From: Paracyclopina nana
Lineage: Eukaryota; Arthropoda; Copepoda; Cyclopoida; Cyclopettidae
Assembly (NCBI GenBank): GCA_019096065.1
Contig: JAGUCH010000006.1
Span: 3,368,001-3,432,000 of the forward strand
DNA length: 64,000 nucleotides
Direction: 5' to 3'
Under the pieces are notes generated by a model. The model made no database searches and had not been told where the DNA came from. It worked only from the letters and a program-made list of their open reading frames with translations. Position numbers and translations under genes: made by a program. Positions 1 through 64,000 of the stretch are shown here, in pieces (the stretch's first letter is position 1; the number at the start of each line of letters is the position of its first letter).

Positions 1-523
1 TAAATTGAAGGCTGAAGAATGGGTTATCTGAAAGTGACAGCAGCAGGAGGAGGATCAAAAACTAGCAGCAATAGCAAACTGTTTTGATATTCTCTTAGCA
101 AAAGCCCACCAACTTTTTTGAAGATTTTCCCATGGATATATTTTCAAAGGAAGTAACTTTTCCCCTCTTTAGATCCCCAGAAAGCTAGCAGCAAAGATAC
201 ACAAAAACTGGGCCAATCAAACCATGTGTGTCAATTTCGTCTCAGACCTCTCCAGTAACTTGGAAAAGGGGAATATCTTGCCAAAGCTGCCAACACGAAA
301 AGTCTTTGGCAAATTAGAAAGCCCAGCTCGTTCACACAGCTAATAAGCATCTTACATGTAATAGTAGTTGAAAACTGTTATGGGCAAACTTTTGTTGGTG
401 AAAACTCCTTATAAGTAACAAATTGCATCGAGTTAGGAAAAGGATGGCAGGACATTTCCTTTGACAAGGGATTGTGGGTTGTAATGGGACGAAGGGTATA
501 AACTTGATCGCATTGCATGAGTA

Positions 524-892
524 CTATATAAAGTATATTGGGACGAACTCCAAGTAAACGTCATCTTGTCCATTGATGGCATCAATATCCGGACCAGAAT
601 CGAGAAACTGCTAGCTAGACGAGTTGTAGTCCTTCTTCTACCTCCATGCCAGTATACTGGCAAAAAACTCGGGAAAAAAGGTTTACTCAGCAAGCTTTTC
701 TCCTGGCTCCTCAACAACTGATGATGATTATTGCCCACTCAACATTAATACATGAAGAACAAAGGACATCAAATTGACGTGGCAGCCCACCAGAAAAATC
801 CTGATCAATTGTGCTATATTTTGAGTAGAAGCTGTGAAAGCTATGTAGTATGCAGCAGCAAGCTTTCTTTTGCCAAGAGAAATGTCACCTCT
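524..892 (-). CDS. possible 3'-terminal exon pair of an unrecognised gene
   Basis: Two open segments are bounded by splice-like sites. The first (892..791, 34 codons) follows an acceptor in ..tttacag and ends at a possible gtgggc donor. The second (610..524) follows ..ctagctag and encodes 28 residues ending in VYLEFVPIYFI and a TAG stop. Both are phase 0 and the intron between them would be 180 bp. The joined tail has a plausible amino acid composition (acidic DSGPDIDAINGQDD, then a hydrophobic end), but I recognise no family. Upstream exons were not identified, and both segments are short enough to be chance. This is the weakest gene call in the window. Confidence 0.25.
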
Positions 893-1846
893 CTGTAAAG
901 CCAGAAAAATGGATTTACATCAATCTAACAAATTGGTTTCTGCCAGATAGATAGTGTCCAAGTTTTTTTCCCGCGGATTTGTTGGCATCAATTCTGTACA
1001 CGTATTCCTTTTTGCTGCTCAGACTCATGCTTTCTTGTCATCTCGGTGTGATGGGTCAAGCAAGATAGCAATGGTCATTTACAATATCTCAGGAACACAA
1101 TCTATTCATATGGTAAATGAAACTAATAGTCATGGACAGCGTAAATACGAGATATAGCATTGGAATGCTCCGCAGCCATTAAAATTAACGATTATCGCCA
1201 CTAAATGCGCGCAAGGTCCTTTGAAATCAAACACTAGCAAAGTAGCACATAATTTGCGACCAAAAAATATATACATTTGTGAGTAGAACAACTCCATATT
1301 CTGCTGTCTGAATCCCCAGACTCAAATTAAGGCTGAAATGTTTCTCTTGCTCATGTTAGCAGTAACAATCAACATTTGGCATGTTTTCATTGCCAAGAAA
1401 CATATCAGACTTGAAGAGAAGCTAGGGCTCCAACTGCTAACTCGGATTAGAGAGCTGCAGCGAGGGAACGAAGGGGGAGAATATTATTCCAGATCGCAAC
1501 AAAACATCAAATTCTTACACATTCGTAGAGCCTACAGTTCACTCCTTCAATATGACAATATGAAGCATTCACTTACATTTCTCTTCATCTAACAAACATT
1601 ATAAATTACCACCATTGTCTAAGCATCACGAAAGTCGACGTTTTTCGATCTAAAATAGCTTTTTTTGGAAAAAGTTTTTTTGAACCCTCGAAGGTCCGAT
1701 TATCAATTGAAATTGAGCAATGGATTAGTTTCTTCTGGAAATTTTATAGTTGCAAAGCCACAGCAGTCATTATGGATTTTTATGCTCTTAGTAGATTGAC
1801 TCGTGTGTAGTTGTGTCAGAAAGGATATCATTAGTTATCTATTTGT
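893..1846. other. intergenic or intronic stretch, nothing supported
   Basis: Only short open frames occur, including an 84-codon plus-strand frame at 1338-1592 with a hydrophobic start. None has a recognisable domain or supporting splice sites. Confidence 0.4.
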
Positions 1847-2299
1847 TCACTTCAGAATTGATGAAATCATAGAAGATATAGCAGATAGGCAGCACATGGC
1901 AGTAATATAAATCAGAAAATATAAGATGCTTTTACATTTTGAGCTTGCTGTTCTGCTAACATGATTGACAGGTTGATCCTCATGGAGGTAAACACTAAAA
2001 TGGTCTCCCTGAAAGTTATTAAAGAGTCTTTGTTAGTGTATTGCATAATGCTTTGAGTAATTTACTTTAATAAAGTTGATGGAAGCCCTGCAAAGTGGAC
2101 AAACGAGTATTTTAATTGTGGCAACCAATTTTTGAAGGCAATGCCAGCAAAACTCGTGTTTACAAGGTGCCAACTGACAGAAATGGGATTTTTCCAAAAG
2201 CTCCAGGCAAATCACACACTCTTGTAATTGAGCAGAAAAGGTTTCTTCAATATCCTCTAGGCTAATGATGAATACATCTGAAGATTGTTTGGGCTCCAT
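1847..2299 (-). CDS. small RING-finger protein with C-terminal membrane segment (RING-1)
   Basis: Two exons are inferred: 2299..2066 (78 codons from ATG, phase 0, donor gtaaat) and 2008..1847 (acceptor tttcag, 53 residues, TGA stop). The product is about 131 aa. Residues 28-70 hold a C3HC4 RING finger: CVIC, then C-K-H-EFC-WHC, then CPLC. RING domains of this kind usually bind zinc and act as E3 ubiquitin ligases. The second exon gives a hydrophobic stretch starting SILYFLIYITAMCC, so a tail-anchored or ER-type membrane RING protein is inferred. If the intron is not removed, the frame stops after 88 aa and the membrane tail is lost. A paralogue lies at 3897-4427 on the same strand, and both share an acidic N-terminal pattern (S-DVFI--LED). 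E3 activity is inferred from the RING alone. Confidence 0.7.
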
Positions 2300-2706
2300 T
2301 TTCCTGAACTTCTGAGAGCAACTAAGAAATAATTCAACTGCTTTGTTTGTTTGGGTGCCATATGTGTCTCCATGACACTTTAGCTCGACCTACATGCAAG
2401 TTTGCAAATCGTTCAAGCTACTAAAAGTTGCAGCCATGGAATGTACTCCTTTTTATTTTAAAAAGTATAAAAGTTTCGGTTGATGAAAGAAAGAAAGTTT
2501 ATATACTGTAATACGATTTCCTCGTGTTATAATTCAGTTTACCGATCCGACTCAGCTCTTTTATATCACAGTTCTTTCTAAGCAATTTGGGGGATATTAA
2601 ATACTTAACAGCCCTTGAATCAAATTTGAGGGATTTTAAGTAATTTAATGCCCCTCATATTCCATGGAACTAATCCAAATTCCAAAGAAGTTGGAAAAAA
2701 GAGAGG

Positions 2707-2777
2707 ATCATCCAAGCTTCGAACCTCAGACAGTTGGATTAGCATCCCAATGCTCTAACCACTGAGCTATGCACAGT
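2707..2777 (-). other. tRNA-like sequence (degenerate)
   Basis: Read on the minus strand, it has a near-perfect A box and D-arm (TAGCTCAGTGGTTAGAGC), an anticodon-like arm (TTGGG-ATGCTAA-TCCAA) and a B-box-like GGTTCGAAGC. The acceptor stem and T stem do not pair, so a functional tRNA is unlikely. A tRNA-derived repeat or SINE head is more probable. Confidence 0.45.
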
Positions 2778-3320
2778 GGATCAAAAAGCCGATTTTACGC
2801 GCACGAGAAATTACGTCAAATCGCAGATTTCCGATTTTAGCACCCATTTTCAGTTTCTAATTTGTATGACTTCTAGGCTATCTAAAGAGCACAAATTAAT
2901 GTTTATTGACAGATAAAGATTCAAATTTGGTGAAGGAAGCATAATTTTTGGGCAAAAGTTGATTTTGGCGAATTCAGTAGAACAGCAACTTTGCACAATT
3001 TGAGAAAAATTGAATTGCCCATAACTTTTGATTCCAAACGACTCCAATTGAGTGACCAAGTCAGGGAAGTCAAGCTAATAGCATAAATTGATAATCCACC
3101 AGAATTGGCTGCTCTTACTTGCTCTCCCGGGTGCCAGGATGCAATATTTTTAGCTTACAGCCAATAAGAAAAGGTGCTACGTTGATTTCGCGACTTTTTT
3201 CCGTGCGCGTGAAATCGGCAAATAAACCCACTGTGCTATGGAAACATCATGATAATTGCATGCTATGTATAGGACTTTAACCATAATTTTAGCCAGATAA
3301 AGAAAAAAAGTTAGTTGAGG

Positions 3321-3391
3321 AATGACTGGGGTTTGAACCCTAGACTCCTGAATCAAGAGCCTAGCGCTTTAACCAATGTGCCATAGGAACA
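3321..3391 (-). other. tRNA-like sequence (degenerate)
   Basis: The minus strand shows a D-arm-like TGGCACATTGGTTAAAGCGC and a clear T-arm and B box (GGGTTCAAACCCC). The anticodon loop is irregular (9 nt, or a 7-nt loop with no T at position 33), so it is probably a pseudo-tRNA or tRNA-derived repeat. It lies in the same orientation as the one at 2707-2777. Confidence 0.4.
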
Positions 3392-3575
3392 CATCTGAAG
3401 AAATGGATTTTGAAAGTCTATTTAATTGCTCCCAACCCATTGGATATTAGCTAATGAGAGCCAGTGATATTCACATAGCAACTAAAAACCGAGCAGTATT
3501 TTCTAGGGCACGGGGCAGCCCGGTAACTTCATTAAAACACTCAAAAATCGTATTACAGAATATAAAATTGTATAT

Positions 3576-3760
3576 TCCGAGCTGGGGCACGTAAAATTGG
3601 GTCATTAAATAGCTGACCTCGGATTTAAAAATGGAAAAACACTCGTACAATTACAGCCCTCGCAGGCTCGGGCTAGTAAAGCTGTACTCGAGTTTTCCCA
3701 TTTTAAAATCCTCGCTCAGCTATTTAATGACCCTACTTTACGTGCCCCAGCTCGAAATAA
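3576..3760. repeat. foldback (inverted) repeat
   Basis: The left arm (..gagctggggcacgtaaa..gggtcattaaatagctga..) is repeated inverted at the right end with few mismatches, around a short GC-richer loop. This is a hairpin-forming MITE-like element next to RING-2. Confidence 0.75.
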
Positions 3761-3896
3761 ATAACTATTATTGAATCTTAATAATAATTTAACGAGGCAT
3801 AGAAATTCCTGAGCCACCAATACCCGTCAATAAGAAAACCATTCCTATGACAATTCCTGAAAAATTGGATACTTCATGAGCTTTTTCAGTCCATCA

Positions 3897-4427
3897 TTAG
3901 TATGAAATGCGCAGTTTACCGAATGGCTGTAAGAAGACGAAGAAAGTTTTAGAAAATGAGCAAAAGATGTCAAATAATTTGGGCTTACCAGGATGATTCC
4001 AAACAAACCCATGAGGAAATAGTGGATGCAGCCGTTTCTTTGATTCATTCTAGCTTGATTTTGGTTACCAATGATGATCGTTTTCACAGCTCTTTTCATT
4101 ATCTTGGAAGAAGTGGCAGGAGGGAAATGCTCTCCCTAAATCGTTAGTTACTTTGATTTACACGTGTCAAAAATGGGACCAGCTTACTTCAATAGTGTCA
4201 ATGAAGGCCCTGCAGAGAGGGCAAACAAAGTTTGTATCATGGCATGCCATTTTGTGCAGGCAAATCCAACAGAATTCATGTAAACAGGGTACCAGAATGC
4301 AAAAGTAAGACTTCTCCACTAAATTCATACATATGACACATTCGTCAAGCTCAGGTACAGTAGGGCTTTCTTTTCCTTCATCTTCCAAATCTACTATAAA
4401 TACATCTGTTGATGAGTAATTTGGCAT
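3897..4427 (-). CDS. small RING-finger protein with C-terminal hydrophobic segment (RING-2)
   Basis: Three exons are inferred: 4427..4188 (80 codons, donor gtaagc), 4102..3989 (38 codons, donor gtaagc) and 3926..3897 (9 codons and TAA). All junctions are phase 0 and the product is about 127 aa. A C3HC4 RING spans residues 30-72: CVIC, then C-L-H-EFC-WIC, then CPLC. A hydrophobic segment (IHYFLMGLFGIIL) lies near the C-terminus, so a membrane-anchored RING protein is inferred. It is a tandem paralogue of the gene at 1847-2299, with the same strand, size, N-terminal pattern and first-intron phase. The last small exon is the least certain part, because another acceptor ends in ttttcag at about 3857. 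E3 ligase activity is inferred from the RING only. Confidence 0.65.
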
Positions 4428-4535
4428 TTGGCCTTACATTATTCGCTTGGCTCACATGAGCCTCCAATTGTCAGCACCAACTAACATTAGCTACGTAGGC
4501 TGTGTTATTAGTGCACGTTACCAAGGACACTCATA

Positions 4536-4690
4536 TTGCACCGCAACTTTGTAGCTGTTAAGCCCTATTTTTAGAAAGCTGAGCCACACTAAGTAGTAAA
4601 ATGCAACCATTTTTTGCACCGCAACTTTGAAGCTGTTCAGCCCCATTTTTAGAAAGCTGAGCCACACTAAGTAGTAAAATGCAACCATTA
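4536..4690. repeat. tandem duplication of a 78-bp unit (two copies)
   Basis: The segment starting ttgcaccgcaacttt at 4536 repeats from 4614 with only a few substitutions, including a shared gagccacactaagtagtaaa core. It is probably a recent tandem duplication with no coding content. Confidence 0.85.
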
Positions 4691-4973
4691 TGGATATGCT
4701 TTCATAGAAAGCTAATCACAACCAAGAAAATGCCATCAAAGTAAAATCAATTTAGATTGTGCCAATTATATCGTTAATGATTAAACCAAGGAATGTTCTA
4801 ATTGTAAAGGCTAAGAAGAAAGCTTGCTTTTGCCTTTTAACCCTTTTGAGCTGTCTACTAATGAAGCAACTTCATTAGTTTCTTGAGGTTTTGTCAGAGG
4901 TCTTGTCTGTGGCTCGTGATGTGAGCTCCCTTGGGACTTCCTTTGTCACAATTGTCTTCTCAACAACAATTGA

Positions 4974-5204
4974 CTAGGTCTCCCTCTGTGCATTTTTTGC
5001 TCTAAACCAAATTGCTCTGCAGGAGGAAGATTGTCTTTCTCCCTTTTTTATTTCCGAATCAAGGAGATTTTCGTAGTAGTGTGTTATAAGGCGCGCGACT
5101 GCTTTACGGCTGTCGTCGTCGTGAAGAAAGTACAGTAACAGCATGTAGAACAGGCTTTGCATAAATTGACAATAATTCTTTAGTAGTAACAGCAGCACAG
5201 ACAT
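4974..5204 (-). CDS. possible small secreted or membrane protein, unrecognised
   Basis: A single uninterrupted 76-codon frame begins with a hydrophobic, leucine-rich N-terminus (MSVLLLLLKNYCQF..MLLLYFLH) followed by a charged C-terminal half. This could be a signal-anchor protein or a chance frame. No family is recognised. It lies upstream of, and on the same strand as, the two RING genes. Confidence 0.25.
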   Translation of the reverse strand: MSVLLLLLKNYCQFMQSLFYMLLLYFLHDDDSRKAVARLITHYYENLLDSEIKKGERQSSSCRAIWFRAKNAQRET

Positions 5205-6599
5205 TGTACATAAACTGTGAATTTATTTGATGATGCTTTCAAGTTTTGAGTCATATTAATACCAGTGCAAATACTGCAATTTCAGGGTGAAAGCATTGCG
5301 AAGCTTACATAGGGTTTAATCATAGCATTAGCAGTTTCTTCAGCTTGAGAGTGACCCAGCATTTAGAAAGCAGGTTAATATAATGGTGTACTCCATCACT
5401 AACTCCATTCTATTTTGCATACAAACAAATGAGAGAAAGGAGGGTTCAACGAGCTGTTAAATGTGAGATTAACACAGTGGTGTTAATCCTGGTTGTCTTC
5501 CCTTTCCTAAACACAGATGCCAAGTTTTGAAACTTTCTCCAGCTCAAAATGGCTCGACTTTGCATTTTATTACTTGTATGGATCAGAAGCTCAACGGTTT
5601 GGAAAACTAGATGGCTACTTTTACAGCAAAGTCAGTTCAAAGTTAACGGAAGCAATAAAGAAAGGCATAGTGGAAGAAAATCAACGTTTCTCTTTATTTT
5701 CATTTACACAAGCAGAGAGAAAAATGGTGCTCCCTAGCTTTTATGGGTGAGTAGTGCTCAACCATCATTTTTGCTGCTCCCCAATACCAATTCCATGACA
5801 AGGAGCCGTCAACTTGGTTTGATGCTGGAAAATGTGTTGGTTGGATAGTTTTGACCATTCTCATATTCACAAAAGCAAGGGTTGTGCTATGTAGTGCTGC
5901 AGCTTTCTAATCCCGAAAAAGCTACGCAAAGTGGAAAGTTCGTTTTATTCTTCCTTTTGGTTTTTTTACTACCGCTACGTGATCTTACGTGACGTGCATA
6001 AGTGATCTGGTTACACTTTTTTCGCCCTAGAGAGCATCACAACAGCAGCTTTTGGAAACTTAAACTTTCCTTTATGCAAGCTGAAAATTAAGTGCACCTC
6101 TGAGGTTTACGTAATGCAAAGTTTGAAAACGTGGGCTTTTTTCGTTTGCCTGACTTGTTTTATTTTGGTGTCTTTCGCTCAATTTTTAGGATGTAAGGGA
6201 AAATTCCCCTACTTGCGTATAAGATTTTTCCCCTTCCGCATCTTCTGATCGCAATTGTTGTTTTGTGGCACACAATAGCAGATAAATGGTTGCCAATCAA
6301 GATTGTTTTTTGCCCAACAAAAGGTACAACTACTGCTATAGTTTAGTGCTTTGTCCACACCTTTTCCTACTTATCGCCCCAAATGGCAAGCAATTCATTT
6401 CCAATGGATTTGGGTGCATTTTCACAAAGAAAGCTTGATGAAAATCACCTTTGCTTCAAGAAGTTAAAGGGCTTGCATTTGCCACGAGTTTCCCATTACA
6501 CACAAGTTGTTAAAATTGATTATAGACACTACTCAACTACACAATGATCAAATTACCAAGTTGCTTCAAATAAAGAGAGCGTTGAAATTTTAATAGCAA
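5205..6599. other. intergenic stretch
   Basis: No confident gene. A 77-codon plus-strand frame at 5517-5750 starts at an ATG directly after a possible acceptor (aaacacag) and has a protein-like composition, but nothing else supports it. Confidence 0.4.
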
Positions 6600-7341
6600 T
6601 TAGGATTTGTATTTCAAGCTTTGATAATAGGGAATCAGAATGCTCTGAGGTAACAATGACAATCGACTTTTTCTTCCAGGGGCTGGTTTCCCTCGGATGA
6701 TCGGTTGAGGTGCTGCAGGTGCTCTTGGACGCGCAATAGGTGGAGGCAGCAGCCTTCCCATGGTTGCAGCAGGTGGAGGAGGTGGCCTTGTCATCGTTGC
6801 AGCAGGTGGAGAAGGCTTTCTGCAAGCCAACTCCTCTACGTAATCCGAGCCGAAAATCTGCCTGAGCTTTTCTTTGGTTCTACTCTTCTTGATGTCGGTC
6901 GAAGTAGCTTTTTGATGCGTTTCCACAAGCTTTGTGGATGCCAAGCTCTTGACTTTAGCTGGGATTGGTGCTGCAACAATCGACGACCTCTTATGGATTT
7001 CCTCAGATTTGAGCAAGATTTCCTGAGGCTTTCCTCGGGACTTGATGTCTACCTCTGCGACTCGTTTCAAAGTCTTCTTGAGGTCCCTGAAAAGGAGGAG
7101 AAAATAGGTAAAAACTGATTCAAAAGCTAAAAATTTAAATTGTGTCTTACCTTGAGGTTTGCACCGAAGTGGCTGGCTTTTGAACCTTAGTGAGGTTTCG
7201 CCCGATCTCCACAGGTTTCGAAATGGGGTCTTTCAACCCGAATTTCAACTTTTCAGCCTTTGCGTTGGTTTGTCCACTGAGAAGACACTTGTTGGTCTTG
7301 TCGTCACTTCTGACATGGGAAATGCGAACTTTTTGCACCAT
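6600..7341 (-). CDS. Lys/Pro-rich disordered protein, unrecognised (two exons)
   Basis: Exon 1 is 7341..7151 (ATG, phase 2, donor AG|gtaaga) and exon 2 is 7086..6600 (acceptor tttcag, TAA stop). The product is about 225 aa. The N-terminal two thirds is basic and low in hydrophobics. A short region near residues 143-160 (KEKLRQIFGSDYVEELACR) looks helical. It is followed by a proline-rich part with two PPAATM repeats separated by RPPPP. No enzyme or zinc motif is seen, and a nuclear or scaffold role would be a guess. The start is supported by a TATA box and initiator at the expected spacing. An ATTAAA lies just 3' of the stop (minus strand, about 6588). It resembles its upstream neighbour at 9204-10627 in composition and in the phase-2 first intron, but not clearly in sequence. 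Confidence 0.7.
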
Positions 7342-7406
7342 GGTTATGGAGATGTAGGTGGGTCAACACTTATCAGATAAATGATGCTGATCGCGGTATG
7401 TCAAAG

Positions 7407-7415
7407 CTTTTTATA
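7407..7415 (-). promoter_or_regulatory. TATA box for the gene at 6600-7341
   Basis: The minus strand reads TATAAAAAG about 66-74 bp upstream of the ATG at 7341. A TCATT initiator-like sequence follows near 7383, about 30 bp downstream, which is standard TATA-to-start spacing. Confidence 0.5.
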
Positions 7416-7636
7416 GCTGCTGCTTAGGTATTTTCTGGGTAGAGCTGTTTGTTGACCGGCGCGCGCGCGTCTTTGACCGCCAGCTGCGAAAGCATCTTCT
7501 AAAACAACTTTACAGCAAGTTTAAAATCAAACTGAACAAAGCTTTAGGTAGAACTAAATTAAAAAGTATCATTTCACCTGGCCTAAATCTACTTTTTAAT
7601 GTATGCACCATGAACATTTATAAAAACTGATACTAA

Positions 7637-8045
7637 GGCATGGTTCACCTGCTCATAATATCAGATATTTTGACAAAATATCGGAGCGAAATTAGGCCTG
7701 GTTCACCTGCGATATTATGATCAAAATATCGAGCGATATTATGCTGATATTTGCAAATATCAGGTACTTCCAAAATAATTTTTTAGATTTTCTCTTCGGA
7801 TTCGGTCTTTTGGTACCAAAAGCCATCCTAGAACAGTATCTAATTTCTCAGTTTCTCAGTATTTCGCTCCGATATTTTGTCAAAATATCCGATATTATAA
7901 GCAGGTGAACCATGCCTTAGATACTGTTGTAGGATGGCTTTTGGTGCCAAAAGACCGAATTCGAAGAAAAAATCTAAAAAATGATGTTGGAAGTACCTGA
8001 TATTTGCAAATATCAGCATAATATCGCTCGATATTTTGATAAAAT
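7637..8045. mobile_element. nested MITE: a 222-bp element inserted into another copy of itself
   Basis: The inner copy runs 7695-7916, is 222 bp long and has TIRs ggcctggttcacctgc and gcaggtgaaccatgcc. It is flanked on both sides by TTA (7692-7694, 7917-7919). The outer copy begins at 7637 with ggcatggttcacctgc and resumes after the insertion with the matching internal sequence, losing its right terminus near 8045. The TTA duplication and GG.. termini fit the PIF/Harbinger pattern. There is no transposase, so it is non-autonomous. Confidence 0.8.
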
Positions 8046-8420
8046 TCAAGACATTCAAAGCTATGCTTCAATAATTTCATAAATGGTAATGTAGAAAGGG
8101 TCAATGACTTTCATAGAATGTGCTAGAAAACGTATTTTCCGGATTTGACCGTTAATATATCAGACGAGCGCGCTCGCTTTTTTTAACCCATTTGAAGCAT
8201 TTTCCGTATCAACGTTTTGGTTAAGAAAAAATAGAAACTAAAAAAGAAGGCCATATTGACATAAAGTGAACAGAATGTCTCGTACTTGATCGAAATTACG
8301 CCGGTTTTAAGTATTTCAAGCGGGCCAAAAGTTATGAATGGTTCCGTTTAAATGATTTGAATTGCGGCCTCAATTTTAATCGAAGTTAAAAATTACGTAA
8401 ATTACACCGTTCTTAAGTGT

Positions 8421-8642
8421 GGCATGGTTCACCTGCTTATAATATCTGATATTTTGTCAAAATATCGGAGCGAAATACTGAGAAACTGAGAATTTAGATA
8501 CTGTAGTAGGATGGCTTTTGGTACCAAAAGACCGAATCCGAAGAAAAAATCTGAAAAATGATTTTGGAAGTACCTCATATTTGCAAATATCAGCATAATA
8601 TCGCTCGATATTTTGATCATAATATTGCAGGTGAACCAGGCC
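8421..8642. mobile_element. 222-bp MITE, full-length copy
   Basis: Same family as 7695-7916 in the opposite orientation and of identical length, with TIRs ggcatggttcacctgc and gcaggtgaaccaggcc. The flanking trinucleotides (tgt and taa) do not match, so the target duplication has decayed or been lost. Confidence 0.8.
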
Positions 8643-9090
8643 TAAAAACCTCATAATCGCAGAAATTGTAACGATACTGCACATTTGTGAAATATGACAT
8701 CTTCCTTTCAAAAGCGACCCATTATGGTATTATGGCAGCTTGGTGTCAAAACGTACCGCAGTAGCTGACTAATATCTAAATTGGAATTAATTGGACCTCA
8801 AGAGGATTGATTTGATGCTAACGTTTAGCGATAAGACAAAGGTTGCTATCATCGTAATTGACAAACAAAGAAACGCCGCCATTTAATTAGCGCGTTATTG
8901 GTGTCAACTCAGCGAGGGGGCGGTACCAAAACACCAACGTTAATAAATCAACTTTGGCATCTTCCGCAATTGAAGAATTAGCACAACAAGATAGCACTCA
9001 AGATATGTTCTGAAGAACATCAAGAAATGACAGCCGCGTATGTTTCAGACGAAATAATAAGGCGAAGTATTTTTTAAGATGAGTTTTTAG

Positions 9091-9096
9091 TTTATT
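9091..9096 (-). terminator. polyadenylation signal for the gene at 9204-10627
   Basis: AATAAA on the minus strand, about 110 bp downstream of the stop codon. Confidence 0.5.
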
Positions 9097-9203
9097 GAGT
9101 CACGAATAATAACAATGCATTTCAAGTATCAAGACAATAATTCAGAATCGTTGGAGAACCCATGTTCTCGTCGTCAAAAGAACCCACGTTCTCGTCGTCC
9201 ATT

Positions 9204-10627
9204 TCAGACCATGAAGGTGGGAGGGCCAAATTGGCGGTCCAAGGCTGAGTACCAAGGCTCACCCGAGCTCCTTCGTTCGGGTCGAGTGGCCCGAGAGTCT
9301 CGGCCAACGTACATGTGACCGATGAAGTTAACCTTTCCACTAGAACGGTTAGGAATGAAGACAGGGGAAAATTTCGAGTTTGAGCGGCTTGGTGGCATGC
9401 CAAGGTTGGGAGCTGCCACCACAGCATTGGGAGGGATAGCTACTGTTGGCTGGACAGGTCTGGCGCTGAAAGCTTGGTTGAAGCTAGGCAAGTTGTTGGC
9501 AGGACGAGGTTGAGGTTGCATCACAGAACTGTGACTAGGATGGGGTAGCTGAAGGAGCTTCCGAAAATCAAAAGGCTCCTCAGAGGCCTTCAAAGGCTGA
9601 GGCCTTGGTACTACAGCCGGAGCTGAAGAGAGCTTAGGTGCTGATCGTTCGGTGGGTTTCAAAGGCATTTGCCGATTGAAACTAGAGGGTGGTTTAGGTC
9701 TTCTGACAGGAGCAGCAGGTTTTGCCAAGGGCAAATTGGTTGGGGCTTTTGAATCGGGTTTAGCCAACGGCACATTTTGGCTAATAGGAGCGAATGGAGT
9801 AGGTTTCTCCACGGGTAAAGGCCGAGCTTGCTCTGAAGCCTTTGGAGGCTCAGGGTTTTGGATGGCATTGAGAGCATCATCTCCAACCCAAGCCCCACCG
9901 TCACCAAACAAGATTGGCATGCTCAAGGGGGCCTGCTGAGCAGGTGCAGGGGTTGGAATCGGGGCTGGTGGTGAGGAAGTGTTAGCTGCTTTGGGCTCAG
10001 ACACTGGAGCTGTCTTAGCAATTTTAGGTGCACGCTTGGTGGCAACGGGAGCTAAGGTAGTTTTGGGGAGACAAGCATCCTCACCAAACAAGATTGGCAT
10101 GCTCAAGGAAGCCTGTGGAGCAAGTACAGGCACATGAGAGGGAATAGGGGCTGGTGTAGAAGGAGCTGCTTTGGGCTCCGACACTGGAGCTGTCATAGCA
10201 GACTTGGGAGCACGTTTCGGTTTAGGGTTAGAGGCTCTGGGAGCTCTAGGGGCTCGGGTGGTTTTGGGGACTTTGGCAGCCTTAGCCTCTTTAGGCTCAT
10301 CAAAGTCTGAGGGACGCCTCCTCTTGGCCACTCTACCCTGCTTGGTCATGGGGAGAGCCTCAATGATCTGAGGCAACTTTCGGGCAGCATTGCTGGGCTT
10401 GGAGGGCCCAAACATATCAGCCCATGCTGCCCTTGCGTTGTTTTCCTTGGCAGGAGCAACGGTGTTATGCCTAAAATGGAGAACGAATTATTAGTGAATA
10501 AGTCTAAAAGTAAAAAAAATAATTGGTCTTACTTTAGATGGGCGTTGGCCTTTGGCTGCTGAAGCTGGGCCGATTTGGCCTCAGCCTGTTTCTTCGCTTC
10601 TTTAACAAGTTTGTTCTGAGGAGCCAT
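9204..10627 (-). CDS. Pro/Ala/Lys-rich disordered protein with internal duplication, unrecognised (two exons)
   Basis: Exon 1 is 10627..10533 (ATG, phase 2, donor gtaaga) and exon 2 is 10470..9204 (acceptor ttttag, stop). The product is about 453 aa. A lysine- and glutamine-rich N-terminus is followed by a short tryptophan-containing segment (ARAAWADMFGPSKPSNAARK). A basic stretch (KQGRVAKRRRPSDFDE) looks like a bipartite nuclear signal, followed by long low-complexity Ala/Pro/Lys sequence. A ~60-residue unit ending in LSMPILFGE/D occurs twice. The C-terminus regains order (SPVFIPNRSSGKVNFIGHMY). No known domain is recognised. A nuclear, possibly chromatin-associated role is inferred only from composition and the basic cluster. 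Long frames in other phases of exon 2 are by-products of its GC-rich repeats. Confidence 0.75.
9900..10108 (-). repeat. coding direct repeat within the Pro/Ala-rich gene
   Basis: A 25-nt identical stretch (core tcaccaaacaagattggcat) occurs at about 9899 and again at 10080. The similarity extends through the PVSEPKA and PAPIP segments, giving a repeat period of about 180 bp, or 60 codons. This is an in-frame internal duplication. Confidence 0.8.
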
Positions 10628-10668
10628 GGCTAAAAACGTAGTCTATCTTCTATGAAAACTAGAAACCA

Positions 10669-10703
10669 ACTGATAAACTAACAGAATGCGGAGGCCCTTT
10701 ATA
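10669..10703 (-). promoter_or_regulatory. TATA box and initiator of the gene at 9204-10627
   Basis: The minus strand has TATAAAG at 10703..10697 and an initiator-like TCAGT at about 10673..10669, some 25-30 bp downstream. The ATG at 10627 follows about 45 bp later. The spacing is canonical for a TATA/Inr core promoter. Confidence 0.6.
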
Positions 10704-10900
10704 GTCTGTCTCAGCAGATTTTCCGAGGGCTCGTCTGCTATCCTATGGACGCTGAGCGTGGGGCCTTTTAATTGGTCTCAGCAATTTTCCGGATGCGCGT
10801 CTGCTAAGATAACGCGTGAGTGCGTGGGCGTGGGGCCTTTCTTATTGGATCTCAGCAGATTTTCCGAGAGCTCGTCTGCTCAAAAGGACGCTGATACCGT
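10689..10900. repeat. three degenerate tandem ~70-bp repeats over the promoter
   Basis: Three units share ggggcctt..attgg.tctcagcag.ttttccg..cgtctgct, with tctcagca at about 10709, 10776 and 10850. Read on the minus strand, the two upstream units each contain CCAAT and a degenerate TATA-like stretch, while the proximal unit carries the real TATAAAG. The core promoter looks tandemly duplicated. Confidence 0.75.
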
Positions 10901-11869
10901 TTCAACGGTTTTATCAAGGTATTTCTAATACCTTATTTATGCTTCTTTATATTGAAAATAATAATTATTATCGGTTCATTTTTGTGCTTTCTAAACCTTC
11001 CTTTTATGACTTTCTAAATCTGGCTTTATTGCCTTGACTCCTAGCCGTACAAATCTAATTGCAAAGGAACTGTGAGGTCTCTTGATTTTAACAAACCACT
11101 CTTTTGAAGCCAAATTAGAAAACATCTTTGACCTCTTCGGACACTCATCTCAATTTTCTTAAAAAGGCTGTGCATTGAAAACGAATCACAGATAGTGAAT
11201 TTAGTGAATACATGCTAGATTTCTATATATACATATCTAAACTTCGAGAATGTTCCTTTTCGACTAGCATAGCTGAAATAAAGTAAAACATCAATGAGTG
11301 TAACTATTGAGATTGAGGAGGTTGACTTTTTCTCCGTTAAGCCAATGAAGGTATAATAACTTAACTGAAGCACTATTTCTCTTAAGAGTAAGAGCTCCTG
11401 CGCCCACTCCCGAACCATGATAACTCCTTCTTTGTACTCCCTTTTTATGTTTGCTATAGTGTTGGCTTATTATCTTCTGCTGTGTCTTAACTCGTAGCTT
11501 TGACTGTGAGGTTGACAGTGCCGATTTACCTTTCGCAAAGCCATGATCAAGTAACGGTCACGCGGAAAGCCAAAATCTATCGCAAAAGCCATGATCTGAT
11601 AACGGTTACGCGGAAAGACACAGTAGTTAGCCTATTTCAGCAAGTATTCTGAAATTTTTTATAGTACTCATCATACAGCTTTTGCATCCATGTGTTATTG
11701 CGAGATCCAAAATGGGCGGTTCCATGGTGATATCGGCAAAATTCGCGACGTCCAAATTCGGCGCTTTTGAAGGTGTTAATTAGCGGCTTTTGAGGTCCAA
11801 AACCGGCGGTTTTATGAGGTCTATTAAAGGCGTCATTTAACCGCCGACGGCTTTTTGGGTCCTAAACCG

Positions 11870-12342
11870 GCAATTAATGGATTGTACTGTTCAAGTTCGA
11901 ATCCGCAAAATATCGAAAGGTAAAAGTTCGAAAAGTGAATTTTCGATCTGCAAAACTGGAATTATGGTCCTTTTTGACTAAAATTGCATATTTTCACTAT
12001 AATTACTCAATTTTTTTAAAGGATTACTTCATGGCAGTTAAATGGAATGGTTTTAAATCTAAAAACACAAGTCACTTAATATAAAGATGTCATAGTCCTG
12101 ATGTTATGCATAAGTAAAAAGAGTAACCATTTAAAATAATTCATTTGGAACAGTTTAAGGGGGATTTTTACTAAGTAAATAATTTTTCATTATCAGTTTT
12201 AGTAGTAGTTGCAACAATGATCGAATTTTTGCGGATTGGAACTTTACCTTTCAAACTTTAAACCTGTCGAACTTTTGCGGATTCGAGCTTTGACCTGTCG
12301 AACTTTTGCGGATTCGAATCTGAACAGATATACCAATTAATG
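11870..12342. repeat. foldback element, ~470 bp
   Basis: The left end attaatggattgtactgttcaag is followed by ttcgaatccgcaaaa. The right end, inverted, gives attaattggtatatctgttcag and the same ttcgaatccgcaaaa. The gaacttttgcggattcga unit is also repeated near the right end (12244-12315). No coding capacity. Confidence 0.7.
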
Positions 12343-12775
12343 AGGTCCAAAATAAAAATTGGTTATTTTGAAGGGTCGCAGGCCCTAGCAAATTTTGGCA
12401 AAATTCGCAGCGTATTAGAGGCCCCAAATCAAACGATTTACAAAGCTTCGTGTAACACGCCTCAAGCGTTGGCTCTAGGACCTAAGGTTGAACAGCTTGA
12501 TTAACGTTATTTTTACAAGCGCCATAAGGCCACACAATGACTGGTTGTATTCTGTGTGTTTGATCGTGGTATTGTCATGTCTGCTCCATAGGAAGTTGCT
12601 CTGCTACCTTCTCAGAAGATAAGAACAAGTAAAAACCATAAGCAAATCGTAATTCAGGGTGCCCTTTTGATTGATGGGCTCATTTTCCAACGAAAAAGTA
12701 GCTCAGCTACTTTGTATGCTTGTTTCATAAAATGTTTACATAGATAGATAGCTCCTGGAAGATCAAGGAGACATG

Positions 12776-13316
12776 AGCCCGGTTCCAACACGGGATATCA
12801 GCATAGTGCAGTGCAGTAAACCAGTTAAGTCAGGTCGAGCTGAGCGCGCGAGCTAGCTGTGACCTGACTATGCTAAAAGCTTGTTCTCATAAACATTTCT
12901 ATAAGGTAAGCAAGGCACTTTGCGCGCTTATATCTCAGCATCTACTCGTCCGATTGGAACCAAATTTGGAGGAATTCATAAGGACGTATTGAAGAATCTT
13001 CATGCCAATTTTCATCCGGATTGAAGGACGCTAAGGCCGCCTTACTGAAAGTGAGGCAAATCAGTTAAGCAAAGGAGAAAAATCAGCCACCTCCATAGAG
13101 TTCTCCGATCCGGATGAAATTTTGCATGAACATTCTTCAATATGCTCTTATGAATGCCTCCAAATTTGGTTCCAATCGGCTCAGTACTTTCTGAGTTATG
13201 AGCTTCCAAAGTGCCTTGCTTTGCTTACCGCCTGCCTTACTGAGTTTTATGAGAACAAGCTAAAAAGTCAAGTTACGTCTCTTGACTATGCTGATTTACC
13301 AGGTTGGAACCGGGCT
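12776..13316. mobile_element. outer foldback element interrupted by a 384-bp foldback element
   Basis: The ends agcccggttccaac..ggatatcagcatag (12776) and ctatgctgatttaccaggttggaaccgggct (ending 13316) are inverted copies. The 12878-13261 element sits between them, so one foldback was inserted into another. Confidence 0.6.
12878..13261. mobile_element. 384-bp foldback MITE, copy 1
   Basis: It starts AGCTTGTTCTCATAAA and ends with the inverse. Nearly the whole element is a long imperfect palindrome; for example ccaaatttgg with flanking gattggaa occurs on both arms. A second copy of exactly 384 bp lies at 63533-63916 in the opposite orientation. It is non-coding and non-autonomous. Confidence 0.85.
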
Positions 13317-13347
13317 ATGGTTCCCCTGTGCTATTATTGACAAAATG

Positions 13348-13488
13348 GCTCATTATCTTCCGCGTCTTTGGTCGTAGCATGGTTGCGGTTGTTATCGGTT
13401 CTTATTTACTGACGAGGTTGAGATGTCAGTAAATAAGAAGCGATAACAACCGTAACCAAGCCACGATCAGACGCGGAAGATAATGAGC
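13348..13488. mobile_element. 141-bp foldback MITE, copy 1
   Basis: A near-perfect palindrome with termini gctcattatcttccgcgtct and the inverse. A second copy (143 bp) is at 57761-57903 within the FoxP-C intron. It abuts the truncated 222-bp-type MITE at 13489-13656. Confidence 0.9.
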
Positions 13489-13656
13489 AAATATCGTGTG
13501 ATATCAAACTGAAATTTACAAATATCACGTGTTTCCAAAGTCCTTTTTTAAAATTATTTCTTTGGATTTGCTCTTTTGGTGCCAAAGGCCATCCAAATAC
13601 GGTATCAAAATTCTCTGTTTCTCAGTATCCGCCACAATAAGCAGGTGAACCAGGCC
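13489..13656. mobile_element. truncated, diverged copy of the 222-bp MITE
   Basis: It contains tttacaaatatcacgtgtttcc, tcttttggtgccaaagg and the intact right end aagcaggtgaaccaggcc. The left end is missing exactly where the 141-bp MITE begins. Confidence 0.65.
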
Positions 13657-16600
13657 TGAGTAACTACCTTTATGGAATTTGAGTAACAGGCCTGGTATTA
13701 GCTTACTATAAGAGCTGATTTTGAAATCATGATAGATGGCTCCACTGCAGTGCAAGGTTGCGATGTGACGCTTTGACGGAAAAATCAAAAGCAATCATTT
13801 TCGGCTACATCCTAAAAGTTACTTTAAAAGCGCGTTTGCAGATTTTTCATTTGGCGACAAAGCAAAATAAGAAATCATGATTTATTTCCTAGCCCTTGGT
13901 TAGAGAGGTAGCCAAGGTATTTTAGGTGGCTTTAACTACCATTAAAAGTCACAGTTTGACAGAATCGCAGCAGACTGCTATAGCTGCTCTTCTTCGTTAA
14001 TCAGCAAAAGCAGAAGCAACCACTAAGGATAAAATATGACATCCGCTCACTTCTCTCCTGTCAATATTTCTCAGTCGTCCTAAATCTTCAACAAACGAGA
14101 GAAGGAGCATCTGCTAGAAGTCGAGAAAAACTCGAGGCACATATGTATATAACATTTGCAATTCTTGATGACCTGCTTTTTCCTGTTTGATGACAAACAA
14201 TGGGGATAGGAAAAACTCCAAAGCAACAGAGAAGAAGAAAAAAGTCCCCTCTCAAACATCTAGTACGTAGGAGAATGATTTGCATTCCGTCTATGTTGCT
14301 CAATTTACAGCTACATTATGCCAAGAGTACGTGAACTTGTTGACATTCACTCAAGCGTTGGAAAAAGGAAGTACATATCAATCAGGATCAGACGTTGATT
14401 TGCCAAAGGAAATGGGGGAAATACACAAGAAGCTTTTTTTGGTTTAGCTGCTGGGATCTTCTTGAGTGAAAAAGATCGGTTGCGTGACACATGCATCACA
14501 TCATCAAAAACTTCAATCTTGGGCTCCATTATGCATTCACTCCATCCTACCACCCTTTAACTTTAGCACACAAAAGCTGGCTTCCAATATAAAGGATATT
14601 TGTACAATTGATGTCAACGAGCAGCTGGCTTGCTTCAATTAGGTAAATGATGGGGTAGAGCGATATTTTTAAATAATTCAAAATATTAAAAGAGCAGCAC
14701 ATTGAAAAAATGATTATTAATAAGGTTCAAAACTGCTCAAGGCAATAAGTTTAAAGGGCTGTGGCAGAAATGTCCAATTTTGCGAATGCACATCAAGAGT
14801 CAAAGAATAATATGCTAAATGCCCTGTCTGTTAGAATGAAAAGGCATCCAGACAGATCTACCTATTTTTGACCAAGCTGCATCGAGACCTGCCATAATTT
14901 TGCCAGTACACGATATGATGCGTGTACAAGCCCCACGTGCATCATTTTTCTCTGATTGACATTATTTTGAAGCTACAATGATAATTTTTGTCTAGCCAGT
15001 TACACCCAACTGGGGTCATGACCTTATTTGAGCCTGGGCATTAGGTTCACACACAGAATTCGCCAGAAAAGACACGTGCTAAAAAGCCAACAAGAAATCA
15101 CCAATTCTGAATTTGCTCCGGCGGGTAGCTTTTTTTCCGTGAAAACGCCCAAGTTATCTGCCAATCAATCTTGAATGAAGCAATGCATCGAATTGACTGT
15201 AGCTCACGAAATGCAAGGATTTTTCTGTCACGAGTTTAGTATCGGATTATACCTATATATGTACTTTGCTTCAGTTGATGCAAAAACAATTTTCCAATTT
15301 GAAAAAGATCTCAAGGTGGGTGGCAGCAGCAGTCAGTTCACTGAATTTTAAGCATTGTGTATTCAAACAAAAACAAGGGCGTTAGCGTTGTTTGGACACT
15401 TCTAACTTTTTATAGCCCATTACTTAGACGCGAAAAGGAGGATCGAAACTAGCTCTCATCCAAATTCTCCACATTTTCCTAGCCTTCACTTTCATGAAAT
15501 TGGACTTAAAAACGAGCAACAATTATGCTCAAAATACCAGCTCCAATTGGAAAATTATTAAGTTGTCTTTGGTAACTTGGCAAGAAGTGGCATTGGCCTG
15601 AAAAGTAATGCAAATGCGCCTTAATGAAGTAAGACAGGTTCACTCAACAAACCCACCATGTGGCGACACAAAGAAACAAGCAAATATGATGCGTCTAATT
15701 TACATGACCATGTTCATTGCGGCTTTTATGCCCATTGTTCATTCACAACACGAGGTTTGAATGAGAATCATTCTAATGCTGAGAAAAAAGGAGGTGACGG
15801 ACGTACATGAAGCCCACGTTCCACACAGGAGAGCAACCACAAAATAGAGCACATACTATAAAATGCATACTAAATGGAGTCAGGAAACTGTCATGTCCCA
15901 CAGTGCAGCAGAATAATGCATGGCCGAGTTTTCCATTCAAATCAGAAATCATATTCCACGTGTCAGAGCCTTCTTCATGAGGGAAAAATTAAATGCAAAA
16001 CCAGGTGGTATTCAAATAACTTTCTCTGCTAGAAGAATTATCAAAATGGAGATAAATAGTAAATCAGTCCAGGCAAGAACTCCCTTTAGTAATTAGGGAA
16101 AAGAAAAAAGTTTCTGATTGACTTTCCTGCCTGACGGAACAACAAGCTTGGAATTTTGTATTTCTTCATCAAGTTTGGATGGAGTTGGAAGGAGAAGGAG
16201 GAGGAGGGTCGAGAATAGAGAAATAGTAGAGTATCTAGCTCTGAATTGGCTAATTAAAAAGAATGGCCCTTCTTTTTCATTACTACCCCTAATTTAGTCC
16301 TACATAGCAGCAGCTCCCCTATTGCCATTCAGATAAAGAGGTTTTTTGCCTGCTTTGTGATTTTCTTCTTGCATGGAAGAAATGGAGGACGACTGCCAAA
16401 CCATGATCACAAGTCGGGCAGATGTAGTAACAATAAACTTATAGCTTGCCTATCAAGACGAAGAAGACATGCTCTCAACATCGTGATTTGCCTTCAATTG
16501 CCATGATTTTAGCAAGGCATCTATTTGTCTGCCAAGTTGACATGACGAGCACACCATATCATTATGGGGTCAAACCAAAAAAGCTCATTAAGAAACCTTT

Positions 16601-19600
16601 AGAAAATTGACAATCAATCGATATATTGGTGCCAATACATGAAACGTAGTTGCTACTGCGTCGTTTCTAATGTATACTGCATGCAGCTAGCTCGCTACAC
16701 ACTTGCACATCTCAATATCGATCCAAGCCCTAGCGCATGCCTAGAAGAAGCAGTTGTTGAAGCAAGCATCTTGTTATGTGAGAATGCTAGCAATTTTGCT
16801 ATTGGCCATTCTTGTTTATAGCCAGCTTTATAGCTAGCTGCAATGTTGCTCTCTTGTTGTGGGTTGGGCTTGTTTAGAAGAGGGGACCAATGCTCTCTCC
16901 GCATTTCTAAGCTATACAAGTTGTACACAACACAACAAGGCGGCAGTAAAAGCTGGAAAGCGAAATAAACAGGAGGGCCCCCTTACTTTCCAACTAGGAG
17001 GAGAGAAAGCAAGCTTTCTTTTTTCCTTCCCAGCACCAGGGCATGCTGTCGTAGCCCTCGTAAAAGTCCTACTGTGCTTGCTTTGTGGGTCTGCAAGGGC
17101 TGCTGCTTCTAGCTTCCATAGCAAGCATACTACCACAACTAGCTGGCCTCCGAGAGAGAAAATGTAATAAAACAAGCTCACATTCATTCACCAGTGAGAC
17201 GAGACTCTCAAGAAAATAGGGTAACATGGTATATAATGTGTGGGGAACAAATAGTTCTGTGATTGCTGCTATATGAAATAGGCGAGATCAATTAATAATG
17301 CTGGATTTTCCCATGCTGTCGTAGCAATGAGTAAACCATATTTCACAACACATCATTAATGGTAGCAATGTCTCTGTTGGTATGTCACCAAACACGTAGC
17401 GACTTCCTTCAATGGGAGAAGACAGGGAATATCAGGCATAACCAACAGCTAAAGCTTCAGAATTTTTGAGATTGCAATACTGTGTCCTATAGGAAATCAC
17501 GAGTTGGGTTGTGCTGCCTTATATAGCAAGCAGCAAGGCTTCTTGCATGAATGCCCCATGTCCTTATTTGGTTTGTGCATGCACTAGTCTTACCCTTGTA
17601 GCTTAGCAATCAACAAATAATTCTACATTGCAAGCTCAAAATTTGGCTTTCCATCGTCTTCACTTGGTTTTAAAATGTGTGTGTATGATGACTGTTTTAG
17701 CCTGAAGGCCAAGTGGAAAGGTTCAAGCCACTGAAAATGACATTTCAGGCAAAAAGCCTCCTGGTTGAAAAACACTGCAAAAGGAGAAGGAGGCATCATC
17801 ATCCTTTTTAATTCAAAGGAGTTTTCAGATGGCACGGCTCCTTCTTTCTTTTTTGCTAGGCAAAGAAGTTTTTTAAGATAGAAGGCCGTGGCTGTATGTG
17901 GGAGATATACAGCTTTAGAAAGCTTCCAGTATCACGTGGAATGCGAGTTAGGATCTCGTGAGGCTTAAGCCTTTCCCAAGCCATAGAATCAGCATGCTAC
18001 TGTGGAGTTTGCCTTATCTTCTGACTACCATGACACAGTGGTTTTAATGGGGAAACATAACCTTGTTTTCAACAGATTTCCTACGTGCAGACTTCAAGTC
18101 TGAATTGCACATGATGATAATTGCTTTGATGTATTACTTTCCCATGAAGGTGTGTACTCACACTAGCTCACCTTAGAAACAGAGCTTTGAAGGTAACCAG
18201 AGAAATGTATTTGTCTCGCTAGGGGAGTCAAATTTTGCTACTTAATAAAGACAGCCAGCTTCGATTGCAAACCAGAGAGGCCCAGTGTGCGATAGTCTTC
18301 TTTGTATTAGGACCTGCTACTGTGTGTAGTTGTACGAATGTGCAAAAGACAGGTCATAGCTCTTCTCCTTCTACCATCTTTCTCTACCCAAATGTGAATT
18401 CTGCCGAGAAAGTCACGAAAAAAGGGGAAAAGGAACAGAAACTGTTTGCTGAAAAGCAATTTAATCTTTTGAATCATTTGCTGCTGTTGCAGCAAAGTTT
18501 AGGTAATGGGTCTGGAAATGGGTGCAAAAGTGGATATAACATCTGAATGCAAATCCACTCTTCGTCTATCATGCATGCTAATAACTATTGCGAATTCACG
18601 AGAGAAAGACCTAAATGCAATGATGATGGCAGAAATTGAAAATTGCGCGCTTACGAATTTATGCTTGTACAATCTGCATAATTCTCATCGTAAAAGTAGC
18701 TAAAGACTATGCGCTGCAAAGGCAAAAATGAATTTATCTACCGTGAAATGATCACCTTATTTACATGCTAAATCATTGTAATTCAATTTTTTGTCTCCCT
18801 TCAAAGGGGAAGAAAACATGCAGCGACTGATGTGAACAACAATTTGGGCTTTATAATTTCAGAGCAACGCTACAATCCACTCAACTTCTTTTAGATTTCG
18901 ATTAATGTACAATAGGCAGCTTGCAAGAGATTGCAATGGATAATTTTGGCATGCATGCATTTTACCTCTAAAAACGGCCGTGCGGCCGTCATTCTCGTGT
19001 TCAAATAATCTAAAGATGGAATTTGATCTCACTCACACGAGAGAAGAACTGTTAGAAAACCTCTTTAGTAGCAAGCAATGCAAAACATTCTTGCGAATCA
19101 CTTGAGCATGCAACAACTTGTACTAAGGTGGCAATCAAGTTGTCCAAAAATATGATGCAAAAATCTTGCCTAAATGAGGCAGAAGCAGCAGCTTATTGCT
19201 GCCAATCCTATTTTGCATAACTATTCCCGCATGGAAAAATGCCTCGGAATTAGAGCTAATCCAAGATGTCATAAAAAAGCTGAGAAGAGAGATCGCCATG
19301 ATCAAACAAATTGTAGCATATTGAAGTGTAGAGTTTCAGCAAGTCTAGAGAGTGCTGCATGCTATGTCAATGTCCTAGCTATATGAAATATTCAAGGTTT
19401 TCTCTTCAGAGCATCACATGATGTATGCAAAGGCTCCTCCCATGCTTTGCTGGCCAAGATTTCCCAACAGTAAACAGCCTTTAATAATTATTTGCTCTTT
19501 TGAAAAAAACTGAGGTACAAGCATCCTTTTCACTAATGCAAGTAGATAAAGATGTCAGCTTAGTATGGCTTAGAATTGAAGTATAAAAAATTTGGAGCTG

Positions 19601-21926
19601 CAGTTTCTAGCTGAAGCCAGGCAAGCCAGTAGCTAGCTGCCATGATGCGGATGCGAGGCCTTTGATATACACAACATGCAGAGAGAAGGGGCGGAGCTAC
19701 ATCAACACAGCCAGCATAAAGTAGCTGCAATGCAGTTTGTTGTATCATGGCGGCCTCCCGGCCTCTCCACGCAGAGCTATTCAAGAGAGATTGCATATCA
19801 TACGGCTGTTCGATTATGGAAATTGGATAACGTGATAGAAACACACTTATACTATCCAGGCATCTCATGCTTGTTTGGATGGAAGGGTTGATTTAGGTCG
19901 AAGATCGATAAAGAAGACAATTCTAGAGCCATAGGTGTCTGTTACAAGACGGCATGGCCCTTTTGGTAACATGGCCTTTTTATGGCCTTGCTTTCTAGCT
20001 CTCTGGCATGTCTCGTATACAGCATGCTTGGCCAAAAAAGCTTTAAGAACGCGAAGTCTGCGCATTTTAGACCCCACCTATTTTTACTGCCACTGCCACA
20101 CCATTTTATGGCCACTTTTTGTTCCAACAATTATTGCTTTCCATGCTTTGAAGGATAGTGTTGCGAAAATGAGGAGACTGTGGTGTCAAAGGTTGCAGAG
20201 CCAAGCCAGAGCAGCTCGACTTGAAGTAATGACGCAGACAAGTGCCATAAGAAGAAGTACTTCTGGCACCATTAGGATGTCAATGTGAAACCATTTCATA
20301 AGATTATAGTTTTCGTGGATAGGTTTCTCTATGACCTAAGGACAAAACTCGAAATAGCTCCTTTATAACATCCGTATCTTAAATAAAAAATTAAACATTA
20401 CCTTCGGATGACGTCAGAAATTTAACAAAAGTTGCATTAGCAACAATATTTTTTTAGATACATTACCCCAACAATAGAAGCTTTAAATTGAAACAGAATG
20501 ATCAGTATTCAAATGCTCGAAATAATGCCAATTTTTTGGTTACCTAATGATAAAATAAAGAAAATAATGCGCGAATTTTAAAATGGGCTCATTCTACGGA
20601 ATAGGAAGGAAAAGAGAGCCTCCTCAAAGTTGGCACCAATAAGGTTTTTCTGCTCCATTAGCTTGGATCTTTGTCCATAATGATCAAGCTCAATCATAAG
20701 ATTTCGCTCTGAGAGAAGAAATTCAAGTTGCAAATGGCCACAGTTGAAAAGCTGGTCGAGAGTGGCGGGGGCCGCAAGCTACGAGCATAACAATTTGTGT
20801 TAGGCCGAGCTCCCCTCTCCCATTTGCCAATAAAATGTTTACCGGCGAGTGGCGGCGCCATTTGCCGTTTGCGTTGACGCGCTCGGCGTTTGCGTTGTTA
20901 TGCTGCGATACAAAGCATCTTCACGAGTTTTTTGCTGTTTAGTAATGTTGCTCTCACTCTTCTGCTCTCTTCGTCGTTCGTTGTGTATTTTATAGTAGCA
21001 TTGGCGCAAGCCATGACGTAAATAGAGCCGCATCTTGAGTGGCCAACACGATTCGACGGGGAATTCTCGAAAAGGAAACAACATCAGTGCAGCAATAAAG
21101 TGAATTTAAATTCTTTCATACCACCTTCACTGAGGTAAGAGACACCAGCCATTTAAAAGCATTTTAGTTTTAAATGGCTCCCGTGCTAGCATAAATGTGC
21201 ACTTTTTCCCGGGTGAAAATACAAAGTAATTTTAAAAAGCTTCAAGGATGCAAAAGTAAGAAACTAATGCTGATTCGAAAAATTCGACAGGATAGGTTGA
21301 AGCGTAGCTGTGCATGTGAAAATTCTATGACAAGTGAATCTTTTCTAACGGAAAGGAGAACATGCAATTTTTAATGGTTCATGATGTTTCTTGGTAAGCA
21401 ATCATGTTATTGATAACCCACCGTATCATATCGACCTGATGCTTCTGGCTAGCCCAATAATGCTTTATCATGCAATGATGTGTGCGTTAAGTGAAAAATT
21501 TCCAATTTGTAACAAAAAAAATGAAGCCATCATGCCATTATATACAGCTTGAGATTATTGTGACGCCTTTAAAAAAGCGATCATCACGTGCAACTTGCCG
21601 ATTTCACAGCTATTGAAGCTGAGAAACACAAGCCATTTTTCGTAATGACAATACGCCATTAAGTTTGGCAAGCGCGCGATTCACAATGCCCCTTCTTTAG
21701 TTCTATAGGGGGGTTGAAATACTTCACATGCACAGCTCGTACAACAGAGACATGTGCTTAAAAAACCATCAGCAGGGCTTAAATGAAAGAGGTAACCCTC
21801 ACTCAAAAGATGATACAAGCCAACGATTCACGTGTCGGGACCCTAGTGGAAAATTAAATAAATTATTTTTGAAATAGAATCAGATTGACGAAATAGTGGC
21901 AACCTTTGCATTCTTGGTTTTTCCAG
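13657..21926. other. 8.3 kb without a recognisable gene (upstream of FoxP-A)
   Basis: Only scattered short frames occur. The best are 14347-14553 (-), where an internal ATG would give about 60 aa starting MEPKIEVFDD, and 18235-18546 (+). None has a domain or convincing splice sites. The region probably holds FoxP-A 5' UTR exons, promoter and regulatory DNA, but I cannot place them. A perfect short palindrome (acggccgtgcggccgt) lies near 18973. Confidence 0.4.
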
Positions 21927-24900
21927 ATGTTAGGAGGTGCGGTTGGAATGCCGACCTCGGCGGCCGCAGCGGCCTCCGCAGCCGCTGTGGCAGTGGCTGC
22001 TCACAAGCAATTTCATCCGAATTCGCCCCCTTTGGACATCGACTCATGGAAAGAGGCATTTCTTCTCCATGCCAATAATTCGGTCACCACGAATGGGAAT
22101 ATCAACAAAAACGTAAGTTTCTCACGGCAAGAAAACGTATGTACTCTACCGATAGTTTGTAATTTTTGGGCCCAAAATTAGCAGGTAGTTTTTGCAATGT
22201 AAACATAAATTGCCAGCAGACTTTTTGCAACGATCGAAGAATGTTTAGTCAAAGAGTTGCCATTAGAGGCAATGCATCAAGGCTGATATTGTTTATTCAG
22301 TAAGGAAAGTTTGTGTACTCAAGCTTCACAATTTTTTCCCTCTTTTTCCCGAGAAAGAGAAGCAGCTTTTCATTATCGAAAGCTCGCTATCTATCGATGA
22401 AAGTATTCATTTCTTGGCAAGCTGCCCGGAAAAAGTGAGAGGGAGTTCGGACAGAGAGACAATAAGAGACCTTTTGGGCTACTTGTCTCGTAAATCGACT
22501 TACCAAACATTTAACTCACCCAATAGAGCTGTGCATTTCTAACGTCCTTTAAGATTACCCAATATTGCTATCTGAGGGAGAGTTCATCCCCCTCGGTAGT
22601 TAATGATATAAAGCCGTTATTAGCTTGAATTGGAATTGATAAATCATAATTGCACAGGATTGGCAATAATGCAGCCAAAAAGTACATATTGGATTTCGAC
22701 AGAAGGTTCAAAATAATTGAAGGTACAAGCGTAAATAAGCTTGAGGAAATAACCTTATACTTTGGGAAACCATTCAAATGCAAAGTATAGGAGATGGAAA
22801 TTTAAAAAAAAAACATTTAAGGGCTCTACTCAGTTTTTGTAGCTCCCTCAATAGTGTAATATTGATTTCCTGCAGCTAAAGTTAAAGGGCAATAGATTGG
22901 AGGATTCGATCTGGCAAGTAGTTTTACACAATATTTACTGACTGGGATTTATTGAGCTGCAGAGTACAGCAGAGTAGCATGAAAGCTCTTTCATAGAGCC
23001 AGCCAACTGCCAACAAAGTTCATGATGGATCGGTCTCTCAAGTCTCTTTGGGACAATTCATTTGGTGTGAGACAATACTGATTAACCCTAATTATGCTAA
23101 TTCTCTGCTAGGATGCTGATGCTCCCAATAATGAGCCAACAACTGGCGAGGATGGAGTCAGCTCCACAGCCATTAATTTATCTTCGAGACCTTCATCGGT
23201 CTCAGAAACTGCCACAAATCAAGGATCTGGAAATGCTGCCAACAACCTCACGACCAGCATGGAGCCAGACTCGCAAGATGATCAGGTAATTTTTTCTGAA
23301 TTAGCCCTTTCAGGCCCAACAATCTGCTATAAGAAGCCAATCGCGGATTGAATTGGGTTCAATTGTACTCAAAGCACTTTGTTGGGGAAATCGGCGAACC
23401 ATTTTGAGAAATGGTTTTGTCTACGAAGCTCTAGCAGACGAGCTGACCGGCACGTTATCGAGATCTAGTTAAAGCTCGGGGGGGATGCATCATTTATTTG
23501 GCTTTGACAAGGAATGGGCGGTTTATGGTCAACCTAAGTGACAAATAGATGTTTCCATTTTATCTCCCCCCGAAGCTAAAAGATAGGAAGAATTCTTTCC
23601 TGCTGAATTGCATCTTTTTATCTACAATAATTGGCTCGAGTTTAGGCTACGTTTACAGTAATCACGCAAACTTTACCAAAATGGGTCCCTTGGGAATTCC
23701 CTCCTACTAGACTATCAACTGAACCTATTACGTCAAGGATTATGGCCAAAAATCGTAAGAATATGCAAGAAGTCATCATGAAAGTGAACCTCAAATTAAG
23801 TCCTGCGAAGAATGTGAAACCAAATTAAGAGCGCAACTGCTCCAGTTGTAATAGCACTGCTATAAAAGAAAAAAAGTTTGGGGCAGTAAACAAAACCAAA
23901 AAATGCGAGCGTACTAAAGGAACAGTTGTGTTCATTCATTAAAGAACGAGCCCTAATGAGATTTGCAGCCATGTATGTAATTGCAACAATTACAAAAGTT
24001 GGATATGATTTTTACTGCCAACACAAAACTTCTCCCCCAGGACGACGAGAATCTTATAGTAGCCGGATTAATGTATTCAACACGACTCTCGCCAAGTATC
24101 AGAGGAAAATGCAATATAGTAAGGTGGATGCCGCCGCGATTTTGTAAGATTTTTAGCACTACGTGATGTGAAAACTTTGGCAAGTTCAGGTGCAATCTAG
24201 TGTAGCATGGCGGATATTCTACTTTTCACTTTGTCTTCCCCTCTTACTTTTTTCTTTTGATTTGAAAAGAAGAAGTGGAGAAAAGTTTGGAGCTGAAGAT
24301 GTTTAATGAGGATGAATCTCTTTTGGTATTTGTCATCCCAATCTAAAGAGCTCTTGGCAGTTGCTAAATGAGAAAAAAGAAAGGGATTTGCAAACATCAT
24401 CAGCTGAGCCAGATTCCTTCACTATCAGTGGGAGGACAACACCAATTTTTTTCCACCACGATAAAAAGTAAAAGCACCCACAGCTATTTCTTGACCAAAA
24501 GTGTGATTGGTTTTGCTCGTACTCTCCCCTCCAAATCGACGTAGATTTTCTATGGATCTGTATTTTCCCTGTCATATTTAAAGATCAACTAAAATAAAAC
24601 ATTATAAATTACTTTTTTGAGCCCAATTCTAGAGATGGGAAAGAGCATTTTACTACTTTGATCAGGCAAAACGCAACTAAAAATAGAGAGTAATATGAGT
24701 GGCCCAAAAAGCTTAGCCTAACTTTTCTTACTCGCCGAGACGACCACTTTTCTTCCACGTTTCCCTTGATGCTAGTTTTTGTAAGCATCAATCCGATTGA
24801 GACTGGACAACGATTTGGCAAAGTATCACACGTCTTTTCTTACCCCCAAAAAAGAGCAGCTTTGTTTTCCTTTTGAAGATGATGATTATGGACATGGACC

Positions 24901-27900
24901 ATTGGACAAAATAGACGACTGCTGGCCATTTATTGACTCCCCTCATTTTTTTTCCCGAAGCTAACAAAAGGGGAAAGGCGATGTTGGTTTTTTGAAGGAA
25001 ATTCAATATTGCACCCTTTTTGCTCTCAAAACGAGCCTATCAATAAACAATAACGATAAAGTACTCTCAAACTGCAAAATGGACATAGCGAATGGCCAGC
25101 CAAAAAAAATCACATTTGTATGAAATGCTTTCAGCATTGTTTTGATAGAGCCATTCCACAGCAATGTAGGCTCTAAAAGCCTAACCACATCCACTTGATG
25201 GCAGTTTGGCTCTGAGAGCAATAAGAACTTGCACCATGGTTTATATGCTATATGGTATGGCAGGAGAAAAAGCTCAGCAATCCCATAATAATATTTTGGT
25301 CCAGTTATAGGAAGAACGTGGCAAGCAATAAAATGCTGGAAAAGTATATTTTCTCTGGCTGCCCTCAATTCTGGGGCGTGAAATGGCCAGCATAAAATAT
25401 CAATTTGATACTTGGGCGCATTTTTTCCGCGTCCACGATCACTTGCGCACTCAATCTCAATTTCCAACACTTGTATCAGCTTCCCCTTCCTTCTAGACTA
25501 GACACTAAGAAGTGTTAAGAATGGTCAGAAAATAGCGAGCCACAAAGAAGTCTTAGTAAGCCACAAAAGCTTGACAAGTGGCCATAGAAGGGATTTCCAG
25601 AAAAGGAATTCGGATTGAGAGGGACATAAATGTGACTACTTCATGCAATCATGCACTGAACATCGGACTGCAGACCTAACTCAGCAAAGGATAGCAACTA
25701 AAAAGGAAACAGAAAATTAGGCATAAAATAAGATGCTTACCAAATTAGAAGCTGAAAATCTTCCGAAGTAATTCAATCCACACTATCACTTTTGGCTAGT
25801 ATTTCTCAGTTCATTGATTGGAATCATCAATAAGAAATTAATTGATGTTGCAAAGTCACACTTTTGGTACCACGGAAAATCGTGCAGCTATATGTAGTTA
25901 AAAAGAGGACGATGGCATGGCAATTTTTCTCCTATGAAGTTATGATATTGAGGCTTCAAAAAGGATTTCTGGCTTTCTCCCCAGCTATTTTTCGGGGATG
26001 GTAATAAATGTGAATTTATCAGGCCAAGCATAACAAATGGTAATAGCATTCCAGCTCCTCCTGGCATTATTGATGGCAGTTCAATTTTTGTTACCCACTT
26101 TGACTTGTTATGAGAAGAGTGGGAACTTTCCAACAAAAACATCTGTGAGCTCGCAGAGACACGCTTTTTTACATGATGATGGCAAGAACCCAGAGGAGAA
26201 GCAATATATAGCCTATATGTGAATCCTGAGAAGGAAAGTTCCCCAGCTAATGACATGGCACGAATCGAGAGCTCTCGAATTCCATTTAACGAAAAAATTG
26301 GGAAAGTGGCATTTATCAAAATGTATTGAGCCCGTGCAAATACTGTATAGCAGCATAAGTTGAGTGGCCTTAAGGCTGAGAAGTTTGCTGGCAGCTCAAA
26401 TCCTCATACTACATCGGAAAGGGGATTGAAAGACATTTGAACGACACTTTTGGCATGGTGTCATCAGTGCTTTGTGTATGGGACTTTCTCAGATTGAACA
26501 TGATAGATGCTGCTGAAGTTGTAACTTTTGTCATGCACACTTTTTTCCACCACCCTTCCTATCTTGAATACCTAGCTTTAGTTCGGTTTTAGCGAAATGT
26601 CCCAATTTTAAATTGGAACTTTTTGGCTCCGGAGCACTGCATAGGGGCTCCCCCTTCCTGATTGATCATCATCACTTCCTATACCAGAAGAAAGTTTTTC
26701 CTTCAAGATCCTTTACAAGCACAACATAAACGGGCAATTTTCATATGGAGCTTAAAACACACACACACACACCCCTAAAATCAATCAAATTTGACACAAC
26801 AGTGTTGCTACTGCTGCTGCTACAGTTAACGGGTTTTTTCGTTTCATCCATCTGCATAGAAATGCATTTGTCACACGCCTAGGAATAAATGCAATCAGCG
26901 CACAATAATGAGCCTGAATGTGCAATTTGTCATCACTAATAGACTTTTCCATTTACCATCCAGTTGAAGTCATTAGTTGCCTATGACATTTATGAACATT
27001 TAAAAAAAGGATATTCTTGCGAGTTGAAAAAAAAAGAAATTTCTCGAATTTGAGAGTTGGAGAGTTTGGGATGTAATCCAAGATATTGATTGAAAGCTGA
27101 CCAAAAGTGTAGAAAAAAGGGGGTGGTCTTGTTGACAAATTACATTAGGTACGTGAATACTGGTGGTGCAGAAAACCGTTGACAAATCTGTGGACCGTGA
27201 TTTTTTCATGTTTTATTCATAGCCATTGCTACATGCATAGAAGTATACGTATGTAGATATGGGGTATGAATCACAAAAGTATGAGGCTTTTTCCATCGTG
27301 TGGTTTCGGGGCGAAAGTTTTGAAAAAGCCCAAGGGAGTCATTGAATCATGACAAAAACTTTCAAGAAAAGAGTCGACAAAGTTAGTACTGGCAGCAGCC
27401 TTTTGCCACATGCATAATGCATTAAACCCCCGAAAAATTACAGAGGAAGCCAAATATTAGGGGATTTAAAACTGGTGAAATAAATCAAAACTGAAAAAAA
27501 GCTGATGCTCCCTTGGGGAAACGAGTCCTTTATTTTCAGTTCCCCTCTGGTGTTTACGGTCTTTGGGGCAGGCAATAATAACATCTTCATTTTTTAACAA
27601 GGGTGGGGATCATTATATTATGCGAAAAATATGGTAATGGCATCAAATATTACCTTCCGGAAGGGTTTTGTTATCCCTAGCTGTTCCGGTCCTTATTGCT
27701 CCCACTGACTGCTACTCCTAGATATGAAATTAGAAAGCAGAAGCTCTTCGCTACTACAAACAGAGGTTTTTTATCTCTTGCTCATTCTTGAAAGGGAACA
27801 GATCATCTGCATACAAAAAGCAAGCTTGTTTGCAGTTGCTACTTTCAGCAATTGCCTGCTGCTTGAAATTTGAGAAAGCATTGATCCCTTTTTACAACTT

Positions 27901-30900
27901 GTGTGCTGACATCAATTTCTCGATTTGCCAGGAAAAACCACATTGAAAACAAAATCTTAAAGGGCAAGCTGTCATTTGAAAAAATAATCAAACCGAGGCC
28001 TTCTCGAGCCAGATTGAAATAATAATGTAACAAAGGTTGAAAAAGTAGCTTCTGAGAAGGAATCTTTAAGGTTGTTCCAGACAGCTCCCAGGTGTCCTAG
28101 TTGTAGCAAAAAAGGCTGACGTCGAGCAACCAGATGCTATTTACATTTCGACATCATACAAGTAGCTTTAGGGAGTGTTTTATCTGATTTCAAGTTGATC
28201 CCTTTTTCTGACTGCCAGGATTGGCAATTTCGGCGAAAAAAAGTACCATCTGCTTGTTTTCAAGCCCTCAAATAATCAGTATCAGTTGTAAGTTGGTAAA
28301 TGCTCGCGCGTGCCTAACCTGATGTCAAGAGTCAAAAGTTTGACGTTTGCATGTTATTAGGGATCTCCCTTGATCCGGAATTGTCTATTAATCATACATG
28401 GCATCCGCAGCAAAGCTACACACAGTAGAGCTCCATCAAAAGGAGCGAATTTTGACAGATGCTCAGTCAACCGAAATACAATGAGAAAAAAGAAGGGGCT
28501 CATTATGCTTACACGAGTAAAAAAGAGGGACAGGCCAAAATTGAGATAAAGGGGGTTAAAATCCGGCTCTATTGAGAAGATGTATTACCCGGCTCCCATT
28601 TGGCGGAATATTTTAAATTTTGTGCGCGGCTCCCAAAGTGAAAGCAAAGAGTAGCAAAAGTTTGTGATCCCACCGAGGACGACACGGGATCTCGCGTGCT
28701 TAAAAGTAGAAATAGCATCCCAGGGCGGAGGTTAATCTGCTTTCCGATATTTATGCTACAAATTATACATCAATCATGATTTTCCAAGCACGCTTGACAT
28801 GCAATTTGTCCTCTCCAATAGCAGCATGCAAAAAACGAGGATAACAACTCACCTGCAACTCCAAGGCTTGGTAGCCAGGTTCCACGTGAAGTAGGCGGAG
28901 GAAAGTTGAGTCCCTTGCAAGCGCTTTTTTCGCCCCCTGGATTGCAGCAAATGCAGCAGTTTTTGCAGCACATGGCCAACAACAATAACAACAACAACAA
29001 TGGTGGAGGTCATCCTGGTTTCAATCCGGCTCAATTGCAACATTTCATGCAGCAGCAGCAAAGTTTTCTCTCGCATCATCAGGTAATTTAAATTTGTTCG
29101 GTACCTGCAAGCAAAAAAAAATCTGTAGCTAAAAGCTTTTTATTTTACGTAACTTGAGGAGCAAATGTTAGCGAGAAGTCAAGTACATTTCTAAAGACTT
29201 AGCTGGAAGCTTGAAATCAGAAGAAAAATAGTATGGCTTCACTTTTAAGGCATCTCGACGAGCTGACTCAATGTTAATATGATTTAAAATTTTACTTGGC
29301 TGTGTTTAGCAGCAATTGGCAGACGCCGGTCGCAAGCAGTTGGAGCAACTGATGCAGCAACTTCAAGAACAATTGCAAATCAATCTCTTGCAACAAACTC
29401 ATCTTATGCAAACGAACTCCGCCATGGAGAGTAATAAGAATGGAAACAAAACCAGTCAAGCTATGCAACAATTGCAGATTCAGCAACAGCAACTCGTCTC
29501 GCAGCTTCAGCTAGTGCAACAAAGACTTCTCATGGTAAGTTGATAGTGCGATATATTCCAACCATCACTCACTGGAGGGGCTTCAAAAAAGAATTTTAAA
29601 AATGCCAATTTTCCAAGTCAAACCTTAATTTGGTGCCAAGACATATTTGAGATTATGCAATGCTCATTTTGATTTTTTATGGGAATGAACCCCATTGTGC
29701 ATTTATGCCAATACCAAAGCACAATTCTCTGCAAATCAAATTGCTCCAATTTGCACCCAAACTAGTTGCCAAGTTTCGGAAACAACCCTGGAAGGAAACT
29801 GTCAGATTCGGACTATGACAATACCAAGGCATCCTCGTGGAAAGAAAATAATGGGAATGTTTGCACGTCACCCAGCCCAAAGCATATTGGTGGAAATCAT
29901 AAACTAGGTCAGTAAAATATAAATGTAACAATTTCACAATGACACTGAAGTAAAAAAAAAATTGAACGTAATAGGAGCCAAGTTTGGAGAGAAAGAGGAA
30001 TCCCGAATTAATTTGGATCGGGAATCTTCTCCGTCATCTCCAATAAATCAACATCCCCTTTTTCAACACGGAGTCTGCCAATGGCCGGGATGTGATTCGC
30101 ATTTCTCAGATTTGGTATCGTTTCTTAAACATGTCGGCCACGAGCACATTTTGGACGACAAAACCACCGCTCAAGCTAGGTAGCTTCATTCGTTGAAAAT
30201 AATACCAGTTAATTACTTATTATGGCAACTTGCGCATAGGGTGCAAATGCAAATTGTGGCCCAATTGGAGCATTCGTTGAGCAAGGAAAGAGAAAGGCTT
30301 CAGGCAATGATGGCTCACCTGCACTTGACCAAAGAGGCCCAGGCCAACAAGTCTGAGCACAACCGAAAACCGATGATGATGATAGAGAGAAACGAGAGAT
30401 CGCAGTCTGAGGGTCCACAGCAACAAGCCCACCCTGTGTCACCACCGGCGGTATCAGCAGTTGACATGCGTCCAAAGGTTGGCCTTTTTCACAAGTTCTC
30501 ACTAAAAGAAAAAGACAAAATTTAAGTTAACCTTACCATGACCATTTTGTTAATTTTCGTAAATTTGGTTTTTCAGAGCCCTCCCCTAAAAATGAGGCCT
30601 CCACCGATACCCCCAATGTCAGGGCCGCCACCCCCGGGTAGCCTGGCAGCCATGCAGCAAGCCGTTTCGGCCGCTGCAGCCGCAGGATTTGGACACCTAC
30701 CTAATTTGGGAGGTCATGGAAATATTGGCTTGCCACCAACTCCTCTTTCGGCGTTGACAGCCGCAGCGCGTGGGTCAGCGGCTGCGGCCGCAGCAGCTGC
30801 CGCAGCAGCAGGCCTCACCCATCCTCCAACCTCGATGGCCAACCACATTCGGCGAAGGATGGCCGAAAAAACGCCACCGATCCCCATGAGCAACGGGTTG

Positions 30901-33900
30901 CCGTACATGTTCGACCGGGCTGGACTTGACATTGCGCAAGGTATCTTCTGAAAAAATTGTTTCTCTTCATTTCACAGTTATTCCATGAATTTCGACGAGA
31001 ATTTTACCAACGGTACAACTTTAAACTTACCACGATCTAAGCTAGCGAATTTCAGCTCATTTTGAATTTTCAATTTCGGACGGTTTTTTTATATTTGTGT
31101 TACGTTGTTTCATGGATCGATTGAGTAAGTCGATTTTAACATTTGAAACGAAAAGTCATCATTTGTCGAATAAGATAAACTGTAAAGGTTCTTCAATTGT
31201 TGAAAAAATATTTCTGCTACAAAAATACTTTTATCTTTCGTTCAACTTGACGCAATACTATTGAAATGATTAAGATTGATTAACTTCGATAGCTTGGAAA
31301 ATACCGCTCGGATTTCAGCTAAGCCGTTTCGCGACTTTTTAGTCGAGCGGATCGAAATTAAAGACGATCCTTTATAGTACTTACGAAAAAGATCAGGAAT
31401 ACGCTAGATTCGCGCTTAGATTGTACAGGCATAAATTATTGATTTTTTTTTCAAGAAATACTCCATTTATACTAATGGAAAGTTGCAAAGGTCACAAAGT
31501 TAGACTCAGTTTTAAGCTCCAAAAAAGGACCCTCGCTTTTGTGTCTGTTATTTTTACGCGCTTTCAGAAATCATAACAAAGAAAACTAAACCAATTTGAC
31601 GCTATAACTGGTATTTGTTGCAGAAATTCATCGCAATCGTGAGTTTTATCGCACCAACGATGTTCGTCCTCCATTCACGTACGCATCATTGATACGGCAG
31701 GTAAGCTCCAAAAATGCTTAACTAACAAAAAGCCCCTCAAAACCTAAGAACTTAGCCATTTCGCCCTCCATTGTGCTCTGCTTGGCTAGTAAACAAACTT
31801 ACAATGTCAATTCCCCCTTGGGACGCAATTTTTTACTTATTCTTTGAAGAAAAACTGAAAGCCAATTGGACTAAAAGACACCATATTTTGTTGTCACCCC
31901 CCAGGCAGTGATTGAATCCCCAGAGCGTCAGCTGACTTTGCACGAGATATATAACTGGTTCACCACCACTTTTGCATACTTCAGAAGGAATGCGGCAAGT
32001 TGGAAGGTATATAAAATACTCGTTTTTACCGCTACTACTATTGCTCTTCTCATGACTTCTTCCTTGAAATTGGACAACAAAAACTTAGTAATAATCATAA
32101 AGAATAGATGGTGTTTCTTGATAAAAAAAGCCACCCTGAAATTCCTCCAAATTCATTAGTACTTTTTGTTCTGTATTAGTCTGGTAAATGGAAAGTCTCC
32201 CAAGTGAAGTTGCTACGTGTCATCATCAGCTGTTTGTTTACATGATTTCTCCAGGCACAGCCAGCTGCCAGCATTCGAACCAAAGTATGCAAAAGTGGAT
32301 GATTTTTTCTCGTTTTTAAGCGCATGTGTGAGTGTTTTTAATCAACCAATTCTTAATACTATTCAGGCAATTCTCCTTGAGTCGCCTAACCGACAGTTGA
32401 CTTTGGGCGACATCTATAAGTGGTTCACTACAAACTTTAAGTACTTCCGTACCACTAGCAACCTCACTTGGAAGGTAAACATGTTAATTTTGGCGAACAG
32501 GGCCCGTTAACATCCGTTAAAATGACTCCCCTTCGCCGCCAGCCGTTTCCCCTTTCAGCCCTTGAACAAATGCTAGCCATTAACAACAACGGGTGTTAAC
32601 GGGGTTGAAAAGTGTTTGCTCTGAAAACAAAATATTGGTTTCAACTGCTACTAAAATTGCCACACTACTATGATATAAATAATCACATCCGTTTAGAAGT
32701 TACATTTGCTTTTTTTCTTGGTACTATATTCGCACTCTCGTGATTTTTGCTTTGCCTCTTCTGTTTCAAATCTGTCAAATTGGATTCTTCCGAGGAGAAG
32801 AAGAAGCTTTAGGATGATTTAAATACCCAAGTAGAGGTTGCAGAAATGCTGATAGTAGTTCACCCGAAAATCCGAAAGCCACTCACACATGCACTTGAAA
32901 ATTGAATGGGGGATATGAATTAGCAACTTTTTCCTTTCGAGTGTGTGACCCCAAAAACAAAAAGATTGGTTTGCTTTCAGGCTATAGTTGAGTCTCCAAC
33001 GGGGCAGCTAAAATTAGGAGAAATTTACACTTGGTTTTCCAATAGTTTCAAACATTTCCGAACAACTTGCAACCTCACTTGGAAGGTAAACAAAAGCCAC
33101 CACACCCTTTTATGTTGCCTCTTCTCTTCCTGTCACTACATCAATTATTTTGATTGTATCTAGAAGTATGTTAACTGCCCAGGAAAGTTTCAGGATTGCC
33201 ATTCAAAAAAGTTTCAACTCTTTCAAAGAAAGCCTTTCAAGTGAGGTTTTAAGGAAAATATGAAAAAAGATCAGCTCCTCCATAGGGAAAAATCTCCTTT
33301 TTTCTGCTTTTGACAGGCGATTGCTGAATCTCCAAATCACCAGTTGACTTTGGCTGAAATTTACGCTTGGTTTTCAAGCAATTTCCAGCATTTTCGCATA
33401 ACTTGCAACCTCACTTGGAAGGTAACTATTATTATTAACAGTTTCGGTTGTCCAATCTCTTCTGACGTGCGTGCTAAAAAAAGAAACCCTTTGGTCATCA
33501 ATATGCATCATCTAACCAACTCCTATTTCAGGATTTATCATTGTTGTGCTGTAGCATTTTAGATAAACTACTATGTGTTCCTCCTTTCTTTCCCTTCTCG
33601 GTTCAATTTTTCACAATACGAAAATCATATTCTGAGAGCAAGCGCTTTTTTGAAAGTAGCTTTTATTCTTTTTGTCTAGCGAACAAATGTTAGTCATTCT
33701 TGTCATAATTAGAGCCTCTTTACTTTTGTAAGAATGCCGTCCGCCACAACTTGTCTCTGCACAAGTGCTTCATGCGTGTGGAGAATGTTAAAGGGGCCGT
33801 TTGGACCGTTGATGAGGTTGAATACCACAGAAGGAGGCCACAAAGAGGGGCGTCCTCGGGGTAAGACCTTCGTGCTGCACACCCATCAGATGGCCTTCAC

Positions 33901-35788
33901 TCACAAACTGTCCATTCTCTCAGCCAAGGCTGGTTAAACCCTCTCCGCGTTTTAACCAGTCTTCAGCATATACTAATATACCACCTTTTCTATAGTATAT
34001 GGAATATCTCACGCGTGTACCATATTTACATATACTAAGGGTTTCTTATACTGCTGTCGTTATAACCATATATATAATATGCTATTATTATTATTATTAC
34101 GTAACACTACCACGTTTTTATCAACATTGTTAATTGATTTCTCGTCTTCTTTCTCTTTTCCCTACACACAATTGAATCCCTTATTGCCCCCAAAAATCGT
34201 TTCTTCTTCTTCTCACTCTGTCTATTGCACTTTTCACCATTTCTCTCTCACACACAACCCTCAAAACCCCCGCAAAACTCGACACAACACACTCTGTAGA
34301 ACGCGATTCGCACCAACTTGTCGCTGCACAAGTGCTTCGTGAGGTATGAGGACGATTTCGGATCCTTTTGGATGGTGGACGATGCGGAATTTATGAAGAG
34401 ACGCCATCTTTCGAGGGGCAGGCCGCGAAAATACGAGCCCAATAGCGCCCAGCAACAGGCTGCAGCTCAGCAAAAGTCAGCTGACGCTGTGACGTCATCG
34501 ACGGGTGGCGTGCCAACCAGTTTGGCTGCTGCAGCTGCTGCTCAGTTCAAAATGGCGGCGGGCGGGTCACAGTAAGATCAACTAGTGCCAGACAAAAGCG
34601 CCAAATGCCCCATTTTTCGGCATTTTGCGCGCAATTAGGCTTTTTTCACGCTAGAAAATATCGTAGTAGGGGCTGCTCATTTTGTAAGGTTTTTGCTGCC
34701 AAAAGTCAATTTTTCACCTGATGCAAAAACCTGATGCTACCTAGCGTGTCGCAATTAGCTGCTAGATTACTCTATAAACTACTACTTGTCCAATCTGTCA
34801 TTTTTCCAACATTAGCCATATTAGACGAGGATTTTTCAAGCTCTCGTAATCAAACAGAGAGATGATTTTTTCATACTAGAATTCAGCCGCTTTCTTTTCC
34901 ACTGCCGATTTTTACTTACAATATACTAGCCTTCTCCATACAAAATCTGTCCTATCCGCACAATACATTATAACTGCATGATCAATGGCATAGTGAACCC
35001 ATTCAAGTTGGGGTTTTAATTCATGAATTTTTTTTAGGGCCAAAAGTCCGTCGTTTGTGCCGAATCCATCAATGTACAGCGACGCCTTGAATGCCAGCTT
35101 GCAATCCGCACTGGGCTTTGCTGAGAATAATTTGCCCTTTTTGGCACACAGCGGCAGCGCCTCGATGGTTAACCCGTTCCATCAGCACCAGAGGGAACGC
35201 GAGGAAAAGCAAGGCTTGGAGAGGTACGGTCAAAATTGAAAAGCCTTACGTAGAAGCAAGCAAGCAAAAATGCTGTCTTTTTCAAGCTTTCAAAATTCCT
35301 ACTTAATTAGGTTGATGTCTGACTTTAGGCCTTCCTCAGTGGAATTCGCGGCTTCCAAGCTTTTGGGGGGCAGCAACGCGTCCTCTTACCTTTCACCCTC
35401 CTCAATGAGTGACACGGAAAACAATAATAACAGCAGTAGCGAAAAGGCCGAAGACAGGCAGCCCGCGTCGCCCTCCGCAGCTGGGCTCCGCTTAGGCCGA
35501 AAACGGGCCGCTTCGGCCGATCTTGATGGAGATCTAGTCCATGATGACGAAGACCTCGAGGACGAGGAGGATTCATTGCATAACCAGCTGAGGCGGAGGC
35601 CGCCCTCTGCTGAGGCCCTGGCAGAGGCCAGAAACAACTACAATGAGTACTTGGTGGAGCAGCACGAAAAACAGGTTAAATCCGACCAGGAGGCTCTGTG
35701 CCTCAAGGACATTTCGATGCTGAGAAATAGCGAGGATCATATGAGCAGCCGAGGAGGCTCGAGTAGCATCAAACGCGAAAAGTATTGA
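21927..35788 (+). CDS. FoxP: FoxP-A: forkhead box P transcription factor with two sets of alternative forkhead exons
   Basis: Exons: 21927-22112, 23112-23285, 28879-29082, 29310-29534, 29766-29907, 29975-30179, 30240-30477, 30577-30940, 31624-31700, one of A1-A4, one of B1/B2, 35038-35223, 35329-35788. All junction phases agree. With A1+B1 the product is about 896 aa, with A1+B2 about 944. Order: polyalanine N-terminus, Ser/Thr/Asn-rich part, Gln-rich region, C2H2 zinc finger (from about residue 345, CQWPGC..H-x4-H), leucine zipper ([20 protein letters not shown]), polyalanine/proline linker, forkhead (from about residue 580, [20 protein letters not shown]), acidic Ser-rich tail. The zinc finger, zipper and forkhead together define FoxP: a nuclear, dimerising, mostly repressive DNA-binding factor. 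The ATG falls at the first base after an acceptor, so 5' UTR exons lie upstream. The 30477 donor (gttggc) is weak and the 28879 acceptor is the least certain. Confidence 0.93.
22113..23111 (+). other. FoxP-A intron 1
   Basis: 999 bp between donor aac|gtaagt and acceptor ctgctag|gat. AT-rich, with nothing else recognised. Confidence 0.8.
23286..28878 (+). other. FoxP-A large intron (~5.6 kb)
   Basis: It runs from donor cag|gtaatt to acceptor tagccag|gtt. Minus-strand open frames at 25003-25470 and 25888-26319 lack recognisable domains and are judged chance. A short (AC)n run sits near 26757-26772. No nested gene is supported. Confidence 0.7.
31905..32006 (+). CDS. FoxP: FoxP-A alternative forkhead exon A1 (canonical type)
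   Basis: 102 nt, 34 codons, phase 0-0, with acceptor ccccccag and donor gtatat. It encodes the forkhead segment from [12 protein letters not shown] through [12 protein letters not shown], that is helices 1-2 and the hinge. Length and key residues match the single corresponding exons of FoxP-B and FoxP-C, including the hinge alanine in FAYF that is characteristic of FoxP proteins and allows domain swapping. This is the ancestral-type exon. Confidence 0.92.
32367..32474 (+). CDS. FoxP: FoxP-A alternative forkhead exon A2
   Basis: 108 nt, 36 codons, phase 0-0, with acceptor attcag and donor gtaaac. It is homologous to A1 ([20 protein letters not shown], then [13 protein letters not shown]) but has one extra residue near the start and one in the turn before the recognition helix, where RRNAASWK becomes RTTSNLTWK. 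The FoxP hinge alanine is replaced by lysine (FKYF). The intact frame and splice sites indicate a real exon, used in place of A1. Confidence 0.88.
32981..33085 (+). CDS. FoxP: FoxP-A alternative forkhead exon A3
   Basis: 105 nt, 35 codons, phase 0-0, with acceptor ctttcag and donor gtaaac. It encodes [19 protein letters not shown] and then [13 protein letters not shown]. Like A2 it has the +1 turn insertion and the hinge lysine, but it lacks the extra N-terminal residue of A2. The last 15 coding nt plus the donor are identical to A2 and A4. Confidence 0.88.
33317..33421 (+). CDS. FoxP: FoxP-A alternative forkhead exon A4
   Basis: 105 nt, 35 codons, phase 0-0, with acceptor ttgacag and donor gtaact. 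It encodes [19 protein letters not shown] and then [13 protein letters not shown]. It is closest to A3. The hinge position is glutamine (FQHF). The conserved NLTWK end and donor context are shared with A2 and A3. Confidence 0.88.
33733..33860 (+). CDS. FoxP: FoxP-A alternative forkhead exon B1 (recognition helix, canonical)
   Basis: 128 nt, entering phase 0 and leaving phase 2, with acceptor gtaag and donor ggg|gtaaga. It encodes the recognition helix [13 protein letters not shown], then [18 protein letters not shown] and [11 protein letters not shown]. This is the form shared by most FoxP proteins; R-H in NAVRHN corresponds to FOXP2 R553/H554. Reading through the donor meets a TAA immediately, so the gtaaga donor must be used to reach the shared exon at 35038. 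FoxP-B has an exon of the same 128-nt length. Confidence 0.9.
34300..34571 (+). CDS. FoxP: FoxP-A alternative forkhead exon B2 (recognition helix, variant)
   Basis: 272 nt, entering phase 0 and leaving phase 2, with acceptor tctgtag and donor aca|gtaaga. It encodes [13 protein letters not shown], then [15 protein letters not shown], the basic [12 protein letters not shown] and a Gln/Ala-rich extension. The base-contacting histidine of B1 is threonine here and the wing is different. It splices to 35038 in the same phase as B1, so the two are interchangeable. It resembles the variant exon of Drosophila FoxP isoforms and the mammalian FOXP1 stem-cell isoform, as far as I can recall those sequences. 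Confidence 0.9.
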
Positions 35789-38296
35789 TATCTCCATGTA
35801 TCAAGTCGGTTTTTATGATAGTCAACAATTTTTGAAACATTTAGTCAACCCACCACCAACTAATTATAATTCTACTGTACATATTGTAGTCGGCAGTATT
35901 ATCACCAGGCTTCACAAAGAGCAGTTATATATTGGAATTTGGGGGCTTCACCCGATCTCTCATCTTGGTCTGCAATTCTCTCTCACTCTCTCTATTGAAT
36001 GTGGTGTGTGGCTACTTTATCTTTCAGCCCCAGCAGCAACACTTTCCTTGGCCCCTATATAGTCTATGGTACTATGATTAGATAGTAATGTGTGTAAGGT
36101 ACATCATTTCCCTTCTATAGATCCTTTGCCAATCAGCTTGTTATTGTTATTATACACCCACCCATGCTGCAGCCCCCCTTTATCGATAATAAGGTTGTAT
36201 TATTCTTATTGAGGAAAAAATTCAACCCCCTTTCAAGCATCTTGCTGCTGCTGCTGCTGCTACGGACTTCCTTGGCTTTTGGCTAGACAAACATTAATTT
36301 GCAAGTCCATTAACCCGAGCCCTTTTCGAATTAAAAAGATGGATTACTGCTGAAAGAATTCCTCCGCAAAGTCTTCAATGCTATCAGTGACTTTCCAATT
36401 TCCTCCTAGCCAAGCAGAAAAAAATATCACATCATTGCACTAGCACACTGTCATCGTAGTGGCAAAATGTCATCATAATTATTACCATTAAAATTATTAG
36501 TTGCTTGTGAAAAAATGCTTCTGATGAATGTCTCAAGAATAAATTAGTAATAAATGTTGCCATTGCAAGTTTTCACCCCCAGTAACGAAAAAAACAGAAC
36601 TAGCTACATACGTACGTACACACTCTTTGCATTTTCACTGAATTTGTCAAGAATAAATAACACAATCACACACCACTGCTGCTATATCTATGTAAAGGAT
36701 TCGGATACAGAAATCAGCAGGCAAAAAAAAGTTTTCCCCTGCATCTCAATTGATTTTGTCTTTGAATTCAGTTGACACGGTGGCCATTGAAGCATGGGAA
36801 ATAGCAGCGAATAGGTTTTCCATAAATCTCACTTGCCCAAGCAAATGGAGGGACATTTTATCAGGCGTTGCAAAGTTTTGAAATATGACCCGAGTGGTCT
36901 TTTACAAAATTACAAAATGGCCATAATATCATTTTCACAACTATTTTATCATAAAAGCCTCAGCACTGATTTTTCATAAACCTACAAACGTCAATTCTGG
37001 AAATTCACTATAGTTGACATTACACAACTAATTGTTTCATGATGTCTCCTTCTATGCATCATCGTTTAGCCTGTTACCTAAAATCAAATCCACCTTTGAA
37101 TTAACTTAACATTATAGCATCAGTTAGGCTTTCTTTCTCCAACCTGAATTTCGAAGAAGAAAAAATGGCCTCTCATAACATCGCAGTCACGATGGCCATA
37201 ACGGTTTGTCAACTTTGTCTACATGATGAGAATTCTTGGCATAAAAGTGCAATTAACCACTCGAAGAATGGCTGCAAAAAAGCGGAGGACATTGTCATAA
37301 AAATAATTAGTGACCGCACTCCAGCCACCCATTTCTATGCAAATGAGATAGGACGAAAAAAAGTTCATCAGACGATGCTGGTGATAGCTTTCTTTCTGAG
37401 TTGAACCAACAAAAAATTGCTCATTGAAGCATAATTAAAGCTCTCCTTCGGCAAGAGAACTGCAAGAGGAGAAGAATAAATGAGGGACGATGAAACAGCG
37501 GAAAGTGCCCCTATTTTTAAGCTCGAGACAGATTATAGCAAATGCACTTGGAAATTTCCACATACTATTTACTTAGTAAGAGATGAAAGCAGCACGGTTT
37601 GAAAGGTCGATCTGGAGTACGCAGCCATTCAATTCTCCCTCTATGACTTATATCGATGTCTCATGATAATAATGAAGAGTGTGACTCAATTAGTTCTAGG
37701 CAGTATGCTTATTCATCTGAAAAAATCTGGAATTGCAAGCTTTCCAACGCAAATTACGTCCCTTAGATAATAATAGTTTTACATGGGTAAAAAATTATGA
37801 TACCAGTTTAAGTCTGCAATGCCATATGGTAAATCGGGATTGCTGATTTCGATCCATTTTAATGAGTGTGGAGCCTTATCTCCCATGGGGGTGGCTTTCT
37901 ATATGCCACGAAAAAAGCCCCTATACCTTGTACGAGATACATCTCCATCCAGTGAATCCCTTCTTTTGCTATTTTTCTTGAGCTTTCCACTTCACCTCAA
38001 ACTCATTATTCGACTTTTGCTGTGTCATTCTTCGGTTCCCTCTCATTTGCTTCCTCCTTTTGCTATAAAGGAATCTAGTGTATCCCAAAAACAACCGAGG
38101 GAAAAGTTTCCATTTTCTGTTTTTCGTGATTTATAGCCATCATGATCTGCGCTTTCTCAATCATTTTTCGATCTTGGACCTCAGAAAAAAAGATGAGGAG
38201 AAAAAAGGACTGCTTTTTTGCTGCCTGTCTCCTGGGCAAACATTAATAAACACGATAAATAAAGTGTGCTAAGACTGCTTAGTTTTAAGCTTGGCT
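35789..38296. other. FoxP-A 3' UTR and FoxP-A/FoxP-B tail-to-tail intergenic region
   Basis: Two AATAAA signals on the plus strand (36538-36543, 36549-36554) could end FoxP-A. A (GCT)n run is at about 36244-36262. No further gene is supported. Short frames here (37165-37404, 37819-38136) lack domains. Confidence 0.55.
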
Positions 38297-38302
38297 TTTA
38301 TT
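38297..38302 (-). terminator. FoxP-B polyadenylation signal
   Basis: AATAAA on the minus strand about 385 bp past the FoxP-B stop, implying a short 3' UTR. Confidence 0.5.
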
Positions 38303-38684
38303 GACCAATTTTACAAAACATCACACTGTTGTAAATGATGGTACGAGACACTTTGAAATAATGTAACAATATTTTGGCTAAATAAGACGCTATGATATAA
38401 TATGACGAAAAGAAATTGAACTTGCGGGATAAATAAGTGTCTCGACATTGATATATATAGTATTTCTTCTTTTAGATATGGCTATACTTTTGGTATTCGT
38501 GCGCGGATAATTTGACGTTGTTGTAGTTTTTGCCCAATTTTAATTGTGATGATAATAATAACAAGATTCCAGGTTTTTTCTGCCTTGAGAAATGCACATC
38601 TAATCAACACGACAAATATGGTAGAGAGAATATGTTATTTAGTGAGAGAGAGACTAGACTGTGTTTTTTCCCCTTTGTTGAGCT

Positions 38685-41600
38685 TCATTCAGATTTGATC
38701 ATAATTTCTGAATGGCAGCTTGGATGATTACTATATCGACTTTGGGACGAAGCAGGAGCAGCAGTAGGGCTTTCACTTCTGGATGATTTGTTGCTCAAAT
38801 CCTCAGCTTTCTCCTCATTCTTGTCATCTTCGTCCTCTAAATGCATTGACGTTTCGGGTGAAGGTCGATACTGAGAAGAGATGGACCTTGGCGAAGGGGA
38901 CGAGGCTTCCTTGATCAACTGGTCTTGCTTGGACGATATGGTGTTGTTGTTCAACCCATGATGGGACAAATCATCACTAAACAATTAAAATTTTATACAT
39001 GCACAATGGGGCATAATTGCATAAATTACCTATTTCGTCTGTGCTGAAGCTGCTGCTGGAACGGATTGCTCAGATTATGCAAATAAGCCTGGTGTTCAAA
39101 GGACAATCCAGCAATGTGGGTTGGGAGTGGCATGGCTTCTGGTTGCAAAAGAGCATCGCCAAAAAACGAGTTGCCTGAGCTTGGAACAGGGGACGAGTAA
39201 CTTGTAGGACTTTTCCCACCACCAGACCTGAACGAGTTTTCAATTAAGCTTTTTTCTTAATTATATTCTCCCTTTTACTCACCCTCCAGATGCTCCCCTT
39301 TGAGGCCTCCTCCTGTGATATTCCAATTCATCCACGGTCCAAACTGCGCCTTTGACATTTTCCACCCTCATAAAACATTTATGGAGTGACAAATTGTGTC
39401 TCACTGCATTCTGCACAAAATAAATTCATGAAGCCGACTTTTTTCTCAAGGTGAACAAAATGTACCTTCCACGTAGCTGCATTTCTCCTGAAGAATGCAA
39501 ACGTATTTTGGAACCAAGTGTAAATCTCATTGAGCGTCAGTTGTCTTTCCGGACTTTCAATGATTGCCTGTAGTAAAAAAATCACAATTATTTTCAATCA
39601 TGGTTTTGCTTTAATTTTAGCAGCACTTGCCTGCCTTATCAATGCAGCGTAAGTGAACGGTGGACGGACGTCATGAGTTCGGTAAAAATCCCGGTTCTTT
39701 GATATTTCATTCTCGGCGTCACCAGATGCGGACCTTTCCAATCCAGAAAGTCGCCCGTTATTTGAGGAAGGTGCCTGAGATGGCCCCACCGATTCTGGCC
39801 TGGACGAGCAAGATAGCTCCTCATCCCTATTTCTCATCACACTCAGCAAACCTTTTTTTTAAAAAAATGAATTAGTCTCAATATTATGCCTTTTTCAAGT
39901 GGAACTACTTTTTGAGTCCTCGGACCGATTTCGATCCATCATCGGGTGAGTGAGGCCAGCGAAAGCAGCAGCTGCCGCAGCCGCCTTGGCGCCAAACAAG
40001 TTCTGAATTCCTCCGCCTAAGCTCTGCGCCAAAAAGTTGGACTCGATTTGCGCCATCTTGTGGACAGCTGCTGCACCAGTCAATTCCGGAGACTTGGGGG
40101 AAATAAGCTCTGCTTGATTATTATGGACTTTTTTGGTGCTGGGATCCAAATGAGCTCTCATAGCTTCCAATCTTTCCGTCTCTCTTTTGAGCTGTTGCTG
40201 AAGGTTGGACACGATTTCAGCCTGAAAATTATTTCACCAGTTTCAGTTAAAGCTTGATTAGCAGCCAAGCTTGCAAATTACTTGAACCCTCGTTTGAGCG
40301 GTTGATCTTTCATCCAGGATATGCTCATGGTTGAGATGAGCTAGAAAAGTGGCCATTGAGTCACAACTGGTTTCACAACCTGCCCAAGAGCAAACTCCTC
40401 TGGTAAAGAGAGGATGACTTTTGGGCTGCTGCAATTGATGCCTATTTGAGGTCTCATAATTTGACTCATGGCCATTATTGGCAGGTGGGCTGTCTTCTCT
40501 CATTCTCTTGAAGCCGTTTTGAGCTCCAGTCTGTGAAGTGGAGAAAATGACGTTTTTGGCACTTTTTGGCTATTAAATATCTTTGCTATACCGCAGATCG
40601 CTGCAGCTGAGACATCAAGTGCCGCTGATGCTGAATTTGATCCAAATTTCCCGGGGACTTGTCTGGGTTGTGCAACAAGCTCATCTGCAGCAAATGCTCC
40701 AATTGTTTGTTCCTATTGGCCTCTGAGTACTCCTATGCAGAAACAGAAGATGTTGATTCCTTCAAAGAAAACAATTTTCAAGGTCTTACAGATTGAAATG
40801 CCAGCTGTTGTTGATGATGCATCAAGACTTGGAACTGCTGGGGAGTCAAACCCAGCTGAGACTGCAGAACCTGCAATGGTGACATTTGTGGAACCATACT
40901 TGGTGGAGATCTTGACTTTGGCTCACTTGCCATCAGGCTCATGGGATCTTTGACAAACAATTGTTGTTGCTGCAACAGAATGAAGAACATTTAGAAGACC
41001 TTCTTCTTCTGTGCCCTACAAGCTGATGAATGGCAGGCATTGGTAAATCTGCTAATGAATAAGGTATGAGCCAATTGATCCAGTTTTGGCAAAAAGAAAT
41101 GTTTTTATTGTCTCCCATTTCCCGGAATGTGTGACAAAATATCACCACAACATACAGGGAGGCCGAGAAAAAGATACAAAACAGCCTTGCTTTTTAAGTT
41201 GCTCACAGCCGCGTAAAGTTGGCCAATAACAAATGCCAGTGATTATGAATTGTCCCAGTATTTTTCGCCTCTCTCTGTATATCCACATTTATCGACAACA
41301 GATATTCATAGAGCAAGAAGACATGATATTTTCTCCCTGCTAAAGGTTGCATTGAAAAAAACAGAATATCAAGAGTTTTCGTTTGACTTAATTAATCATG
41401 GCTTATTAGCAAGAAAAAGTCCTTGAAAATCCTGACTAAAGTTTGGCCATAGTCTAAAAGTCAGATATGGTACAATAATAGCTGATTGGACTCATCTACG
41501 TCGGTTTTTTGGCTTACTTTGCATCGATGCAACAACATCTCTACTTCTTTCTTAGCATGCAGTAATTTTGTAGCCATTTCTGAGAGCAAAAACAACATTA

Positions 41601-41809
41601 GGTTGTTTTGCCAGCGAAGATAAAGTAAACAATGCGCTATACTATAGTGCGCTGCGAAAGGAAGAAACTTTAGCAGATGGATAATGCATATAGTAATTAT
41701 TGTATTGGCAAAATTGACTGCTACTCACTTCATGCCCATTTTCTCCATGATGCAGTGACCTTTTTGGTACCATGTTGTCATCTGATGCTGAGGAGGAGTC
41801 TCGGTCCAT
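38685..41809 (-). CDS. FoxP: FoxP-B: forkhead box P transcription factor (B1-type only)
   Basis: Exons: 41824-41729 (ATG at 41809), 40969-40790, 40732-40592, 40530-40282, 40221-39909, 39851-39631, 39567-39466, 39410-39283, 39227-39030, 38976-38685. Phases agree and the product is about 634 aa. It has a Gln-rich N-terminal region ([18 protein letters not shown]), a C2H2 zinc finger (CSWAGC..H-x4-H), a leucine zipper ([19 protein letters not shown]), an alanine run, a forkhead starting [19 protein letters not shown], and an acidic/Ser-rich tail. The forkhead uses one A-type exon (hinge [12 protein letters not shown]) and one B1-type exon ([13 protein letters not shown]). Introns inside the forkhead are only 55-63 bp, leaving no room for alternative exons. 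The intron after 39631 has a GC donor. 5' UTR exons probably lie further upstream, since the first coding exon starts at an acceptor. Confidence 0.93.
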
Positions 41810-41824
41810 CTTGTCACCATGTGC

Positions 41825-44800
41825 CTTGAAGGGAGGATGAAAAATATGATTTTTTTTGCAATATGCAACGTAACTCCACTCAGAGAGCTTGAGCCTCACT
41901 AATTTACAGTTGTTTTTCAACTATATGTTTTCTAGCTTCAGCGCTGCAGACCTTTAGCATTCCTAATTCTGACATTACAAAAAATGCTACTGAAATGAGG
42001 TTGAAGCCCAAGAAATTAAGGTGGATGGCATTTTGAAGAGGATCTTTAAAATGGATATTACGGTACGCTCATAGGAGTTAATGTTAATTCATCAATTCCC
42101 AGCGTGTTTTGTAGCAAATGAAGGTTTGTTGTTTTTCACTTGGGATCAGATTTCAAATGTTCAACATGTAAACACATCGGGCAAAGCACGCAGGCAAAGA
42201 TTATATAGCTTGTAAACAATGACTTTTAAGGGAAGAAAAAAGTTGCCAGACTTTGAGCCTCGCGCCATTTCAGTTCGGAGAAATCAACTTGGACAAAATA
42301 GGCATAAGAGTAAACAAAACAGACACAAAAAGAAGCTGAACTTGAGTGCACCAGCTAACGCGCGCAAGCTGCCTGTTACCTGCAGCCCGTCGTCGTCAGC
42401 TGCCGTAAACAAACAAAACAAAATGTAAACAAGCCAGCCTAGCTGCGTGATGTATGTATTTTTGTCCTCCCAACATGGAGCGGATCTTCCTGTCAAACTT
42501 TGTTGATATCATGGCACATGTGGAGGATGAAATTGGCCTCCACGGCCATAAACGGGGGATTTCATTTTTATTGGTTTTGAATTGAACCCTCTTTGCCCTA
42601 GCCCCTATCTTTGCTAGTGTGAAATTCATGGCAGTATTTATGGTCGTTACACTTCAGCGAAAGACTTTTGGGAATTATATTTGAAAAGATCCCTCAGAAT
42701 GCACATTTTTTCTTTTTTTTCTCTCCAAAGGTCTCGATAGTCGTCATACCATAGGGAAAATGTATATTGAAGCATTTTAAAAATGCCCTTTTAATTGTTA
42801 CTAAGGAGCTAGCCTCAATAGAAGTAGAGGATATTAGTTTTGCTACTCACATGACTCATTTGGGAATTATTACCCAATTATGCATTACGAGCATTTAGCA
42901 AGCAACACACAAAAATAATTGAATGAAAAAAGAAATGTGCACATAATTGTGATTTATATGCTTGGTTGTAACCATGTCAAGACAAGTTGTTGTCAGGGTA
43001 GTTGAGAACCAAACAAAATGCAAACGCAAGCAAATGGGCTACATGGTCATATTATTGCGGCATACACTCATAATTAAAGCCTTTGTTTAATGTGCGTTAT
43101 GTCCAGAGAACAGTATTCTAATAGCCTTTTTTTTGTTTAGATCATATTTGTTGCTGCTGCTACTACCTGAGTTTTCGTGGTGAAAGCCAAGCATGGCCTA
43201 ACAAATATAATTTTGCTCGCAAATACCTCGAACAAAACATGTTTACACTGCATAAAGCAAAATTATCTTGTTTGCTTTAAACTTTCACATTTTACCATAG
43301 TGGGCAAAAACAGGCTAGCGTAGGAGCCTCGTTTACGAGTGAAAAAAGGATGATAGGCTCTTACGTAATGATGATAATTCAGGTGTTGAAATCGATGCTC
43401 TGTCATCAAAAGAGTTTTGAGCTTCATGCTTCAGCAGTACACACTCTCTCAACTGGGCTGATGTAGTACAACTACTGCAAAGTTGTTCACTCGATTTTCC
43501 TTTTCAAAAAAGCAGCTTTGCAGCGCGTGAACATCTCATGATTTCCTAATGTCATTGTTTACACCAATAAATTACTGTTGCTGTTTGTGACAGAGTTTTT
43601 TAGACTATTTAAAACTCTCCATTGTCTAGACTTTACTCGAGCCAGCGATTTTTACCTTGAACAGAGGAGCAAATTGAATCCAAAAGTGAGACATAGTACA
43701 GCGGGCTCCCAAAGTGGAATGTGCACACTTTAAAGTCTGTGGGAAAACTGAACGAATTGTCGGTTGCTTTCAATCTCATTAGAATGGCATGACACTCGTG
43801 ACAGCCTAAGCCCAAGTTTCAAGCAGATAATTCACAAAAGAATATGGCACACTTTTTTTGCCTCGTGTGCTCCGTCGCTCCACCAGTTGAATGCTAATTA
43901 AAATCCCATTTCTCTAATTGTGTACAATAGATACTACATTCCTGATGCAAATTCGATGACTAAATACACACGAAAAAACGACCTATGGTAGAAGTGGCCC
44001 AAATATTGATTTTCTCCCAGGGATTTCGCAACTGTTTATCCCTGAATTCTTATTGGCTATATAGTATTTTTTGCAAAATTGGTTAAAATATGCGTAGTTT
44101 CATGGTTAATTATGCACAAAAGCGAGAGGATTGAGAACAATTGCAGACTTGATTGCTTGTTACCGATGCAAAAAATGAATTTCCATAATATATCATCAAA
44201 GTCGTGCGCAAAATTTCCCCACCGGTCGTGGAGTCATAATACGGGCGGAGATTTCACTGAATGGAAGTTGACAACAAGTTTCAACCGTCAAAAAAGCAAG
44301 GGAAAAACATATGAAACATATGAAAATCGTACTTTTTCTCGGGAAAAGATTAAAACCTTTTATGGCTTGTGCAATTCACATGTGTGCTGTTTTTGCGCAA
44401 AGAGTTCACTTGCAACAAAAGTGTATTTTTTGTGAACTATTTGTCAAAACGTTGAAACTCTGAGTGAGGATGTGCGCACAGGAGTATTTTTGCATCAGCT
44501 TACTTTTACGAGGCTGGTTGTTTGGACATTGATTACAAAGCTGTGAATAATTGACACATTTGCAACTCATAATGCTGCTTTGCGCACTCAATCAAGTAAA
44601 AGTTGTTGTTTTCTCTCAAGGCTCGACCGTGTATGTTGCAAAATTGCACATGTCGTCGTTTTCTGCAAAAGTGTATCGATTCCTTGCCAAAATTGTGGCG
44701 AGTTGTAATTGAAATTTCACTTTCCATTACTGAAGATTAATCAAATGCAAGCTTGGCCGGCGCAAAAAAACACATCATCATTTACTATGATATGTTTTCG

Positions 44801-47800
44801 AAGAGATCTCCAAAAACCGCATATGACACAACGATAACATGTTTCCCGAGTTTTAAAACACTTTTTCGCATAAAGTAAATAGCAAATCACTCCCCTAACG
44901 TAAATCGTAGGCGTGATTTGACTGGAATAACAGGGGAAAAAACAACAACAACTTGACTGTTGTTGTTGTTGTTATTGTCTGCAGAGCCCAAAACGTAAAT
45001 GCTTACTTGGATAAATTGGATTGGCCAAAACTACTTCAAAATTAATGGGTTTCGAGACTTTTTGGCTGGTCACTAAGTGGACTTCTGGCTTAAAATAGGC
45101 CCATTTTTCCGTGCTTGACGAGGGCCCGAAAAAAAGTGCATCGAGACGTATCTTATCCAGCGCGTTGCAATATTACGAGACTGGCTAGAATAATGGCAAT
45201 AATAAGTTGTTTACGCCAAGAGGAGGCGCGCGTGATGCTGAGCCGCAAACAACTTTTGTTGTTGTTCTAGCCACATCGTGGAACCCTAAGGACGTAAACA
45301 ACTCGGCGCTGAACAACAACAACAACAATAATAGTGTGTGTAGATGTGTGTGACGACGTCAAAACAAAATTCTTGCCAAATAACAACTGGAATAATAACG
45401 TTCATGCCTACTAGTAGCAGCTACTGCAGTCACTTCTCCACAAAAAAAAGGGAGATGACTTGCGCAACGCCTTATGCAATTTCAGCGTGTATAAATGACC
45501 GTGCGGTGAAAATGTAAACAAAAACGTAACGCAGATGTTGATGCGAATCGAGCTGAAAAAATTATCTCGATCTTTTTCACGCGAAAAAATTGCACACGGC
45601 TATGCAGGTCGACACTTGCGCGCGACCCATTTAAGTAATTGACACGGAGAAGTGTCTCTCGTGCTCGAGTTAGCGCTTACCTTTTCGGAATCGGTGATTT
45701 GGAGCTATTGCCGTGCGTTATGCTCGCGTTAGCTCGCGCGATCGAACTGACGGTGAACAACTCTCAGCTGTCTCCGCCAAAGGTAAGCAAGCTGGTTTGC
45801 CGCAGCGCCAACAACCCACCTAATGTCCCCGCGCGGTAAACAGATGAGCCTCACCAGGTACCGAAAATCCGCATATTGACGGAATTGCCTTTAAAAGTCC
45901 AACTTTAGCGGCATCTCCGGAACGATTTTCCACGCTACATTTTCATCGGGAAATGAGCCGCGGCTCAAATGAGCTTGAAATTGCACCAATGTTTTTTCAC
46001 TCGCAGTTTCAAGTTTCACGGGCTAATGCGAGGTCGTCGATACGACTGCAATGGATACTGTGAATGTTTTTGTTTACGGCTCGGAGGCCCTATTTTTTCA
46101 TCCAACGATGGCCTGAATATTTCATTCTTGGCACAATTAACAATCAAGAATTGGTCAATTATTCAGCAGTTTCTCGAAAAACAATGCTAAAAATACGAGT
46201 CCGCCGGCCGAACAAATCGGCCTTTTTTGACAATGTTTCGCTGTCTTTCGGAATGCATCATGCCTTTTCGAGGCCCAAATAAATAGCGGCTCGCCTACGT
46301 AAGACAATAGTATAAAAAATCGAGGTCATATTTATGCTTTGCGAGCGCTAGCAGGAAAAAGGTGCTAAGATAAGCATCGTACTATTAAGAGTCATCAACC
46401 GCTATTGAGATATGATGCGATTCGTCTCAGGCTGAGACTCTCTTCCAGCACGCTGCGTACGCACGCATTTAGGAAGCAAATTGTCCATGGGTAAACAGCG
46501 CTTCAAAGGCTAAAAAGGTAAATACAATGCATAAGCAATGAGTTGATACTCAAATTGGACCAAATGGAATGGCATAAAAACAAAGCATTAGGTCCTCAAT
46601 GAATATTGATTGCAGCTCTCTCCGACAAACAAAGGCGTTATTGTAGCAGTCGCAGAACGACCGTTTTCTAAATGTTTTTGAGTGGTGTCGCTACCAAAAT
46701 TGTTTGCCTTCCTGGGCAAACAAAGAAACCTGGAAAAAAACCTTGGAAGACACCCAAAGTTGATTTCCCATTTATGCAAACCTACCGCCGCCAAAAAACA
46801 CGCCAATATTTTCCCTCGCTGGAGTTTCTGAAAGGTCAGATGATCTCCTGTTTTTTTATGGCTCGAAATCGAAGATTCCGCTTGGATTTTGCGGCTGCTG
46901 ATGCGCCTTTTGCCGCTTATATGCCATGAAAGTTTGCCTGTTTATTTGCAGTCCTCCCCGCTGCCAATTAGGAGCAGACTAGACGTAAACATGTTAGTTA
47001 AAAAAAGTTTTTTTGGCAAAACAACGCTAATTCACGAGTAGCTGGTGCTTTCGCCATATTTTGTCCACTTGTTGTTTGCGCGGAGACGCTTTAGCAGGCA
47101 AGACCAAAAAAAAAATCTTGCAAAAGCTTCAAGATTTGGCGTGAATGATATGTACTGCATTCGAATAAATAACGTTGCTTCCGATGCCATAACATGTGCA
47201 ATTGTTTACTTGATTCGGAGCCCAAGAAGAAGCGTCATCACCGATTCCTAACGTTAGTTGTTGACAATCCCTTTTAAAAACATCCATGTTGTAATATTAG
47301 GTCATTAAGGAGACTTTCTCAGCGTTCTTCCAACTTTGCATGGCCAGTCAGCGAGGTAAAACACTCAACTGAATGTTGACTATATCCAATATGCATGCCG
47401 TTAAAAGCGCCTTATTTGCTACACAAACACACACACCATGAATCATTCCACACACACACACCAACAAAACCCCATTTAAAACGGACTGCATAAATTGCAT
47501 TTTAGCATGGCTTTCTCCCAAGTTGTAGAGATCGAGGCGAGCTTACCAAGTGAATCGATGCGTCGAGATGCAACAAGTGCAGCGGAGCTTCAGCCAGTTT
47601 CGCCTCTCGAAAGAGCAACCAGAGTGCTTTTTCAAACGTATTAAAAGCCTCTATGCCTCAGCCGCAGTAGCTTATTTTTTGGATGTTTTCTAGTCGACGT
47701 TCTCTCCAATATTGATCTCATCCTGTGTGTGTGTAGAATGTTTGTTGTGCCGCGCTCTCTCCCTCATTCTATTTTTGTTTACATTCTCCGAGTTGTGTGT

Positions 47801-50800
47801 GGCGCACGTGGTCCGTTTCTGCTTCTGTTCTAGCCGCTCTCCCTGTGCGTTTCTCCTCCGTTTGCGCTCCTGCCCGAATGTTTGTGCTGCATGAGCTCAC
47901 GAGGGAAGGAACAACCCGGCAAATACAAACAAACACAACAGCAACTCGACAGCAGTCGGATAAACTTCCCCACCAGAAAAGCAGAAGAAGTTTCCTAAAT
48001 ACCACCAACTAAAGCATATTTTTCACCGTACGCGTTACTTTATTCCTTACGAATCGGCCAAAATTTGACTGTGTTCCAAATCCTTTTTAGTAGGCTCATT
48101 TTAAAAGTCTAGAGTCGAGGTTGCGGTCTAGTGCATTTGATAGTTACAAGTTTACATGACCTGCAAATCTTACAGAAACATTGATGCTAATAATGCGAGT
48201 AATGCTAAGGATTAGGTGCACAGTCGGTTCAATATACTAAATCTGGTTTTAAGCAATCCGATTCAGAGAACACTAAGAATTTAGCAGGAACTTTTAACTG
48301 AACTCTCGATCAATCCGTATTAGATATGTGCGGCATAGTTAATGCTTATTCTGTCAAAGATATTACTTTTTAGGCAGGTGATATCGAAGAGGTCTGCTGA
48401 AAAAGCAGCAAAATATTTGGTTCTGCACTTGCTAGCCATTTATTTAGTGCTACTTTTTGGATTACCCCTTGCTTTTCTTATTTGTGGTGACCTAGCTTGA
48501 GGCTACTAAGTGGCTAAATAATTACCATTTCAGTGCTGTAATCCTCATGTTTAGCTTGCTTTTTCGCTTTACGTTTTGAAATCATGAAAAACCTCAATAC
48601 TTACTTTATGCTCTGTGATTTTCAACTCCTAACAGCATTTATTCAAAGTTTGAAAAGAATGATAAATAAAGGCAATCAATTACAGTACGTACTATGCCTT
48701 CTTTGTTTGTTCATATAATTTTGTTGACGATCATAACAGCAAATAGGGACCTTGTCATCTACTTTTTCTCGAAACGCACCAGTCATAAATTCACAGGCAT
48801 GTTTAAGTAACTAACATACCAGAGACTTTACTTAAAGCATTATGTTTTCTGATACAAACATCACAGATGACTCCAAATCTTAGAGTTTCGTAATCGAAAC
48901 TTGAACATTGCTTAATCCTTGATGTAATGCTTAAAAGTATTTTTATCAGCAATTTTTCCACGTTAGCCATTGCCTCTTTACATCTACCTATATTTTATGC
49001 CTCATATTCATGATTCCTTGGTAGACAAATGAGCTTTTCCGTTAATTTTAGAAACACCCATAGAACGAATTAGTTCCAAAATTCAAATTGGCCTTTTCCG
49101 ATGTATTATATTGAACATGAAAATTCGCTGATGCCATCTAGCGGATTTTTTCTTTCCCAAAGAGCCCAGCATTTAGCTGAGATTTTTTCATCAGTGTAAA
49201 GAGTGGAATACAAACTGATGAACGTTTTCTAGCATGAAGTAGCACCACGTAATGAGCATAAAAGCGTTGATAAAATTTGTCATCTCGAAGAGATGGCCGT
49301 CAAGATACATTCATGAATATGATGTGGATCTACAATTGAGTTGAGGACTTTGATGAATGGGGTGCCAAGCCTTAAAAGAAGACGTACTTGTTAGGGCGTT
49401 TTAGTAACGAATTTTAATTTAGCTAGCCAATAAGAGTGATTTTTGTTATTCTTTGTTTATTAAAATCAGTTTTGGTAAGTTAAAATCAGGTTTTAGCAAA
49501 CCAAAAGTTCGATTTAAGAACGTTACCAACCTCTTAGATAGTTTTTAGATCAAAACTTGTTGCTGTGGCCGTACTGCTACGTAAAATGTGATAAGGGGGC
49601 ATAAACAAACATGGGTACAGATTTTAGAGTTTTTCTTTTTATCATAAACAATCAATTATCCGACCCTGGCCTGCGTTCAACTCAGTGTAGGTGTAATATT
49701 CAAATTAGTCCAAATTAACTCCCTAGTTGATTAGTTCTCGGTTTGTGGGTATATAAAAGCAATAATTCACTGATTTATTTGGTAGATGAGAGCCAAACCC
49801 ATTAAGCCTTTAACCCTTTTAGCCTCTCACCAGTTGAGACTTTCAATTGCCTTACAACGTAGATTCCCCCTTATAAAACCTTCTAATTAGGGAACATGAT
49901 ATATAGATACAGCATGACGATAATTTCTAAGTTGAGATCTATTCCTTAGGAAATTGGGAAGTAGTTAAAGGTAGAGTTCCAAAGCCAAATTAAGGTCATA
50001 TCTCATGTAAGCTATGCTTCAGCTGCACTGAATATTAGTTAGGTGTCCAAAGCGCTGGAGAGTTGCTGACTCGGATCATTCGAGGATTGCATCGTTCATA
50101 AGATACACGCACAGCTACATGATAAATTTGTAGTTCAGAAAGATCTTCAATTTTTTATTGAAATGCATTCGACTTTAAAAAATGTATTTATGGTTAGTAA
50201 TTAGTTTTTTAACGACTTGCGTAAGCACATTAAAATTAAGTAAAAGTGTAGTTCATTTCTGGCTTATCAACGGAAATAGATGATGTTTTTGTTGACCTTT
50301 AGTTAACACATGAAATTCGCGATAATTAGCTAATTTTGCGACAATGCTACATAAGATAATCAGCATTTACTTTGCCAAAACCATTTCACCGCTTGGTTTT
50401 AATAACAAATGGGACATAATTCGATCGACATAATCGATAAAGTTAGGATTTCGGTCTTTGTTCAATTTTGTGTGTTATTTCTTAATCAAAGACAATCTCT
50501 CGAGTGACCTTTAGCATTTGTTTTCCAAACAAACACACGCGGGTACTAGGAGAAACTTGGCGCCTAAAAAAGGCAGAGTAAACAACATTCCCCCACACTT
50601 CTCTTCTCCTGTGCAATTATTGTGAAATGTTTGTATCTTTCTAAACTTGCACAGCAATGATGTTTTTTGCTGCTATGCTAACAGTCTGAAAAATATCCGT
50701 GAATGTGTTTTTCCTCGGATTTAGCTGCTGCCATATAGTAAGAAGATGTGCACACTTCGACTTGTTTACTCTTGCTGGAAATATAAACAACAACTTCTGA

Positions 50801-53800
50801 TGGATCGAAAATACCTCGAGCAGCTGCTGCTGCCCAAAACCGCCTCATGGCTTCCTAGATTGCAAAAAGTCAATTAATTATCAGGAAAAGGACCTGGAAA
50901 AGCAGGCATGCAATAGCAAACAATTTCTAGATGCTAAATCTTTAGAAAAGCTTTTGTGCACATAGATGATGCAACGATTGAGTTCCCCACCAGAATATTA
51001 ACAACTATTTGGCGAATATCTGAATATCTACATGGTGCGGCCAAGTAATTTTTGCTCCCTCCCCCAGCAAAAAAAGAAAGAGAAAATGAAAAAAAAAAAA
51101 AAATCAACAGAGCATTATTGCAATAGGAGTATTTGGTCAAACCAAAAAGTGATATGAGTTATATCCCGTTCTTCAAAGTTGCTTTTCGGAAAGTAGAAAA
51201 ATTGTCATAAGGCAACGGAGTCAAAGGGCTTCCCAACTAGTTGAACCAAGAATCGAGTTAACAAATTTAGGGCAAAATTCCAATAAACTTTGATTATTTT
51301 AGCTGTATCTTATGAGAAATAACTCTGCAATTTTTGAGTTAGTTCATGTGAATTTGTGTGATACGCATTGATTCAGAAGTAACCAGTTTGGCACTGAAAT
51401 TGAAATAAACTTTGAGTGTTTACTTTTCAATAGCCTTAAAATTGACCCGTTTTTTTCCTAAGCATTAGAATCAACAGAAGTTTACTTTTGTGTTTGCCAT
51501 AAGACAATTTTTCTCCTTTCCATAAGGCGTTCGACGTGCATTATCGTAAGGAATTTGGGGGCACATGAACGGGATATTAACCTTTGAAGAAGGTCAAACT
51601 CCATTATAAAAATTAAAGGTCCTTGATTCTAATGAAAGACGCATGAGGTTCGATGCATTCAGTGAAATCAGAGGTCCCTAAGGACTTATGAGAAGGAAGC
51701 TAATCTATCAAAGTTCCAAAGTATTTTTAAGTAAACAACCAAAGCAACAAAGGAGTTTTTTTCATAATGAAAGTGTTTGTTTGTTACCATAATTGCTAGT
51801 TATTGGGTCAGCTTAATCTACTTTAAGCAGCCATAAGTGGAGATCTGAAATTAAGTAGCAATCAATCAAAGCTCGGATTTTTCCACATTATTTTTATGCT
51901 TTCTACTGAGAATCAGAGCTATGGAAAAAATAAGAATCCTCCCATAAACAGAAGAGTGGAAGCAATACACAGGGTCGTTGAAAAACATAGCAGGATTACA
52001 CCTGGTATACCAACTAGTGCATTGGTGTTTTCTTGAGGAAAAAAAAGTTGTTGTTAGACACGAGCGCGCGCGCGCAAGGGTGAATTAATTGCAGAATACT
52101 TTGCATGCTGTACACAACGCGATGATGATAAGTTTTTCTTCTTATTTTTTCCGGTATCTGTCAAGTCAATCATAACAATAACTGCTTAAGGCTACAAGCA
52201 CAACTTTAGCTATAACATCAGGCAAAACAAAAAATGACGCCATGGAATTGCCGAGAAAGGTTAAAAATTGATTTGATCAAGTAATGCTGTCAAAATACAG
52301 CTACAAAGTTCATATGGAGAAGCATTTCCACGAGAATGCTTGAAATGTCAAAAATAAAGTGTTTAAGGCATATTAACGCTCCTAAAAGCATTTTTGGTTA
52401 ATGGATTTCATAAGCATGACATAATATGGTTTGTTTAATAGAACTGCTCTCTGCCATTTGAAGCTTGCGCTATTTTTCACGACTCACGACAACAAATGAT
52501 CAACTAACCTCTAGTTAGAAAGTGACTAATAACAATTTGGTGTAAGCAGTCGTAGATCATATTTATAAGACTCTCTGCCAAGTCCAAGTTGTCGGAAAAA
52601 AAGGGGCCAAAAGGTTGTTTTTGACACAATAAAAAGGGGCAATAATAATAATAGGAAGACTAAGCAGCTTACCTGCTTCATTTGCAAGTAGAAATACTTG
52701 AAGAAATTCGGTGGTGCGAGCATTCTGGCTTGTATTTTACGACTGTATTTGTCTATTGTGGATATGTATGCTAATGTTGATTCCTTGGCAGCAACATTTT
52801 GCCGTGGGAATCTGCGCGGGGTCGAAAATAGTAATCATATTTATAATGTGACTTTTTGCTTTCTACATTTCCTACGATCAACGTTGTTACAATAATTGAG
52901 AAGCATAGCTCAATCAGCTATAGAAGTAAAAGTCCCAAATGTGATGAAACGTACGAGCGATTTTTTATGCAAAATCGCGATTTCTGCAGATCTTGGACAA
53001 AAATTCACATATGGTATATTTAGGTTAATTTTGAAGTAACAGCATGCTTTAAAAAAAAAGCTAAGTCCAAAATGTGGTTGGCATTTCAAATCTAAAGCGC
53101 TTGTTTGAATTCTGCATTTTCACTGCAAAACAGACTTTTCATAGAAGTCACTCGAATTTGCGACCTCAATGCTATCATAAAACTTTCACTTTTCATGTAC
53201 GCCGCTTGCAAAAAAAAGTCAACTCGATTATCCCATGTACTATGCAAATTAGTCGGTTTTCGTGATTAAGTTAAAAAAAATGGTGACCCATGAGTTATAG
53301 CTTGAAACATTCGTTCTAGATATCCAGTTTTTTTTATCAGTGCTTAACAATTGTGTGTACGCGTATTACGTTCACCAAACCGCGACCTTTTTGCCAGTAT
53401 GAAAATTATCCGTTTTTTCATGCTCATGTTAAGAGTAGCTTTATTTTCACGTCAATCAGGCAAATAATCATGTCAAACGCACACTCATATTCCCACGTGG
53501 TTGTCAACTCTTGGTCAGTGTTGTGGACATATGCCAATTTTACAGCTAAGCTCCATGTTTAGAAAATAGTCCGTTTTTTCGCTAATCCATCAAAGCTGCT
53601 GCCTTTCTTATTCTAGAAAATAGGGCCGGTTAATCTGTCAATTCCAACCAAATTGAGGTGAGTTTGTCAGTCACTGATCTGAATAATTCAAAGTAGGGAA
53701 ATTCATGGTTTTTGTTGCTCCATTTGAGCCTGGCTCACAACAATCATAAGCTCATTGACTCACCAAAAATTAGCCTATTTGATACAAATATGCTAGTACT

Positions 53801-53990
53801 GCTACAGTAAAAAGTAAACTCAAAAGGCTAATATAGAATTCATAAATGCTGTAATGTTGGCAGACCGACATGCTGCATATGAATTATATGTAGATATGGA
53901 CAAAGAATTCGAATAAGCCATTATGTTTTCCCCAATATTTTAGAAAGGCTGTGTAAACAAAAGGCTGCTTTCTAATGCTAAACAAGGCCA
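41825..53990. other. 12-kb gene-poor interval upstream of FoxP-B
   Basis: No coding gene is recognised. AT-rich flanks enclose a CpG-richer zone at about 45.1-48.0 kb with gcgcgcg runs. It contains candidate donors on both strands (minus: cgaaaag|gtaagc near 45680; plus: ccaaag|gtaagc near 45781), which suggests 5' UTR exons or a promoter. Short AAC/GTT repeats occur near 44940-44978 and 45252-45331. The interval probably holds FoxP-B regulatory sequence. Confidence 0.4.
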
Positions 53991-53996
53991 TTTATT
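53991..53996 (-). terminator. FoxP-C polyadenylation signal
   Basis: AATAAA on the minus strand, 33 bp past the FoxP-C stop codon. Confidence 0.5.
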
Positions 53997-54028
53997 TGCA
54001 TGTAGTATATACACACAAAAAGCAGAAG

Positions 54029-57000
54029 CTACTTTGAAATAATGTTGAAATTACTGCTATTTGTTGTCATGAGTCGGCTGAAATCAATAAAATGGGGTAC
54101 TGTCGTAGGCGCTAAATTTGGGCTCGAGCCGCTGGCCGATCCACCATTGATGAGACTTTCGAATTTTCCGGTCGTGGGGTCGTATTTGCGTGGCCGACCT
54201 CTTGATAAATGTCTCCGTTTGAGAAATTCACAGTCATCTACGGTCCAAAAACTGCCATAATCATCTTCATATCGTACAAAACACTTGTGCAATGACAAAT
54301 TGGTCCGAATCGCATTCTGAAAATAAATCAGCTTAAACGAGATTTTGTTAAAATTGAGCTCGATTTATGGTAACCTTCCACGTGGCAGCATTTCTCCTAA
54401 AATAAGCAAAGTTATTTTGGAACCAAGTGTATATTTCGTTCAGTGTCAGCTGACGGTCAGTGGATTCGATGACTGCCTGAAAGGAAAACTGGTTCTAATT
54501 GCACTTTTGCCTATTTTTGACAATTGTAACCCTAGGTTTACCTGACGTATTAAGGAAGCATACGTAAATGGAGGTCGGACATCGTTAAGCCTGTAAAAAT
54601 CTCGATTTCGCAAGATATCTACAAAAAAAGCTTTTGTTAGTCTGCAAAAAATGCTCTCTAGTTTGGCATAAAATTAGCTGCCAAATTTGTTACTATGGCC
54701 ATTTGCATGGATATTTTTAAAAGCCTTTTCAATTAAACGCCTTCAAAACATCTCCATGTGATAGCTTGATCAATTAGCTCAATTTTGTTTTCGAAAGCTT
54801 TATGAAACAGGTAAGTTCACACAGCGCTTATACCGGAAACATTGTGTTGTATTATTGGACTTGAAAATTACAGAGTTTTCAACAACTAACGTTAACGCTA
54901 TGCATATACCTACATATCTAGCGGCTAGAAAAATAACTGAGTGAGATGAAGAGCTTGAAGCAAAATTAGATTAGGTATGAGCAAAATAGTAAAAAGCAAA
55001 CATCAAAAATGAGTATGCTAATGAAAAAACGCTTCGCTCAATTGGGCTTTGCTCACGGTTTAGTTACATTTTTCCGAATAAGGTAAAAAAGATGGCATTA
55101 GGAGTAACCTCCGATTCTATTTCGGCGTCCTTTCAACTAGTTCGTCGCATAATCGTTATCATTTGGCTTTTTGACTTTTCAAAACAAAATATTTGGCGTT
55201 CTGGTCTAAAAACAAGATATTTTCTGTCTTTTCCAGAAAGCTCCTCTGTGCTTTAAGCTTGCTTTTCTTGGGCAAATTGTCCTGCAAAGCACACAATTAT
55301 TACTCAATGTGCCCATAAAATGGCAACAAAACTGGATTAAATCTTACTTTTAAAAAATTAGAAGACTGAAATATTAGTGAATTAGTTGAAATATACCATA
55401 TCTGTTGACTTTAAAAATTGATCGGAGGTTCAATTTTTTTAGATCGGGGCTAGCAGCAGAGCAGGTGCAAACAGAAACAGATCGAAATTCAATTTTCAGC
55501 CCGCTAGCCTACGCTGCCATTAGCTGTGCTATCATTAGCTCCTCCTAGCGGCAAAAATTATTACTACCAGAGCCTCCGTAAGCAAAGCCCAATTAATTAT
55601 TGAAATAATTTACCATTCTCAGTTTCAAACGCTTTGGTGGAAGACTCAAAACCGATTGGGGGCTTGCTCATCTCTGCCATTTTCCTTGCTTCAAAAGTAG
55701 CAAATCTTGATGGATTCTAGGAAATCAAATAACTGTAAAATTATCAAACTTGTATTGTCTTGATATTACTTTAGGCTCTGGAGAATCGGGCTTAGAGCCA
55801 TCTGACAATTTTTCCAATCCTTCAAACATCACAACCGAGGGACCCTAGAATTGGAGCCATTAGAATTTTCTCACATTAGGTATAAGTTGTTATACCTTGT
55901 TCAAATGCGCCATCATTGCTTGAAACCTCTCTTTTTCCTTGCTCAAAGATTGCTCCAACTGAGCCACAATTTGAAGCTGAACTTTTGCCTGGAAGAATAA
56001 TAGTTCCCTACCGCCTCAGCAAAAGTTAGACCCCAAGAAAAATCCCTGAGAGGTCGGGAAAAATTTGAGAACCGAGCAACTATTTTTTATCCGAGCGCAG
56101 CGAGGAAATGAAAAATTGTGCGAGGTTCTCAAATTTTTCCCGGCCGATCAGGGATTTTTCGAGGGGTCTAACTTTTGCTGAGGGTGGTAGGGATTCATTT
56201 TTCTCTAACAGTAACCGAAAATCCCAGGTTGGTTGAAATTCCAAGACAAGCTCGACTTAATATTTCGATCTATTTTAAAGTGACCTAAGTCAACTCGCGC
56301 TCGCTTGGCTGGACTGCCCACTGACTCATCAAAATTCAGCACTCTACTGGCTTCTAGCTGAATACTGAAACTCAATTAGAAGTTAGAATCACCGCCGAAT
56401 GACGCCATTGAACATTTTTAACCAGTGATGTGATGTAAAATTGGAAAACCAAGACTCCCGCATCTCAGAGTGACTCCCGCACCTTGGAGGAGCGACTCCC
56501 ACACCCGACAGCGTCTCCCGCACCCGGCAGCGTCTCCCGCACCCGGCAGCGTCTCCCGCACCCGGCAGCGTCTCCCGCCCCCCGGCAGTGTCCCTCTCCA
56601 ACACCCGGCAACGTCTTTAACTGCAAATTGAGGCTGCCCAAGACCAAGACAGCAATTTGAGGCTCCCGCTCCCGGCAGCGTCTCCCGGACCCGGCAGCGT
56701 CTCCCGGACCCGGCAGCGTCTTCCGCCCCTGGCAGCGTCTCCCGCACCCGGCAGCGTCTCCCGCACCCGGCAGCGTCTTCCGCCCCTGGCAGCGTCTCCC
56801 GCACCCGGCAGCGTCTCCCGCACCTTGCAGCGTCTCCCGCACTCGGCAGCGTCTCCCGCTCCCGGCAGCGTCTCCCGGACCCGGCAGCGTCTTCCGCCCC
56901 TGGCAGCGTCTCCCGCACCCGGCAGTGTCTTCCGCTCCCGGCAGCGTCTCCCGGACCCGGCAGCGTCTCCCGGACCCGGCAGCGTCTCCCGCACCCGGCA

Positions 57001-58569
57001 GCGTCTCCCGCACCTGGCAGCGTCTCCCGCACCCGGCAGCGTCTCCCGCTCCCGGCAGTGTCTCCCGGACCCGGCCACGTCTTCCGCCCCTGACAGCGTC
57101 TCCCGCACCCGGCAGTGTCTTCCGCCCCTGGCAGCGTCTCCCGCACCCGGCAGCGTCTTCCGCCCCTGGCAGCGTCTCCCGCACCCGGCAGCGTCTCCTG
57201 CACCCGGCAGCGGCTCCCGCACCTGGCAGCGTCTCCCGCATCCAGCAGCGTCTCCCACACCCGGCAGCGTCTTTATATTCAAATTGAGGCTGCTCAAGAC
57301 CAAGACGGCAATTTGAAGCTCCTGCACCCAGCAGCGTCTCCCGCCCCCGGCAGCGTCTCCACACCCGGCAGTGTCTCCACACCCAGCGGTGTCTCCACAC
57401 CCGGCAGCATCTTTAACTGCAAATTGAGGCTGCCCAAGAACAAGACGGCAATTTGAGGCTCCCGCCCCCGGCTGTGTCTCCCGCACCCGGCAGCGTCTCC
57501 CGCACATTGTGGCTACTCAAGACTATGAATTCGGTGGGAAAAAAATTCGCCTGGTGATTTTTTTTCCCGGGAAAAAAATTCCCCTGGTTAATTTTTTTCC
57601 CAATGTGTTTGTTTACATTTCGTCTTGGTAGAGAAATAAACTGAGAACTATTTGGAAATTGAAACCTAACCAGGGATTTTCGGTTACCGGTAGAGAAAAT
57701 CAAATTTATTAGGTTCCTTCCTACAAAGCATCAATTTTCCTTTTATATGACGCAACTCTGGCTCATTATCTTCCGCGTCTTTGATCGTAGCATGGTTGCG
57801 GTTGTTATCGGTTCTTATTTACTGACGAGGTTGCGATGTCAGTAAATAAGAAGCGATAACAACCGTGAGCATGTCACGATCAAAGACGCGGAAGATAATG
57901 AGCCTCTATTTCGTTTTTGAGATTTCTCGCCTCGTTGCATAAACTTTGCAAAACTTAGTCACCTGAGCTGCTGTTGTCTGACATAAGGAATGCTCGGAAT
58001 TGACATGAAATTGGAAAGTGGCTGCATTGAGGAATTGGCTCTTTTCGCATCCCGGCCACTGGCAACTCCCATCTTTGAGCAACAACAAAGCTGAGTCTTG
58101 ACCCGTTGGCGCTCCAGCTAGCTTCTGTTGACTCATCCACTGACTCAGTAATTGATTGTGCTGCTGTTGATGGTGCCTCAAAAACATTCCGGGATGAGCG
58201 AAAAAATGGCTGCGCAAAAGGGCCAATTCGCTGCTATTCAAATTGGATTGATCGAATTTGAGCTGAAAAAGAAAGCTTGACCGTCACACGCTTCAGTGCT
58301 CAATTTTGTACTCAATTCGTCAAGAAGTTGGACATGCATGAGGAGGACAGTTTTTTGAAGGTTATCCCGTCAATTTTTTAAAAGCTTTACTTTTTGTTAG
58401 CGTTGATTAGGTTTTGAAACAGCCACTAATTGAGGGGAAAAATTTGTAGTGGCTTTTTAAAATATGGCATATCTCTTACTTGATGAGAAGAGGCCTCCTC
58501 GTTTTTGGCAGACTTTTTGTCGTCAATTTCTGACGGATTATTGTTCTCACTTCCTTGGTTGTGTTCCAT
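54029..58569 (-). CDS. FoxP: FoxP-C: short forkhead box P factor (B2-type only)
   Basis: Exons: 58569-58480, 58262-57963, 55988-55896, 55844-55770, 55716-55614, 54618-54542, 54476-54375, 54316-54029. Phases agree and the product is about 375 aa, much shorter than the paralogues. It has a C2H2 zinc finger (CQWPGC.., one residue longer between C2 and H1 than in A and B), a leucine zipper ([20 protein letters not shown]), and a forkhead starting [19 protein letters not shown]. The forkhead uses one A-type exon ([12 protein letters not shown]) and a B2-type exon ([35 protein letters not shown]). It ends 40-odd residues later, with no acidic tail and no long Gln-rich region. The start has a clean ATG (ATGGAACAC). 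Lacking the activation/repression regions, it could compete with FoxP-A/B for dimers, which is inference. Confidence 0.92.
54619..55613 (-). other. FoxP-C intron (~1 kb)
   Basis: Lies between the exon ending GAGAATG|gtaaat and the acceptor tttgtag. Nothing further recognised. Confidence 0.7.
56005..56193. repeat. foldback element in FoxP-C intron
   Basis: Arms of about 70 bp (tccctaccgcctcagc..aaaagttagacccc..gggaaaaatttgagaacc and the inverse) surround a short spacer. It lies just downstream of exon 55988-55896 in transcript order reversed, that is at the 3' end of the intron near the acceptor. Confidence 0.85.
56201..57699. mobile_element. TIR-bounded element containing the 19-bp minisatellite
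   Basis: A ~40-bp sequence at 56201-56243 (ttctcta..gtaaccgaaaatccc..ggttgg) recurs inverted at 57652-57699 (..gggattttcggttac..tagagaa). The two copies enclose the whole GC-rich array. No transposase is present. It may be a non-autonomous DNA element whose interior expanded as a tandem array. Confidence 0.6.
56455..57520. repeat. 19-bp GC-rich minisatellite with interspersed spacer units
   Basis: The tandem unit is gtctcccgcacccggcagc with variants (cgga, cgct, and gtcttccgcccctggcagc), almost all exactly 19 bp and roughly 75% GC in an AT-rich intron. The variants recur in a higher-order sequence (cgct, cgga, ttccgcccct, cgca). Three ~55-bp spacers (caaattgaggctgc..caagac..gcaatttga) at about 56618, 57275 and 57416 break the array into blocks. 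Because 19 is not a multiple of 3 and the unit lacks stops, long frames of up to 311 codons appear on both strands; they are not genes. Confidence 0.92.
57761..57903. mobile_element. 141-bp-type foldback MITE, copy 2
   Basis: 143-bp near-perfect palindrome, same family and orientation as 13348-13488, with termini gctcattatcttccgcgtct and the inverse. It lies in the FoxP-C intron, about 60 bp from the exon ending at 57963. Confidence 0.9.
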
Positions 58570-60430
58570 TTTGAAGGCTTGAAGTCAAATGAAGAGCTGG
58601 TGATTGGATTGCAAAAGCTTTTATAGATTTTTGGTGTGGCAAGCAGTTTGTTTATGGCACAACTACTTTCTTTGCTAGATTTCCGATCATGATCTTAGAA
58701 TAGAGAGACAAATATCAAAACAAGCAAAAAACGCGTGGCTTCTTTAAAGCCAAGTCCAATTAAAAAAATTGGAGAAGAAATGGAGATATGCAGCTGTGTA
58801 ATTGACGTCAAACGTAGCTGAATCGGGTTACACTTTTGCTATGCAATCATGGTCAAATATATATCATAAAAATAGAAGTTATGATTCTTCTTACATAACA
58901 TCTTATTTCTTAAACACGAGAGAATAAGCGACTCAATTTGTAAGTGCACTTTTTAATTTTAAAAAGCATGGTTTAGGTGTTACGTGCTTTCGCTTGATTT
59001 GAAGTCATTCCTTGTTTACTGGTGGCGAAAAATCTGTATTTTCAACAAGAGGTGCTGTCAATACAAGTCCAATACACACCCATCAGGCGAAGCGAGGTTT
59101 TATGTTCTGATTTCGTGCACCGGAAGGAACAAAACCTTTTCAGTCCTGGTAAACAAGAAAACAAACTTGTTTGTTGACCTGCTTTGAAAATCATCAGCAC
59201 TGCTTTTCACTTAGAAAGTCCTTAGTTTGAAAATAGAAAGAAGGCTTTCTAAATTCTCTTAGCGATTCTTCATATAAAATCCAACAATTAATTATCTTGG
59301 CCAAAATTATAGGAACAAAAGTGTTTCCGACATCCCCTTTTCTATTCTCTTTTATTTTTGAGGCTTTGCATCACGCGCGCGACGCGAGCTTTTTTCTTTT
59401 GAGTTTTTCCCCCACTCCCCCTCGAGCCGGTTGATGATAACGCCTGTTTGCTTTAATTATGCAAATTAGCAGCTCCAGACTCCAGACCACACCATGGGGA
59501 CGTTGTATTATTTTCTACGTGAGCTATTAGAATATAAAAACTGATACGACTAGCGTACCCTAAGCTTTATCAGCTATTTTTACGTGTATTACCTTCCCCA
59601 ACAGCAGACATTTGAGACATAATTATGGACTTATGAGCAATGGAAAAATTACAGTTTTATCAGCGCTTCTCAGGGTAATTTAAGTTTCGTGACGCAAAAG
59701 GTCTCATGATTTAATCCTTCTGATACTATTTTTAAGTATATTGGATACCCATATCTGGATTATTGCAGATTTGAAGAGCACTCACCGACTTTTTCGATGC
59801 TGATCACACGTCCCCTTTTAGCTTTTATATCAACTGCCCCACCCCTTCGGGCTACTGTTTTAAAGGATCGAAATAATGCGGCTTTGACTTCAAGTCACGT
59901 CCGAACCGAATTCTGCCAAATGGCAATTATGGTACGAAGCAAAAATTGACCCATAATTCTTCCTTGCTTCGATTTGCTTTCTAATTATGTCTCGTAAAAG
60001 CTCAGTCGTAGCCTGGGAAAATTGCTTGGATTTCTCGAAATTGTCCATAGACCCGATTTGGCTAATCCCTGACATTATCCCCCTGAACCCAGGGAGATTT
60101 TTTCACCCCTCCTCTGTATTTATGTTGATGAAGATTTTCTTCCTTTGTTTAGTCATTTTGAAATGAAAGGATTTTCAACAGCAGTCGCGACCATGATAAG
60201 TTTCTAAAGATCCCCTTTGGGTGTGGGGGAATTCGGGATTAGAAAGCCAAAAATCACCGTGAAAGAACTCCAGATCATGCCAGTTTCAATGACATTTCTT
60301 GCCAGGATTCGTTTATGACCTTAAAAATTTTTTTAGTGCTTGATGATGATTGTGATTAGGATTCCCTTTTTTCAGCAATTTCACTTTTTAGACCTGAGTA
60401 TTTGGTGATGCGATGGATATTGTTAAACTT
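58570..60430. other. FoxP-C promoter side and intergenic region
   Basis: No gene is recognised. Short frames (58984-59187 plus, 59890-60075 minus) lack domains. The segment between FoxP-C and the sulfotransferase gene must hold the FoxP-C promoter. Confidence 0.4.
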
Positions 60431-60436
60431 TTTAAT
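60431..60436 (-). terminator. possible polyadenylation signal of the sulfotransferase gene
   Basis: ATTAAA variant on the minus strand, about 110 bp past the stop. Confidence 0.35.
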
Positions 60437-60543
60437 TGGCTAAAAAAGGATATAGTTTATCAAGAGTGGATATTACCATCAACAAGTTTTCGTACACTGA
60501 TTATCATGTTGATTGGCAGCAATTTTTCACTGGCCATTAAAAT

Positions 60544-61965
60544 TTAGTCTCGACGTTTCTGGATTTTCTGCAGCCGCCACGTTTTCAAGTATCGTTTCTG
60601 ATATTTCAAACGCAGCCTTATAAAGTTGTACAGCTCGTATTCGAGCTCGAGCCTTTTTCTCAAAATTTCGTGGACTTCACCAGGTAACGTGGTCCTGGAT
60701 TGACCTTTGTTCTTATGAGGCTCTACAAAGGAAGCTGTTTAAGAAACTTCCATTTAATTTTAAAAGGTCGCTCTGAACTTACCTCCCAGTCGATTATAGT
60801 AGAGGTCTGATATGCCTTTAAAGAATTGAGGAAGATTTCGTTCCATGACAAAGAGTGAGGATTCCATATCTTCTAGCACGCCAATGACAGGAAACCAGAG
60901 TTTTATGTTATGCTTGGCCTTTTCCAAGGCCCATCTTGACCCGACTGTGGTGCATTCGTCATCTTGGCCACAGAAGTAAGGCTGAAATGTAGTGAGAAAA
61001 TCCATGATGACTTTGAGGAAAATATTGGCTAAGCATTTTACGATGGATAGGTCATTTTTGGAGCCTGGCACAAAGTTGCATTCTGGATCTTCCGGATCGT
61101 AAACACAATCGACGATGTCCTTGTTCCTCCATCCTTCTTTGGTCAAACCCAGAACTGTGGAGTCATTTTTCCTCAACAATTTATCAAAAAGAACGCCTTT
61201 TCCTCCCCTAAAATTAATCAGTAATAGCCAATGATTGATGGGTCCTTTGACGTTTAGAAATTGCCTTTTTTGCAAACAATTACAATGCTCACCTATTGTA
61301 ATGATATCTGGACACGAATTTGTCAATTGGATCCCGTATCACCGAAAACCAAATGGGCTGGACACTTTTATTGTATCTTGTGGTTGAAAATTGGCTAAAG
61401 TCAATAAAATGCACGTGCCTATCGTAGCTTAATGGCCGTTGCTTTTTGGAAAGCACAAATTCCACGTGCTTTTCTTGTTGCTCAAGGCTTAAATGACGAG
61501 GATCCGGTTGGCCATATCTGAAGTGTGTGAAATTATTGGCCTAAAAGGAAAAAGACAAGAAAAGCTTGTTAGTGACTTTTTTTCTTACGGAATATTTCAT
61601 ATTTTACTTTGGATAATTCTGAGAAGAGAAAGGCAAAGTTTTCAGATCCTGTTTTTGGAACTCTGCTGAAGTATAATACGTCCTCGAGAACTTTGGTTCT
61701 GAAACGCACAATTCCATTTTTGATGCTACTCTACGAAAAGTTATGAAACTATTTGTTACCTTGTGATATTTTGGTCCTGTTCATCGTTATTGGCCCTGAA
61801 GTATCCTTGGAAGCAAAGCAGCAATCCGGAGATAAAAACTGAATACTTTGCCAGGAAAATCAACTTGTTCATAGTTTTTCGTCTTATTCTGCCATTACAT
61901 TTGTCCATGGAATGCTCACTGCCAACGCCATTAAATGGACTGAGAATATGGCTTGAACCCTTCAT
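60544..61965 (-). CDS. uronyl 2-O-sulfotransferase-like protein (UST/HS2ST/pipe family)
   Basis: Five exons: 61965-61760, 61698-61608, 61540-61293, 61207-60783, 60722-60544. Phases agree and the product is about 382 aa, the usual size for the family. A type II signal anchor (LIFLAKYSVFISGLLLCF) near residues 35-55 places it in the Golgi membrane. VLYFSRVPKTGSENFAF is the PAPS 5'-phosphosulfate loop. VIRDPIDKFVSRYHYNR is the 3'-phosphate site typical of UST/HS2ST. A cysteine-rich part follows (DCVYDPEDPEC, YFCGQDDECTTVGSRWALE), then a basic coiled C-terminus. It is expected to transfer sulfate from PAPS to the 2-O of uronic acids in glycosaminoglycans or related glycans. UST versus pipe cannot be decided without alignment. 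Start: first ATG in the exon; a second ATG lies just before the anchor. Confidence 0.9.
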
Positions 61966-62980
61966 GAAAAATGTAGGCCCAGTCCTAAAATAGACTTCCT
62001 TGGCAATTTGTCTGTTTTTGTGGCAATCAGGTTTTTATTCTTCTGTGGAACTCTCTTTTGAGGGAAAGGGGTTAAAAATGGCACACGTCTCACTGCGTGG
62101 CTCATAGAGCAAAAGATTAAGCCAACTCATTGAAGCTTCAAGACTGACTGAGATCAATTTGATGCCATTGCTTAGTGGAGCAGGAAATTGTAGCCTACTT
62201 GAATTTATTTGATTATAGTCTGGATCACGCTTCAAAATGAAGAATTGAACTGACACTGAAGAAAATTATTCATGACTTTGTCATAAAAAGCTATTTCTCA
62301 TTGAACGCATTATTCGATTGTGTTGGCAATGTATGCGAGGTTTTATAAGGCAAAGTGTACCTAATCTAGTATTTTGGTCAAGGTTGTTATGGCTAAATTA
62401 TAATTACTGCTTGCTGAAAACACATTATTAGTAGACACTTTTTGCGCAGTCTCGAGTTTAGCAAATTTTGAGCACACTTTGCAAATGCCAAGAATAATTT
62501 TTCAAATTGGCTTCAATATTTGATTGACAACCATTTCGTTGCTTCATCGTAGACTTACTTGACTGTGATATTTACCACTCTCTTTATTCGCTCTCTTCTC
62601 AAAAGAGACAATTAAAGAGTCACTAATTAAACCAGATTACCGATTCTTGATCCAGCACTTGGGTCGCCAAAAAATGCACTATTTAGAAAAACAAACGGAT
62701 GAAATGATAAAACGATAAGTTGTCGCGTTTGCTGAGCTTGCCCATTCATTATCAACAAAGTGAGGTTTTTAAAAAATGATTGTCCCTGAATCGACTTTGA
62801 GTCATTGGATCGACAAGACGGGAATGTACTTGGATCGTCTGTTAGAGCAAACTGTCCCTGGATTGACAAGAACTATCCGGAACTAATAGGAATTTATTCT
62901 ATCTATTCTATTCTAATTTGAAAGGCTTGTGTGCGATGGCTTTTTAGCTTTTCGTGGAAAGTATTGCTATAGCTTGGGAA
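61966..62980. other. upstream region of the sulfotransferase gene
   Basis: No gene is recognised; short frames only. Related repeat phrases around gattgtccctg..cgac..ggatcgac occur near 62780-62860 and again near 63300-63370. Confidence 0.4.
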
Positions 62981-63044
62981 ACCAAGGAAAACTTACCAAG
63001 CAAGAATGACTAAGCATGACTTGGCTGACAAACAAGACAATCAA

Positions 63045-63150
63045 AGTTACACAAAGCTCGACTTGGGTGACCAAGAAAAACTTTCCAAGTTGTACTTGGG
63101 TGACCAAGCAAGACTTTCCGAGCTGGATTTGGGTGACCAAGACTTTTGGG
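63045..63150. repeat. short degenerate tandem repeat (~42 bp)
   Basis: Three units contain acttgggtgaccaag or gatttgggtgaccaag followed by a aactttcc-like stretch. They create a 112-codon plus-strand frame with a repeated LDLGDQ motif (63006-63344), which is probably not a gene. Confidence 0.6.
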
Positions 63151-63532
63151 CAAGGGAAGCAGTATCTTTAGCCTTGCTTCGGCAAGACCTTAAAGGCATT
63201 GAAAGACTTACCAAGCAAGAGCTACCAACGCCTGAATTACATATAATATACCAAATATGCAGGCGAACCAGGCAATCGCCCCCAAAAACACTATGTTTCC
63301 CTAGTCGATCCAAGGACGATTCGTTTTGTCGATCAAGGGACTAAGCATTGTCATAGTCGATCCAAGCACGGTTAGTAGTATATCCGCGGACGAGCCGTTG
63401 TCTATCCTAAGGCAGGAGTCCGATTAAGATAACCGTGGCCGTGGTGATATTTAAAAGATAACTTTTTTTGATGAATCATAACGCAAACTTTTTAGATTTC
63501 ACTTTAGAAGGCTTGACCGTGTACGAGTTAAT

Positions 63533-63916
63533 AGCTTGTTCTCATAAAACTCAGTAAGGCAGGCGGTAAGCAAAGCAAGGCACTTTGGAAGCTCATAACT
63601 CAGTAAGTATTGAGCCGATTGGAACCAAATTTGGAGAGATTCGTAAGAGCGTATTGAAGAATCTTCATGCCAATTTTCATCCGGATCGGAGGTCTCTAAG
63701 GAGGTGGCTGATTTTTCTCCTTTGCTTAACTGATTTGCCTCACTTTCAGTAAGGCGACCTTAGCGGCCTCCAATCCGGATGAAAATTGGCATGAAGATTC
63801 TTCAATACGTCCTCATGAATTCCTCCAAATTTGGTTCCAGTCGGACGAGTAGATGTTGAGATATAAGCGCGCAAAGTGCCTTGCTTACCTTATAGAAATG
63901 TTTATGAGAACAAGCT
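63533..63916. mobile_element. 384-bp foldback MITE, copy 2
   Basis: Inverted relative to 12878-13261 and exactly the same length, with termini agcttgttctcataaa and the inverse, and high identity throughout (for example ccaattttcatccgga). Confidence 0.88.
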
Positions 63917-64000
63917 ATAATGAAAGTACGTACACGAACTGAAGTCATTTATTTCGCCTGACAAATGTTAACACCACTTTTCGGAGTCACATGATTATAT

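Follow-up and report, generated by a model that had tools for sequence, protein, structure and literature searches.

A FoxP cluster and the tandem forkhead exons of FoxP-A

Scanning of 114 kb of the Paracyclopina nana genome (92 Mb in 10 contigs), with a threshold of one third of the self-score, revealed four FoxP genes, D, A, B and C, within about 90 kb. FoxP-A (21927-35789, plus strand), FoxP-B (39297-40401, minus strand) and FoxP-C (54182-58283, minus strand) are located in the window, that is, in the whole stretch of 64 kb that was analysed, and FoxP-D lies on the plus strand 27 kb upstream of it (about 1750-3020 of locus L010). FoxP-A contains four A exons, which encode helices 1 and 2 of the forkhead, and two exons for helix 3 and the wing, B1 and B2. 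FoxP-D and FoxP-B have one A exon and B1 only, and FoxP-C has one A exon and B2 only. The exon scan thus agrees with an earlier interpretation of the letters alone (the sequence-only reading), which had assigned a single A exon each to FoxP-B and FoxP-C, and it adds FoxP-D as a further paralog of the same kind. As D, B and C have one B form each, the B choice and the A array have been retained by FoxP-A alone, and it looks as if an ancestral splice choice was partitioned among the gene copies of the cluster. Invertebrates are described as having a sole FoxP gene in sections of PMC6372147.

Two features of the surrounding DNA were also observed. In FoxP-C, tandem repeats occupy positions 56491-57500 (about 40 copies of a 19-nt unit, followed by a unit of 140 nt), between the FOXP coiled-coil match (57909-58280) and a leucine-zipper stretch (55902-55988); they contain long open frames on both strands, which are apparently spurious. 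Open frames of 427 and 192 aa on the minus strand (9204-10487 and 60760-61338, respectively) had no Pfam match at E 0.001.

The array of FoxP-A is preceded by a shared exon (31624-31700, plus strand, as are all exons described here), which was delimited by its translation and AG/GT borders, holds the start of the forkhead and is in frame with the upstream exons. It is followed by the canonical helix 1-2 exon A1 (31905-32006), defined by its translation, its AG/GT borders and its position in a tree next to the canonical Tigriopus exon, and by the alternative exons A2 (32367-32474), A3 (32981-33085) and A4 (33317-33421), each defined by a Pfam match, splice borders, dN/dS and the scoring of exon combinations. 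B1 (33733-33860, NAVRHN type) and B2 (34300-34571, NAIRTN type), located downstream, were assigned from splice borders, the gene model and the paralog scan. A1 to A4 are 102, 108, 105 and 105 nt long (34, 36, 35 and 35 codons). All four have phase 0, an AG on the 5' side, a GT on the 3' side, a length that is a multiple of three and no in-frame stop codon. The sequence-only reading had described four tandem helix 1-2 exons at these positions, and its positions, phase and borders were all reproduced. In a search of the entire 92 Mb with the Pfam forkhead profile, each exon was detected on its own (E values of 2.7e-6 for A1, 4.8e-6 for A2, 2.0e-4 for A3 and 1.9e-5 for A4). A2, A3 and A4 share a one-residue insertion near the 3' end, and A2 has a second insertion near its start. 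The introns between the A exons are 360, 506 and 231 nt long. As homologous neighbours of similar length and identical phase, A1 to A4 form a tandem exon cluster.

The gene model of FoxP-A consists of nine exons 5' of the array, one A exon, B1 or B2, and two further exons, and yields proteins of 896-946 residues that terminate in a stop codon. It is one of several in-frame models, because some splice sites, both upstream and downstream, could be placed in more than one way. The protein combines the FOXP coiled-coil domain (PF16159, 111.7 bits) with the forkhead, and the forkhead profile PF00250 was found in all eight combinations of an A with a B exon at 81-99 bits, compared to a cut-off of 27.

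Coding constraint, relatives and probable one-at-a-time use of the A exons

Pairwise amino-acid identities among A2, A3 and A4 are 66-71%, and pairwise dN values are 0.17-0.21. The dS value is 1.3 for A3/A4, and it was not computable for the other two pairs, which have too many differences. Third codon positions account for 23 of 35, 21 of 34 and 14 of 26 pairwise differences. Judged by these values, A2 to A4 are old and under coding constraint.

Protein searches (best 120 of 1813 matches, 2 of 2, and best 120 of 2937) yielded 170 different proteins. FoxP-A was aligned with these proteins, and among the 12 alignments listed the best were those with Tigriopus (610 and 609 bits), L. salmonis (468 bits) and four others (457-472 bits); a bee protein reached 337 bits in one piece, or 462 bits summed over two overlapping pieces. 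Proteins labelled "isoform X" are automated models, usually built on RNA-seq. Two such models of Tigriopus californicus, X2 (P0013) and X7 (P0014), show 12 differences over 868 common residues, all of them within residues 622-652, that is, inside the A exon, and in the form of a one-for-one swap. X7 has the canonical A exon, and X2 has an alternative A exon together with the full B2. The canonical A exon of this species also occurs with B1 (P0123, entry TCALIF_01205). In Lepeophtheirus salmonis, isoform X3 (P0134) has an odd A exon, AIIESPHNRLSLCEIYNWFQNTFAHFNQVSTTWK, joined to B1; a canonical isoform of this species was not found among the matches listed. X2 and X3 are the only ones of 168 A-exon sequences (from 167 of the 170 listed proteins) in which the motif [YF]FR[RH]N is absent after the hinge. 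A protein search with the A4 region only (8 candidates) returned two proteins, neither of which had an alternative-type A exon. In the predicted structure of T. californicus P0013, the alternative exon is part of a confident forkhead (10-residue blocks with pLDDT 88-95, at an overall mean pLDDT of 50 and a pTM of 0.31), which is weak evidence, because the forkhead fold is well known to the method.

One could assume that A1 alone is spliced and that A2 to A4 are decaying or unused duplicates. Indeed, A1 is the canonical exon, and A2 to A4 have other residues in place of the widely conserved FRRNA and at the hinge. However, a high synonymous divergence in combination with a dN of about 0.2, the lack of stop codons and the intact splice sites of A2 to A4 are at variance with decay, as is the occurrence of isoforms with an alternative or odd A exon in two copepod species. 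We therefore consider it very unlikely that A2 to A4 have no use.

A tree of 22 hand-picked A-exon sequences places A2 to A4 in one clade (support 99/98), A1 with the canonical Tigriopus exon, paralog D and one further protein (96/93), and T. californicus X2 with L. salmonis X3 (91/79). The bootstrap was rough and had not settled, and the tree is weak because it rests on only 34 columns. Constraint tests tolerated A2 to A4 together with X2 and X3 as one group (p-AU 0.53) as well as A1 to A4 as one group (p-AU 0.34). A single origin of all copepod alternative A exons is thus compatible with the tree test, weak as it is.

The sequence-only reading had proposed that the A exons are alternatives, of which one is used at a time. 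This proposal gains support from the coding constraint on A2 to A4 and the complete forkheads of all eight A x B combinations, and it is matched by the two T. californicus isoform models, which differ in the A exon only. It is therefore probable that A1 to A4 of FoxP-A form a mutually exclusive cassette, with the choice between B1 and B2 downstream; for P. nana itself, we infer one-at-a-time use from the gene structure. Each transcript would contain one A exon and one B exon, so that up to eight forkheads could be produced from one gene.

Two simple ways of enforcing exclusion were ruled out for the A exons. A1 and A2, the only A pair tried, retain the frame when they are joined, and therefore a frameshift could not enforce exclusion, unlike for B1 and B2, whose joint inclusion shifts the frame. 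Steric exclusion by short introns was ruled out by the intron lengths of 231-506 nt. As A1 plus A2 stays in frame and the introns are spliceable, some other factor must separate the A exons.

The retained frame would also allow that several A exons are included together, resulting in enlarged or tandem half-forkheads. A double copy would be expected to break the forkhead fold, although Pfam still scores the A1 plus A2 form, as two stretches. The region from the preceding exon to helix 3 was compared in 170 stretches from 169 of the 170 proteins among the matches listed; it has 34 residues in 168 of them, 43 in one and 32 in one, and a double A exon occurs in none. This uniformity argues against co-inclusion, to which we assign a very small chance. 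A further alternative to one-at-a-time use in full forkheads is that A2 to A4 belong to truncated or dominant-negative products that do not bind DNA as forkheads. FoxP isoforms with a truncated forkhead are known in flies, according to parts of PMC6372147. Nevertheless, the donors of A2 to A4 have the same phase as that of A1 and join B1 or B2 in frame, and T. californicus P0013 combines its alternative A exon with a full B2, which leaves this explanation improbable.

The hinge residue and other alternative FoxP exons

Among forkhead factors, FoxP proteins stand out by forming domain-swapped dimers, which is largely put down to one hinge residue (PMC8508939). This residue is Ala in human FoxP and Pro in the majority of other Fox proteins. 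The Ala is regarded as the main cause of domain swapping, and further changes besides the Ala are said to be needed (PMC8508939); the role of the hinge residue in domain swapping is also treated in PMC6443806. In an alignment, the hinge Ala of A1 (FAYF) falls opposite Pro39 of 2KIU, the structure of the A39P mutant, and opposite the Ala of FOXP2 and FOXP4. A1 is the only A exon of the array with Ala at this position, which is occupied by Lys in A2 (FKYF) and A3 (FKHF) and by Gln in A4 (FQHF). The extra residue of A2 to A4 is located a few positions after the hinge. Of 171 motif matches in the listed proteins, 156 have Cys and 15 have Ala at the hinge, and none has Lys or Gln. The hinge Ala itself is thus not universal, as Cys is present in most of the listed relatives.

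Because the A exons differ at the residue tied to domain swapping, an exchange of A exons might tune the dimerisation of the forkhead, a proposal for which we see the chances as evenly balanced. If it is true, a gene that varies its hinge by exon choice would represent a natural experiment on the role of dimerisation. The choice between B1 and B2 would act on another property. Exon 18/18b of FOXP1 is the helix-3 exon. Its choice is reported to act on DNA preference (PMC11701043), and the choice of helix 3 through B1 or B2 may do likewise.

Alternative exons in the FoxP forkhead are known from the Drosophila isoforms A and B, from vertebrate FOXP1 exon 18/18b and from FOXP1-ES (PMC6372147, PMC4070984 and PMC11701043); the sequence-only reading, too, had named alternative use of the following exon as known in FoxP. 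The Drosophila and vertebrate helix-3 alternatives resemble the B1/B2 pair of FoxP-A in being a choice within the forkhead. However, they swap the later part of the forkhead, whereas FoxP-A multiplies the preceding helix 1-2 exon fourfold and changes the hinge. T. californicus X2 and L. salmonis X3 have the same exon in an alternative version, in which the Tyr that follows the hinge is replaced by His, a feature shared with A3 and A4. In contrast to FoxP-A, with three alternative versions, a hinge Lys or Gln and an extra residue, the two species have one alternative version each among the matches listed, which keeps the hinge Ala and lacks the extra residue. It had further been remarked that no multiplied version of the helix 1-2 exon is on record. 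This holds for the literature listings surveyed, several of which were capped. In the databases, however, an alternative version of the exon is already present in T. californicus P0013 and, to judge by its odd sequence, in L. salmonis P0134. Taken together, alternative FoxP forkhead exons as such are known, and, as far as seen, the exon concerned, the number of copies, the hinge changes and the anti-exon layout described below are new. The alternative forkhead exons of FoxP thus seem to have increased in number in one arthropod lineage, in which four FoxP genes are also clustered.

Intronic elements complementary to the A exons

An inverted-repeat search revealed intronic stretches, all listed here on the plus strand, with complementarity to the 3' portions of the A exons. 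In intron 1, between A1 and A2, a 38 nt element (32261-32298) is 76% complementary to A1 positions 31966-32003, including 16 nt of exact complementarity, with a predicted duplex energy of -46.3 kcal/mol; the pairing ends three bases before the end of A1. Three further elements match the 3' ends of A2, A3 and A4 in antisense orientation. They are located in intron 1 (32197-32215; predicted -21.8 to -23.6 kcal/mol), in intron 2 (32827-32842; a match that needs one bulged base, with -17.1 to -22.4 kcal/mol predicted for the stretch 32830-32850) and in intron 3 (33233-33253; predicted -26.0 to -28.5 kcal/mol). For introns 1 and 3 the complementarity extends to the last exon bases, and for intron 3 it takes in the first base of the A3 and A4 donor sites.

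The repetition of these matches was quantified with a 20-mer from the end of A3/A4. This query, like the five-codon tail discussed below, was picked after the complementarity had been seen, and the p-values are therefore after the fact. In introns 0-5 the 20-mer has three antisense matches with a score of at least 8, namely in introns 1, 2 and 3 (scores 13, 13 and 14), and none in introns 0, 4 and 5. A score of 13 was reached by 0, 1, 5, 4, 1 and 1 of 4000 dinucleotide shuffles of introns 0-5, respectively. As a local control, 20-mers were taken at every tenth position of the 114 kb, excluding low complexity. Only 11 of 9685 had at least three antisense matches in 2.1 kb, and one of the 11 is the intron 3 element itself. 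Nine of the other ten are located at 7671-8601, an A+T-rich palindromic repeat stretch, and one at 11891.

A scan of 17 FoxP-A exons against introns 0-5 indicated that the matches are largely confined to the A exons. Antisense matches with a score of at least 13 were found for 11 of 83 20-mers of A1, 6 of 89 of A2, 4 of 86 of A3 and 4 of 86 of A4, as well as for 3 of 253 of B2, and for none in the other 12 exons. They are located in the 3' half of A1 and at the 3' ends of A2 to A4. Sense matches in the same scan were limited to two upstream exons and to intron 4. When ungapped matches were compared with 300 shuffles, the scores of A1 and A2 in intron 1 were equalled by none, that of A3 by 5 and that of A4 by 3, and the scores of A2 to A4 in intron 3 were equalled by 0-1; the intron 2 element was inconspicuous without gaps, as 128-188 of the 300 shuffles did equally well. 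Local genomic controls were less extreme: 29 of 1850 segments of 102 nt scored at least 16 in the next 360 nt, 35 of 1840 segments at least 14 within 360 nt upstream, and 40 of 1840 segments at least 12.5 within 231 nt. Single antisense matches of such scores are thus not rare locally, and the case for the elements rests on the threefold repetition and on the confinement to the A exons, with B2 also matching.

In a predicted fold of the 2.7 kb from 31600 to 34320, three of the A exons are paired with intronic elements: A1 with the element of its own, A2 with that of intron 2 and A4 with that of intron 3. The anti-(A2/A3/A4) element of intron 1 pairs with intron sequence and with no A exon. No known RNA family was found at the gathering score in 31600-34600. 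A dispersed repeat as the source of the elements is not supported, as the exact motif was detected in A2 to A4 only and no second site was found for the anti-A1 stretch.

The paired exon end itself shows no synonymous change between the copies. At degenerate codons for residues common to A2, A3 and A4, synonymous differences were found in 12 of 14 cases in the exon body and in 0 of 4 cases in the five-codon tail (Fisher p 0.005; the extra A2 codon was removed for register, and the five-codon cut was made after the identity had been seen). The exact 14-mer GCAACCTCACTTGG of the exon end occurs at three sites in 92 Mb, one in each of the exons A2 to A4. When up to one mismatch was allowed, 35 sites were obtained on the two strands, compared to 11 for a reversed control, and one of the 35 is the anti-(A2/A3/A4) element of intron 1. 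The identity of the tail is based on four codons, and it could also be accounted for by gene conversion or by a splicing enhancer. Similarity between the flanking introns of the copies was not significant either upstream (200 nt, p 0.12-0.93) or downstream (120 nt, p 0.52-1.0), and the mutual similarity of the three anti-(A2/A3/A4) elements was not above chance in upstream 200-nt windows (p 0.22-0.38).

These observations suggest a way in which the A exons could be kept apart. The choice may be helped by RNA pairing between introns and exons, a model that in our estimate could equally well prove right or wrong. The elements of introns 1, 2 and 3 would each cover the common 3' end of A2 to A4, and the anti-A1 element would cover A1. 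If each element masks the 3' part of one exon at a time, the exons would compete for being covered or free, and pairing up to the exon end and into the donor could make the 5' splice site inaccessible. Such a set of elements would arise by tandem duplication of a unit that comprises an exon and an upstream anti-element; that competing structures are created by duplication is a general idea found in PMC6071210, with partners that are intronic there.

The complementarities might, on the other hand, be by-products (old exon ends copied in inverted orientation, for instance), with the alternative exons being chosen by ordinary trans-acting splicing factors. Read by eye, the reverse complement of the anti-A1 element is A1-like, as an inverted partial copy would be, and inverted matches are fairly common locally. 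However, neutral copies should decay like the flanking introns, which keep no similarity between the copies in the windows tested, whereas three separate introns still match the same 14-20 nt, a stretch without synonymous change. We regard by-products as a possible but somewhat doubtful explanation. If the pairing model holds, the intron-exon complementarities would offer a compact, testable case of RNA-structure control in a four-exon cassette.

The layout resembles the docking site-selector splicing of insect Dscam1 and other genes (PMC6071210), in which several elements are complementary to one kind of partner and the exons are tandem duplicates. In FoxP-A, three intronic elements are complementary to three nearly identical exon ends, so that several elements face the same partner at the level of complementarity. 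The difference is that the docking site of the Dscam1 type is intronic, whereas the predicted partner in FoxP-A is the 3' end of the variable exon next to the 5' splice site. A single intronic docking site with one-to-many pairing was not found among the inverted repeats at the thresholds used, the best candidates being two one-to-one stems. The first would bracket A2 to A4 (left arm 32066-32099, right arm 33427-33459, which begins 6 nt beyond the end of A4), and the second would flank A2 (32313-32339 and 32875-32901); all arms are given on the plus strand. Among 15 intron pairs tried, the A2 stem was equalled by 0 of 500 and the A2-A4 stem by 1 of 500 shuffles. However, local genomic controls, which included placements in the locus itself, reached the scores in 23 of 754 (A2) and 9 of 749 (A2-A4) cases, and therefore the intron-intron stems are suggestive only. 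Whole-intron duplexfold z-scores were mixed, from -3.99 (introns 0/1) to +1.56 with 40 shuffles each, and were set aside.

In the two short introns adjoining the A exon of FoxP-B, FoxP-C and FoxP-D, no antisense match to the gene's own A exon with a score of at least 12 was found. Within FoxP-A, a 20-nt antisense match was also observed between B2 (34390-34409) and intron 1 (32106-32125), with 1 of 300 shuffles as good; it may be due to chance, or perhaps it links the choice of the A exon with that of the B exon.
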